Assembly: GCA_947594855.1 (NCBI GenBank)
Contig: CANQEL010000018.1
Coordinates: 1 to 49,512, forward strand
Direction: 5' to 3'
DNA: 49,512 nt
Source: an uncultured Lachnospiraceae bacterium
GTDB lineage: Bacteria; Bacillota; Clostridia; Lachnospirales; Lachnospiraceae
Shown here: positions 1-49,512 of the stretch, piece by piece
Layout: each line of letters starts with the position of its first letter
How positions within the stretch are numbered: position 1 is the first letter of the stretch
The notes under the pieces: model-generated
Told to the model about the DNA's origin: nothing
The model's input: the letters and a program-made list of their open reading frames with translations, nothing else
The model's database searches: none
Translations under genes and position numbers: made by a program

Positions 1-93
1 CAAGGAAACAGGTCTGAGTTCATTTTCCTTTAGGGACTATCTTTTTCATGTCAACTGACAATTCGTTTACTTCATCGAAATGATATTTTGCTA

Positions 94-123
94 TTGACTT
101 TAAATAACGTAGTATTGTATCAT
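94..123 (+). promoter_or_regulatory. Predicted sigma-A promoter of the 6S RNA
   Basis: TTGACT at 94-99 and TATCAT at 118-123 are separated by 18 bp, which places transcription start near 130, just where 6S RNA-like sequence begins. The 93 bases before it hold only a weak AAGGAAA/TTTTCCTT dyad (possible terminator of an upstream gene) and no gene I can support. Confidence 0.6.
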
Positions 124-130
124 AACAATA

Positions 131-345
131 TAAACAACCTGGGATGTACGAGAGCCCCTGTTATTTGAACCTACATTACTTTAAAAGGGATTCCGATATT
201 TTCATGTGGATGCCGGGCCGTCACTGCTACCATTCGTAGTAATATCCACTCAAATATACAACGGAGGGCAGAAGCATGAGTGAGGTTGCCCACCTAGCAT
301 CAGCTAGGAGTCAAAGATTGGGGAACGGCATTTCGGGTGACACAT
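131..345 (+). ncRNA. ssrS: 6S RNA (SsrS)
   Basis: 6S RNA binds the housekeeping RNA polymerase holoenzyme by mimicking an open promoter and damps transcription in stationary phase. The 5' closing-stem strand, GGGATGTACGAGAG (141-154) followed by a TTTGAACC-like stretch, and the 3' strand GGCATTTCGGGTG (328-340) resemble the conserved ends of E. coli 6S RNA (GAGATGTTCGCAAG and GGCATCTCGGAG). The roughly 200-nt length, own promoter, following intrinsic terminator, and absence of a credible ORF fit. The middle should form the large internal bubble, but I did not fold it. Exact ends are inferred. It lies immediately upstream of nadE on the same strand. Confidence 0.8.
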
Positions 346-365
346 ATTATATATTGCAATATAGG

Positions 366-404
366 GCTGCTGCAGTAATGTTATTTACTGCAGCAGCTTT
401 CGTT
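366..404 (+). terminator. Intrinsic terminator of 6S RNA
   Basis: A perfect 13-bp stem (366-378 with 385-397), a 6-nt loop and a T-rich tail. It ends the 6S transcript and separates it from nadE. Confidence 0.85.
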
Positions 405-432
405 TGCATTGTAAACAAAGCAATGATAATAT
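404..432 (+). promoter_or_regulatory. Possible nadE promoter
   Basis: TTGCAT (404-409) and TAATAT (427-432) with a 17-bp spacer, directly after the 6S terminator and about 45 bp before the nadE start. Both boxes deviate from consensus, so this is a moderate call. Confidence 0.4.
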
Positions 433-476
433 ATATAAAATAAGGATATATTAAATGATAAAAGAGGTGACGTAAA

Positions 477-2405
477 ATGGAACAGGGATTTATAAAAGTT
501 GCGGCTGTAACTCCTGATATAAAAGTTGCGGACTGTTATTATAACAGATGCAGCATACAGAAAGAGATTGATAAATGTATTAAGGAAAAGGTAAAGATTG
601 CCGTTTTCCCGGAATTATGCATGACAGGGTATACATGCGGAGACCTGTTTTTGCAGGATACGCTTCTACGTTCAGCAATGCATGAGCTTTCCATACTTGT
701 TGCTGATTCAAATAATAGCGATATGCTTTGCATAGTCGGACTTCCAATCGCAGTAAGCGCAAGGCTGTATAATGTAGCGGCAGTATTTCAGAAAGGCAGG
801 CTGCTTGGATTTGTTCCGAAAACGCATATTCCTAATTATTCTGAATTTTATGAAATGCGTCATTTTGAAAAGGGCCGCAAAGAAGTGTGTGAAATTAATG
901 CAGCGGGATTTGACAGCCCTGTGCCTTTTGGAACCGGAATATTGTTTGAATGTTGTAATATAAAGGACCTTATAATAGGAGTTGAAATATGCGAGGATGT
1001 ATGGGCTCCAATGCCTCCTTCGGGAGAGCACGCCCTTGCAGGCGCGGTAATTATTGCGAATATATCGGCGAGTGATGAAACTACCGGAAAAGATAAATAC
1101 CGCAGGGAACTGATAAGCAACCAGTCAGCGAGGCTTATCGCAGGGTATATATATGCCGATGCGGGCGAAGGCGAGTCGTCAACTGACCTTGTATTTGCAG
1201 GACACAATATAATTGCAGAAAACGGTGTATGCATTGCAGAGAGCGAAAGGTTCAAAAACAGCTGTATAATAAGTGAAATAGATATTGGGAAGCTTGTAAG
1301 CGAGAGACGCAGGATAAAAAGCTTTGATGTTGTTCTGCCGGAACAGGCAGGTTATCAGACTGTAAAATTTGAATTTGAAACAGAGAATACGGAAATTACG
1401 AGATATATTGACCCCACGCCTTTTGTGCCGGGAATAAAAAGTGAACGGGATAAAAGATGCAATGAAATTCTTAATATTCAGGCAATGGGACTCAAAAAGA
1501 GGCTGGACCATACCGGCTGCAGCAATGCGGTAATAGGAATATCGGGAGGCTTAGATTCCACTCTTGCGCTTTTAGTTACTGCGAAGGCGTTTGATTATGC
1601 AGGTATTCCAAGAGAAAATATATGCGCCGTTACTATGCCGTGTTTCGGAACTACCGACAGAACTTACAACAATGCGGTGGAACTGATAAAATGCCTTGGC
1701 GCTTCATTTAATGAAATTGATATTAAAGAGGCGGTAAAAGTTCATTTTGATGATATAGGACAGGAAGAAGACAACCATGACGTTACCTATGAGAACAGCC
1801 AGGCAAGGGAGCGTACACAGATACTGATGGATATTGCCAATATAAAAAATGCGCTTGTTGTGGGTACGGGTGATATGTCTGAACTTGCGCTTGGATGGGC
1901 TACTTATAACGGAGACCATATGTCTATGTACGGGGTAAACAGTTCTGTGCCTAAAACGCTTGTCCGTTATCTTGTATTGTACTATGCGGAAACTTCAGGC
2001 GACAATAAATTAAAGGAAGTGCTTATGGATATACTTGACACTCCGGTGAGTCCTGAACTGCTTCCGGCGGTAGAGGGAAAAATATCGCAAAAGACAGAAG
2101 ACATTGTAGGACCTTATGAATTGCATGATTTCTTCCTGTATTATGTAATGAGATTCGGATTTTCACCGTCAAAAATATATCGTCTCGCAAAGCTTGCATT
2201 TGCAGAAGCTTATGATAACGAAACGATATATAAATGGCTTAATGTATTTTATAAAAGATTTTTTGCGCAGCAGTTCAAACGCTCATGCCTGCCGGATGGC
2301 CCGAAAGTAGGCTCGGTGGCATTGTCTCCAAGAGGGGACCTTAGGATGCCCAGCGATGCATCGGCTTCATTATGGTTAAAAGAGCTGGAGACGGTTACTC
2401 TATAG
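477..2405 (+). CDS. nadE: Glutamine-dependent NAD+ synthetase
   Basis: Catalyses the last step of NAD+ synthesis: ATP-dependent amidation of nicotinic acid adenine dinucleotide, with ammonia taken from glutamine. The N-terminal half is a nitrilase-type glutaminase with the expected triad Glu46 (FPELCMTGY), Lys115 (FVPKTHIPNY) and Cys172 (GVEICEDVW). The C-terminal half is the synthetase, with the ATP-pyrophosphatase loop SGGLDS at 356-361. At 642 residues it is the normal length of the two-domain bacterial enzyme. The start is supported by GAGGTGA 8-9 nt upstream. It follows the 6S RNA and its stop region overlaps the end of the convergent gene at 2395-2826. Cytosolic housekeeping enzyme; nothing odd in the key residues. 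Confidence 0.96.
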   Translation: MEQGFIKVAAVTPDIKVADCYYNRCSIQKEIDKCIKEKVKIAVFPELCMTGYTCGDLFLQDTLLRSAMHELSILVADSNNSDMLCIVGLPIAVSARLYNVAAVFQKGRLLGFVPKTHIPNYSEFYEMRHFEKGRKEVCEINAAGFDSPVPFGTGILFECCNIKDLIIGVEICEDVWAPMPPSGEHALAGAVIIANISASDETTGKDKYRRELISNQSARLIAGYIYADAGEGESSTDLVFAGHNIIAENGVCIAESERFKNSCIISEIDIGKLVSERRRIKSFDVVLPEQAGYQTVKFEFETENTEITRYIDPTPFVPGIKSERDKRCNEILNIQAMGLKKRLDHTGCSNAVIGISGGLDSTLALLVTAKAFDYAGIPRENICAVTMPCFGTTDRTYNNAVELIKCLGASFNEIDIKEAVKVHFDDIGQEEDNHDVTYENSQARERTQILMDIANIKNALVVGTGDMSELALGWATYNGDHMSMYGVNSSVPKTLVRYLVLYYAETSGDNKLKEVLMDILDTPVSPELLPAVEGKISQKTEDIVGPYELHDFFLYYVMRFGFSPSKIYRLAKLAFAEAYDNETIYKWLNVFYKRFFAQQFKRSCLPDGPKVGSVALSPRGDLRMPSDASASLWLKELETVTL

Positions 2406-2826
2406 AAGCCTGTTGTATTATTTTATCAATTGCATCGACTAGCAGGGTCTGTGTATAACGGCTGCTGTCGGATATGTTAAGGTTCTGTGTGTCCTGTTTT
2501 TCGAGTATCTGCGTTTCAAGTTCCTGCAGGGCAGGTTCAAGCAGAGGGAACATTGTAGTTACGGCTTCAGAGATATTTACAAGCCGTATTGAAGTTATTT
2601 TTTCAGGGTCAACAGTCACTTCAAGGTTAAGGGCAGTGTTATTAAGGGCAATCTGTGATGTATATGTACCGGCATTAAATCTTGCCTCGTTTTGGTTTGA
2701 ATCATCAGTATTTTTGGGCTTAAAAATAAAAACCAGTAATATTATCAGCAATACAGCGAGTCCTGCAAGCAGTGCAGTATATATTATTTCTTTCATTTGA
2801 ATTACGACAATTCTTGTTTTTGACAT
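2395..2826 (-). CDS. Membrane-anchored FMN-binding-domain-like protein, function unknown
   Basis: A 143-residue protein with a short N-terminal tail, one hydrophobic segment at about residues 13-35 (MKEIIYTALLAGLAVLLIIL) and an extracytoplasmic domain. The segment GTYTSQIALNNTALNLEVTV, followed by DPEKITSIRLVNISE, resembles the start of FMN_bind-type domains (a GxYxxxA...ItVEVTVexgkItxV pattern). The Ser/Thr flavinylation motif of NqrC/RnfG-type domains was not found, so covalent FMN is not expected. The start at 2826 has GGAGG about 9 nt upstream. It converges on nadE and overlaps its stop by 11 bp. The domain call is by pattern only; the function is unknown. Confidence 0.6.
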   Translation of the reverse strand: MSKTRIVVIQMKEIIYTALLAGLAVLLIILLVFIFKPKNTDDSNQNEARFNAGTYTSQIALNNTALNLEVTVDPEKITSIRLVNISEAVTTMFPLLEPALQELETQILEKQDTQNLNISDSSRYTQTLLVDAIDKIIQQASIE

Positions 2827-2911
2827 GCCTTTCTGCCTCCAATAGATAGTGCATATATTTATTATTATATTGTTTATACCGTTAAAATATGACTACATTA
2901 TAATCTATAAT

Positions 2912-2989
2912 GATTTATGGATTTTATGTACCGCTGCGTAGCGAGGGCAGCGAAAGCGTGCCTGCGCATGTATATAAAGTCCATAAATC
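2912..2989. repeat. GC-rich palindromic element
   Basis: Arms at 2912-2930 and 2971-2989 are inverted copies matching at 17 of 19 positions. They enclose a core with nested dyads (CGCTGC ... GCAGCG) much richer in GC than the surrounding AT-rich spacer. It lies between the divergent gene at 2826 and addB, 23 bp before the addB start. It looks like an interspersed palindrome or a strong 5'-UTR hairpin; no coding sequence is seen in it. Confidence 0.6.
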
Positions 2990-3012
2990 TGCATAGATAA
3001 AAAGGAGTAATT

Positions 3013-6000
3013 ATGTCATTACATTGGATATTTGGATGTTCAGGTTCAGGCAAAGACCACTACCTGTACAGTACGATAATAAGACGCTCAAAAGAAGAAG
3101 CTTCCGGCAAATATCTTATTATTGTACCGGAGCAGTTCACTATGCAGACACAGAGGGATATGGTAATGCTTAGTGATAATAAAGGTATCATGAATATTGA
3201 TATCCTTAGTTTCATGCGCCTTGCTTACAGGGTATTGGGGGAGACGCCGGAGTTTAATAAACCTGTACTGGCCGATGAAGGAAAGGCAATGGTAATACGG
3301 AGGCTCCTTAAGGAACATGCGGATGAATGGAAAACATTTGGAAGCAATATTTCCAAGCCCGGATTTGTTGAAGAAATTAAATCTCTTATTACTGAGTTTA
3401 TACAGTATGGGATAAGTGTTGACGATATAGACGGGCTTAGGGAAAATGCAGGTAAAAAAAGACTTCTTTCTGCCAAGCTTGAGGACTTGCGCCTTTTATA
3501 CAGATACTATACTGAATATATGGAAAGCAGATATATTTCAGCAGAGGAGATGCTTAAACTGCTTGCAGATTATGCTAAAGAATCGGAACTGCTCAGGGAC
3601 AGCGTAATTGTGATTTCCGGATTTACCGGCTTTACATCTGTTCAATATATGCTGCTTGAAAAATTATTTGCGGTATGCCGGGATATATACATAGCAGTTA
3701 CAATTGGAAGGGATACAGACCCTTTTATGCCTGCTGAAAAACATGATTTGTTCTATATGAGTACGGAATTTATAAGAAAGAGCATGAATATTGCGCAAAA
3801 ATGCGGGGTATATGTGGAAGAACCGGTATGGACCGGTAAAGACGGGGGTAATATACCCTGGAGATTTGCCGATAACCCCGAAATGTGTTATCTTGAAAAG
3901 AATCTTTTCAGAGCCGGGCATAAAAAAGGTGATATACCTGAAAAGACCGGCGCGGTTAATATATACGAAGCAGTAAATCCGTATGAGGAATCCGAATATA
4001 TATTGTGGCAGATAAACAGGCTTATAAGAAAGGAAGGACTAAGATACCGGGATATAGCCGTTGTTACAGGCGATATAACGTTGTATGGAAGGCTTCTGGG
4101 AGCTGAGTTTGAAAGAGCGGGGATTCCTTATTTTATCGACTATAACAGAAGTATTCTGCACAACAGTTTTGTGGATATGGTATTATCGCTTCTTTCGATT
4201 TGTGAAAAAGGTTTTTTATACAGTACTGTCATAAAGTTTCTTAGAAATGGTATTGTCAGGGATTATATGGGTTTTGATGCATACAATACTGACGTGCTGG
4301 AAAATTATGTACGCTCTATGGGAATACGCGGCAGGAATATATGGAATGAAGAATGGATTTATAACGGAAAAGAATATTATGACATGGAAGCTGTTAATAA
4401 GTACAGGAAACGTATTACGGAACTTCTGATGCCGTTTTATAACAGTATGGCAGAGGCAGAGACAGTACTTGATTATTCTAAGGCGCTGTATTCATTTCTT
4501 GTTGAAAATAATATAAGTGAGGCTATATCAGAAATAGCAGACCGGTATGGTGAAAGGGGAATGAGGACTGAACAGAAAGAATATTCCCAGATATACCGTA
4601 TATTTATAGGGCTGATTGACCAGATGACACAGCTTATGGGAGATGAAATTTTAAACGTAAGAGGCTATCTGGAACTTTTAAAAACAGGAATAAGCGAATC
4701 ATCCGTGGGAGTTATACCTATGGGAACTGATGCCGTCATTGTTGGAGATATTGAAAGAACCAGGCTTAAAGATGTTAAAATACTGTTTTTTGCAGGTGTT
4801 AACGACGGAATAATACCAAAGGCGGTAAAGACGGGCGGTTTTATATCGGATGCAGAGAGGGAATATCTTGCCGGACTTGGGGCAGAGCTTGCGCCTGTAG
4901 CGAGGGACAGGATATTTAATGAGAGATTTTATCTGTATCTCAATGCAACTAAACCCTCAGATAAGATATATATATCATACAGTAATAAATCATGTTCCGG
5001 CGAGGAGATAAAGCCGTCATTATTTATAAAACAGGTTAATGATATTCTCTGCGGAATAGATATAAAGCGGAATTTTAATAAATGGGGTATTGAAGGAAAG
5101 CTTGCAAATGATAAGGGAATGGTCTGGTGGCTTAGAGGGCTCAGGGAGTGTGTCAGGTCACAGAAAACATATCCGTTAAATGATTCTGACTGGCTTTGTC
5201 TGCATAGGCGCTATATGCGTGAAAATAGTAACCGGGCGCTGTTTGAAAGGGCATTTTTTACGGGAGAGGACAGCTTTATTTCAAAGGAGACCAGCAACCT
5301 TCTGTATAATCATGAGCTTATTGCCAGCATAAGCAGACTGGAGCAGTTTGGAGCGTGTGCTTTTGCGCATTTTCTTAAATACGGGTTAAGGCTTAAAGAA
5401 CGTCCGGAATATAAAATTAAAATTCCTGATATCGGAATAGTTTTACATAACATTCTTGAGAATTTTTCAAGAAAACTCAGTCAGAATAATATGGGCTGGA
5501 AAGATACCGAAGACAGCATGATAGATGAATGGTGTGATGAAATCTGCGACGCTGTATGTACACAGTATAATAACGGCATATTTTTGGAATCTGCAAAGAA
5601 TGAGTATATGGCGGAGCGTTTTAAGAGAATATCAAAAAGAACCATAAAAGCTATAGCATATCAGATGAAACAGGGAAGCTTTGAACAAAAGGCCTTTGAG
5701 ATATCGTTTGAAAGGCTTTCGGACCTTTCATCACTTAATTATGACCTTGGTAATGGCGATGTAATGCATCTTACAGGTAAAATTGACCGTATAGACGCCT
5801 GTGAAAAGGATGACTGTATATATATAAGAATTGTGGATTACAAGTCGCGAAAAAATGAATTTGATGCGAATAAGGTATATCAGGGACTTGGCATACAGCT
5901 GCCCGTGTATCTTATGGCGGCAGACGAATTAATCTCTGGAAACGTTCCTGATAAAAAGGTAATTCCTGCAGGTATGTTTTATATGCACATAGATGACCCT

Positions 6001-6483
6001 GTTCTGAAAGACGTGGAGCCTGAGGATATAGAAAATGAAATGTGTAAGGAATTTATAATGCTGGGACTTATGAACAGGGATAAACCGGTACCATACATTA
6101 TTGATAGTAAACTGGGAGATGATGAATCGGGACTTTATGGGGGAACGTCATCTACTGTCGTTAAAGTAAGGGTTACAAAGGATGGATATATAAACAGGGG
6201 CGCGGTTCCAAAACAGTATTTTGATTATATGCATAAGGCTGTTGCAGATAAAATTATAGATTATGGCAGGCGCATATTAGACGGAGATACCGGGATAGAG
6301 CCATATAAGATTAAGGATAACACTCCGTGTACATATTGTGAGTTTAACCCGGTATGCGGATTTGACATAAAAATGAGGGGAAATTCATACAGAAAGCTTA
6401 CGGATATTTCTGAGGAAGATATATGGAAAGAATGGGAGAATAAGTATGGCGGAGTACACAAAACAGCAGCAGAAAGCGATTGA
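3013..6483 (+). CDS. addB: ATP-dependent nuclease subunit B (AddB)
   Basis: The AddB half of the AddAB (RexAB) helicase-nuclease, which processes double-strand breaks for RecA loading. The N-terminus carries a helicase-like Walker A (GCSGSGKD, near residue 8) in which Asp replaces the usual Thr/Ser after the Lys. The C-terminal RecB-type nuclease domain shows GKIDRID (Asp925) and VDYKS (Asp942, Lys944). It is bracketed by the four Fe-S cluster cysteines Cys782, Cys1106, Cys1109 and Cys1115, in the family spacing C...CxxCx5C. Length 1156 is normal. AAGGAG precedes the ATG. Its end overlaps addA by 38 bp, implying coupled translation. Confidence 0.95.
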   Translation: MSLHWIFGCSGSGKDHYLYSTIIRRSKEEASGKYLIIVPEQFTMQTQRDMVMLSDNKGIMNIDILSFMRLAYRVLGETPEFNKPVLADEGKAMVIRRLLKEHADEWKTFGSNISKPGFVEEIKSLITEFIQYGISVDDIDGLRENAGKKRLLSAKLEDLRLLYRYYTEYMESRYISAEEMLKLLADYAKESELLRDSVIVISGFTGFTSVQYMLLEKLFAVCRDIYIAVTIGRDTDPFMPAEKHDLFYMSTEFIRKSMNIAQKCGVYVEEPVWTGKDGGNIPWRFADNPEMCYLEKNLFRAGHKKGDIPEKTGAVNIYEAVNPYEESEYILWQINRLIRKEGLRYRDIAVVTGDITLYGRLLGAEFERAGIPYFIDYNRSILHNSFVDMVLSLLSICEKGFLYSTVIKFLRNGIVRDYMGFDAYNTDVLENYVRSMGIRGRNIWNEEWIYNGKEYYDMEAVNKYRKRITELLMPFYNSMAEAETVLDYSKALYSFLVENNISEAISEIADRYGERGMRTEQKEYSQIYRIFIGLIDQMTQLMGDEILNVRGYLELLKTGISESSVGVIPMGTDAVIVGDIERTRLKDVKILFFAGVNDGIIPKAVKTGGFISDAEREYLAGLGAELAPVARDRIFNERFYLYLNATKPSDKIYISYSNKSCSGEEIKPSLFIKQVNDILCGIDIKRNFNKWGIEGKLANDKGMVWWLRGLRECVRSQKTYPLNDSDWLCLHRRYMRENSNRALFERAFFTGEDSFISKETSNLLYNHELIASISRLEQFGACAFAHFLKYGLRLKERPEYKIKIPDIGIVLHNILENFSRKLSQNNMGWKDTEDSMIDEWCDEICDAVCTQYNNGIFLESAKNEYMAERFKRISKRTIKAIAYQMKQGSFEQKAFEISFERLSDLSSLNYDLGNGDVMHLTGKIDRIDACEKDDCIYIRIVDYKSRKNEFDANKVYQGLGIQLPVYLMAADELISGNVPDKKVIPAGMFYMHIDDPVLKDVEPEDIENEMCKEFIMLGLMNRDKPVPYIIDSKLGDDESGLYGGTSSTVVKVRVTKDGYINRGAVPKQYFDYMHKAVADKIIDYGRRILDGDTGIEPYKIKDNTPCTYCEFNPVCGFDIKMRGNSYRKLTDISEEDIWKEWENKYGGVHKTAAESD

Positions 6484-9400
6484 TTTAAGAAACAGGAATA
6501 TACTGGTATCTGCTTCTGCGGGAACAGGAAAAACTGCTGTCCTTACGGAAAGGATATTAAAGCTTATCCTGGATAAAGATAATCCGGTAAATATTGATGA
6601 AATGATAGTGGTAACATTTACACGCGCTGCGGCGGCGGAAATGAAAGAGCGTATTGAGGATAAGCTTAACGGACAGGCCGGTAGCGGGGATGACAGCAGT
6701 ATCAGAAAGCAGATAGCGTTACTGCCGCATGCGCAGATAACCACTTTACACAGCCTGTGCCTTAATATCATACGGAATTATTTTTATGCTATAGGTATTG
6801 ACCCGTCATTCAGAATTGGCGACGAGCAGGAAATGAAACTTATTATGAATGAAGTAATGGAGGAACTGCTTGAGTTAAAATATAATGAAAGAAGTCCTGA
6901 GTTTATACATATAGCGGAAACTCTTGCGCCGGGCAAAACAGATGAAGCGATAAGCGAAGCAATATATGATATTTATAAAAATGCAGAAAGCCATCCGTGG
7001 CCATATGAATGGTTAAAGCAGTGCAGACAGGCATATTCGGTAAGTACGGCGGAGGAGATGGATAATGCAGCGTGGCTTGCCGAGTCAGGTCTGGTTAAAT
7101 ATACGGAGGCGGTTCTTGTAAATGCGAAAGAACTGCTTGATGAAGCAATAAGTATGTGTGAAGGAGAGCCTGACTTTGATAATCTGTATATTTTCCTGTG
7201 TGAGGAAAGGGAAAAGGTAAGCGGTATTACCGGATGCAGTACATATTCAGAATATAACAGGAGATTAAGGGAACTTGTTTTTGTGAGATTCCCAAGGGTT
7301 AATACTGAAAAAAAGCATATTAAAGATGAAATAAAGGCGCTTCGTGATTCGTCAAAGGACAGTATAGTTAAATTGATTAGTAATTATTATTACAAAGATA
7401 CAGAGGTTTTTTGTGATGAAATTGCAGGATGCAGAAAGATAGTTACCGGCCTTTGCGATATGGCTGCAGAATTCAGGGAAAGATTCATAGCAAGAAAGCG
7501 CGAAGATAATGTAATGGATTTTAATGATATTGAACATTATGCTCTTGAAATACTTGAAAACAAGGATAGTACTGCGGCGCGGGAATTAAGGGAGCAGTAC
7601 CGTTATATACTTGTAGATGAATATCAGGATATTAATGAGGTACAGGAAACAATTATATCGGCAATTTCAAGGGAAAAAGATGGGGAACCGAATGTATTTA
7701 TGGTAGGGGATGTAAAACAGAGCATATACCGGTTCCGCCTTGCCAAACCTGAAATATTTGAAAATAAATGGGAGACATATACTGATTGCGACAGTCCGTA
7801 CCAGCGTATAATGCTTAAGCGTAATTTCAGAAGCAGTCCGGCTATACTTGGGGCAGCTAACTTTATATTTTCACAGATAATGAAAAAGCAGCTTGGAAAT
7901 ATAGAATATGACGTGATGCATGAATTTGAATATAATGTACCGAAACTGCCGGAAGATTACGGAGAACCCATCGAGGTAATATATATATCTGAAGAGGGAA
8001 TCAGGGAAACAGAATATAATAAGCGTAAACTTGAGGCGGTATGTATAGCGGAAAAAATTAAGGAAATTACCAATCCTGAGACAGGCGTTATGATTACCGA
8101 TGCGCAGACCGGAGAAAAGAGAAGGGCTGTATATGATGATATTGTAATACTTTTAAGAAGCATGAAGGGATGGGCGGAAGAATTTGCAGAAGTACTTACG
8201 GAGCAGCAGATTCCGGTATCTGCAGATGAACATACCGGATATTTTTCGGCAAGGGAGATACAGCTTACACTTTCAATGCTTAAAATAATTGATAATCCTC
8301 ATCAGGACATTGCGCTTACGGCAGTATTAAGGTCAGTATTTGGGGGCTTTAATGATGATGAGCTTGCGCGTATAAGGATACAGAGAAAAAAATGTGATAT
8401 GTTTGATGCATTATGCGATATGGCAGAGAATGGGAAAGAGCATACACTAAAAGATAAGTGCAGAGTTTTTCTTGATATGCTTGAGGAGCTTAGAAAAACG
8501 GCGCCGTATGTCAGAGTTTATGAACTTATTGAAAAAATATATGGTATTAACAGGTTTTTCCTTAATATGGAAGTTATGCCGCAGGGAGAACGGCGTACAG
8601 GTAATCTTAAGATGCTGGTTGATAAGGCTGTAAGTTTTGAGGGAACAGATAAAAGAAGTCTGTTTGACTTTCTGGAATATATAGAAAAAATGCGTAGCGC
8701 GGAAATAGATTTTGGGGAAAACGTGTCTGAAGCATCATTAAATGGCGTAGTAAGGATAATGAGCATACATAAAAGCAAAGGGCTTGAGTTCCCGGTAGTA
8801 TTTGTTTCAGGAATGGGAAAGCAGCCTAATCTTTCGGATATAAAGAAAAATATAGTCATACATCCTGACGCAGGTCCGGGAATAGATTTGTTTGATACTG
8901 AAAAAAGAGTAAGGTATAAGACGCTTATTAAAAAGGCGATATCCAGAAGAATAATTGATGACAGTCTGGGAGAAGAACTGAGGGTGCTTTATGTAGCGGT
9001 TACCAGAGCCAGGGATAAACTGATTTTTACCGGAACGGTATCTGAACCATATAAAATGTTTGAAAAAAGTAATCCTGGCAAATATTCATATGCAGATATG
9101 GTAAACGAAAAAGCTTCCTATTATACATGGCTCACACCATGTTTTATGTCGCATCCGTCATGGCCTTACGGCGGTAATAAAGACAGTGTTGAGGAAGAAT
9201 GTGCGCCTGTAAAATTCAGTATATACAGTATTTCAGATGCAGGTATGGAAGAAGCCGGCAATATTTTAGAAAACAGAATTATAAGAAGCCGTCTTATTGA
9301 TGCAGCGCCGGATGCGCAAAAAGAAGAGGAGCTTGCATCATATATGGACAGGGAAACACAGTACATATATCCGTATGAATCGGATACAGGACTTGTATCG

Positions 9401-10060
9401 AAAGTTTCTGTATCTGAAATAAAGCATATGGCTGCAGAACTTGTGGATGAAGAAGCAGTTCAGATATCATGGGCAGAGACGGAAAATACCGAGTATATAC
9501 CTGAATTTGCCAAAAAGGATGTAAAAGAAAGTATTAAGGGAGCCAGGAGGGGAACTATATACCATAATCTTATGGAACATATTAACCTGGCTGATATAGA
9601 TAATGAACAGGATATTCTGGTTTTAACAGACGAACTTATAGCAAAAGGTATTCTTCCTGAAAATGTAATAAGTGAAAGGATAATATCCGTGAAGAAAATA
9701 CTTGCATTTTGCAAAAGTCCGCTGGCAGAGCGCATGAAAAAAGCGCAGGAAAAGAATCTCTATCATGCTGAGCAGCCTTTTGTAATGGGTATGAGCGCAA
9801 GGGATATATATCCTGAAACGGATAGTGATGAAATAATTCTGGTACAGGGAATAATTGATGCATTTTTTAATGAAGATGATGGTATAGTACTTGTTGATTA
9901 TAAAACTGACAGGCTTTTGCCGGGCGAGGAAGAAAAGCTTGTAAAGCGCTATTATGCACAAATGAACTGCTATAAAACTGCAATAGAAAAATCAACGGGC
10001 AGACCCGTGAAAGAAATGATTTTATATTCATTTTCACTGGATAAGGAAATACATATATGA
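6446..10060 (+). CDS. addA: ATP-dependent helicase/nuclease subunit A (AddA)
   Basis: UvrD-type SF1A helicase with a C-terminal nuclease, partner of AddB in double-strand break repair and foreign DNA degradation. Seen in order: Walker A SASAGTGKT ending near residue 30, motif II VDEYQD, motif III GDVKQSIYRF, a motif near GVVRIMSIHKSKGLEFP, motif VI VAVTRARDKL, and the nuclease centre GIIDAFF (Asp1138) and VDYKTD (Asp1151, Lys1153). Length 1204 is typical. It begins inside the 3' end of addB (38-bp overlap) and its stop overlaps the start of ylmH (ATGA), so addB-addA-ylmH should be one translationally coupled operon. Confidence 0.97.
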   Translation: MAEYTKQQQKAIDLRNRNILVSASAGTGKTAVLTERILKLILDKDNPVNIDEMIVVTFTRAAAAEMKERIEDKLNGQAGSGDDSSIRKQIALLPHAQITTLHSLCLNIIRNYFYAIGIDPSFRIGDEQEMKLIMNEVMEELLELKYNERSPEFIHIAETLAPGKTDEAISEAIYDIYKNAESHPWPYEWLKQCRQAYSVSTAEEMDNAAWLAESGLVKYTEAVLVNAKELLDEAISMCEGEPDFDNLYIFLCEEREKVSGITGCSTYSEYNRRLRELVFVRFPRVNTEKKHIKDEIKALRDSSKDSIVKLISNYYYKDTEVFCDEIAGCRKIVTGLCDMAAEFRERFIARKREDNVMDFNDIEHYALEILENKDSTAARELREQYRYILVDEYQDINEVQETIISAISREKDGEPNVFMVGDVKQSIYRFRLAKPEIFENKWETYTDCDSPYQRIMLKRNFRSSPAILGAANFIFSQIMKKQLGNIEYDVMHEFEYNVPKLPEDYGEPIEVIYISEEGIRETEYNKRKLEAVCIAEKIKEITNPETGVMITDAQTGEKRRAVYDDIVILLRSMKGWAEEFAEVLTEQQIPVSADEHTGYFSAREIQLTLSMLKIIDNPHQDIALTAVLRSVFGGFNDDELARIRIQRKKCDMFDALCDMAENGKEHTLKDKCRVFLDMLEELRKTAPYVRVYELIEKIYGINRFFLNMEVMPQGERRTGNLKMLVDKAVSFEGTDKRSLFDFLEYIEKMRSAEIDFGENVSEASLNGVVRIMSIHKSKGLEFPVVFVSGMGKQPNLSDIKKNIVIHPDAGPGIDLFDTEKRVRYKTLIKKAISRRIIDDSLGEELRVLYVAVTRARDKLIFTGTVSEPYKMFEKSNPGKYSYADMVNEKASYYTWLTPCFMSHPSWPYGGNKDSVEEECAPVKFSIYSISDAGMEEAGNILENRIIRSRLIDAAPDAQKEEELASYMDRETQYIYPYESDTGLVSKVSVSEIKHMAAELVDEEAVQISWAETENTEYIPEFAKKDVKESIKGARRGTIYHNLMEHINLADIDNEQDILVLTDELIAKGILPENVISERIISVKKILAFCKSPLAERMKKAQEKNLYHAEQPFVMGMSARDIYPETDSDEIILVQGIIDAFFNEDDGIVLVDYKTDRLLPGEEEKLVKRYYAQMNCYKTAIEKSTGRPVKEMILYSFSLDKEIHI

Positions 10061-10818
10061 ATGAAGAAGATATTATGGTAAAAAGATTTAAGGAGCTGGC
10101 GCAGAGGGCGTATAATAATGGTTATTACACCTGCACGGGATTTTTGGGAATTGCAGAAATAAGCCTCCTTAAAGAACTGTTTTTAAAGGATTCTGATATA
10201 AAGGGTATGCCGTATATGCTGTATGGAGGCATGCAGGGTTGTGAAAGATGCATGGCAGCGTTTGGGAGCGAGGACCTATTTGGGTATAAGTACGCTTTTC
10301 CGATAGAATGTGTTATAATAAAACCGCGTATGCAGAAATATGCGGACAGACTTTCGCACAGGGATATTCTTGGCGCAGTTCTTAATCTTGGAACTGTCAG
10401 GTCTAATATAGGCGATATTTACCTTAAAGATAATATTGCATATATGTTCTGCGCAGAAAATATGTCAGCATATATAACGGAAAACCTTGAGCGGGTAAAA
10501 CATACTCCCGTACATTGTGAAGTGACTGACAGTATTCCATGTATTGAGGATAACAAAATTATAGAACAGTATCAGACTGCTTCAGAAAGAATTGATGCTT
10601 TGGTGTCTAAAGTGTATAAGATATCCAGAAATGAAGCGGCTGCATTAATTAAAAACAGACGTATATATATAAATGGATTTGGATGTGAAAGCGCTGGACA
10701 TAACGTAAATGTAAATGATATTATAACAGTACGGGGGTTTGGAAGATTTGAGTATATGGGAATTGTAAAGAAGACGGCAAAAGGAAGGCTGGTTATTATG
10801 GTCAGTAAGTGGAACTGA
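10057..10818 (+). CDS. ylmH: YlmH-family S4-domain RNA-binding protein
   Basis: A 253-residue protein with the YlmH layout: an N-terminal YlmH domain (GMPYMLYGGMQGCERCMAAF near residues 48-67) and a C-terminal S4 RNA-binding domain from about residue 180 (ISRNEAAALIKNRRIYINGF). In Firmicutes, YlmH usually lies in the ylmE-ylmH-divIVA division cluster and has been linked to ribosome rescue. Here it is instead translationally coupled to addA (ATGA overlap) and followed 22 bp later by birA. No division genes are adjacent. Family call is firm; its role in this setting is not visible. Confidence 0.88.
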   Translation: MNEEDIMVKRFKELAQRAYNNGYYTCTGFLGIAEISLLKELFLKDSDIKGMPYMLYGGMQGCERCMAAFGSEDLFGYKYAFPIECVIIKPRMQKYADRLSHRDILGAVLNLGTVRSNIGDIYLKDNIAYMFCAENMSAYITENLERVKHTPVHCEVTDSIPCIEDNKIIEQYQTASERIDALVSKVYKISRNEAAALIKNRRIYINGFGCESAGHNVNVNDIITVRGFGRFEYMGIVKKTAKGRLVIMVSKWN

Positions 10819-10840
10819 CCGTATAAAGAAGGGTAATAAT

Positions 10841-11659
10841 ATGTTAAAAGATATTATATTAAAGGAGCTTGTTGAAAACGGCGAATCAGCTGTATCCGGA
10901 CAATCACTGGCAGAAAAATACGGGGTATCCCGTAATGCCGTATGGAAAGCTGTAAAGTCGCTTAAAGACGAAGGATATCTTATATCTTCAGTTACGAATA
11001 AAGGCTATAAAATGGTTTCAGATAATAATATATTGTCTGAGCAGGCTATAAGGGCAGGATTATGTGAAGATTACCGTGATATTCCCATATATGTTTTTGG
11101 CTGTATTGATTCTACAAATAATGAAGCAAAAAGGCGGCTTGCCGATAATAATGAAACAGGACATATGCTGATTGTTTCGGAAGAACAGAGCCGGGGCCGG
11201 GGCAGATACGGAAAGAGTTTTTATTCGCCACATGGGAGCGGAGTGTATATGTCACTTGGTTTCAGACTGTCAGGGCCTATAAATGAGCCTAAAAATTTTA
11301 CTAAAAAGGCAGCAGTTGCAGTTATAAGGGCAATTAAGAACATTACCGGCACTGAGTTATCCATAAAGGGAATTAACGATATATATTATAAAGGGAAAAA
11401 AGCCGGCGGAATACTTACAGAGGCTGTAGCGGGGCTTGAGACAGGTTACATCGAGCATGTTATAGCCGGTATAGGGATAAATCTGTTTACGGATTCATTT
11501 CCGGAGGATATAAGCGACAGGGCAATATCACTTGACGGGCTTAAACCTGCTAAAAACAAGCTTATTGCGCAGATTGTGAATGAAATAATACCATTGTATG
11601 AAATGCGCGATGATGAGGGTTATGCAAATGAATATGAAAAATATTATTTTAAAGAATAA
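10841..11659 (+). CDS. birA: Biotin-protein ligase / biotin repressor BirA, C-terminally short
   Basis: Activates biotin to biotinyl-AMP, transfers it to carboxylase carrier domains, and with its N-terminal helix-turn-helix can repress biotin genes. Residues 1-60 form the winged HTH (LAEKYGVSRNAVWKAVKSL). The catalytic domain has SRGRGRYGKSFYSP and a KKAGGIL loop carrying the ligase Lys. At 272 residues it is about 50 shorter than usual (E. coli 321) and stops right after NEYEKYYFKE, where the C-terminal SH3-like domain should begin. I saw no restoring frame downstream; an AT-rich 22-bp gap leads into the xylanase gene. A BirA-type operator lies at 16197-16228, before bioY. The call is firm; whether the short protein is fully active is open. 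Confidence 0.92.
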   Translation: MLKDIILKELVENGESAVSGQSLAEKYGVSRNAVWKAVKSLKDEGYLISSVTNKGYKMVSDNNILSEQAIRAGLCEDYRDIPIYVFGCIDSTNNEAKRRLADNNETGHMLIVSEEQSRGRGRYGKSFYSPHGSGVYMSLGFRLSGPINEPKNFTKKAAVAVIRAIKNITGTELSIKGINDIYYKGKKAGGILTEAVAGLETGYIEHVIAGIGINLFTDSFPEDISDRAISLDGLKPAKNKLIAQIVNEIIPLYEMRDDEGYANEYEKYYFKE

Positions 11660-11681
11660 AAATAAAAGGAGATTGGTGTTT

Positions 11682-14600
11682 ATGAAAAAAAGACTGCTTG
11701 CGTTATTTCTAAGTATACTTATTGTAGTATGCAGTATATGTGCTCCGCAGGGAACATATGCGGCGGCAAAAGTCAGACTGAATAAGACCAGGCTCAAATT
11801 AACCGTAGGGAAAACATATAAACTTAAGGTTAAACATTATTCAGGTAAGGTTAAATGGAAAAGCAGTAACAAAAAAATCGTTAAAGTTTCCAAAAAGGGA
11901 AAGATAAAGGCAAAGAAAACAGGCAAGGCGAAAGTATGGGCAGTTTTGGCAGGTAAAAAGCTTAAGTGCAAGGTTAAAGTGAAAAAAAATAATATTGCAC
12001 AGCCTGTAAATTCATCAGAAGATTCTGCTGGTAATGTGAACGTGCAGACTCCGGATATAACGGCAGCGCCGACACAGGCAGCGGAGCCAACGGCAGCGCC
12101 GACGCCAACACAGGACGCAGAGCCAACGGCGGCGCCGACGCCAACAATAAAACCGACAGAGAAGCCAACGGCAGCGCCGAAACCGACGCCAACGCCGACA
12201 ACAAAACCGACAGAGAAACCAACGGCAGCGCCGAAACCGACGCCAACGCCGACAACAAAACCGACAGAGAAGCCAACGGCAGCGCCGAAACCGACGCCAA
12301 CGCCGACAACAAAACCAACGGCGACACCAACAGCAACGCCGAAACCGACGCCAACGCCGGCAAAACCAACGCCGCCGGCTGATATGCTTGACCACTATTC
12401 AGCGCCGTATGAGCTTAAGTTTAGTGGTGAAACGGTAAAGACTCAGGGTAATGCATCATGGGATCTTAACAGTGATGGCTCCGTTACGATAAAGGTAAAA
12501 AGCCAATATTCGGGAATTGCATTTGTAGTTCCGGTGGACCTGGTGGAAAATAATTTTGATACAGTAACAATTACATATAAGGATGCTAAAAATGTTGGCG
12601 ACGGATATGGATGCGGACTATGGCGGAAAGGCGAAGATAAGACTTCAGAGGATGTCCTGACATATGGAGGATTATTCGTAAATCCATCGTCAGGCGTATA
12701 TACGGCTTCAATAAGCGACAGGGATACGACGAATGCATGGTATGTGAATAAGTGCCTTCTGTTTAATAATACCAATACTGAAATACTTAATAATAATCCG
12801 GCAACGGTAACTATAACTTCAGTGGTATTTTCACATTCAAAGTATGAAGGCTCTGATGACAATACGATTACAGCGTCTGATTTTGAAAACAGGGATTTGG
12901 TATATGGGGAAGATGCAAATACAAAGATAGAGACAAATCCGGCCGATGACACATGTACAGTTAGTCTTCCTCCGTTTTCGGCAATAATAATTAAGAATCC
13001 GTCAGAGGATACCAGAAAATGTAATGCTGTCAGAATAACATATACAAGTGACGGTGATATAAGCACATATCTGTTTGATAACAGATTTACTGACGGAAGC
13101 CGCAATGATGAGGCAGGACAGCATGAGGTTGACAGCCTCAAATCCACGTCTGCATTTCAGACGGTAACATATAATTTGCAGGATTTAAAGGATACCAATC
13201 CTTTTTCCGGAGAACGCATTATTGCCATTAAGCTTGTAAATATTAACTGGAATAATGCCACAGTGAAAGTTAAGATAAAGTCAATAGAGTTCCTTGGAGG
13301 AGAGACGGAACAGAGTGTTGCTGACAGGGCGACTATTGTAAAAGATATTCCTTCTGACTTTGCGGATAAGAAAGCGGGAGTGCAGTATGGAGAGTTTAAG
13401 AGTATAAGCTACTATTCTAATATAACAAATTCATACAGAAGCGCCAATGTAGTACTTCCTCCGGGATACAGTACGGCAAAGAAGTATCCGGTAGTATATA
13501 TGCTTCACGGAATCGGATGTACTAAAGAAATGTTTGGAACAGATGTTAACGGAAGCTCAATTGCCAAAATATTTGCAAACTTACGGGCTGAGGGCAAATG
13601 TGAAGATATGATAATAGTATTTCCGGGAATACGTGTATCGGATGAACCTGAAAATAATATGCATTCCAAAGAAAATTATAAGCACTATGATGATTTCCGG
13701 GAAGATCTTATAAATAATCTCATGCCTTATATGGAAAAGAATTTTTCGATTAAAACAGGCCGTGAGAATACCGGTGTATGCGGTTGGTCAATGGGAGGAA
13801 GGGAAGCGCTTTATATCGGGCTTTCAAGACCGGATATGTTTGGTTACATTGGAGGTTACTGCCCTGCATACGGACTGCTTCCGTATACCAATAGTGATGT
13901 CGGTCAGAGTGAAGACGGGCTTCTTACCATTCCGGGAACAGATGGCAATGTAATAAAACTTTCTGAGCAGTATATTAATAATACATTTATACAGATAGGA
14001 CATGGATTATATGACAATGTTGTGCATGATGAACCGGTAAGATACCATAATGCACTTACTGCCGGAGGGGTTCCGCACATATATTCTGAGTATCCTTCAG
14101 GACATTCGGACGGCGTATATAACCCAGGATTTTACAATTTTGCGCTTAATGCATTTAAGCTTGTAAAGCCGGAAAGCGGATATTCCACAGAGCTTTTTAG
14201 AGTTACCGTAGATAATGGAAGGCTTGAGACAGTTAATGGAAATACCTGTAAGGTAGATATGCAGTATTTTACCGGAAGCGCTTCCGGTGAGTACTTTAAT
14301 GGTTCAGTGTATAAAGAAAGTTCTGATGTTAAAAAAACATATAAAGACGGAACGACAACACATTGCGCCAAATATATTCTGTCCGGTACTGACAGCGCAG
14401 GTAAAAAGTGCAGCATATATATACAGGATGATGATATCAGACCGGTTATTCTTACAGACAGCGATGAACTTTCATGGCTGGAAAAAGCGGATATTAAAAG
14501 CGTAGAGACGACAGGTGCAAACGGCAAGAAAGTCATCAGTTATATGTGGGATAAAAACAGCACTAAAGAAATTCTTCCGCCTGAGGCGGTAATACCGGAC

Positions 14601-16166
14601 AATACCAGAGATTATACAAAAGAATTATTTACATTTCTGATTGACGTCGGAGGTTCGGATTCGGTAAACGGACATGGCGGAAGCACTACAATGATACATT
14701 TCGGCGGGCGTGGTAAATGTGATAATTTTAATGGTGAAGTGGTTTATGACAGTGTTGATACAAGGCTGAGGTTTCCGGGACAGGTTGAGACGCTTTCAGC
14801 GAGGTATATACTGTCGGGAACAGATGCAAAAGGCAGACCGTGCCGTATATATGTTGAAAACAACGGTATTGATAATAACGGTATGGTTACTGAACCGATA
14901 ATAATTACTGACTGTCCTGACTATGCATGGATAGAGACTGCGCCGCTGCACGGTACGGTAAGCTGGACACCGCAGCTTACAATACATATATGGACTACCA
15001 GGGAAGCACTGTCATCCATAAGCCTTAAAAGTGTGGCAGTCCCGGTGTTTGGAGAGATAGGAAGCTGTGTAAATTACAGCCAGTTGCAGCAGTCTGATAC
15101 TTTAGCCCATGTAAAAGAAAATTATTCAAGCATATCACTTGAAAATGAGATGAAGCCGGATGCGCTGCTGGGAACATGGAATTCCCGATTTATAAGTACG
15201 GATGAGGCAAGAAAAAGGACTGCGGATTACGTAATACCTGACAGTTATAAGGAATCAACAGTACCGGAGCTGCATTATTCAACTATTGATAACGTACTTA
15301 AGATTGCTAAGGCAAACGGACTTAAACTTCGCGGACATACATTAGTGTGGCATTCGCAGACCCCTGAGTTTTTTTTCAGAAAAGGGTATAACGGGTCAGG
15401 AGAATATGTTGATAAGCAGACAATGAATGCAAGGCTTGAAATGTATATAAGAAGTATCATGCACCACGTATATACGCTTGACAACGGAGCCTACAGGGAT
15501 GTTTTATATACATGGGATGTAGCTAATGAGTATATGCATAACAATGAATATGACCCCGGTAAAGGAAAGACGAATGGCAACTGGTCTGCAGTATATGGGA
15601 ACCGTTCAGTAATAGGGAACCGGCCCGAATATATAAAACTGGCCTTTGAGATTGCTTATGACTGTCTTACTGAATATGGAATAAATGATAAAGTATCATT
15701 AATTTATAATGATTTTAATACATATTATGATTGTCAGGATAACATTATTGAAATGATTAATTATATTAATAGTGAAAAAAAGATATGCGCCGGTGTTGGC
15801 ATGCAAAGTCATCTGGGGGTTACATTCCCGTCAACGTCGCAATACCTTAAGACCGTTGAAAGATTTATTGATGCAGGGTTTGAGGTACAGATTACAGAGC
15901 TTGATATAGGAATCGACCCGGCAGATAATTCGCAGACATTTGAAAGACAGGCTGAATATGTATCTGATATCATGAAAGGGTTAATAGATATTCAGAACAG
16001 AAAACATGGTATAACAGGAATTACATGGTGGGGCTTGTGTGATGCCGTGTCATGGAGAGGCGGTTACAGTAGCGACGGCAAAAACAGCCATCCCCTGTTA
16101 TTCAATGAAACAATAAATAATCCGAAACCTGCTTATTATAGTTTTATAGAAGCGTTTGGAGTATAA
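11682..16166 (+). CDS. Secreted multidomain feruloyl/acetyl-xylan esterase - GH10 endo-xylanase
   Basis: Degrades substituted xylan: an esterase removes ferulate or acetate and a GH10 domain cuts the backbone. Order in 1494 residues: signal peptide (about 1-27), Lys-rich Ig-like domain (28-105), Pro/Thr linker to about 230, two probable carbohydrate-binding beta domains (about 230-545), CE1-type esterase (about 550-830; HGIG, nucleophile Ser703 in GWSMGG, His808 in SGHSDG), two related domains resembling DUF3237 (about 830-975 and 980-1110), and GH10 (about 1110-1494; acid/base Glu1283 in DVANEYM, nucleophile Glu1406 in QITELDIG). The start at 11682 is chosen for its signal peptide and AAAGGAGA; an in-frame upstream ATG lies inside birA. 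A BirA-operator/terminator hairpin follows. Confidence 0.93.
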   Translation: MKKRLLALFLSILIVVCSICAPQGTYAAAKVRLNKTRLKLTVGKTYKLKVKHYSGKVKWKSSNKKIVKVSKKGKIKAKKTGKAKVWAVLAGKKLKCKVKVKKNNIAQPVNSSEDSAGNVNVQTPDITAAPTQAAEPTAAPTPTQDAEPTAAPTPTIKPTEKPTAAPKPTPTPTTKPTEKPTAAPKPTPTPTTKPTEKPTAAPKPTPTPTTKPTATPTATPKPTPTPAKPTPPADMLDHYSAPYELKFSGETVKTQGNASWDLNSDGSVTIKVKSQYSGIAFVVPVDLVENNFDTVTITYKDAKNVGDGYGCGLWRKGEDKTSEDVLTYGGLFVNPSSGVYTASISDRDTTNAWYVNKCLLFNNTNTEILNNNPATVTITSVVFSHSKYEGSDDNTITASDFENRDLVYGEDANTKIETNPADDTCTVSLPPFSAIIIKNPSEDTRKCNAVRITYTSDGDISTYLFDNRFTDGSRNDEAGQHEVDSLKSTSAFQTVTYNLQDLKDTNPFSGERIIAIKLVNINWNNATVKVKIKSIEFLGGETEQSVADRATIVKDIPSDFADKKAGVQYGEFKSISYYSNITNSYRSANVVLPPGYSTAKKYPVVYMLHGIGCTKEMFGTDVNGSSIAKIFANLRAEGKCEDMIIVFPGIRVSDEPENNMHSKENYKHYDDFREDLINNLMPYMEKNFSIKTGRENTGVCGWSMGGREALYIGLSRPDMFGYIGGYCPAYGLLPYTNSDVGQSEDGLLTIPGTDGNVIKLSEQYINNTFIQIGHGLYDNVVHDEPVRYHNALTAGGVPHIYSEYPSGHSDGVYNPGFYNFALNAFKLVKPESGYSTELFRVTVDNGRLETVNGNTCKVDMQYFTGSASGEYFNGSVYKESSDVKKTYKDGTTTHCAKYILSGTDSAGKKCSIYIQDDDIRPVILTDSDELSWLEKADIKSVETTGANGKKVISYMWDKNSTKEILPPEAVIPDNTRDYTKELFTFLIDVGGSDSVNGHGGSTTMIHFGGRGKCDNFNGEVVYDSVDTRLRFPGQVETLSARYILSGTDAKGRPCRIYVENNGIDNNGMVTEPIIITDCPDYAWIETAPLHGTVSWTPQLTIHIWTTREALSSISLKSVAVPVFGEIGSCVNYSQLQQSDTLAHVKENYSSISLENEMKPDALLGTWNSRFISTDEARKRTADYVIPDSYKESTVPELHYSTIDNVLKIAKANGLKLRGHTLVWHSQTPEFFFRKGYNGSGEYVDKQTMNARLEMYIRSIMHHVYTLDNGAYRDVLYTWDVANEYMHNNEYDPGKGKTNGNWSAVYGNRSVIGNRPEYIKLAFEIAYDCLTEYGINDKVSLIYNDFNTYYDCQDNIIEMINYINSEKKICAGVGMQSHLGVTFPSTSQYLKTVERFIDAGFEVQITELDIGIDPADNSQTFERQAEYVSDIMKGLIDIQNRKHGITGITWWGLCDAVSWRGGYSSDGKNSHPLLFNETINNPKPAYYSFIEAFGV
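12150..12311 (+). repeat. Three 54-bp tandem repeats coding a Pro/Thr linker
   Basis: Three head-to-tail 54-bp units (12150-12203, 12204-12257, 12258-12311) each encode KPTEKPTAAPKPTPTPTT within the xylanase linker, between the Ig-like domain and the carbohydrate-binding region. Near-identity of the DNA units suggests recent slippage, so linker length may vary between strains. Confidence 0.85.
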
Positions 16167-16185
16167 ATTACCGGCAGGAAAATAT

Positions 16186-16239
16186 AAAGAAAGCTATTGT
16201 CAACCTGAAACAAATAAAAGGTTGACAATAGCTTTCTTT
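16186..16239 (+). terminator. Intrinsic terminator after the xylanase gene, overlapping the bioY operator
   Basis: A 21-bp stem (16186-16206 with 16219-16239), a 12-nt loop and a T-rich right side, starting 19 bp after the xylanase stop. The same palindrome contains the BirA-type operator and the bioY -35 box, so one DNA element appears to do three jobs. Confidence 0.75.
16197..16228 (+). promoter_or_regulatory. BirA (biotin repressor) operator of bioY
   Basis: TTGTCAACC (16197-16205), 14 bp, then the exact inverted copy GGTTGACAA (16220-16228). The half-site sequence and 14-bp spacing match the known Firmicute BirA box (TTGTTAACC-N14-GGTTAACAA) except for one symmetric change per half. It overlaps the bioY -35 hexamer, so biotinyl-AMP-bound BirA should block transcription. 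birA itself is at 10841-11659. Confidence 0.88.
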
Positions 16240-16250
16240 TCTGATATTTT
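16222..16250 (+). promoter_or_regulatory. bioY promoter
   Basis: A perfect -35 TTGACA (16222-16227) and TATTTT (16245-16250), 17 bp apart, with start expected near 16257, about 27 nt before the bioY ATG. The -35 lies inside the right half of the BirA operator. Confidence 0.65.
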
Positions 16251-16283
16251 ATACTCGAAAAAACATGAGGAGGCTTTCTGATT

Positions 16284-16835
16284 ATGAAGCAGGCAAAACA
16301 AACTAAGAATCTTATTTTATGCGCAATGTTTACTACACTTATTGTTGCAGGTACTTTTATTAAAATTCCTCTGCCGATACTTCCCTTTACAATGCAGTTT
16401 TTCTTTACGATGCTTGCAGCAATGATTCTTGGGGGCAGGTGGGGCGCGATTAGTGTTGCGCTTTATATGGTACTTGGACTTATAGGACTTCCGGTATTTA
16501 CTGAAGGCGGCGGAATATGGTATGTTTTTAAACCAAGTTTCGGATACATTATAGGATATGTAATCGGTACGTATGTAACCGGAAAAATGGTAGAAATGAG
16601 AGATGGTTATAAACTTGGCTGGCTTACTTTGTCAAACCTGACAGGCGTAATTATAGTATATGTAGTTGGAATGATTTATTATTACATAATCTGCAATTAT
16701 GTTATTGATACGCCGATAGGAGTAATGAAAGTATTTGTATACTGCTGTCTGCTTATAATACCAAAGGATATTGTGTTGTGTGTGATAACGGCGATTATTG
16801 CAAAGCGTTTAAAGCCGGTTATAGACAGGATATGA
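16284..16835 (+). CDS. bioY: Biotin transporter BioY (ECF-type substrate-binding component)
   Basis: Integral membrane biotin-binding S component of an energy-coupling-factor transporter. At 183 residues it is the normal length for BioY, with about six hydrophobic segments. It carries typical family sequence: IKIPLPILPFTMQFFFTMLA near residues 27-46, GGRWGAISVALYMVLGLIGLPVF around 51-73, and a conserved glycine-rich stretch GYIIGYVIGTYV. AGGAGG sits 10 nt before the ATG. No EcfA/EcfT genes are adjacent, so it probably shares a general ECF module or works alone. The upstream BirA operator predicts repression when biotin is plentiful. Confidence 0.94.
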   Translation: MKQAKQTKNLILCAMFTTLIVAGTFIKIPLPILPFTMQFFFTMLAAMILGGRWGAISVALYMVLGLIGLPVFTEGGGIWYVFKPSFGYIIGYVIGTYVTGKMVEMRDGYKLGWLTLSNLTGVIIVYVVGMIYYYIICNYVIDTPIGVMKVFVYCCLLIIPKDIVLCVITAIIAKRLKPVIDRI

Positions 16836-16850
16836 AATATAAAAATTCTA

Positions 16851-16879
16851 TTGATTTTTTCTGCAAAAAATAGTATCCT
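16851..16879 (+). promoter_or_regulatory. Possible pta promoter
   Basis: TTGATT (16851-16856) and TATCCT (16874-16879) with a 17-bp spacer, about 35 bp upstream of the pta start. Moderate match to the sigma-A consensus. Confidence 0.45.
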
Positions 16880-16913
16880 AAGCCTAGTAGATTATATTTA
16901 GGAGGATACATTG

Positions 16914-17891
16914 ATGTTTGGAAAACTTATTAATATTCTTAGGGAAAATCCTAAAAAAATAGTATTTCCTGAGGGAACTGATAATAGAATACTTGAGGCT
17001 TCATCCAGACTTCTTGCAAGTAATTTCCTTACGCCTGTTTTAATAGGAAATGAAAAAGAGGTATATGATGCCGCCGCAAACAGTGGATTTAATATTAATG
17101 GTATTACGGTAATAGATCCCGAAAACTATGACAGGCTGGATGAAATGGTAGAACTATTCTGTGAACTTAGGAAAAGTAAAGGAGTTACTCCCGATGAAGC
17201 AAGACAGATGCTTAAAAAATCTAATTATTTTGGCACAATGCTTGTTAAGATGGGAGAAGCTGATGCGCTCCTGGGAGGGGCTACATATTCAACTGCCGAT
17301 ACGGTAAGACCTGCTTTGCAGCTTATTAAAACCAAACCCGGCAAAAGTATTGTTTCTTCATGCTTTATACTTGTAAGGGAACGCGCAACAGGTAATAATG
17401 AAGTTATTGCAATGGCAGACTGTGCAATTAATATTAATCCCAACGAAGATGAAATTGCGGAAATAGCCATCGAAGCAATAAATTGCGCCAAAACATTCGG
17501 AATAGATCCTAAAGTGGCGTTCCTTAGTTATTCAACCCTCGGTTCAGGCAAAGGTGATACTGTTGAAAAAATGCGCAATGCCTGCAGGAAAGCTCAGGCA
17601 AAAGCGCCTGATATTCCTATGGAAGGCGAAATACAGTTTGATGCGGCAGTTGCTCCGAGAGTTGCACGTTCAAAGTGTCCTGAGTCGGATGTGGGAGGCC
17701 ATGCCAATACATTTATATTCCCGGATATAAATGCAGGAAATATAGGATATAAGATAGCACAGAGATTTGGCGGATTTGATGCATATGGACCGATTCTTCT
17801 TGGACTTAATGCACCGATTAATGATCTTTCGCGCGGATGCAATGCTGCAGAAGTCTATTCAATGGCTATAGTTACTGCAGCGCTTGCATAA
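16914..17891 (+). CDS. pta: Phosphate acetyltransferase
   Basis: Interconverts acetyl-CoA and acetyl phosphate, the first step of the acetate-forming ATP pathway. The 325-residue single-domain protein matches the short clostridial Pta type, starting MFGKLINILRENPKKIVFPE with the family's IVFPEGTDNRILEA pattern, and showing ADALLGGATYSTADTVRPAL, a SCFIL segment and DAAVAPRVARSKCPESDVGG. I chose ATG 16914 over the TTG at 16911 because GGAGG is 8 nt upstream of the ATG. Unusually for this family of bacteria, no acetate kinase gene follows; the next gene, 39 bp on, is an aquaporin. Phosphate butyryltransferase was considered but the sequence pattern favours Pta. Confidence 0.93.
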   Translation: MFGKLINILRENPKKIVFPEGTDNRILEASSRLLASNFLTPVLIGNEKEVYDAAANSGFNINGITVIDPENYDRLDEMVELFCELRKSKGVTPDEARQMLKKSNYFGTMLVKMGEADALLGGATYSTADTVRPALQLIKTKPGKSIVSSCFILVRERATGNNEVIAMADCAININPNEDEIAEIAIEAINCAKTFGIDPKVAFLSYSTLGSGKGDTVEKMRNACRKAQAKAPDIPMEGEIQFDAAVAPRVARSKCPESDVGGHANTFIFPDINAGNIGYKIAQRFGGFDAYGPILLGLNAPINDLSRGCNAAEVYSMAIVTAALA

Positions 17892-17930
17892 AATAAATAT
17901 AATAAATGAAAATGAAAAGGAGAGATTATT

Positions 17931-18599
17931 ATGGAGGCATGTAAAAAGTATGTTGCTGAATTTATTGGCACATTTGTACTGGTGTTTTTCGCATGTGGAA
18001 CTGCTGCCGTTGTAGGCTGTTCTGCATCTGAGGGAACAGGGTATCTGCTGACTGCGTTGTCTTTTGGACTTGTTATTGTAGCAATGGCATATTCTATCGG
18101 AAATATTTCCGGATGCCATGTTAATCCGGCTGTTTCTATTGCAATGCTTATAAACAAAAAGATGACGGCAACAGATTTTGCAGGATATGTGATTGCCCAG
18201 TTTATAGGAGCTATCTGCGGCGCAGCAGCTCTTATGGCTTTTGTAGGCAAAGAAAGCGGACTTGGCGCCAATGCGCTTTATAAAGGAGAGATTCTGCCAT
18301 CCCTTATTATTGAGATTATATTGACCTTTGTATTTGTTATAGCCGTTCTGGGAGTTACCTCAAAGACAGAAAACAGTGCAGTATCCGGACTTGTTATCGG
18401 TCTGTCGCTTACATTGGTGCATATTCTTGGTATCTCATTTACGGGTACGAGCGTAAATCCGGCAAGAAGTTTTGGACCTGCATTATTTGTAGGAGGAGAT
18501 GCGTTGTCAAGCGTATGGGTATTCATTGTAGCTCCGCTTATAGGAGGTGCGCTCGCAGCGATTGTTTACAGATTCCTTGCGGGTGAAGATAAAAAATAA
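17931..18599 (+). CDS. aqpZ: Aquaporin (AqpZ-like water channel, MIP family)
   Basis: A 222-residue membrane channel with six transmembrane segments and both pore NPA motifs: GCHVNPAVSIAM in the first half and TSVNPARSFGPALF in the second. The second-half filter resembles AqpZ, with His in LVHILGISF and Arg after NPA, and the loop lacks the extra residues typical of glycerol facilitators, so water is the likely main substrate. AAGGAGAGA precedes the ATG. It lies 39 bp after pta with no terminator between, so the two may be cotranscribed. Small solutes such as acetic acid cannot be excluded from sequence. Confidence 0.9.
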   Translation: MEACKKYVAEFIGTFVLVFFACGTAAVVGCSASEGTGYLLTALSFGLVIVAMAYSIGNISGCHVNPAVSIAMLINKKMTATDFAGYVIAQFIGAICGAAALMAFVGKESGLGANALYKGEILPSLIIEIILTFVFVIAVLGVTSKTENSAVSGLVIGLSLTLVHILGISFTGTSVNPARSFGPALFVGGDALSSVWVFIVAPLIGGALAAIVYRFLAGEDKK

Positions 18600-18637
18600 G
18601 AGGTTTACCGGTTTAAGCTGATAATATTAATGAGAAG

Positions 18638-18691
18638 AACAGCCCTGCGGTATAAAATCCTTTTTGGGAGTTTGCCGCAAGGTTGTTTTTT
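18638..18691 (+). terminator. Terminator after the aquaporin gene
   Basis: A 13-bp stem (18638-18650 with 18675-18687, two non-Watson-Crick positions) followed by TTTTTT. It ends the pta-aquaporin transcript. Confidence 0.7.
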
Positions 18692-18750
18692 GCTATTATG
18701 GAATTATTTTTATATAGACTTTTCTTTGATATCTATGTAAAATCATATGT

Positions 18751-19443
18751 ATGGTTAAAGTATATTTATATGATTTGCATAATCTTAAAAATGAGGGAGA
18801 ATACCTGTACAGAAAGGAGCGGGCGTCGGAGAAAAGGCGGCCGGCTTCATTTGTGTATAATGAATTTCTTAAGAATAATAAAGCCGTTGTCAATTTGGGA
18901 GTATCAGCTGTTCTTGACGAGGCGTTTAAGGAATTCGGGTTCAGGGAAAAGGATGCCGTTATCATATATGGAAAGTATGGCAAGCCCATACTTAAAGATT
19001 ATCCCGGTATCCACTTTAATTTGTCACATTCGGGACAATATGTGATGTGCGCTGTGGGCGGTGTACCTGTAGGAGTGGATATACAGGAGAATATTGGCAA
19101 TAAGAGTTCTGTTGCGAAAAGATTTTTTTCCAGGAATGAATATGAAAGAATACTTTCGTGTCCTGACGAGGCTTCTGCAAATACTCTGTTTTACAGATAC
19201 TGGACACTGAAAGAAAGCTATGTCAAGACATTGGGAACAGGGATAGGAGATGTTTTTGGGAAAACGGAATTTGTACCGGCAGGCGTATGTGATAATGTAT
19301 ATGGTGAATATATGACAATTGCAGACGGTTCCGGAAATAACCGGTATATCTTCAGGGAATATTCTGTATGCGGTTACAGCGCAGCAGTATGTTCAGCAGG
19401 AGACAGTAATATAACAGATATAAAATTAATCGGGGGAATATGA
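18751..19443 (+). CDS. Sfp-type 4'-phosphopantetheinyl transferase
   Basis: Transfers phosphopantetheine from CoA to a Ser of carrier proteins. The 230-residue protein is the Sfp/Gsp length and shows the family signatures in order: HFNLSHSGQYVMCAV, GVDIQENIG (metal-binding Asp), FFSRNEYERIL, and FYRYWTLKESYVKTLGTGI (the WxxKES motif). It is not an AcpS-size enzyme. No NRPS or PKS genes are in view, so the acceptor carrier protein is unknown. The ATG at 18751 gives the standard MVKVYLYDL start but has no obvious Shine-Dalgarno, so translation may be weak. It is followed at once by the small gene at 19445. Confidence 0.88.
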   Translation: MVKVYLYDLHNLKNEGEYLYRKERASEKRRPASFVYNEFLKNNKAVVNLGVSAVLDEAFKEFGFREKDAVIIYGKYGKPILKDYPGIHFNLSHSGQYVMCAVGGVPVGVDIQENIGNKSSVAKRFFSRNEYERILSCPDEASANTLFYRYWTLKESYVKTLGTGIGDVFGKTEFVPAGVCDNVYGEYMTIADGSGNNRYIFREYSVCGYSAAVCSAGDSNITDIKLIGGI

Positions 19444-19444
19444 G

Positions 19445-19840
19445 ATGAGTAATATTCAAATCAGCATAAGCCAGACGGCAATAAAGGAAATGAGGTACAG
19501 CAATTTAATTACGGCGGTTACTGCAAAACCTGTAAGGCTGGAGGTAAAGACACATGCGAAAGTAAAACTTAATATGTCCACACCGCTTTCTGCAATATTT
19601 GAGGTTACATTTCAGGCGGTGGAACCGGAGGAGGAAAGAATATATCTTGAAATACAGACATATACGCCTGTTACGGTCAGCAGTTATATTGATAATCTTG
19701 ACAAGGTCCTGCAAAAGGAATACATGTCAAGTATAATGCTTGCAGTAAATGAAAAAATCCGTATGGTTACATCAGTGCTGGGACTTAATATGAGGGTTCC
19801 AAACCTTACTTTTTCATATGAAAATAAACATCATGACTAA
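19445..19840 (+). CDS. Small SecB-like protein, function unknown
   Basis: A 131-residue soluble protein starting one base after the phosphopantetheinyl transferase stop, so probably cotranscribed with it. The pattern of alternating beta strands (PVRLEVKTHAKVKLNM, then PLSAIFEVTFQAVEPEEERI) followed by a helix and a short end motif (VLGLNMRVPNLTFSY) recalls the SecB-like chaperone fold seen in Firmicute proteins with an "FPP.LPP" ending. This is a structural-pattern guess only; no catalytic motif, signal peptide or membrane segment was seen. Confidence 0.5.
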   Translation: MSNIQISISQTAIKEMRYSNLITAVTAKPVRLEVKTHAKVKLNMSTPLSAIFEVTFQAVEPEEERIYLEIQTYTPVTVSSYIDNLDKVLQKEYMSSIMLAVNEKIRMVTSVLGLNMRVPNLTFSYENKHHD

Positions 19841-19859
19841 TTAATATAACATAAAACCA

Positions 19860-19888
19860 TTGAATTGTATTTACGGGTACAATATTAT
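19860..19888 (+). promoter_or_regulatory. Promoter of the alpha-galactosidase gene
   Basis: TTGAAT (19860-19865) and TATTAT (19883-19888) separated by 17 bp, about 40 bp before the alpha-galactosidase start. No sugar-operator palindrome was recognised around it. Confidence 0.5.
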
Positions 19889-19928
19889 GTACAAAAGCAA
19901 TGTGAAAGAGAACAAAAGGAGATATTAC

Positions 19929-22094
19929 ATGGGTATTATATTTAATGAAAAAGAGAGTATTTTTAAACTTGATACGAAAAATACAAGTTATATTATGGGT
20001 ATTGAAGGTGACTTAGGACATCTTGTACATATTTACTATGGGAAAAAACTTAAAGGGGATAATAACCCTTCTCATATGCCGGTAATAAATTTCACCCATA
20101 AAATATGGTTTATGGACGGCAATGCAATGGAATATCCTGCAGACGGCTGTGGGGATTTCAGGGAGCATTGTATTGAAATAAGAACAGAAGATGGTTATTC
20201 CGCGCTTGAACCGGTGTATGTATCGCATAACATATATAAAGGAAAACCTTTGCTTCCGGGACTTCCGGCAACATTTGCAGATGAAAGCTGCTGCATGACT
20301 CTTGAGATAGTTATGCAGGATGCCCTGGCAGGGGTTGAAGCAGTTCTTCTGTATTCGGTATTTGAAGATACCGATGTAATTACAAGGAGTGTAAGAGTAA
20401 GAAATATCAGCGATAAAAATGTTACGCTGACTAAAGTATTGTCAGCATGTCTTGATATAGTAAATGATAATTATGAGGTTATTACCCTTCATGGTGCATG
20501 GGGAAGGGAAAGAAGCATACAGAGGCAGAAACTGGGTTATGGAAGATGTGGAGTATTTTCGGAAAGAGGGGTTTCGGGACACCAGAACCATCCGTTTATT
20601 GCTCTTGTTTCAGAGAATACTACGCAGAAAACCGGCGATGTTTATGCAATGAATTTTGTATATTCAGGTAATTATGAAGCGCAGTGCGAGCGTACAAGTA
20701 ATGATATGGTGCGTATGGTAATGGGTATTAATCCGTACAATTTTGCATGGAAGCTTGAAAGCGGACAGGAGTTTATCGCGCCGGAAGTTGTTATGGTATA
20801 TTCTGCGGAAGGACTTGGAAAGATGACAAGGACTTTCCATGATTTATACAGAAATCATCTTATAAGGGGAAAATATAAGGATATAAAAAGACCGATACTT
20901 ATTAACAACTGGGAAGCTACATATTTTGATTTTGATACGGAGAAACTTCTGCAGATAGCGAAAGAGGCAAAAAAACACGGAATAGAAATGCTTGTTGTTG
21001 ACGACGGGTGGTTCGGCAACAGGTTTGACGATAACAGGGCGCTTGGCGACTGGGTAGTGAATGAAGACAAAATAAAAGGCGGGCTTAAATACCTTGTTGA
21101 TGAGGTTAATAAGCTTGGAATGAAGTTCGGTATGTGGTTTGAACCCGAAATGATATGCCCTGATTCGGATTTGTACAGAGCGCATCCTGACTGGGCGTTT
21201 CATATACCCGGAAGGGAAGGCGCGCGCGCAAGAAACCAGATGGTTCTTGATATGACAAGAAAAGAAGTCCGTGATTATATATTTGACAGTATGGCGAAGG
21301 TGTTAAATTCCGCTAATGTGGAATATATTAAATGGGATATGAACAGAGCGCTTACCGATGTTGCAAGCTTGTCACTTCCTGCAGACAGGCAGGGAGAGAT
21401 ATATCACAGATATATGCTTGCAGTATATGAACTGCAGGAGAGGATAGTAAAAGAATTCCCTCATATTCTTCTCGAAAACTGTTCAAGCGGCGGCGGACGT
21501 TATGACCCCGGTATGTTATATTACAGCCCTCAGATATGGTGTTCTGACAATGCAGATGCAATAGACAGGCTTTCCATACAGGAAGGTACTGCGCTTATAT
21601 ATCCGTTGTCCACAATGGGCGCGCATGTTACCGACTGTCCTAACCATAGCGTAGGAAGGACTACACCGTTTGATACAAGAGGGATTGTTGCGCTTGCAGG
21701 AACATTCGGTTATGAACTTGATGTTACGAAAATTGATGAAAAGGAAAGAGAGCAGATATCCGAACAGACTAAGATGTTCCATAAATATAACGATCTTGTA
21801 AGGGAGGGCGATTATTACAGGCTGGCGTCATATTCGCTTAATAACAGATATGATTGTTATATGGTTGTATCAAAGGATAAAAAAGAGGCGCTTGTTACAT
21901 ACGTACAGGTAAAAACGGTAGCTGCAATACCGGCGCCGGTAATTAAGCTTGACGGATTATTAGAAGATGTTAAGTACTATATAGATGAACTTGAAAATAC
22001 AATGCCCGGAGACGTGCTTATGAATATGGGACTTCCTGTAAAGCCTGAACACGGAGATTATAAAGCAAGGCTGTATCACCTTATAGCAGAATAA
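19929..22094 (+). CDS. GH36 alpha-galactosidase
   Basis: Hydrolyses terminal alpha-1,6-galactose from raffinose-family sugars and galactomannan. The 721-residue protein has the normal family length: an N-terminal beta-sandwich, a (beta/alpha)8 barrel from about residue 320 and a C-terminal beta domain. Catalytic motifs are present: nucleophile Asp470 in YIKWDMNR and acid/base Asp540 in WCSDNADA, along with EMLVVDDGWFG, GMWFEPEMI and CSSGGGRYDPG. I start at 19929 (MGIIFNEKES) because AAAGGAGA lies 8-10 nt upstream; an earlier in-frame ATG has no such site. There is no signal peptide, so it acts in the cytosol on imported oligosaccharides. No transporter is adjacent. Confidence 0.95.
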   Translation: MGIIFNEKESIFKLDTKNTSYIMGIEGDLGHLVHIYYGKKLKGDNNPSHMPVINFTHKIWFMDGNAMEYPADGCGDFREHCIEIRTEDGYSALEPVYVSHNIYKGKPLLPGLPATFADESCCMTLEIVMQDALAGVEAVLLYSVFEDTDVITRSVRVRNISDKNVTLTKVLSACLDIVNDNYEVITLHGAWGRERSIQRQKLGYGRCGVFSERGVSGHQNHPFIALVSENTTQKTGDVYAMNFVYSGNYEAQCERTSNDMVRMVMGINPYNFAWKLESGQEFIAPEVVMVYSAEGLGKMTRTFHDLYRNHLIRGKYKDIKRPILINNWEATYFDFDTEKLLQIAKEAKKHGIEMLVVDDGWFGNRFDDNRALGDWVVNEDKIKGGLKYLVDEVNKLGMKFGMWFEPEMICPDSDLYRAHPDWAFHIPGREGARARNQMVLDMTRKEVRDYIFDSMAKVLNSANVEYIKWDMNRALTDVASLSLPADRQGEIYHRYMLAVYELQERIVKEFPHILLENCSSGGGRYDPGMLYYSPQIWCSDNADAIDRLSIQEGTALIYPLSTMGAHVTDCPNHSVGRTTPFDTRGIVALAGTFGYELDVTKIDEKEREQISEQTKMFHKYNDLVREGDYYRLASYSLNNRYDCYMVVSKDKKEALVTYVQVKTVAAIPAPVIKLDGLLEDVKYYIDELENTMPGDVLMNMGLPVKPEHGDYKARLYHLIAE

Positions 22095-22101
22095 AAAATG
22101 T

Positions 22102-22142
22102 GGTCTGTGTTATACGACTTAGTATGGCACAGACCTTTTTTA
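22102..22142 (+). terminator. Terminator after the alpha-galactosidase gene
   Basis: GGTCTGTG (22102-22109) pairs with CACAGACC (22128-22135), followed by a seven-T run. Eight base pairs, starting 7 bp after the stop codon. Confidence 0.75.
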
Positions 22143-22177
22143 ATTATCTGATGCTCATTTTCTATAGATTATAGTTT

Positions 22178-22204
22178 GTGACGCATTAGATTTTTTTTCG
22201 TGTA
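22178..22204 (+). promoter_or_regulatory. Putative ECF-sigma-type promoter of the sigma/anti-sigma/serpin unit
   Basis: GTGACG (22178-22183), a 15-bp T-rich spacer and CGTGTA (22199-22204), about 45 bp before the sigma gene. The boxes and short spacing look like an ECF-class promoter (AAC/GAC-type -35, CGT-type -10) and not a sigma-A promoter. This suggests autoregulation but is a reading of pattern only. Confidence 0.45.
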
Positions 22205-22248
22205 TTATTATATAGGAAACCAATCACAGGGAAAGCAGAGGAAAGTAC

Positions 22249-22809
22249 ATGGAAGACAGTCAGATTATAGATTTATATTGGAGGCGTTCAGAAGAAGCCA
22301 TAGAAAAAACAGCAGAAAAATATGGTAAATACTGCTACCGTATTGCGTATGGAATACTGCAGGACAGATTGGACAGTGAGGAATGTGTTAATGATACATA
22401 TATGAAAGCATGGAGGGCGATGCCGCCCAAACGTCCGGACAAGCTGGCAGCTTTTTTAGGGAAGATAGCGCGAAGTCTTGCAATTGACAGATGGAGAAAA
22501 TATACGGCAAAAAAGCGGGGCGGCGGACAGGTGGAGCTTGTGTTAGAAGAGTTAAACGAATGTATTGGAACACAAAACGGTCCGGAACAGGCTGTAGATG
22601 AAATAGTACTGGCGGAAATACTTAATGATTTTGTAGGGGCGCTGCCAATGCAGGCAAGAAAGATTTTTGTACGCAGATACTGGTATATGAGTTCGGTAAA
22701 AGAGATTGCAGGAGATTTTCATTTTACTGAGAGCAAGGTGAAAATGATACTGTTAAGGGCAAGAAACGAGCTTAAAGAAAGGCTTGGGAAGGAAGGTATT
22801 GTAATATGA
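22249..22809 (+). CDS. ECF-type RNA polymerase sigma factor
   Basis: A 186-residue sigma-70 family protein with only regions 2 and 4, as in the ECF group. Region 2 covers about residues 8-90 (YRIAYGILQDRLDSEECVND, then TYMKAWRAMPP and FLGKIARSLAIDRWRK). Region 4 covers about 130-180 (ALPMQARKIFVRRYWYMSSV, then KEIAGDFHFTESKVKMILLR). Its stop overlaps the start of the next gene (ATGA, 22806-22809), the usual arrangement for a sigma factor and its inhibitor. It probably activates the ECF-like promoter just upstream and so drives the serpin. The inducing signal is unknown. Confidence 0.93.
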   Translation: MEDSQIIDLYWRRSEEAIEKTAEKYGKYCYRIAYGILQDRLDSEECVNDTYMKAWRAMPPKRPDKLAAFLGKIARSLAIDRWRKYTAKKRGGGQVELVLEELNECIGTQNGPEQAVDEIVLAEILNDFVGALPMQARKIFVRRYWYMSSVKEIAGDFHFTESKVKMILLRARNELKERLGKEGIVI

Positions 22810-23750
22810 AAGGCGAAGATATATTAACATGCATGGGATTATTGAAGGATGAGTATATCCTGGAGGCAGCCGGTATGCATAAACAGAAAAAAAACAGAAG
22901 TTATGCGGCATTTAAGAAATTTGCCGCAGCGGCATGTATTTGTCTTGTAGTCACAGCCGTATTTGCGGGGATAAGACAGCTTGTTTTATCCCGCAGTGAT
23001 TATACAGATATGGCTATGGACGGTGCAGCGCCGCAGGTTTCGCCGGAAGACGGTCATGACGGCAGTACTGTTACGGATGTTAATGCGCCGGTATATTATA
23101 GCAGCCTAAAATTTTCATATGAACAGACTGATGAAAAAATGCCTGTTTTATCAGAAAATGGTATTATGAGCATAGCGCCGTTTGATGAATCAATGCTTAA
23201 AGAAGAGGGGTGCTGTCTTATAATTGAAGGAATCGTAACCAATATATATACCAGACATTATACCTATGATACTTATAATGATAAGTTTAAAAAGAACGGT
23301 ACTTTGCAGCATATAACGGATACTGTTGTTTATGAGATTGCGGTAGATAAGACGTGGTATGGGGCTGATATGGCAGGTCAGACGATATTGATTGAGGATA
23401 CGGATTATTTTACAGAACCGGTTTTTTATGTAAAATCCGGCGGACGGTATGTACTTCCCCTGTATGAGTACGGAGATAAGCTTGATGTAGCGGATGATGA
23501 ATATGCATCCGGTGACATTAAAAGAGACAGCATCTACAGCACGGTTTGCCAGTATCATCCGCAGATAGAAGTTACTGACGACGGCTATTATCTTATATCA
23601 AAGGACTGGACTACGCTTAAGTCTGTAAATGCAAAGGACGTTATAATGGATACGGAAGACTTAAAAGACTCTTATTTTAAAGATAAGATGTGTCTTATAG
23701 ATGCGGATACTTTTGCGGAGCATATGGAGATATTGGTTTCCGGAATGTAA
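22806..23750 (+). CDS. Putative membrane-bound anti-sigma factor
   Basis: A 314-residue protein overlapping the sigma gene by 4 bp. It has a short cytoplasmic N-terminus (MKGEDILTCMGLLKDEYILE), a motif style common in proteins paired with ECF sigma factors in Clostridia. One transmembrane helix follows at about residues 36-62 (FKKFAAAACICLVVTAVFAG), then an external domain of about 250 residues rich in Asp and Tyr. No zinc-binding HxxxCxxC motif of classical zinc anti-sigma proteins was seen. The external part could sense a ligand or stress. The anti-sigma role is inferred from position, overlap and topology; the external domain is unrecognised. Confidence 0.7.
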   Translation: MKGEDILTCMGLLKDEYILEAAGMHKQKKNRSYAAFKKFAAAACICLVVTAVFAGIRQLVLSRSDYTDMAMDGAAPQVSPEDGHDGSTVTDVNAPVYYSSLKFSYEQTDEKMPVLSENGIMSIAPFDESMLKEEGCCLIIEGIVTNIYTRHYTYDTYNDKFKKNGTLQHITDTVVYEIAVDKTWYGADMAGQTILIEDTDYFTEPVFYVKSGGRYVLPLYEYGDKLDVADDEYASGDIKRDSIYSTVCQYHPQIEVTDDGYYLISKDWTTLKSVNAKDVIMDTEDLKDSYFKDKMCLIDADTFAEHMEILVSGM

Positions 23751-23778
23751 AACGGTTTATACGATAAGGAGGGAGAAT

Positions 23779-25050
23779 ATGAAGGAGAAAAAAAGAAAGC
23801 GCGGGTATATCGTATGCATAATTTTTGCGGCATGTATTGTATTGTGCATATCTGGTATATTGGCATTAAAAAAGTGGCATACCGGTACGCATATAGCACA
23901 TGAGGGCATATTGAAAGGATACTCGGATGAGATAAATTCACTGGGCTATAGTATATTTGACAGGCTTAAGACGGAAGATGACAATACATTTATTTCCCCA
24001 ATGAGTATATATATTACCATGGCAATGCTCGTAAACGGAGCGGACGGGGTTTCGCGTGATGAGCTTATGAATACGCTTGGAATTGAGAATTATGATGAAT
24101 GGAACAGTACCCTGGCGGAATATATCAGGCAGAGCAGCCGCGCCGATTGTTTTATAGCTGATTCCGTATGGCTTGGAGATAATATAGCAGAGGCTGATAA
24201 TATAGAGAATGACTTTACCTCGCCGCTTAAAAAATATTATAACAGTAAGGTGTATAAGAATGTTTTGTTTGACAGCGGTACAGTGAAAAAAATGAATAAA
24301 TGGGTATATGAAAATACCGGTGGAATGATTGAAAAGATAACTGACGGTTTTTTGCCTGATACAATGTTTGCCCTAATTAACGCAATATATTTTGAGGGGG
24401 AATGGAGCAATGCATTTGATAAGGGGAATACGGTAAAAGAAAAGTTTTTCGGTTCATCTGAAACGGAAACGGTCGATATGATGACGTCGGCTGAAGTTAA
24501 CGATTACAGATATTTTAAAGACGATAGTTTTGCCGGGATTGAACTTGAATATAAGGATACAGATTATGCGATGGATATAATAATGTCTGCAGATAACAGT
24601 AAAAGAACAGGCGATGTATGGGATATGTTAAGCGATACGGAACGGCTTGAGGTGATAGATAAATTTGCAGATGCGGAATATGAAAGCATAAGAACGTTAA
24701 AGATTCCAAGGCTTGAACTTGAATATGAGACAGATGACGGACTTGAGAAAGCTCTTGCAGAAATGGGAATCAGGACTATATTTGACATGGACTCTTCAGA
24801 TTTTTCAAAGATAGGAACAGATTTAAACGGAGATAATCTGTACATAAATAAGCTTATACACAAAACTGCGTTAAAGGCAGACGAGAAAGGTACAAAAGCT
24901 GCGGCAGTGACTTATGCGGGCGAAGATGCAGCGGCGCCGGCTGTCGATGAAACTGCGAAGGATTTTATTGTTGACAGACCGTTTATATTCGTTATACGGG
25001 ACACTGTATCACAAACTGTATTGTTTATCGGTGAAGTTAATAATCTTTAA
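23779..25050 (+). CDS. Membrane-anchored serpin (serine protease inhibitor)
   Basis: Serpins trap serine or cysteine proteases by irreversible conformational change. This 423-residue protein has a basic N-terminus, one hydrophobic segment (about residues 10-33, without a lipobox) and a full serpin domain. Seen: DNTFISPMSIYITMAMLVNG, FALINAIYFEGEWSNAFDKG, and near the C-terminus DRPFIFVIRD. The reactive loop hinge EKGTKAAAV starts at Glu369; by normal spacing P14 is Thr372 and P1-P1' is Ala385-Ala386, so an elastase-type target is plausible. GGAGGGAGA sets the start at 23779. It follows the anti-sigma gene by 28 bp, so it is likely sigma-controlled. External location is inferred. Confidence 0.93.
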   Translation: MKEKKRKRGYIVCIIFAACIVLCISGILALKKWHTGTHIAHEGILKGYSDEINSLGYSIFDRLKTEDDNTFISPMSIYITMAMLVNGADGVSRDELMNTLGIENYDEWNSTLAEYIRQSSRADCFIADSVWLGDNIAEADNIENDFTSPLKKYYNSKVYKNVLFDSGTVKKMNKWVYENTGGMIEKITDGFLPDTMFALINAIYFEGEWSNAFDKGNTVKEKFFGSSETETVDMMTSAEVNDYRYFKDDSFAGIELEYKDTDYAMDIIMSADNSKRTGDVWDMLSDTERLEVIDKFADAEYESIRTLKIPRLELEYETDDGLEKALAEMGIRTIFDMDSSDFSKIGTDLNGDNLYINKLIHKTALKADEKGTKAAAVTYAGEDAAAPAVDETAKDFIVDRPFIFVIRDTVSQTVLFIGEVNNL

Positions 25051-25051
25051 G

Positions 25052-25084
25052 GGAAAAAGGCCCGGTATCATATTGAATACCGGG
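25052..25084 (-). terminator. Terminator between convergent serpin and Na/Pi genes
   Basis: CCCGGTAT (25061-25068) pairs with ATACCGGG (25077-25084). Read on the minus strand it is followed by CCTTTTTCCC, a good U-run, so it mainly ends the Na/Pi transcript; the plus-strand side is weaker. It overlaps the Na/Pi stop codon. Confidence 0.65.
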
Positions 25085-26843
25085 TCTTATATTCTTCAAA
25101 GTATTTCCTGAATTCAGCGTTGTCTATTTCCTTAACAGAGTTATCTTTAAGAGCGTTAAGGTATTCGTGAGTATCAAATACGTCTGACTGAAGTTCAATC
25201 ATTGCTACCGCAATGTTGGAACAATAGTCGGCGATTCTCTCATAATTGGTAAGCAGGTCATTGAATATGAAGCCCTGGTTAAGAGTACAGTGACCTGACT
25301 GTACACGGTGTATATGGCGCGTTTTGAGTTCATAACACAGATGGTCTACAACCTCTTCAAGAGGTTCTACCTTGTATGCTTTGCTCATATCGTTTTCAAT
25401 ATACCCGTCTATGGCAAGGTCAAGTATATCGTTTACGGCGCGCTTTAATACTTTGAGTTCGCGCACGGCGTCATTTGAAAACTTGATTTTCTTCTCATGG
25501 ATTTCATTTGCAAGATCCGCAATATTTACGGCGTGGTCGCCTATACGCTCAAAGTCGCCGAGAGTATGAAGTATAAGTGAAACTTCCCTTGTCTGGCTGT
25601 CTTTAAGCTCTACACCAGTAATTTTTACAAGATATGTGCCGAGCTTGTCCTCGTATTTGTCGATGATTTCTTCTTTAGAATATACTTTATTGTAATGTTT
25701 TTTGTCATAATCAGAAAGAAGGGATATTGAACGCGCTATATTTTTGCGGGCTTTCTTAGCCATTGAGCATACAGCCTGACGGCTCTGCTCTATGGCAAGC
25801 GCAGGGTGCGCGATAAAACGTTCTTCAAGCTGGTCGATTTCCTGGATATCTTCAAGCTCTTCCGGATTTTCTTTGAATATAAAGCATACGAGCTGTTCGA
25901 GCTTTCCTATAAACGGACTCAGAACAAGCATCGTTGCAGTACGGAATATTGTATTTATGAGGGCGATTGATATAGGGCTCATAGGCATATCCATAAAGTC
26001 AAAATGTACGAATGCATTAACCGTATAGAATATAGTTGCCCATATTATCGTGCCGAACAAATCGTTAAACAGATATATGAAAGCTGTCCTCTTTCCATTT
26101 GTATTGGTTCCGATTGCCGAAAGCAGTACAGGCGCAGAAGCTCCAATACCCATACCCATGATGATGGGAAGCGCAGTAGAAAAGTTGACTGCCCCGGTGA
26201 TGGTAAGGGCCTGAAGTATTCCGACAGAAGCGGAAGCACTCTGAAGGACTGCTGTTATAAGGATACCTATAAGGATTCCAAGAAGCGGATTGGAGAACGC
26301 TGTAAGAGTGCTCATAAATGCTTCGCTTTCCTTAAGGGGAGAAACGGCAGCGCTCATGTTCTGCATACCGAACATAAGGACAGAAAATCCGAGGAATATG
26401 TTTCCGAGATGCCGCATCGTCATCTTGCTGCATACCATTCTCAGTATTATACCAACGATGGCTATAATAGCGGACAGTGTTGCAGTCGAAAGGATACTTG
26501 CAACGCCGCTTGCATCATTATTGATATAAGACAGGCACAATATCCAGCCGGTTATACTTGTTCCTATATTGGCGCCCATTATTATTCCTATTGCCTGGGC
26601 GACTTTCATCATACCCGAATTTACGAAACCGACAACCATAACAGTAGTAGCGGAGGAACTCTGGATAACTGCAGTAACGGCAGTTCCGAGAAGTATTCCT
26701 TTTAAAGGGTTGTTGGTAAGTTTCCAAAGTATAATTTCCAGTTTGTTGCCGGCAACTTTTTTAAGTCCGTCGCCCATTAAGGACATTCCGAACAAAAACA
26801 GGGCAACGCCTCCAAGTAAAGAAATCACATTAGATATTCCCAT
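25068..26843 (-). CDS. Na+/phosphate cotransporter family protein with C-terminal PhoU domain
   Basis: A 591-residue membrane protein of the Na/Pi-II (NptA-like) family. The N-terminal half has the duplicated signature: GTAVTAVIQSSSATTVMVVG near residues 53-72 and ITAVLQSASASVGILQALTI near 195-214, with about eight transmembrane segments in all. From about residue 345 there is a PhoU-like four-helix domain (LGDFERIGDHAVNIADLANE near 436-455, plus LTNYERIADYCSNIAVAMIE), as in family members that sense or gate phosphate uptake. GGAGG precedes the ATG. It is convergent with the serpin and divergent from the ABC exporter pair. Substrate is probably phosphate, though some members lack shown transport. 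Confidence 0.92.
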   Translation of the reverse strand: MGISNVISLLGGVALFLFGMSLMGDGLKKVAGNKLEIILWKLTNNPLKGILLGTAVTAVIQSSSATTVMVVGFVNSGMMKVAQAIGIIMGANIGTSITGWILCLSYINNDASGVASILSTATLSAIIAIVGIILRMVCSKMTMRHLGNIFLGFSVLMFGMQNMSAAVSPLKESEAFMSTLTAFSNPLLGILIGILITAVLQSASASVGILQALTITGAVNFSTALPIIMGMGIGASAPVLLSAIGTNTNGKRTAFIYLFNDLFGTIIWATIFYTVNAFVHFDFMDMPMSPISIALINTIFRTATMLVLSPFIGKLEQLVCFIFKENPEELEDIQEIDQLEERFIAHPALAIEQSRQAVCSMAKKARKNIARSISLLSDYDKKHYNKVYSKEEIIDKYEDKLGTYLVKITGVELKDSQTREVSLILHTLGDFERIGDHAVNIADLANEIHEKKIKFSNDAVRELKVLKRAVNDILDLAIDGYIENDMSKAYKVEPLEEVVDHLCYELKTRHIHRVQSGHCTLNQGFIFNDLLTNYERIADYCSNIAVAMIELQSDVFDTHEYLNALKDNSVKEIDNAEFRKYFEEYKTRYSI

Positions 26844-27056
26844 TCTATTTTACCTCCAATTCCAATAATAACAGATTTGATATAAATGTAAAGTCGTTAA
26901 ATGTAGAAAAGGATACCAAATAATACCTATATTATAAAAAAATAACCTACGCCAATTGTTTTATAATACAATTTTAATGGTAAATTAGTAAATATACGTT
27001 AAAATTAAAATGTTTGTGTGCGTATTTTGACAAAATGAGAGAAGAAGGCATAAAAG

Positions 27057-28763
27057 ATGAGATTAATGTTGGCATACATGAAACCATACAAAGGCAAAGT
27101 GACACTAACGGTATTTCTTAAATTTGCCGCGGTGATACTGGAACTTCTTATACCATATATGCTTGAATATATGATTGATGAAGCTGCGCCCAAAAAGCAG
27201 ATAGTACACGTGATAATAGCAGGACTGGTTATGGTTATACTTGCTGTTATGGTACGAAGCATGAATGTTGCAGCAAACCGTATGGCGACGCTTACTGCAA
27301 GGGATTCTATATATACGCTCAGAAGAGACCTTTTCAAAAAAACAATATATCTTAAGGGAGCGGATTTTGACGAAATTTCCCTTCCATCACTTATTTCAAG
27401 GATGACGTCTGATTCTTATAACGTACAGAGTTTTATAGGTATGATACAGAGAATAGGAGTGCGTGCGCCGATAATGCTTACCGGAGGGCTTTTGGTAGCG
27501 GGGATAATGGAAATACGTCTGTCGGTTGTGCTTTTATGCATGATACCTGTTATGATGTTTGTTACGGTATTCGTTTCCTCCAAAGGTATTCCGGTATTCA
27601 GAAATGTACAGGCTAAGCTTGATGATGTTGTAAGGGTTCTGAGGGAAAATATCACCGGAGTCAGGATAATCAGGGCTCTTTCAAAATCTGAATATGAAAA
27701 AAGGCGTTTCTTTAATGCAAATAAAAACCTTACGGATGCGGATATACGCGCAGGAATGATGATGGCGCTGCCAAATCCTCTTATGAACCTGCTTTTAAAT
27801 ATAGGTTTTACTTTAATAGTAGTTATAGGCGCATACAGGGTTAATGCGGGCGATATGAAACCGGGCGTGATTCTTGCATTCCTTACATATTTCAATATGA
27901 TACTTCAGGCGGTTATGGGTATTAACCGTATATTTATACAATATTCAAAGGCGGGCGCTTCAGCAGACAGGATAGCGCTTGTGCTTGAGGTGCCTGAGAA
28001 TGACCGGCAGACGGATAACGGATGTGAGAGCGGGGATTATGATGAAGATACGGTTATTGAATTTGATAATGTAAGTTTCTGCTATGATAATAACAGCGCC
28101 GAAAGCCTTAAAAATATAAGCTTTAAAGTCAAAAAAGGTGAATCGCTTGGAATTATCGGTTCTACGGGCTGTGGAAAAACAACGCTTCTTAACCTTTTGC
28201 TTGCATTTTATGATGTAAGCGTGGGAACCATAAGACTGCATGGAAAAGATATAAGGAATATGCCGCTGCATGAGATACGGAAGAAATTCGGAATAGTTTT
28301 TCAGAATGATACGATATTTAATGATACGATATATGAAAATATTAACTTTGGACGCGGCATAAGTACGGATAAGGCGAAGGAGGCCGCAGAAACTGCAATG
28401 ATAGGTTCATTTGACATGGATTACCCTGTTGCGATAAAAGGAATGAACTTAAGCGGCGGACAGAGACAGAGGCTTCTTATTGCGAGGGCACTTGCAGGAG
28501 ACTCGGAAATTATAGTGTTTGATGATTCTTCGAGCGCGCTTGATTATAAAACCGATGCGGTCATAAGGAACAATATTAAGAAAAAATACCGTGACAGCAT
28601 AAGGATTACAGTTGCACAGAGAGTAAGTTCAGTTAAGGATATGACTAATATACTTGTACTTGAAGAGGGAGAGATGATAGGCTTTGGAACACATGAATCG
28701 CTTCTTAAAGAGTGCGAAGTATACAAAGATATATATATGTCGCAGATGGGAGCGTTTGAATAA
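27057..28763 (+). CDS. ABC exporter half-transporter A (degenerate ATPase site)
   Basis: A 568-residue ABC exporter with six transmembrane helices (about 1-310) and a nucleotide-binding domain (about 335-568). Walker A is GSTGCGKTT and the signature is the canonical LSGGQRQRL. The catalytic Glu after Walker B is Asp (VFDDSSSALD), and the switch His is Gln (VAQRVSS). This is the pattern of the degenerate-site partner in heterodimeric exporters such as TM287/288 and BmrCD. The next gene, 19 bp downstream, is the complementary half. Substrate is unknown; drugs, lipids or peptides are possible. The start has GAAGG about 11 nt upstream. Confidence 0.92.
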   Translation: MRLMLAYMKPYKGKVTLTVFLKFAAVILELLIPYMLEYMIDEAAPKKQIVHVIIAGLVMVILAVMVRSMNVAANRMATLTARDSIYTLRRDLFKKTIYLKGADFDEISLPSLISRMTSDSYNVQSFIGMIQRIGVRAPIMLTGGLLVAGIMEIRLSVVLLCMIPVMMFVTVFVSSKGIPVFRNVQAKLDDVVRVLRENITGVRIIRALSKSEYEKRRFFNANKNLTDADIRAGMMMALPNPLMNLLLNIGFTLIVVIGAYRVNAGDMKPGVILAFLTYFNMILQAVMGINRIFIQYSKAGASADRIALVLEVPENDRQTDNGCESGDYDEDTVIEFDNVSFCYDNNSAESLKNISFKVKKGESLGIIGSTGCGKTTLLNLLLAFYDVSVGTIRLHGKDIRNMPLHEIRKKFGIVFQNDTIFNDTIYENINFGRGISTDKAKEAAETAMIGSFDMDYPVAIKGMNLSGGQRQRLLIARALAGDSEIIVFDDSSSALDYKTDAVIRNNIKKKYRDSIRITVAQRVSSVKDMTNILVLEEGEMIGFGTHESLLKECEVYKDIYMSQMGAFE

Positions 28764-28782
28764 CAGAAAGAGGTGAAGAGGG

Positions 28783-30552
28783 ATGCCGCCATTCAGCACG
28801 AAAACAGATAAGCCTAAAGACGCAAAAGGAACGGTAAGGCGTATTATAAAGTATATATTGAAGTATAAGGAGCTTACTGCAACGGCAGTATTTCTTGCGG
28901 TATTTTCCAATATATTTTCCCTTCTCGGACCAAAACTTTCAGGCAATGCAATAGATGTAATAGCCGAAGGTGAAGGACTTGTGAATTTTAATAAAGTTTA
29001 TTACTATGCAGGACTCATGATATTGTTTTACATACTGTCGGTAATAATGTCCTATGTACTTTCATCGGTTATGATTATTATTGGGCGCCGTATAGCAAAA
29101 CAGATGAGAACGGAAGTATTTGATAAGCTTACGCGTATTCCTGTAGGATATTATGATACCAATCAGACGGGAGATATAATAAGCAGGGTTTCATACGATA
29201 TTGACGTAATCAATACATCGCTGTCTGCTGATGTGGTACAGATAGTTTCAAGTTTTATTACGGTGGTATGTTCGTTTGCAATGATGCTTTACATAAGCCC
29301 CATACTGGTTATAAGTACTCTTGTTACTATTCCGTTTTCAATTATATATACGAGGTATATGACAAGAAAGACAAGGCCGTTATTTGCAAAACGCTCCAAA
29401 AAATACGGTGAACTTAACGGATTTACGGAAGAGATGTTTTCAGGGCATAAAACAATACAGGCATATGCTAATGAAGAAGGCGTTATAGCAGGTTTTGATA
29501 ATATAAATACCGAAGCTGCAGATGCATTTTATGATGCTGATTATTACGGAACCATTATCGGTCCGGGCGTGGGATTTATTAATAACCTGTCGCTGGCGCT
29601 TGTAGCAATATCCGGAGCGTTTTTTTACCTGTATAATATGGTTTCTATAGGACAGATATCTTCATTTGTCCTGTATTCAAGAAAATTTTCAGGCCCTATA
29701 AATGAGATTGCTAATATGTATAATGAACTTATGTCGGCGCTTGCCGCCGCCGAAAGGGTATTTAAGCTTCTTTCCGAAAAAGAAGAATCGGCAGATGCAA
29801 AGGATGCGGCCGCGCTTAGCGATATAAAAGGTGAAGTGTGCGTAAAAAATGTTACATTTGGATATGATAAGAGAAAGCCTGTACTTAAGGATATGAATAT
29901 AACCGCAAAGCCGGGAAACGTCATAGCGATAGTGGGAGCAACAGGAGCGGGAAAGACAACCATTATCAATCTTCTGATGAGATTTTATGATGTGGATAAA
30001 GGCGCGATTCTTATTGATGGAAAAGATATAAGGAACGTTACAAGGGAATCGCTTAGAAAGGCATATGTAATGGTGCTTCAGGACACATGGGTTTTTACCG
30101 GTACGATAAAGGAGAACATTGCATATGCAAAAGAAGATGCTTCCGATGAAGAAATAATAAGGGCGGCGAAGGCGGCAAAGCTTCATTCTTATATTATGAG
30201 CCAGCCTAAAGGCTATGATACTGTTATTACGGAAGACGGGAATAACATATCTAAAGGACAGAAGCAGCTCATTACCATTGCAAGGGCTATGCTTGCCGAT
30301 GCTTCGATGCTTATACTTGACGAGGCAACATCAAACGTAGATACGAGGACTGAGAAGGCTATATCAGAAGCAATGATTGCACTTATGAAAGGGCGCACGT
30401 GCTTTGTAATTGCGCACAGGCTGTCAACTATAAAAGGCGCTGACTGTATCCTTGTCGTAAATAATGGCGCTATAGCGGAAAAGGGAACGCATGATACTCT
30501 CATAAAACAGAAAGGGTTATACTATAATATGTATATATCCCAGTATGATTAA
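28783..30552 (+). CDS. ABC exporter half-transporter B (catalytic partner)
   Basis: A 589-residue ABC exporter partner of the preceding gene. The membrane domain spans about residues 20-330. The nucleotide-binding domain has Walker A GATGAGKTT, a full Walker B with Glu (LILDEATSNVD), the switch His (VIAHRLST), but an altered signature ISKGQKQ. Together with gene A, the dimer has one complete ATPase site (this Walker region plus A's LSGGQ) and one degenerate site. Starting 19 bp after gene A with AAAGAGGTGA as ribosome site, it should be cotranscribed with it. No adjacent regulator or obvious substrate gene is seen. Confidence 0.93.
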   Translation: MPPFSTKTDKPKDAKGTVRRIIKYILKYKELTATAVFLAVFSNIFSLLGPKLSGNAIDVIAEGEGLVNFNKVYYYAGLMILFYILSVIMSYVLSSVMIIIGRRIAKQMRTEVFDKLTRIPVGYYDTNQTGDIISRVSYDIDVINTSLSADVVQIVSSFITVVCSFAMMLYISPILVISTLVTIPFSIIYTRYMTRKTRPLFAKRSKKYGELNGFTEEMFSGHKTIQAYANEEGVIAGFDNINTEAADAFYDADYYGTIIGPGVGFINNLSLALVAISGAFFYLYNMVSIGQISSFVLYSRKFSGPINEIANMYNELMSALAAAERVFKLLSEKEESADAKDAAALSDIKGEVCVKNVTFGYDKRKPVLKDMNITAKPGNVIAIVGATGAGKTTIINLLMRFYDVDKGAILIDGKDIRNVTRESLRKAYVMVLQDTWVFTGTIKENIAYAKEDASDEEIIRAAKAAKLHSYIMSQPKGYDTVITEDGNNISKGQKQLITIARAMLADASMLILDEATSNVDTRTEKAISEAMIALMKGRTCFVIAHRLSTIKGADCILVVNNGAIAEKGTHDTLIKQKGLYYNMYISQYD

Positions 30553-30658
30553 TTATGCAGACACAAAAATGACATGTTTTTATTAAAAATTTTACACGAA
30601 TCTGGATAAAATATCCATTAATATATACATATATATTTTTATATGGAGGAGTGGCTTC

Positions 30659-32755
30659 ATGGCTATTAAAGCGTTGATTGAGAAAATTAAGCACAGTTTT
30701 TTGTATACTAAAGCAATTACTTATCTTGATGATGAGTATCTTGACAGCCGTTTTCAGCGCTATCTTAGGAAGATAACAGAGGATAACAGGATTGCATTCA
30801 CCGACACAATCGAAGATATGGCTAACATCCATGTAAAGACACTTGCAAGGGAATGTGTTATTAACGAGCTTGCGGATTCAGGTGAATATAATCTGAAAAA
30901 TATCCTTGTTGTCAAAAATCCATATGGCTATGTTCCTCTTTCTGCCATGGCAATATTTAACACCGACAAGCCTTTAAGCGCAAAGGTATGGGTGGAAAGC
31001 AGTGAGGATATACTTGTTAAGGGAGAACTTCCTGCGGCTACCAGCCATAGAATACCTATATTCGGACTGTTTGCAGATACTGTAAACAAAATCCATATAG
31101 TACTGTCATTAGGAAACAAGAAAGTGAAGCATCTGCGGTTTGATATACAGACGGAGCCGCTTCCTGACGATATGCAAAAGCTTGCGAAAGTATTTTTGAA
31201 AAAGGGAGCTCCCGCATATCCGTTTTATTATATATCAGGGGTGGATGTATGGTTCCCTACAATAATAGATTCCAAAGGAAATGTAAGATATTATATTAAA
31301 AAGCCAAGTAAGAATTACGGGGTATTCCACCTTTCAGACGGCCTGTTCCTTCATATGGACAGAGGTGTTTTGAGACCTGGGTTTGGCGTGCCTCATTCTA
31401 CAGTCGCATATGAGAATGACCTGTGGGGCAGGGTAAGACGTACACTTAATGTAAAGAATGCGCTTCATCATGACGTATATGAGATGAGTCCGCACGGCAA
31501 TCTCCTTGTTGCAACAAGCTCGCTTGTAAAGTATTGTGAAGATGTAGTTGCCGAGCTTGACAGGGTGACAGGTAAAATTGTAAAGAAAGTTGAAATGGAT
31601 GATATAATTACAGAGCCGTCTGTTAAAGACAGCGCAGACTGGGCTCATATGAATACCGTATCGTACCAGCGGCAGGACAACTGTGTAATCGTATGCTTAC
31701 GAAACCTTCACAGTGTGCTTAAGATAGACTGGGCAACAGGCAAACTTATATGGATACTTGGAGACCCGTTTTTCTGGAAAGGCACAACAATGGAGTCATA
31801 TGTGCTGAAGCCTGAACATGACGATATTAAATGGTTTTATCAGGCTCATGCAAGTTATCAGATGGACAGAAAACCTGATGATGATCCGGATGTATCGAGG
31901 ATAATGCTGTATGACAATCATTACCAAAGCAGAAGGCAGACAGACAATTTTGATAATGATGATTGTTCATATGGCAATGTATATTTTATAAATGAAAAGA
32001 CGAAGACGGTAAAACTTCATAAAAGATTTGTCAGTGAAAAATCTACAGTCCGCTCCAATGCAGTATTTTCAAGAGAAAAAGACCGGTTCTTAATGATGAG
32101 CGGCTGTCTTGATAAAAAGTATAAGAAAATGCCGGCTCTTATATATGATTATTCGTATTCTGATGGCGAGCTGCAATATCTTATAGGAATAAAAAATAAA
32201 TTTTACAGGGCGTATCCTTTTGAATTTAACTTTAGTTCACTTGCGGAAAAAATAAGTACAACTCCGGTTGCATTTGGAGAGATTGAATATCCTGAAAAGA
32301 CTGAGCCTATAGATGTTGCAGGCGCCCGCACTGTTCCTCCGAGACCTGAAGGCGCAAACAGGATGGGTAAACGTGATGGCAAGATGAAGACACGTAAACA
32401 GAAAGAAATTGAGTTTGAACGTATGCTTAACGGCAGAAAATGGGAAGAACTGGATCATACTGAGAGAATTGCAAGAGCGGATTTCAGATTATTTGGAAAT
32501 ACGTTATATATGTATGGTGTAGACCACATTATATCGCATCTGTATCTGGTAGGTGAACACAATACTTATGTTGTTGACTATACGGGAACTAAACAGGAAA
32601 TTCTGGCTATAACATATAATTATGGATATTATATGACTATTGGTATTGACAGACTTGAAAAAGACAGATATCATCTCTATATACGGTGTCTTGGAGAGTT
32701 ATATGACACAGAAAAAGAATTTGAGATTAACAATCAGGAGGAGAATAATGAGTAA
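30659..32755 (+). CDS. Cytoplasmic arylsulfotransferase (ASST family)
   Basis: A 698-residue protein of the bacterial arylsulfotransferase fold (six-bladed propeller). Residues aligning by motif with the E. coli AssT active site are present: His270/His271 (LHHDVYEM), His330 ([10 protein letters not shown]), Arg348 ([10 protein letters not shown]) and the sulfated-histidine position His397 (FYQAHASYQ). The segment [13 protein letters not shown] is also family-typical. E. coli AssT is periplasmic and uses aryl sulfates, not PAPS. This one has no signal peptide and so should be cytoplasmic. Its 3' end overlaps cysD by 8 bp, coupling it to PAPS-forming genes. GGAGGA sits 8-9 nt before the ATG. 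Acceptor, and whether PAPS is the donor, are unknown. Confidence 0.85.
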
Positions 32756-33647
32756 CTTATCACAGCTTGACAGGCTGGAAGCGGAAGCAATATATATCAT
32801 GCGTGAAGTTGTTGCCGAATGTGAGAAGCCTGTAATGCTCTATTCCATTGGAAAAGACAGCTCGGTAATGCTGAGGCTGGCGCAGAAGGCATTTTATCCG
32901 GAGAAGCCGCCGTTTCCGCTTATGCATATTGATACTACATGGAAGTTTCATGAAATGATTGAATTCCGTGACAGGATGGCTAAGGAAACAGGGATGGAAA
33001 TGATAGTATACACCAACGAAGAAGGTGTAAAGAAAGGGATTAATCCTTTTGATCATGGTTCTATATATACTGATGTAATGAAAACCCAGGCGCTTAAACA
33101 GGCGCTTGATAAATACGGATTCACGGCTGCGTTTGGCGGCGGAAGGCGTGACGAGGAAAAATCGCGCGCAAAAGAAAGAATATTTTCATTCCGTAACAGT
33201 AAACATGCCTGGGAGCCTAAAAACCAGAGACCTGAGATGTGGAAGCTGTATAATGCGCAGATAATAAAGGGTGAAAGCATAAGGGTATTTCCTCTTTCAA
33301 ACTGGACAGAGAGGGATATATGGCAGTATATAGAGCGTGAGAATATACCTATTGTTCCGCTGTATTTTGCAAAAGAAAGGCCTGTTGTATACCGTGACGG
33401 TAATATTATCATGGTTGATGATGACAGAATGAAACTGAGAGAGGGAGAAAAAGTCCAAATGAAAAAGGTACGTTTCCGTACACTTGGCTGTTATCCTCTT
33501 ACGGGTGGAATTGAATCAGATGCGGAGACCCTTCCGGAGATTATAGAAGAAACACTTAGCGCAGTATCCTCTGAGAGGACAAGCAGGGTTATAGATTATG
33601 AGGGAGCTGCAAGTATGGAAAGAAGAAAAAGGGAGGGATACTTCTAA
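32748..33647 (+). CDS. cysD: Sulfate adenylyltransferase subunit 2 (CysD)
   Basis: With the GTPase CysN it makes adenosine 5'-phosphosulfate (APS) from ATP and sulfate. The 299-residue protein has the CysD form of the PP-loop ([15 protein letters not shown]), followed by [37 protein letters not shown] and the C-terminal [19 protein letters not shown] start at 32748 ([11 protein letters not shown]) because AGGAGGAG is 6-8 nt upstream; it overlaps the sulfotransferase stop by 8 bp and the next gene by 1 bp. Length is normal. The genes for APS/PAPS reduction are not in view. Confidence 0.96.
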
Positions 33648-35464
33648 TGAAAAGCCTTCTTAAATTTATTACATGCGGAAGTGTTGATGACGGAAAGTCA
33701 ACGCTTATAGGACATATGCTTTATGATGCGAAGCTTATATTTGCGGACCAGAAGAAAGCGCTTGAAATGGACAGTAAAATAGGCAGCAATGACGGTGAGC
33801 CTGATTACTCGCTTCTTCTTGACGGACTTATGGCAGAGCGTGAGCAGGGAATTACTATAGATGTTGCTTACAGATATTTTACAACTGAAAAGAGAAGTTT
33901 TATAGTAGCCGACACGCCGGGCCATGAAGAGTATACAAGGAATATGGCAGTTGGCGCATCTTTTGCCGAGCTTGCGATACTTCTTACGGATGCTTCAAAG
34001 GGTGTGCTTATACAGACCAGGAGACATTTAAGAATATGTGCCCTTATGGGAATTAAGCATTTCGTATTTGTAATTAACAAGATGGATATTGTTAATTATG
34101 ATAAACGTGTATACGATAAGATTAAGGCCGATATAATGGAACTTATGAAAGATATAGATTCGGAAAGCATATATGTTATTCCGGTATCGGCAACCAAAGG
34201 CGATAATATTACTGAGAAATCAGATAAGACACCGTGGTATGACGGTGTGCCTCTTCTTGCATATCTTGAAGATATTGAGACAGAAAAGGAAAATACAGAC
34301 AAAGATTTTGTTATGCCTATTCAAAGAGTGTGCAGGCCTGACTATAAGTTCAGGGGATTCCAGGGACAGATTGAGGAAGGCATAATAAAACCGGGAGATA
34401 CAATTAAATCACTTCCAAGCGGCGAAACGGCTGTTGTGAAGGAAGTATATGTATGTGATAAACAGGTAGAGGAAGCTGTAAGCGGACAGCCTGTAACACT
34501 CGTAATTGACAGGGAAATGGACATATCAAGGGGATGTGTTCTTGTAAATAATGATGATAAGGCAATAGTTGCAAACCTGTTCAGAAGTGAAGTGCTGTGG
34601 ATGGATGATAATGAACTTCAGACCGGAAAGAGCTATTATCTTAAACTTGGAACGAAGAAGATTCTGGCTTCGGTAACGAGAGTATGCCACAGTATTGATA
34701 TCAATTCAGGTAAACGCAAGTCATGTGAGACATTAAAGAAGAATGAAATAGGCGTATGTGAGATTATGACTGCTGATAAGATAGTAATGTCTTCATTTAC
34801 GAAGATTAATTCTCTGGGATGTTTCATACTTATTGACAGTGAGACCAATATGACTTCTGCATGCGGAATTGTGAAGCGTGAACTTAAGCGTGAAGATAAT
34901 GTCGTATGGCAGAACATGGATATTACGAGGCAGATACGTGAAAAAGAGCTTGGACAGGAGGCTAAGACAATATGGTTTACCGGTCTTAGCGGCGCAGGTA
35001 AATCAACACTTGCAAATGCCCTTGAGAAGAGGCTTCTTATGCTTGGAAAGCATACAATGATACTTGATGGCGACAATATAAGGCATGGCCTGAACAGTAA
35101 TCTTGGATTCGGGGAAGAAGACCGTGCTGAGAATATAAGAAGAATTGCAGAAGCAGCGCGTCTGTTAAATGATGCGGGAATTATAGTTATGGTATCATGT
35201 ATAGCGCCTTATGAAAGTGACAGAAAGAATGCTGCGGATATACTGGGAGAGGCATTTAATGAAGTATATGTTTCTACTCCGAAAGAGGAGTGTGCACGAC
35301 GTGATGTTAAGGGGCTGTATGCAAAGGCTGAAAGCAATGAGATTCTTAACTTTACGGGAGTGAACAGCCCATATGAGGCTCCGCGTCATGCAGATATTGT
35401 TATAGATACTACCGGAAAAGAAGTTAATGATTGTGTAGATGAGCTGATGAAACTGTTCATTTAA
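33647..35464 (+). CDS. cysNC: CysN-CysC fusion: sulfate adenylyltransferase GTPase / APS kinase
   Basis: A 605-residue bifunctional enzyme. Residues about 1-420 are the EF-Tu-like GTPase CysN (CGSVDDGKSTLIGHML, DTPGHEEYTRNMAVG, NKMDIV), which powers CysD. Residues about 430-605 are APS kinase (GLSGAGKSTLANALEKRL, LDGDNIRHGLNSNLGF), which phosphorylates APS to PAPS, the universal sulfate donor. Fusion of these two domains is known from rhizobial NodQ and others. It starts on the last base of the cysD stop (TAATG). With the sulfotransferase and CysD it forms a self-contained PAPS supply unit. Confidence 0.96.
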   Translation: MKSLLKFITCGSVDDGKSTLIGHMLYDAKLIFADQKKALEMDSKIGSNDGEPDYSLLLDGLMAEREQGITIDVAYRYFTTEKRSFIVADTPGHEEYTRNMAVGASFAELAILLTDASKGVLIQTRRHLRICALMGIKHFVFVINKMDIVNYDKRVYDKIKADIMELMKDIDSESIYVIPVSATKGDNITEKSDKTPWYDGVPLLAYLEDIETEKENTDKDFVMPIQRVCRPDYKFRGFQGQIEEGIIKPGDTIKSLPSGETAVVKEVYVCDKQVEEAVSGQPVTLVIDREMDISRGCVLVNNDDKAIVANLFRSEVLWMDDNELQTGKSYYLKLGTKKILASVTRVCHSIDINSGKRKSCETLKKNEIGVCEIMTADKIVMSSFTKINSLGCFILIDSETNMTSACGIVKRELKREDNVVWQNMDITRQIREKELGQEAKTIWFTGLSGAGKSTLANALEKRLLMLGKHTMILDGDNIRHGLNSNLGFGEEDRAENIRRIAEAARLLNDAGIIVMVSCIAPYESDRKNAADILGEAFNEVYVSTPKEECARRDVKGLYAKAESNEILNFTGVNSPYEAPRHADIVIDTTGKEVNDCVDELMKLFI

Positions 35465-35473
35465 GGGGATATT

Positions 35474-36196
35474 ATGAGAATAATATTTATAAGGCATGGA
35501 GACCCGGATTATTCTATTGATTCACTTACCGAAAAAGGGTGGCGTGAAGCAAAGCTGCTTGCTGAGCGTGTAAGTAAATGGGATGTTTCCGCATTTTATT
35601 GTTCACCGCTTGGCAGGGCGAGGGCCACGGCATCCTGCACGCTTAATAAGGTTGGCAGAACGGCAACGGAATATCCGTGGCTCCGGGAGTTTGAAGGACA
35701 TGTGGTAAATCCGGCTACAGGACACGATTATATATGCTGGGATTTCATGCCGGATTACTGGACTGAGATGGAAGATATGTATGATAGGGATAACTGGGCG
35801 GTGTCTAAGCTCATGTCTTCAAGCTCAAATGACATTAACCATGAGTGGCAGAGCGTGTGCAATGGTATTGATGGAATACTTGCCGGATACGGGTACATAC
35901 GAAAAGGAAGATATTATACGTTTGATAAACATAGTGACGATACAATAGTTATCTTTTGTCATTTTGGCGTAACAATGGTAATGCTGGCTCATATTCTCGG
36001 AATATCGGCTCCGGTGCTGTGGCATGGAACATTCCTTGCGCCAACTTCGGTTACTATACTTAACAGTGAGGAGAGACAGCCCGGCAGGGCGTATTTCAGA
36101 AGTCAGGTAATAGGTGATACCAGCCATCTTTCATTTGCGGGAGAGCCGGTATCTGATTCAGGATATTTTTCTGAAATATTTAATGAGGTCTGGTAA
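35474..36196 (+). CDS. Histidine phosphatase family protein
   Basis: A 240-residue protein of the phosphoglycerate-mutase-like superfamily. The N-terminal RHG motif (IFIRHGDPDYS, catalytic His8) and the second His (IFCHFGVTMVML) are present, with an Arg in YCSPLGRARATA. The acceptor is not evident from sequence: small-molecule phosphatase is more likely than a mutase. It starts 9 bp after cysNC and ends 2 bp before the thioesterase gene, so it belongs to the sulfation operon; removal of the 3'-phosphate from PAP is a conceivable but untested role. Confidence 0.88.
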   Translation: MRIIFIRHGDPDYSIDSLTEKGWREAKLLAERVSKWDVSAFYCSPLGRARATASCTLNKVGRTATEYPWLREFEGHVVNPATGHDYICWDFMPDYWTEMEDMYDRDNWAVSKLMSSSSNDINHEWQSVCNGIDGILAGYGYIRKGRYYTFDKHSDDTIVIFCHFGVTMVMLAHILGISAPVLWHGTFLAPTSVTILNSEERQPGRAYFRSQVIGDTSHLSFAGEPVSDSGYFSEIFNEVW

Positions 36197-36198
36197 AT

Positions 36199-36933
36199 AT
36201 GTATACATTTAATGCAAGAATAAGATACAGTGAGGTTGACAGGAATGGATTTCTGTCGCCTCTTGCTCTTTTGGACTATTTTCAGGATTGTGCAATATTT
36301 CATTCCGAGGATGTCGGAGTAGGTCTTGAATATCTTAATGAACGTAATATTGCCTGGGTTCTTAATTCATGGCAGATAGATATTAATGAAATGCCGAAAT
36401 TCGGAAACGAAGTTCTGGTATCTACATTTGCATACGATTTTAAGGGATATTTTGGCTATAGGAATTTCCTGCTTAGGGATATGGATGGAAAGGTACTTGC
36501 ACTTGCCAATTCAATATGGTCTCTTATAAATATGGAAAGAATGAAACCGCAGCTTATAAGTGAAGAGATGATATCAGCTTACGGAATATATGACAGGCTG
36601 GATATGGAATATACCGACAGGAAGCTCAGGGTATATAAAGACGCCGGTATATGTACTTCAGATAAGATTATTATAGGAGTACACAATCTCGATACTAATA
36701 ATCATGTCAATAACAGTCAGTATGTTCATATGGCCTCAGATTACATACCTGCAGACTGTCTCAAAAATCGTAACAACAATATAAAAAGGATACGCGCAGA
36801 ATACAGAAAGCAGGCATTTCTTGGTGATGTTATGATTCCGTATGTGTGCGCGAATAATAATAAGATTCTTATTATGTTTAATGATGAAGATAAAAAGACT
36901 TATGCAAATGTTGAATTTACTTTATCATTATGA
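36199..36933 (+). CDS. Acyl-ACP thioesterase
   Basis: A 244-residue double hot-dog protein of the acyl-ACP thioesterase family (FatA/FatB relatives in Clostridia). The first hot-dog holds IRYSEVDRNGFLSPLALLDYFQDCA; the second begins near residue 155 with the catalytic-region motif HNLDTNNHVNNSQYVHMA (Asn and His). It hydrolyses acyl-ACP to free fatty acid. It starts 2 bp after the phosphatase, the last gene of the sulfotransferase operon, and its stop overlaps the convergent LCP gene by 6 bp. Chain-length preference cannot be read. A link to sulfation, for example a sulfated lipid, is speculation. Confidence 0.88.
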   Translation: MYTFNARIRYSEVDRNGFLSPLALLDYFQDCAIFHSEDVGVGLEYLNERNIAWVLNSWQIDINEMPKFGNEVLVSTFAYDFKGYFGYRNFLLRDMDGKVLALANSIWSLINMERMKPQLISEEMISAYGIYDRLDMEYTDRKLRVYKDAGICTSDKIIIGVHNLDTNNHVNNSQYVHMASDYIPADCLKNRNNNIKRIRAEYRKQAFLGDVMIPYVCANNNKILIMFNDEDKKTYANVEFTLSL

Positions 36934-37938
36934 CTTTGCTGATATTTGCGCGCTTATGTCTTTTACAGTCTGTGAAGGTTCATATTTTTTAGTGCCGAAA
37001 AGGTAATTGTGGAGTTTTGTTACATTTGATGAAAGTGAAGTGCTTACTACCACGGAGGCTTTATTTATTGTCATTACTTTATTGTCAAATGGAAATCCTG
37101 TCTGTTCGTCTATTGAATAGAACGGGAAGGACATAGCAAGTCCCATAAATTCAGTGTTTTTCATTCCGGTGCATATCTGTGGCAGAATAGCATCAGCGGC
37201 TTTGATGAGCTTTACCGGGTTAGTATGCTTTGCCTTTTTGAGCATTGCTTCAATGACTGTTCTCTGGCGGCTGGCTCTTGTGAAATCGCCGCCTTTTGTG
37301 TAGCGCACACGTGAATAACCGGTTGCCTGTACTCCTGTGAGGGTCTGCTTTCCCGGTTTTTTTATTTTAGTCCATTCTTTATTGTTGATATTAGCTACAT
37401 CTTTGGCGTATCTGTTTACGTAATCAAGTTCTTCTTCCGTAATATCTATTTCGATTCCGCCAAGGGCGTCAACGGCGTCTGTAACGGCGCTGAAATTCAC
37501 GGTTACAAAGTCGCGTATATTCAGGTCAAAGTTTCTGTTAATGGTTTCTACTGCAAGCTTTGGACCGCCGTATGCATAGGCGTGGTTAAGTTTGGTATAT
37601 CCATGCTCAGGAATATATACATAGGTATCTCTGTATATAGATACAAGCTTAATCTTTTTTGTCTTTTTGTTGATGCTTGCAATGACTATTGAGTCGCTTC
37701 TGGTATTTTTTGTGAGGTCATTTTCTCTTGAATCCACACCAAAAAGCGCAATATTAGTGTAGTCGGCAATATTGTCGTCGTTTATCTGGTTCATGTAAAT
37801 ATCGTTATCGTTCCACTCGGCGCTTTTAAGTTTGCCAAATACAATTACAATTATAGCGATAAAAGCAGCAATAAGTATGAGTATTATTTCTATGATAAGA
37901 AGTATTTTCCCTGCTTTATGGCGCTTTTTTGAAGCCAT
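36928..37938 (-). CDS. LytR-CpsA-Psr (LCP) family cell-wall ligase
   Basis: Attaches polyprenyl-linked glycopolymers (teichoic acid, capsule) to peptidoglycan. The 336-residue protein has a short cytoplasmic N-terminus, a membrane segment at about residues 11-33, then the LCP domain: NIALFGVDSR, TRSDSIVIASIN with catalytic-site Arg/Asp, VSIYRDTYVYIP, KLNHAYAYGG and RYTKGGDFTRASRQ. No C-terminal extra domain. It lies 12 bp downstream of the glycosyltransferase on the same strand, so the pair probably builds and attaches one surface polymer. It converges on the thioesterase with a 6-bp overlap and no clear terminator. Confidence 0.94.
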   Translation of the reverse strand: MASKKRHKAGKILLIIEIILILIAAFIAIIVIVFGKLKSAEWNDNDIYMNQINDDNIADYTNIALFGVDSRENDLTKNTRSDSIVIASINKKTKKIKLVSIYRDTYVYIPEHGYTKLNHAYAYGGPKLAVETINRNFDLNIRDFVTVNFSAVTDAVDALGGIEIDITEEELDYVNRYAKDVANINNKEWTKIKKPGKQTLTGVQATGYSRVRYTKGGDFTRASRQRTVIEAMLKKAKHTNPVKLIKAADAILPQICTGMKNTEFMGLAMSFPFYSIDEQTGFPFDNKVMTINKASVVVSTSLSSNVTKLHNYLFGTKKYEPSQTVKDISAQISAKS

Positions 37939-37950
37939 ATGGTACCTCCG

Positions 37951-39381
37951 TTAATATGCGTTTTTGTTAATAAAGCCTTTAAATAAAGTCATAAACAGTA
38001 TCTTTATATCAAATCCAAGAGTCCAGTTTTCAATATAATATATATCGCAGTCTATACGTTTTCTGATAGAAGTATCGCCTCTGTAACCTTTAACCTGCGC
38101 CCAGCCGGTGATTCCGGGCCGTACCTGGTGTTTTACCATGTAACGTGGAATTTCTTCTTTAAATTTATCTACATAATAAGGTCTTTCGGGACGCGGGCCT
38201 ACAAGACTCATATCTCCTTTAAGGACATTAAAGAACTGTGGAAGCTCGTCAAGGCTTGTACTTCTTATAAATTTGCCGACGGGCGTGATACGTGGGTCAT
38301 TAATTGTTGTCCATGCTTTTTTCTCCTCGGCTTCGCTTTGTACTCTCATGGACCTGAATTTATACATATTAAATTCGTGGTTATGGAGTCCGATTCTTTT
38401 TTGCTTAAATATAAGAGGACCTGAAGAAGTGAACTTTACAAGAGCGGCAACTATAAGCATAGGTATAAAGAATATTATTATGCATATAATTGAACCAAAA
38501 ATATCAAACAGCCTTTTGATAGCTCTGTTTACCGGACTGCTTAAAGGTACCTTGCGCACATGTACTACAGGGAGCCCGTCAAGATCTTCGGTATAAGGAC
38601 GTGTAGGTATAATGTTATTATAGTCAGGTACAAATTTTGTGTGTACACCGAATTTCTCTGTAGTGGCGACAATATTTTCAAGCTTTTCATATTCGTCTAT
38701 GTTAAGCGTAATGATAATTTCGTCAAATTCATTAGTTGAAAGAAGTTTTGTGAGGCTGTTTACCGGTCCGGTTATTTTGATTCCGCGGTAATCTTTGCCG
38801 GCAGGCGTATTGTCATCAAGTACGCCGTGTATATAAAATCCCCAGTCGGGATGAGCGAGTATACGGTCTATATAGGCTTCGGCAGTACGCCCGTATCCGA
38901 CAAGCAGTACATGTTTAAGATTACGCCCCCTGCGCCTGAGTTTTTTGAGGCATCTTGATACCAGATGCCTGAAAAGAAAATCAAGTATTGTATTTAATAT
39001 GAAGAAGATTGCCAGGAATAAACGTGCATAATTAATTTCCTTAAAGAAATATAATATAGTAGTGCAGTATAGTATTCCTATTGCATTTGCTTTAATCAGG
39101 GCCCACAGTTCCATTTTTCTGCCAAGGGTTCTTTTCGGATTGTATAAATTGAATAAATAATAGGCAATGATATAGAAAGGAATCATGTATCCGAGCATTG
39201 GAATGTATCTGGATAGGGAAAGATATCCGCCGTATGGTCTGGTTATGATTCCGAGCCGTATAAGAATACTGTGTTCCTCATTGAATCTCAGAAAGAAAGC
39301 GAAATAAAATGAAAATACAATTATCAGTATATCTATTACAAAGTGAAGAATATTTAAAAGTTTCTGGTTTTCCTTAATCAA
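37951..39381 (-). CDS. Undecaprenyl-phosphate sugar-1-phosphate transferase (WcaJ/WbaP-like)
   Basis: Initiates surface polysaccharide synthesis by moving a sugar-1-phosphate from UDP-sugar to undecaprenyl phosphate. The 476-residue protein has four or five N-terminal membrane helices (about 10-130), a Rossmann-like domain ([20 protein letters not shown] near 162-181) and the C-terminal bacterial sugar-transferase domain from about residue 285 ([14 protein letters not shown], then [40 protein letters not shown] and [10 protein letters not shown]). Glucose or galactose is usual, but specificity cannot be read. It is the first gene of a two-gene minus-strand operon with LCP. Confidence 0.94.
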
Positions 39382-39470
39382 ACAATTTCATCCTTTCTTA
39401 ACGTCAGGTAAATCCTTACGATTTACATAATAAACCATAATTGATAAATTCACAATATAAACTTTTACTA

Positions 39471-39483
39471 TTCACAAAGTGAA
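39471..39483. promoter_or_regulatory. Dyad (possible operator) in the glycosyltransferase-htrA intergenic region
   Basis: A perfect palindrome TTCAC-AAA-GTGAA, followed 13 bp later by TATAAT (39497-39502), a likely -10 for htrA without a good -35 at 17 bp. A second ATTCACAA lies at about 39448-39455. A repressor or activator of htrA, and perhaps of the divergent glycosyltransferase, could bind here; the factor is unknown. Confidence 0.35.
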
Positions 39484-39534
39484 CACAAATAGAAAATATA
39501 ATTAGCGGCAAGATAACAAAAAGGAGATGTGATT

Positions 39535-41031
39535 ATGGATAATTATTATAACCAGAACAACTACTGGGATAACAATCCTGACAATAACGGACCTGTTAAT
39601 ACAGAGCCAAATAATACAGAACCAAATAAGAATAAGAATAATAAGAAATGGCAGAAGTTACTTATAATATTTGCCAGCATATTTGCAGGTCTTGTTTTTA
39701 TTGGCGGTGTATTTATGGTATGCAGAGGCATGGTTAATTACATCAGGGTTGCAAGCAGTGACAATATGGTATCCAAAGACCAGGATAACAATAAGACGGC
39801 TGATGTAAAGGATAAAGAGGCAATTGCTACAACCAGGCCGGTATCGGTCGTTGAATCAGACAATATAAGCGGTAATCCGGTTGATGTATCGGAGATAGTT
39901 GAAGAAGCGATGCCGAGCGTTGTATCTATAGTAAGTACTACATCGGTTGAGGGCTATTCAGTATTCGGACAGCATTACGAGCAGGAGGTTCCGACAGGAG
40001 GAACAGGATTTATCGTAGGGCAGAATGACAAGGAACTGCTTTTGGCGACCAACTGCCATGTTGTAGAAGATGCTACGGCAATACAGGTTACATTTGTTGA
40101 CAGCTCCACGGCAGAAGCTGTTGTAAAAGGAAGCGATGCACAGGCAGACCTTGCAGTAATTGCAGTTTCGTTGGATGACGTTAAGAATGATACGCTTGAA
40201 GCAATAAAGGTTGCAGTGCTTGGAGATTCTGATGATATCAAGGTAGGACAGATGGCGATAGCAATAGGCAACGCGCAGGGAATGGGACAGTCCGTGACAG
40301 TAGGATATATAAGCGCAAAAGACAGAAAACTTGATATGCAGGATGAAAATACCGGAGGAACAAAGACTATGAATTTCCTGCAGACTGACGCTGCAATAAA
40401 CGGCGGCAACAGCGGCGGACCTCTTCTTAATGTAAATGGCGAAGTAGTAGGAATTAACAGCGCCAAGATAAGCGATACGCAGGTTGAGGGAATGTGCTTT
40501 GCCATTCCGATATCTTCAGCAATTCCGATAATAAACGACCTTATGAACAGGGAAACCCTTACCGAAGAAGAAAAAGGATATATGGGCGTAACCCTCCAGA
40601 ATATATCAAGCGACGCCGTTGAGATGTACGGGGTACCGGACGGAGTATATGTAAGCGATGTGAAAGACAACGGACCTGCTGATAAAGCCGGTATAGAAGA
40701 TGGAGATATTATTGTATCCATTAACGATACTGCGGTTAACTCAAGCTCGGCGGCAGTCGATAAAGTAAACAGTATGCGTGCGGGAACAGAAGTGACCGTT
40801 AAGCTTTACAGACAGAATGAGCAGAAAAATGGTTATAATGAGATGGAAGTTAAGGTAACGCTTGTTACTGCGGAAGAAGCAGGTGTAAATAAAAATACAA
40901 ATCAGAATACAAATCAGAATACAAATCCAGGCAATGGCGGACAGTATGATGATGACGATTATGACAGCTATGATGATTATGATGATGATTCAAATTATGA
41001 TGATTTCTTTGATAGCATACTTCCATGGTGA
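39535..41031 (+). CDS. htrA: HtrA/DegP-like membrane-anchored serine protease
   Basis: Quality-control protease outside the membrane. The 498-residue protein has an Asn-rich cytoplasmic head, one transmembrane helix at about residues 40-67, a trypsin-like domain with triad His175 (TNCHVVED), Asp205 (ADLAVIA) and Ser293 (GGNSGGPLL), and one PDZ domain (about 345-440, GVYVSDVKDNGPADKAGIED). The tail is unusual: NTNQNTNQNTNPG repeats, then about 30 mostly Asp/Tyr residues ending DSILPW. The start at 39535 is set by AAGGAG eight nt upstream; a GTG at 39529 is an alternative. Followed by a terminator. Probably induced by envelope stress, but no CssR site was recognised. Confidence 0.95.
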   Translation: MDNYYNQNNYWDNNPDNNGPVNTEPNNTEPNKNKNNKKWQKLLIIFASIFAGLVFIGGVFMVCRGMVNYIRVASSDNMVSKDQDNNKTADVKDKEAIATTRPVSVVESDNISGNPVDVSEIVEEAMPSVVSIVSTTSVEGYSVFGQHYEQEVPTGGTGFIVGQNDKELLLATNCHVVEDATAIQVTFVDSSTAEAVVKGSDAQADLAVIAVSLDDVKNDTLEAIKVAVLGDSDDIKVGQMAIAIGNAQGMGQSVTVGYISAKDRKLDMQDENTGGTKTMNFLQTDAAINGGNSGGPLLNVNGEVVGINSAKISDTQVEGMCFAIPISSAIPIINDLMNRETLTEEEKGYMGVTLQNISSDAVEMYGVPDGVYVSDVKDNGPADKAGIEDGDIIVSINDTAVNSSSAAVDKVNSMRAGTEVTVKLYRQNEQKNGYNEMEVKVTLVTAEEAGVNKNTNQNTNQNTNPGNGGQYDDDDYDSYDDYDDDSNYDDFFDSILPW

Positions 41032-41065
41032 TTTACCCCTCTTTCATTTAATATAAGTTATGGAA

Positions 41066-41095
41066 AAGCAGGTTCCTGTACTGGAATCTGTTTTT
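41066..41095 (+). terminator. Terminator after htrA
   Basis: An 11-bp imperfect stem with G-T pairs (41066-41076 with 41083-41093), a 6-nt loop, and a T-run overlapping the 3' arm. About 35 bp after the htrA stop. Confidence 0.6.
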
Positions 41096-41156
41096 CTTGC
41101 TATTAACAAAGAGATTATGTATAATATATATTTAAATTAACAGAGGTGATAGTTAA

Positions 41157-42557
41157 ATGGGAACAGATAATAAGGATGACAAAAATAAACCCGAAGACGT
41201 ATGTTATATATGCCACCGCCCGGAAAGCAAGGCAGGCCGGATTATTAAAATGCCTAATAATATAAATGTCTGCGTTGACTGTATGCAGACAACATTTAAC
41301 CAGCTTAACAATAATGGCATGGCATTTATGATGGATATGCCAAACATGGAAAATATCAAGGATGAGATGATACGAAGGCAGACTGTCAAAAAAAGCCGGG
41401 TTAAGGAAGATTCAGAAGAAGAAAGGCAGGAGGAAGCAGAACTTACAATCGATAAGCTTCCACCGCCACATATCATAAAAAGCAATCTGGATGAGCATGT
41501 TGTCGGACAGGAGAAAGCTAAGAAAATTCTGTCTGTCGCAGTGTATAACCATTACAAGCGTGTTTTTTCGGAGAGGGATAAATCATATGACGACGGAGTG
41601 AATATTGAAAAATCAAACCTTCTTATGCTTGGCCCGACAGGAAGCGGCAAAACCTATATAGTAAAAACACTTGCCAAGATGCTTAAAGTACCTTTGGCAA
41701 TAACTGATGCAACAGCGCTTACGGAGGCAGGTTATATTGGAGATGATGTTGAGAGCGTAATATCCAAACTTCTGGCAGCAGCAGGAAATGATGTTGATAA
41801 AGCGGAACACGGAATAGTATTTATTGACGAGATAGATAAGATTGCAAAGAAACATAATACCAATTCCAGAGACGTGAGCGGTGAATCAGTACAGCAGGGT
41901 CTTCTTAAACTGCTTGAGGGAAGCGATGTGGAAGTTCCTGTTGGAGCTACAAGTAAAAACGCTATGGTGCCGCTGTACACGGTAAATACATCTAACATTC
42001 TGTTTATATGCGGAGGAGCATTCCCGGATCTTGACAGGATAATTATAAACAGACTTAATAAGAGCAGCTCGATGGGATTTCAGGCTGACATAAAAAATAT
42101 GTACAAAAATGATGAAAGTATTCTTGAGCAGGTTACAGTTGAGGACTTACGTGAATTTGGGATGATTCCGGAGTTTTTGGGAAGAATTCCGATAATAAGC
42201 GTGCTTCACCCGTTGGATGAGGATATGATGGTTAAAGTGCTTACACAGCCGAAGAATGCGATATTAAAACAGTATCAGAAACTGCTAAGGATGGATGAGG
42301 TGGATCTTGTGTTTGAGGAGGATGCGCTAAGAGCCATTGCGGTAAAAGCGGTTAAGAAAAAGATTGGCGCAAGAGCCCTCAGGGCAATAATTGAAGAACT
42401 CATGCTTGATATCATGTATGAAATACCGAAGGATGATATGATAGGCAGGGTTATTATTACACGTGAATATATTGAAAATACCGGTTCACCTATAATCGAA
42501 ATGAGAGGCAGTACAAAAAGAATTGGCCAGGCACCGCTTAAGGCTGATAACGTATAA
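41157..42557 (+). CDS. clpX: Divergent ClpX-type AAA+ unfoldase
   Basis: ATP-dependent unfoldase that feeds proteins to ClpP. The 466-residue protein has a ClpX-type zinc domain (Cys16, Cys19, Cys39, Cys42), Walker A GPTGSGKT (159-166), a GYIGDDVES pore loop, Walker B IDEID (Asp224-Glu225) and the C-terminal ClpX lid. The zinc domain departs from housekeeping ClpX, and the ClpP-docking loop reads SSSMGFQ where [LIV]-G-F is usual. It is also longer (about 420 is usual). With no clpP or tig beside it, it may be a second ClpX. GAGGTGA precedes the ATG. The next gene, 30 bp on, is an S8 protease. Confidence 0.88.
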   Translation: MGTDNKDDKNKPEDVCYICHRPESKAGRIIKMPNNINVCVDCMQTTFNQLNNNGMAFMMDMPNMENIKDEMIRRQTVKKSRVKEDSEEERQEEAELTIDKLPPPHIIKSNLDEHVVGQEKAKKILSVAVYNHYKRVFSERDKSYDDGVNIEKSNLLMLGPTGSGKTYIVKTLAKMLKVPLAITDATALTEAGYIGDDVESVISKLLAAAGNDVDKAEHGIVFIDEIDKIAKKHNTNSRDVSGESVQQGLLKLLEGSDVEVPVGATSKNAMVPLYTVNTSNILFICGGAFPDLDRIIINRLNKSSSMGFQADIKNMYKNDESILEQVTVEDLREFGMIPEFLGRIPIISVLHPLDEDMMVKVLTQPKNAILKQYQKLLRMDEVDLVFEEDALRAIAVKAVKKKIGARALRAIIEELMLDIMYEIPKDDMIGRVIITREYIENTGSPIIEMRGSTKRIGQAPLKADNV

Positions 42558-42587
42558 TAAATTAATAAATGTTTTGCAGGTAATATC

Positions 42588-44282
42588 ATGCCGACTGATG
42601 CAGAATGTGAAGAAATTATCTATTCAGAGCAATATGCAGACCTTATTATTGACAATGATAAGGGGATTCTATCTGAGCTGCCCGATGTTACGGTATCATG
42701 TATACAGCAGGTAAATAACAGACAGGCGGTAGTATATGCATCAGTACTGCAGAGTGGATTTTCAATTAATAATATAGGCTATCGTTTTTTGCCTAAGTGC
42801 TACGGTTTCCTTAATACAGACGCGCTGGAGGAAACCGGGGTTCTTATGCTCAGACGGCAGCCTTTTATTAATTTGTACGGGCAGGGGGTTCTGGTAGGGA
42901 TAATTGATGCAGGAATAGATTTCAGGCATGAAGCATTTATAAGAGAAAATAATACAAGCAAAATTGTATCTGCATGGAATCAGACTGACCGTAACGGTAC
43001 GCCGCCTGAAGGATTTGTGTATGGTTCGGAATACAGCAGGGAAATGATAAATGAGGCTATAAGTACCGGAGGAAACGAGCTGGATTCGCTTATTGACGGC
43101 AATGGACACGGCACTGCAATAGCAGCGGCAGCGGCAGGGAGAATTATTGAAGATAAAGATTTTTCGGGAGTAGCGCCGCTTGCGGAGCTTGTTGTGGTAA
43201 AACTTAAACAGGCAAAAAATATTTTTAAGGATTTTTACAGGATTGAAGAAGATTCGGATGCTTTTCAGGAAAATGATATACTGTTAGGAATAAAATATAT
43301 CATGCAGGTGGCAAGGCAGCAGAATAAGCCTATTGTTTTATGTTTTGGGCTTGGAACGAATCAGGGAGACCATAACGGAAGCGGATTTCTGGGAGAGTAT
43401 ATGAATTCGTTAGCTGTGACGCCGGGTATATATATGTGTACGGCTGCCGGAAATGAAGGAGGCCGCGCGCATCATTTTGGCGGCCGTGTACTGTCCAGGG
43501 ATGAGTCACAGGAAGTTGAAATATTTGTAGACAGGCAGTCGCAGGGATTTATAATGGAACTATGGGGCAGGACACCCGCTACGTTTGCAGTTCAGATTAA
43601 GCCGCCGATAGGTGTTTTTTCAGGAATAATAGAAGCAAGGTTTAATGAGAGGCGGTCTTTGGAATTCCTTCTTAACAATTCTATAGTAAATATTACATCG
43701 GAGCTTGTGGAGCGGGGGTCAGGCGACGAGCTTATGTTTTTCAGGTTTATTAATCCTGCCCAGGGACTATGGATTATAAGGGTGATACAGACCAGCGAAA
43801 CGCCAAGTAATTTTGATATATGGCTTCCGATAGAACAATTTAACCCGGCAAATGCTGTTTTTATTGAACCTGACCCAAATATAACAATATGCGAACCGGG
43901 TAATGCGGCAGCGGTTATTACATTTGCAGGAAGCAATGTAGCGGGAGATTCGCTGTATATTAATTCAAGCAGGGGATATGCTAGAAACGGCAGAATAAAG
44001 CCTGATATTACGGCTCCTGCGGCAGGGGTATTTACGGCACTGCCTTCGGGAAGTGTCAGCGGATATGGTGAAGTCACAGGTACAAGCATGGCATGTGCAA
44101 TAGGAGGCGGAGCGGTTGCGCTTATTGCGGAATGGAGCCTGGACAATCAGACAACGAATAGCCTAAGTGCAAAGAATCTGCTTATAAGAGGTGCAGACAG
44201 GCAGGGAATATCAGTGCCTGACAGAAGTTGGGGGTACGGTTTTATTAATATATACCAGACGTTTGTAAATATAGGAGAATAA
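42588..44282 (+). CDS. S8 subtilisin-family peptidase (Csp-like)
   Basis: A 564-residue subtilase with complete triad: Asp107 (GIIDAGIDF), His174 (GNGHGTAIA) and Ser500 (GTSMACAIG). Between His and Ser there is a large insert (about 270-450) that fits the jelly-roll domain of Csp-type clostridial subtilases. No signal peptide or membrane segment is seen, so it may be cytosolic, spore-associated, or exported by another route. No obvious strong ribosome site precedes ATG 42588; a weak GCAGGTA is present. It lies 30 bp after the ClpX paralogue, suggesting joint expression. Csp proteins in C. difficile and C. perfringens act in spore germination; extension to this organism is inference. Confidence 0.9.
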   Translation: MPTDAECEEIIYSEQYADLIIDNDKGILSELPDVTVSCIQQVNNRQAVVYASVLQSGFSINNIGYRFLPKCYGFLNTDALEETGVLMLRRQPFINLYGQGVLVGIIDAGIDFRHEAFIRENNTSKIVSAWNQTDRNGTPPEGFVYGSEYSREMINEAISTGGNELDSLIDGNGHGTAIAAAAAGRIIEDKDFSGVAPLAELVVVKLKQAKNIFKDFYRIEEDSDAFQENDILLGIKYIMQVARQQNKPIVLCFGLGTNQGDHNGSGFLGEYMNSLAVTPGIYMCTAAGNEGGRAHHFGGRVLSRDESQEVEIFVDRQSQGFIMELWGRTPATFAVQIKPPIGVFSGIIEARFNERRSLEFLLNNSIVNITSELVERGSGDELMFFRFINPAQGLWIIRVIQTSETPSNFDIWLPIEQFNPANAVFIEPDPNITICEPGNAAAVITFAGSNVAGDSLYINSSRGYARNGRIKPDITAPAAGVFTALPSGSVSGYGEVTGTSMACAIGGGAVALIAEWSLDNQTTNSLSAKNLLIRGADRQGISVPDRSWGYGFINIYQTFVNIGE

Positions 44283-44284
44283 TA

Positions 44285-45061
44285 TCAGTTCAGATGACGT
44301 TTCCTATATTCAGACGGAGTGCTTCCGGTACATTTATAGAACTGCCTGCAAAAATGCTCGGTATTGTTATAGCCGCAGGCGTAGGAAATATTTTTTATAT
44401 CCTGGCTGCTTTGCGCAAGCAGATGTTTTGCCTTTTCAATTCTGCCTGCAATGACATCCTGTTTGCATGTGGTAAAAAATAATTTTTTGTACAGCAGGTG
44501 GAGATAACCGGGACTTATGTGAAGGCTTTCTGCCATTTCAGACAGGTTCCATTGTTTCTCAGGCGATTGGGCGATAGACTGCCTTAGTTCATAAAGTTCA
44601 TTTCTGTATGGAATAATATCAGTTTTCGGTACGGAGTCATGTATTTTTAAAATAATTGTTTTCATAAGAAAGTCGATAATAAGGTCGCTGTTTTCGTTTC
44701 TGAAAAAATTTTCAAATGCCAGAAGTTCTGTAAGGGTTATTATATTAGCAGCATCCTGAAGATATATTGGCTGTCCGATTGGAATAAGCCGGTTTTGCAT
44801 AAAATTATCGTCGCTTATAAACTGTATAAAGCAGTCTTCGTATACTTCGCCGTCTTTTATTGCAGGAGCATAATAGTACGGAGTATTTTTTGGAAAATAA
44901 AATGCGGTAAAAGGCGGATATTCATTGATTTCAGAATCTACCCTGACATATATCGGACTCTGTGGTATAAGGAGTAAATCATAATCTATGCCGTTTGGCA
45001 TATCGGATTCAAAAAAGTTTGTGGGCAGACTGTGCGACATGACATGCTTTGTACGGAACAT
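44285..45061 (-). CDS. AraC-family transcriptional regulator
   Basis: A 258-residue regulator with an N-terminal sugar-binding cupin-like part (about 25-110, DYDLLLIPQSPIYVRVDSE) and a C-terminal double helix-turn-helix (about 165-258, WNLSEMAESLHISPGYLHLL, then KNISYACGYNNTEHFCRQFY and GSTPSEYRKRH). GGAAG is 9 nt before its start. It is divergent from the GH43 gene, 166 bp away, and is the natural candidate to activate it. Its 3' end lies 2 bp from the S8 peptidase stop on the other strand, with no terminator seen between. Confidence 0.93.
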   Translation of the reverse strand: MFRTKHVMSHSLPTNFFESDMPNGIDYDLLLIPQSPIYVRVDSEINEYPPFTAFYFPKNTPYYYAPAIKDGEVYEDCFIQFISDDNFMQNRLIPIGQPIYLQDAANIITLTELLAFENFFRNENSDLIIDFLMKTIILKIHDSVPKTDIIPYRNELYELRQSIAQSPEKQWNLSEMAESLHISPGYLHLLYKKLFFTTCKQDVIAGRIEKAKHLLAQSSQDIKNISYACGYNNTEHFCRQFYKCTGSTPSEYRKRHLN

Positions 45062-45227
45062 ACGAACACTTCCTTTGTCTGTATGATTATGGCAGAAAAT
45101 TTTGTGTTAAATCAAATAATTGTAAGAAAAATCAATTATATATTAGTTTATATCATTGCAGAATGGATGTCAAATTGTTATGATAATTAATGTATATATA
45201 AATAATATAGACAGGAGGCAATTTTTT

Positions 45228-47432
45228 ATGGGGAAGTATATAAAATCAATATTTGCAGTATGTATGTCGTTAGCTCTGCTGTGCGGAAGCATATACATAC
45301 CGCAGGTTAGCGTAAAAGCAGAAAATCCGATAATACAGACTATTTATACGGCAGACCCTTCACCGCTTGTTGTGGGAGATACGATATATGTATATACCAC
45401 CAGGGATGAAAGAAGAGATTCTGCAACTGATGACTGGAGTCTGATGAATGAGTGGAGATGCTTTTCATCAAAAGATATGGTGAACTGGACAGACCACGGG
45501 CAGATTGCACATGCAGAAACCTTTGACGGAACAGGCAACTGGCGTGCGTGGGCACAGCATGTGGTTAAACTGAAAACGCAGGTAGAAGGAGGTCTGTGGG
45601 AAGACAGATATTATCTGTTTGCGCCGTTTAACGGAACAAAGATTGACGTAGCCGTATCAGAAAATCCATGGGGACCGTTTGTAGACGCAACACCCGGCAA
45701 ATATCTTATAGACGGAGGCTGGGGAGGCGGCAATATTGACCCGGCAGTATATATTGAAGACCATGGAAATCCTGATGATGTTGAGAATTATGACATATAT
45801 CTTTACTGGGGCAATCCATATCTGCGTTACTGCAAACTGACAAATAATCTGTTAGATGTAGACCCTGATACCGATGGCGACGGGGTATTGTCTGAAGAAG
45901 AGAGCGCAATAGACCCGAGATTTTCAAATGATGATAATAAGATACTTGGCGAAGTAAGGCCGGGACTTCATAGTTTCCAGATATTTGATGATGAGGGATA
46001 TGAATCTTTTGGAGAACCTACGCAGGGTAAAAATAATATAGATAAAGATAAGAATAAATTCCCTATGGAGAGTTCATCCGAGCTGCATGAAAAAAGATGC
46101 GCTTTTGAAGAAGGACCGTGGGTTATAAAACATGACGACGGCAAAGAGGGAACTGATGATTATTTTCTGTTTTTTGTAGGCGGACGTATCCCCGGTGAGA
46201 CGGTAGAATATTCATCGGCTCCGACTCCAATAGGACCGTGGACATACAGGGGACTTGTAATGGACAGGGAAAACGGAAATTCCTGCATACACCCCGGAGT
46301 AGTGGAATTTAAGGGAAATAATTATCTTTTCTATCTTAATGATATGCTTGTCGGCGGAACCGGTTCAGACCGCTCCGTGTGCGTTAAGGAATTTCAGTAT
46401 GATGAAAATAACCTGATAGTAAAAGAGACTGCAGATGATGTTGCGGCTCTTCTCTGGCAGGGAGTAGAAGATACAACAAAAGGGACTCCGTTCTTTAGCG
46501 TAAACCCGATAGGAACGCTTAATCCGTATGAAGTAAACGAAGCTGAGACCATATGCTGGACATCCAATCTCGGAGGGGCAGAAGGTGGTTTTAATGGCAC
46601 AGGACGCGGAGTTAAAACGAAGGCAAAGGAAGCATATACAGAAATAGACCCTGTAACAGGAAAAGAAGCTTTCTGGCAGTCGGCAGCACGTTACGGAGTA
46701 GCTGTATGCGATATTGACAACGAAGACTACATCAAAGTAGCTAATGTTGATTTTGGAGATGAAGAAGTCACAGGATTTACTGTATCAGCCGCCGCCGGTG
46801 CAGGAACTTATGCAGAAAATCCGATAATTGACGACAAAGGAATAGAGATATTTAATCCTGAAAACGATACGGTATCGGGCGACCTTGAAATATGGCTTGA
46901 CTATGGTACTGATGATGAGAGGATAATAGGTACGGTAAACATTACTGACACTGGAAGTACCAATACTTATAAAGATTTTCAGATAGATATAAAAGAGCAG
47001 ATAAAAGGAATACATGATGTGTATTTTATAGCAAGGGGCCAGGAAAATGCCAAGCTGTTCAATCTGGATACCTGGAGTTTTACAAAGAAGGAAAAACCGC
47101 CTGTTGTGGATAATAATACGTCAACCACACCGGGTAACGGTAATGGAACCCAGCCACCTGTAGTAACAACTCCTGAGACTCCTGCAGTTAAAGCATCTGT
47201 TAAGATAAAGGGCAAGAAGAGTGTAAAAGTCGGTAAGTCTATTAAACTTACTGCTAAGCTTGCTAATGTCAAAGGTAAGGTTAAATGGAGTATTAACAAG
47301 AAAAAACTTGCTAAGCTTACAGACGCTAAAAAGAATACCGTAAAACTTAAAGCGCTTAAGGCCGGTAAAGTTAAGGTTACCGCTAAAGCAGGAAAGGTTA
47401 AAGGAAGTATTACGGTTAAGATTAAGAAGTAA
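45228..47432 (+). CDS. Secreted GH43 glycoside hydrolase (arabinofuranosidase/xylosidase type)
   Basis: Removes arabinose or xylose from plant polysaccharides. Order in 734 residues: signal peptide (1-31, ending VSVKAEN), five-bladed GH43 propeller to about 425, a CBM6-like beta-sandwich (about 430-630, NPYEVNEAETICWTSN), a Pro/Thr linker, and a Lys-rich C-terminal Ig-like domain. Catalytic residues by motif: base Asp43 (TADPSPLVV), Asp171 (NIDPAVYI) and acid Glu295 (EEGPWVI). An EF-hand-type loop DPDTDGDGVLSE (212-223) interrupts the propeller. The start at 45228 has AGGAGG ten nt upstream. An AraC regulator lies divergent. Exact substrate is not readable; xylan or arabinan is likely. Confidence 0.93.
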   Translation: MGKYIKSIFAVCMSLALLCGSIYIPQVSVKAENPIIQTIYTADPSPLVVGDTIYVYTTRDERRDSATDDWSLMNEWRCFSSKDMVNWTDHGQIAHAETFDGTGNWRAWAQHVVKLKTQVEGGLWEDRYYLFAPFNGTKIDVAVSENPWGPFVDATPGKYLIDGGWGGGNIDPAVYIEDHGNPDDVENYDIYLYWGNPYLRYCKLTNNLLDVDPDTDGDGVLSEEESAIDPRFSNDDNKILGEVRPGLHSFQIFDDEGYESFGEPTQGKNNIDKDKNKFPMESSSELHEKRCAFEEGPWVIKHDDGKEGTDDYFLFFVGGRIPGETVEYSSAPTPIGPWTYRGLVMDRENGNSCIHPGVVEFKGNNYLFYLNDMLVGGTGSDRSVCVKEFQYDENNLIVKETADDVAALLWQGVEDTTKGTPFFSVNPIGTLNPYEVNEAETICWTSNLGGAEGGFNGTGRGVKTKAKEAYTEIDPVTGKEAFWQSAARYGVAVCDIDNEDYIKVANVDFGDEEVTGFTVSAAAGAGTYAENPIIDDKGIEIFNPENDTVSGDLEIWLDYGTDDERIIGTVNITDTGSTNTYKDFQIDIKEQIKGIHDVYFIARGQENAKLFNLDTWSFTKKEKPPVVDNNTSTTPGNGNGTQPPVVTTPETPAVKASVKIKGKKSVKVGKSIKLTAKLANVKGKVKWSINKKKLAKLTDAKKNTVKLKALKAGKVKVTAKAGKVKGSITVKIKK

Positions 47433-47446
47433 TAGCAACCGCATCA

Positions 47447-47589
47447 CGGTCAGGACATGCTCACTCTGTTATAAGACACGTTTTCACTTGTTTCGCCTCG
47501 CAGCAGTGCATAAAATAGCATAATACGCTATTTAAGCACTGGCGGGCTCAAACAGTCTTATAACAGAGCGGCATGCCTTCCCAGATGCT
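47447..47589. repeat. 143-bp repeat, copy A
   Basis: First of two direct copies (other at 47842-47984) equal in length and about 88-90% identical by eye. Inside is a perfect 14-bp inverted repeat (CTCTGTTATAAGAC ... GTCTTATAACAGAG) around an inner imperfect hairpin (GTGCATAAAATAGC ... GCTATTTAAGCAC), so each copy is a large cruciform-like element. No ORF of note. It starts 15 bp after the GH43 stop. Confidence 0.9.
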
Positions 47590-47634
47590 CCTCACTCAAT
47601 GTAATATTATAATTTATGTATTTCAAAATATGTA

Positions 47635-47663
47635 TTGACATTTTATTTATTGTATAATATCTT
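47635..47663 (+). promoter_or_regulatory. Strong promoter of the candidate antitoxin RNA
   Basis: Perfect TTGACA (47635-47640), 17 bp, TATCTT (47658-47663); a TATAAT (47653-47658) overlaps at a shorter spacing of 12. Transcription is expected from about 47670, reading into the RNA and its terminator. Confidence 0.6.
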
Positions 47664-47669
47664 ATTCAT

Positions 47670-47765
47670 ATAAAAGCAACCGCCCACAAAGTGGTTAGCC
47701 TCGTAGTAGATTATAAGCTTACCTTGACTGGCTAAGTAACAAGGTAGGCTTATTTATTTTTGCTT
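47670..47765 (+). ncRNA. Candidate type I antitoxin small RNA
   Basis: About 95 nt between a strong promoter and a strong terminator, with no sensible ORF. It begins with a small stem-loop (CAACC...GTGGTT) and ends within the 3' end of the convergent small hydrophobic ORF (47754-47834), so the transcripts would overlap at their 3' ends as in Fst/RatA-TxpA-type type I systems. Named from arrangement; not a known-sequence match. Confidence 0.45.
47713..47760 (+). terminator. Terminator of the candidate antitoxin RNA
   Basis: A 14-bp stem (47713-47726 with 47740-47753, one G-T pair), a 13-nt loop, then TTTATTTTT. On the minus strand the same hairpin would end the toxin mRNA, though its U-run is weaker. 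Confidence 0.8.
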
Positions 47766-47834
47766 GTTCTTCCTATCTATGTAGGCAAGCAGTGTAATGA
47801 GAAACGTTCCAAAAAGAATTAACAATAAAAGCAA
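47754..47834 (-). CDS. Short hydrophobic type I toxin-like peptide, probably truncated
   Basis: Reading the minus strand to the TAA at 47754-47756 gives a 26-residue peptide from TTG 47834: a leucine/isoleucine-rich helix followed by FGTFLITLLAYIDRKNKQK. A membrane helix with a basic tail after "YID" is typical of small holin-like/Fst-like type I toxins of Firmicutes. No ribosome site precedes the TTG, and in-frame sequence upstream runs straight into repeat copy B, so the original start has probably been replaced. A 50-residue version from ATG 47906 exists but its first half is repeat-derived. Short length makes this a pattern call. Confidence 0.4.
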   Translation of the reverse strand: MLLLLILFGTFLITLLAYIDRKNKQK

Positions 47835-47841
47835 ATGTATC

Positions 47842-47984
47842 CGGTCAGGACATGGTCTCTCTGTTATAAGACACGTTTCCACTTGTTTCGCCACGTAGTG
47901 GTGCATAAAATAGCAAAATACGCTATTTAAGCACCAACGGTCTCAAACAGTCTTATAACAGAGTGACATGCCTTCCCAGATGCT
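47842..47984. repeat. 143-bp repeat, copy B
   Basis: Second direct copy of the 143-bp element, with the same 14-bp inverted repeat (CTCTGTTATAAGAC ... GTCTTATAACAGAG). It abuts the 5' end of the toxin-like ORF and ends 43 bp before the 3' end of the leucine-rich-repeat gene. Between copies A and B (47590-47841) lies only the toxin-antitoxin-like locus. Confidence 0.9.
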
Positions 47985-48027
47985 CTCTGCCCTATAAAAT
48001 ATTACTCTATACAGAAATTGTTACCAG

Positions 48028-49512
48028 CTATTTTATTATGACTACACCCTCATCGTATGATAACCTTCCATCTTCATTAAATAATTCAGGACAATTTGAC
48101 ACATCCAAATTTGTTATTTGATTATTATTGCAATACAACTCTGTCAGCAATTTATTATTGCTTACATCCAAACTTGTTATCTGATTATAACTACAATCCA
48201 ACTCTGTCAGCGCCTTGTTATTGCTTACATCCAAATTTGTTATTTGATTATTATTGCAATACAACTCTGTCAGCAATTTATTATTGCTTACATCCAAACT
48301 TGTTATCTGGTTATTCCCGCAAACCAAAAATGTCAGTGCTTTATTATTGCTCACATCCAAACTTGTTATCTGGTTAGCATAGCAAGTCAACTTTGTTAGC
48401 GCCGTATTATTGCTCACATCCAAACTTGTTATCTGGTTAAAGCCGCAGTTCAACTCTGTCAGCGCCTTATTATTGCTGACATTCAAACTTGTTATTTGGG
48501 TATTATAACAAGTCAACTTTGTCAGCGCCGTATTATTGCTCACATCCAAGCTTGTTATCTGGTTACTATCGCAATCCAAATATGTCAGTGCCTTGTTATT
48601 ACTCACATCCAAACTTGTTATCTGGTTAAAGCAGCAGTTCAACTCTGTCAGCGCCTTGTTATTGCTTACATCCAAATTTGTTATTTGATTATCATAGCAA
48701 TACAACTCTGTCAGCGATTTATTATTGCTCACATCCAAACTTGTTATCTGGTTAAAGCAGCAGTTCAACTCTGTCAGCTCCTTATTATTGCTGACATTCA
48801 AACTTGTTATCTGGGTATCTGCGCAATCCAACTTTGTCAATGCACTATTATTGCTCACATCCAAACTTGTTATCTGGTTACTAGAGCAATCCAAATATGT
48901 CAGTGCCTTGTTATTACTCACATTCAAACTTGTTATTTGGGTATTATAGCAAGTCAACTCTGTCAGCGCCTTGTTATTGCTCACATCCAAACTTGTTATC
49001 TGGTTATTAGAGCAATTCAAATATGTCAGTGCAGTAAAATCTGATAATTTCAAATTACCTTTTAAATCATAGATACCGCCGCTAGCCCAATCAATTCCTA
49101 TAAGTCTCCCATTTTCCCATTTATATGAATTATTATAATTTATATCTTCTCTAATTCTTGCACCAAGCTCCCTCTGTTCTTTTATTATCTTTTGAAGGGC
49201 TGCTACATCATTTTCATTTTTATCGGAATATTCTGGTTCTGTAGTCGGTTTTCCCGGCTGCATCGGCTCATCCGTTTTTGCAGGCTCATTATTGCCAACC
49301 GGAACATTAGTTGCCTGCGGCATGTTCTGCACATTCTGTCCCAAAGTATTATTAGAAGATGTATTACCCTGTACAGCCTGTGGTGTCTTATTCTTCACCG
49401 TAACTTTAACAGTCTTCTTTACCTTTTTATTGCTTTTTGCAGTTACGGTTATTTTTGTGTTTCCTGCACTTACGGCAGTTACCACGCCCTTTTTATTAAC
49501 AGTGGCAATACT
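48028..49512 (-). CDS. Leucine-rich-repeat protein with Big2 domain (partial, start beyond window)
   Basis: The frame stays open to the right edge, so the N-terminus is missing. Visible are 494 residues: the end of an Ig-like Big2 domain (SIATVNKKGVVTAVSAGNTK), a Gln/Asn/Pro-rich spacer, a helical segment (NDVAALQKIIKEQRELGARI), then 15 leucine-rich repeats of 21 residues and a short C-terminal cap. Each repeat follows LTxLxCxxN-QITSLDVSNN, with Cys at one fixed position, like the cysteine-ladder repeats of Listeria internalin J. No sortase signal at the end. Likely secreted or surface-bound and involved in binding; ligand unknown. The start near 49485 suggested by a GTG is internal to the Ig-like domain. 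Confidence 0.9.
   Translation of the reverse strand, partial: SIATVNKKGVVTAVSAGNTKITVTAKSNKKVKKTVKVTVKNKTPQAVQGNTSSNNTLGQNVQNMPQATNVPVGNNEPAKTDEPMQPGKPTTEPEYSDKNENDVAALQKIIKEQRELGARIREDINYNNSYKWENGRLIGIDWASGGIYDLKGNLKLSDFTALTYLNCSNNQITSLDVSNNKALTELTCYNTQITSLNVSNNKALTYLDCSSNQITSLDVSNNSALTKLDCADTQITSLNVSNNKELTELNCCFNQITSLDVSNNKSLTELYCYDNQITNLDVSNNKALTELNCCFNQITSLDVSNNKALTYLDCDSNQITSLDVSNNTALTKLTCYNTQITSLNVSNNKALTELNCGFNQITSLDVSNNTALTKLTCYANQITSLDVSNNKALTFLVCGNNQITSLDVSNNKLLTELYCNNNQITNLDVSNNKALTELDCSYNQITSLDVSNNKLLTELYCNNNQITNLDVSNCPELFNEDGRLSYDEGVVIIK
48088..49032 (-). repeat. Fifteen 63-bp tandem repeats coding leucine-rich repeats
   Basis: Exactly 945 bp = 15 units of 63 bp, each one 21-residue repeat. 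Units 2 and 9, 5 and 7, and 13 and 15 have identical variable core residues, showing recent duplication or gene conversion inside the array. Not a CRISPR: no spacers and the reading frame is kept. Confidence 0.9.

What the first reader, a model, noticed from the sequence alone, without database searches (positions are those of the whole stretch)
30659..36933. Arylsulfotransferase translationally coupled to a PAPS-making CysD/CysNC pair, with phosphatase and thioesterase
Seen: five genes with overlaps or gaps of 2-9 bp (sulfotransferase overlaps cysD by 8 bp, cysD overlaps cysNC by 1 bp). Known: CysD plus CysN-CysC make PAPS; ASST-family enzymes characterised in Enterobacteria use aryl sulfates and sit in the periplasm. 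Here the ASST has no signal peptide, keeps the active-site His/Arg set, and there is no PAPS reductase or sulfite reductase in the operon. Inference: a cytoplasmic, PAPS-linked sulfation pathway, perhaps making a sulfated phenol, glycan or lipid (hence the thioesterase), with the histidine phosphatase possibly clearing PAP. This is my leading candidate for an undescribed system.
Basis: partly seen in the sequence, partly recalled or inferred. Interest (0 to 1): 0.78.

Follow-up and report, generated by a model that had tools for sequence, protein, structure and literature searches.

The report
Cytosolic arylsulfotransferase tied to PAPS synthesis
Some gut bacteria appear to have taken an enzyme that elsewhere swaps sulfate between phenols, kept it inside the cell and coupled it to the cell's own activated sulfate, which would give this enzyme family a natural sulfate donor; nothing has been tested in the laboratory.

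Summary
The five-gene block is real and at the stated coordinates. Its core, arylsulfotransferase (ASST) + CysD + CysNC, is not a chance assembly. In a 397-genome survey of the window's bacterial family, every genome with a cytosolic, active-site-intact member of this ASST clade has CysD (9 of 9, against 71 of 388 others). In 6 of the 9, in five genera, the ASST is adjacent to or colinear with CysD. All 17 cytosolic proteins read form one clade. Fourteen of them keep the five EcASST active-site residues mapped here, and carry clade-specific arginines: R425 (14 of 14) and R465 (13 of 14), the latter at the EcASST Thr501 position. The window genome has no sulfite reductase or CysH hit, and no hit to two Pfam sulfotransferase families or to a third, unassigned family (ST7) that fills this slot in related loci. 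Best reading: a cytoplasmic sulfation pathway with the ASST consuming PAPS, probably directly. The phosphatase and thioesterase are not conserved and not core. The acceptor is unknown. A relay through an unseen PAPS-dependent sulfotransferase, as for caprazamycin, is the main rival. Nothing was assayed.

The parts
30659..32755 (+). Cytosolic ASST-family protein, 698 aa: Ig-like N domain plus ASST propeller region. H271, H330, N332, R348, H397 kept; R425 and R465 clade-specific
32748..33647 (+). CysD, ATP sulfurylase small subunit
   Evidence: TIGR02039, 492 bits, cut-off 396.6
33647..35464 (+). CysNC, ATP sulfurylase GTPase subunit fused to APS kinase (kinase domain about residues 440-587)
   Evidence: NF004035; PF01583 6.9e-60
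35474..36196 (+). Histidine phosphatase (branch 1); same operon by spacing, not conserved in G270; accessory or unrelated
36199..36933 (+). Acyl-ACP-thioesterase-like protein; same operon by spacing, not conserved in G270; accessory or unrelated
27057..28763 (+). ABC exporter half, upstream, same strand; kept near the ASST in the genus (window, L004, L005, G270), role unknown
   Evidence: assigned by similarity to its partner, blast cluster c14
28783..30552 (+). ABC exporter half (ABC_membrane, ABC_tran), 106 bp before the ASST gene; kept in the genus, TrkA and TrkH lie between in G270

Best explanation
The block encodes a cytoplasmic sulfation pathway. CysD and CysN make APS, the fused APS kinase makes PAPS, and the cytosolic ASST-fold enzyme takes the sulfuryl group from PAPS, most likely onto His397, and passes it to an acceptor made in the cell, perhaps an envelope glycan. 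The clade probably arose once from exported ASSTs, losing the signal and gaining R425 and R465 (the EcASST Thr501 position), which I infer bind the phosphates of the nucleotide donor. Shown from sequence: the genes, the linkage, the co-occurrence, the clade, the residue changes, and the absence of the competing PAPS users that were searched for. Inferred: PAPS as direct donor, the role of the arginines, the acceptor. I put about 0.8 on the ASST being a sulfotransferase step of the PAPS pathway, direct or relayed; the number below is for PAPS as direct donor.
For: CysD in 9 of 9 genomes with an intact cytosolic member against 71 of 388 others, Fisher 3.8e-7. Adjacent or colinear in 6 of the 9, with the ASST upstream, downstream or divergent. 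In the part of the survey added after the clade was defined, 4 of 6 genomes with clade or exported-relative hits have the ASST beside CysD (3 intact, 1 degenerate), and the other 2 have exported forms. APS kinase domain fused to CysN in 31 of 32 loci without AprA (the 32nd has a separate CysC) and in 0 of 18 loci with AprA. No PF00685 and no ST7 hit in 8 of 8 genomes with an intact linked ASST. No NIR_SIR in G000, G108, G097. One clade of 17. R425 and R465. R465 aligns with EcASST Thr501, H397 with His436.
Against: The tested AST of Eubacterium A-44 did not use PAPS, and the one donor study excludes PAPS (review passages). Three cytosolic clade members have lost catalytic residues, and two of them sit in CysD operons (G192, G286). 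Three of the nine intact genomes have the intact ASST elsewhere than beside CysD (G029, G097, G192). G082 has a NIR_SIR hit and its ASST is about 5.5 kb from CysD. One AprBA genome (G058) also lacks NIR_SIR, so that absence alone proves little. R425 has Lys in one exported relative and R465 is Thr in G097; canonical ASSTs have Ile at that column, so it is not invariant in my alignment. The nine genomes share ancestry of the gene, and the label was set after seeing the first 200 genomes, so the p-value is descriptive. No structure: the model failed.
Confidence: 0.52

Rival explanations
1. Relay: another, PAPS-dependent sulfotransferase makes a small aryl sulfate and the ASST moves that sulfate to the final acceptor, as Cpz8 and Cpz4 do for caprazamycin.
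For: The only PAPS-to-ASST route described in what I read (passages of PMC6731281; review passage). It explains the ASST-type active site and the gene linkage.
Against: PF00685 0 of 8 and ST7 0 of 8 genomes with an intact linked ASST; PF13469 0 in the 3 of 8 tested. No such gene was clustered in the linked loci read. Other sulfotransferase families (PF10364, PF03567, PF09037, PF06990) were not searched in the genomes. The residue changes at the donor site are not expected.
Confidence: 0.23
2. The ASST uses aryl sulfates taken up from the gut, and CysD/CysNC serve a separate PAPS user; the genes are together because they feed the same product or respond to the same signal.
For: Known ASTs use aryl sulfates (review). 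Canonical ASSTs without a signal exist in genomes without CysD.
Against: No other PAPS user was found in G000 or G108 among the families searched. The cytosolic clade, unlike canonical ASSTs, was never seen without CysD (9 of 9 against 0 of 11). Clade-specific active-site changes.
Confidence: 0.13
3. In this setting the ASST-like protein is a partner, sensor or scaffold of the PAPS synthase and not a sulfotransferase.
For: Members with lost catalytic residues sit in CysD operons in G192 and G286, and both genomes have ST7 genes elsewhere.
Against: 14 of 17 cytosolic members keep H271, H330, N332, R348 and H397, which suggests selection for catalysis; the 8 genomes with an intact linked ASST had no PF00685 or ST7 hit.
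Confidence: 0.08
4. Ordinary sulfate assimilation genes beside an unrelated ASST by chance.
For: CysD and CysN also serve assimilation; 18 of the 50 typed loci are of that kind.
Against: No NIR_SIR in G000; PF01507 finds only CysD and a DUF3440 PP-loop protein; no AprA in the window block; the linkage recurs in five genera.
Confidence: 0.02

Closest known systems
EcASST and other bacterial PAPS-independent aryl sulfotransferases (PF05935)
   Same: Same Pfam family and Ig-like N domain; H271, H330, N332, R348, H397 match H252, H356, N358, R374, H436
   Different: No export signal seen, gene coupled to PAPS synthesis, Thr501 position is Arg, extra R425. Known ASTs use aryl sulfates and the tested one not PAPS (PMC13426309)
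Caprazamycin relay Cpz8/Cpz4 (Streptomyces)
   Same: An ASST-type enzyme fed, through another enzyme, by PAPS
   Different: There a PAPS-dependent Cpz8 makes the aryl sulfate donor (passages of PMC6731281); here no such partner was found among the families searched
Bacteroides thetaiotaomicron BT_0411-BT_0416 cholesterol sulfation cluster
   Same: PAPS genes next to a sulfotransferase in a gut bacterium
   Different: BT_0416 is a PAPS-using cholesterol sulfotransferase, assayed with PAPS (passages of PMC9417993); that it is of the SULT type is recalled. Here the enzyme is ASST-type and unassayed
CysD-CysNC loci of other Lachnospiraceae with PF00685, PF13469, PF10364 or ST7 genes
   Same: Same CysD and fused CysNC, no AprBA, sulfotransferase slot beside them
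   Different: The slot is filled by an unrelated sulfotransferase or putative one; ST7 has no Pfam assignment

Membership tests
ASST / bacterial aryl sulfotransferase (PF05935) | Profile match to PF05935 with Arylsulfotran_N | tested here: met
   167.7 bits (cut-off 24.2) and 43.8 bits (cut-off 24.2)
ASST / bacterial aryl sulfotransferase (PF05935) | Sulfuryl-accepting His and coordinating His/His/Asn/Arg | tested here: met
   H397, H271, H330, N332, R348 align with H436, H252, H356, N358, R374 of 3elq (numbering counted by me)
ASST / bacterial aryl sulfotransferase (PF05935) | Thr501 in the active site | tested here: not met
   Arg465 in the window; Arg in 13 of 14 intact cytosolic, Thr in 11 of 12 exported, Ile in 7 of 7 canonical
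ASST / bacterial aryl sulfotransferase (PF05935) | Transfer from aryl sulfates, no use of PAPS | not testable with these tools
   needs enzyme assay
PAPS-dependent sulfotransferase of the SULT type (PF00685/PF13469) | Sulfotransferase domain profile | tested here: not met
   ASST has only PF05935, PF17425 and PF14269 matches. It may still work like one
PAPS-dependent sulfation pathway | ATP sulfurylase and APS kinase present | tested here: met
   CysD, CysN-CysC
PAPS-dependent sulfation pathway | A sulfotransferase shown to use the PAPS | not testable with these tools
   only genomic association
Assimilatory sulfate reduction | APS or PAPS reductase and sulfite reductase in the genome | tested here: not met
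   PF01077 0 hits in G000; PF01507 only CysD and a DUF3440 protein. AprA was not searched genome-wide
Cpz8/Cpz4-type relay | A second, PAPS-dependent sulfotransferase in the genome | tested here: inconclusive
   PF00685, PF13469 and ST7 absent from G000; other families not searched

The most novel reading that the evidence does not exclude
A second, unrelated fold does PAPS-dependent sulfation: an ASST-type enzyme turned by evolution from outside aryl sulfates to cytosolic PAPS, working by ping-pong through sulfo-His397, with R425 and R465 (in place of Thr501) as the donor switch, and feeding an envelope polymer in gut Lachnospiraceae.
Probability: 0.45. Interest if true: 0.82.

Novelty: new variant of a known kind. 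Interest (0 to 1): 0.65.

Why it matters
The review read here says that no natural substrate of the bacterial ASTs has been identified in more than 40 years, apart from crediting Cpz4 with a role in antibiotic making, and that the one donor study excludes PAPS (PMC13426309 passages). A clade tied to PAPS synthesis by gene order, co-occurrence and active-site change offers a natural donor and a two-residue test of donor choice. If PAPS is used directly, a propeller enzyme with a sulfo-histidine would join the P-loop sulfotransferases as users of PAPS. It also points to a sulfation capacity in gut Lachnospiraceae that I found no description of in the searches named.

Tried and rejected
Chance assembly: rejected. 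Sulfate assimilation: rejected for the window genome as far as NIR_SIR and PF01507 tell. Cytosolic location alone as a sign of PAPS use: rejected, since canonical 620-aa ASSTs also show no signal and their genomes lack CysD. Histidine phosphatase as PAP phosphatase and thioesterase as lipid clue: not supported. Neighbours of the unlinked cytosolic ASSTs as a clue to the acceptor: no pattern seen. AlphaFold model from three rows: mean pLDDT 31.6, discarded, no fold search run. A paper for PDB 9KF4/9KF6: none found. CysD tree to separate reductive from sulfation loci: the two are interleaved, at least three changes forced by starred branches. Class-wide survey of 391 genomes: outside the family strong hits only in two genomes of one genus (G555, G458), with lipoprotein-like N-termini and no CysD in the stretch read; weaker hits were fetched but only L199 of L199-L201 was looked at. 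Papers on PAPS-linked ASSTs: searches (open-licence PMC only) listed none that I recognised as describing this; three listed papers were opened, in passages or sections.
Full report
WHAT IS THERE. The window is contig C18 of a 2.48-Mb genome, 97.6% complete. Its nearest named relatives are uncultured Lachnospiraceae MAGs. The five ORFs sit as described. Pfam and NCBIfam assign ASST (PF05935, PF17425), CysD, CysN-CysC, a branch-1 histidine phosphatase and an acyl-ACP-thioesterase-like protein; NCBIfam has no model for the ASST. Promoter- and terminator-like sites in 26800-37100 are no more frequent than in shuffles (30 against a mean of 34.7; 7 against 6.0), so operon limits cannot be read from them.

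THE CORE. L004 carries all five genes (ASST 90%, CysD 99%, CysNC 98%, phosphatase 93%, thioesterase 83% identity); L005 has ASST, CysD and the start of CysNC before its contig ends. G270, the second species of the genus, has ABC-ABC-TrkA-TrkH-ASST-CysD-CysNC and then a gene that I read by eye as rpoB, with no phosphatase or thioesterase. So the core is ASST-CysD-CysNC.

SURVEY, FIRST 200 GENOMES. PF05935 rings in 37 of 200; CysD in 57 of 200 at E 0.001 and 41 of 200 over its cut-off. I took the 41 and three divergent ones (G108, G166, G021), 44 genomes, and read 46 CysD loci from them plus L004 and L005, 48 in all. L116 and L138 are cut inside CysN; with four loci added later (L179, L180, L184, L186) 50 CysN genes were typed. 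Of 18 loci with AprA, 0 have an APS kinase domain; of 32 without AprA, 31 have it fused to CysN and the 32nd (L144) has a separate CysC in the locus. Of these 32, 15 carry a sulfotransferase or putative one: 5 of PF00685/PF13469 type, 2 of PF10364 type (that PF10364 proteins are sulfotransferases is recalled), and 8 with a family I call ST7, which has no sulfotransferase hit in Pfam for the two members scanned and which I judge by its N-terminal motif and place. Ten carry an ASST (8 intact, 2 degenerate). Seven carry neither among the clustered families; in 6 of those 7 genomes a hit lies elsewhere (G130, G159, G103, G109, G091, G168), in G184 none. So in this family a fused APS kinase goes with sulfation-like loci and AprBA with reduction, and the ASST sits where a sulfotransferase is expected. 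The two kinds are interleaved in the CysD tree.

SURVEY, 397 GENOMES. A profile of cytosolic ASSTs (A3) splits sharply: members at 482 bits or more, the rest at 257 or less. Beyond the first 200, members were found in G270, G330, G248, G286, G346, G204. In 4 of these 6 an ASST lies next to CysD (G270, G330, G286 on the same strand, G248 divergent); G286's is degenerate; G346 and G204 have exported forms. CysD in the same 397: 75 over cut-off, to which I add 5 divergent ones (G166, G345, G108, G343, G021). Genomes with an intact cytosolic member: G000, G270, G108, G330, G248, G082, G029, G192, G097. All 9 have CysD against 71 of 388 others (Fisher 3.8e-7). Controls, same call (46): canonical ASST genomes 0 of 11 (p 0.13 by itself; the 11 were chosen by score and frame length, five of them read as sequence), exported relatives only 2 of 5 (p 0.27; G179 and G346, both with AprBA), all 67 ASST-hit genomes 19 of 67 against 61 of 330 (p 0.09), ASST hits without the cytosolic clade 9 of 57 (p 0.48). 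The association is thus with this clade, not with ASSTs at large. The p-value is descriptive: the label was set after the first 200 genomes, and the genes share ancestry. The later genomes and the varied gene orders (ASST before CysD in G000, G270, G330; after CysC in G108; divergent in G248; after CysD-CysNC-ChrA and two regulators, about 5.5 kb from CysD, in G082) are the better argument. For G029 and G097 the CysD contigs end inside CysN, so the type is open, though no AprA precedes CysD.

OTHER PAPS USERS. In the 44 genomes Sulfotransfer_3 rings in 9, Sulfotransfer_1 in 9, ST7 in 13, NIR_SIR in 31. G000, G108 and G097 have none of the four; G082 has NIR_SIR only; G192 has NIR_SIR and ST7 pieces; G029 has NIR_SIR and one weak Sulfotransfer_3. 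One AprBA genome (G058) also lacks NIR_SIR, so that absence is not proof by itself. Sulfotransfer_1 rings in 0 of 19 genomes with clade members or exported relatives, ST7 in 1 of 13 (G286). Together, 0 of 8 genomes with an intact linked ASST (G000, G270, G108, G330, G248, G082 and those of L004 and L005) have Sulfotransfer_1 or ST7, while both genomes whose only linked member is degenerate (G192, G286) have ST7. Sulfotransfer_3 and NIR_SIR were tested in 3 of those 8 (Sulfotransfer_3 0 of 3; NIR_SIR in G082 only). In G000 PF01507 finds CysD and a DUF3440 PP-loop protein, not CysH.

THE ENZYME. By hydropathy the cytosolic members have no N-terminal hydrophobic stretch like that of the exported relatives or of the first halves of fused tandems; G270_C15 and G029_C47 are called with over-long starts, and I judged them from an inner Met. 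In a 49-protein tree all 17 cytosolic proteins (8 linked, 6 unlinked, 3 degenerate) are one clade, support 100/98; its neighbours are exported ASSTs, with weaker forks (83-91) and a midpoint root, and the canonical group is separate. Profile A2 aligns with PDB 3elq at E 6.3e-47. By my count H271, H330, N332, R348 and H397 match H252, H356, N358, R374 and H436, which the review names with Thr501 as the active site (section 6). Fourteen of 17 keep all five; G192_C136, G286_C2 and G248_C13 have lost three or more. Arg or Lys in at least 90% of the 14 and at most 10% of 12 exported relatives occurs at two columns, R425 and R465; the reverse at none; His393 of the exported forms (11 of 12) is Phe in 12 of 14 (columns with many gaps skipped; three of the 14 are close relatives). 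R425: Arg 14 of 14, 0 of 12 exported (one Lys), 0 of 7 canonical. R465: 13 of 14 (Thr in G097), 0 of 12 (11 Thr, 1 Tyr), 0 of 7 (Ile). R465 is the Thr501 position; R425 lies four residues after the DNH motif. I infer a changed donor site that suits a phosphorylated donor. The structure model failed, so distances are unknown.

MECHANISM. Sulfate and ATP give APS (CysD, CysN), APS kinase gives PAPS, the ASST takes the sulfuryl group, by analogy with EcASST on His397, and hands it on; PAP is cleared by CysQ where present (TIGR01331 over cut-off in L061), in the window by an unknown enzyme. The first steps follow from established families; the ASST step is inferred. The acceptor is open. Weak hints of envelope polymers: a CDP-glycerol glycerophosphotransferase and a cytidylyltransferase beside the G248 ASST, a cytidylyltransferase and an ABC-2 pair beside the G097 CysD, and LytR-CpsA-Psr and sugar-transferase genes convergent with the window block, the last also in L004 but not in G270.

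LIMITS. No assay; draft genomes; AprA, CysQ and several sulfotransferase families were not searched in G000; donor exclusion of PAPS is reported for another AST. Papers: PMC13426309 was seen in passages, section 5 part 2 and section 6; PMC9417993 and PMC6731281 in passages; the EcASST and caprazamycin originals were not seen.

Noticed in passing
L061:9046-10971, L186:9021-10940, L187:9188-11158: ASST-like proteins of the cytosolic clade with a lost active site, each after a gene I read by eye as the RNA-binding protein Tex; two are first in CysD-CysNC-CysQ operons.
   Followed up: partly
L123, L125, L126, L127, L133, L136, L142 and L109, beside CysD-CysNC: A 370-420-aa family (ST7, alignment A1) with a P-loop-like N-terminus and no sulfotransferase hit in Pfam for the two members scanned; in 13 of 44 CysD genomes. 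Possibly an uncatalogued sulfotransferase family.
   Followed up: partly
50 CysD loci: APS kinase domain and AprBA exclude each other in these CysD loci (31 of 32 fused without AprA, 0 of 18 with AprA), while the CysD tree is interleaved: repeated switching between sulfation and reduction.
   Followed up: yes
L184:4682-8952 and L138:88-2119: Teichoic-acid-like genes (cytidylyltransferase, CDP-glycerol glycerophosphotransferase, ABC-2 exporter) next to the ASST of G248 and the CysD of G097.
   Followed up: partly
L179:11407-14297 and L061:14571-16618: TrkH-type potassium transporter genes, with a TrkA-type gene (Pfam-checked in L179, by eye in L061), beside the ASST-PAPS genes in two genera.
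   Followed up: no
L049:44-4546, L183:7461-11846: Fused tandem ASSTs of about 1,460-1,500 aa with an exported-type N-terminus (G136, G204).
   Followed up: no
G000 contig C8, L003:1009-2328: PAPS-reductase-like PP-loop protein with DUF3440, not CysH.
   Followed up: partly
window 11598-16166: 1,522-aa protein with Ig-like, esterase and glycosyl hydrolase family 10 domains; a melibiase-type protein lies at 19860-22094.
   Followed up: no
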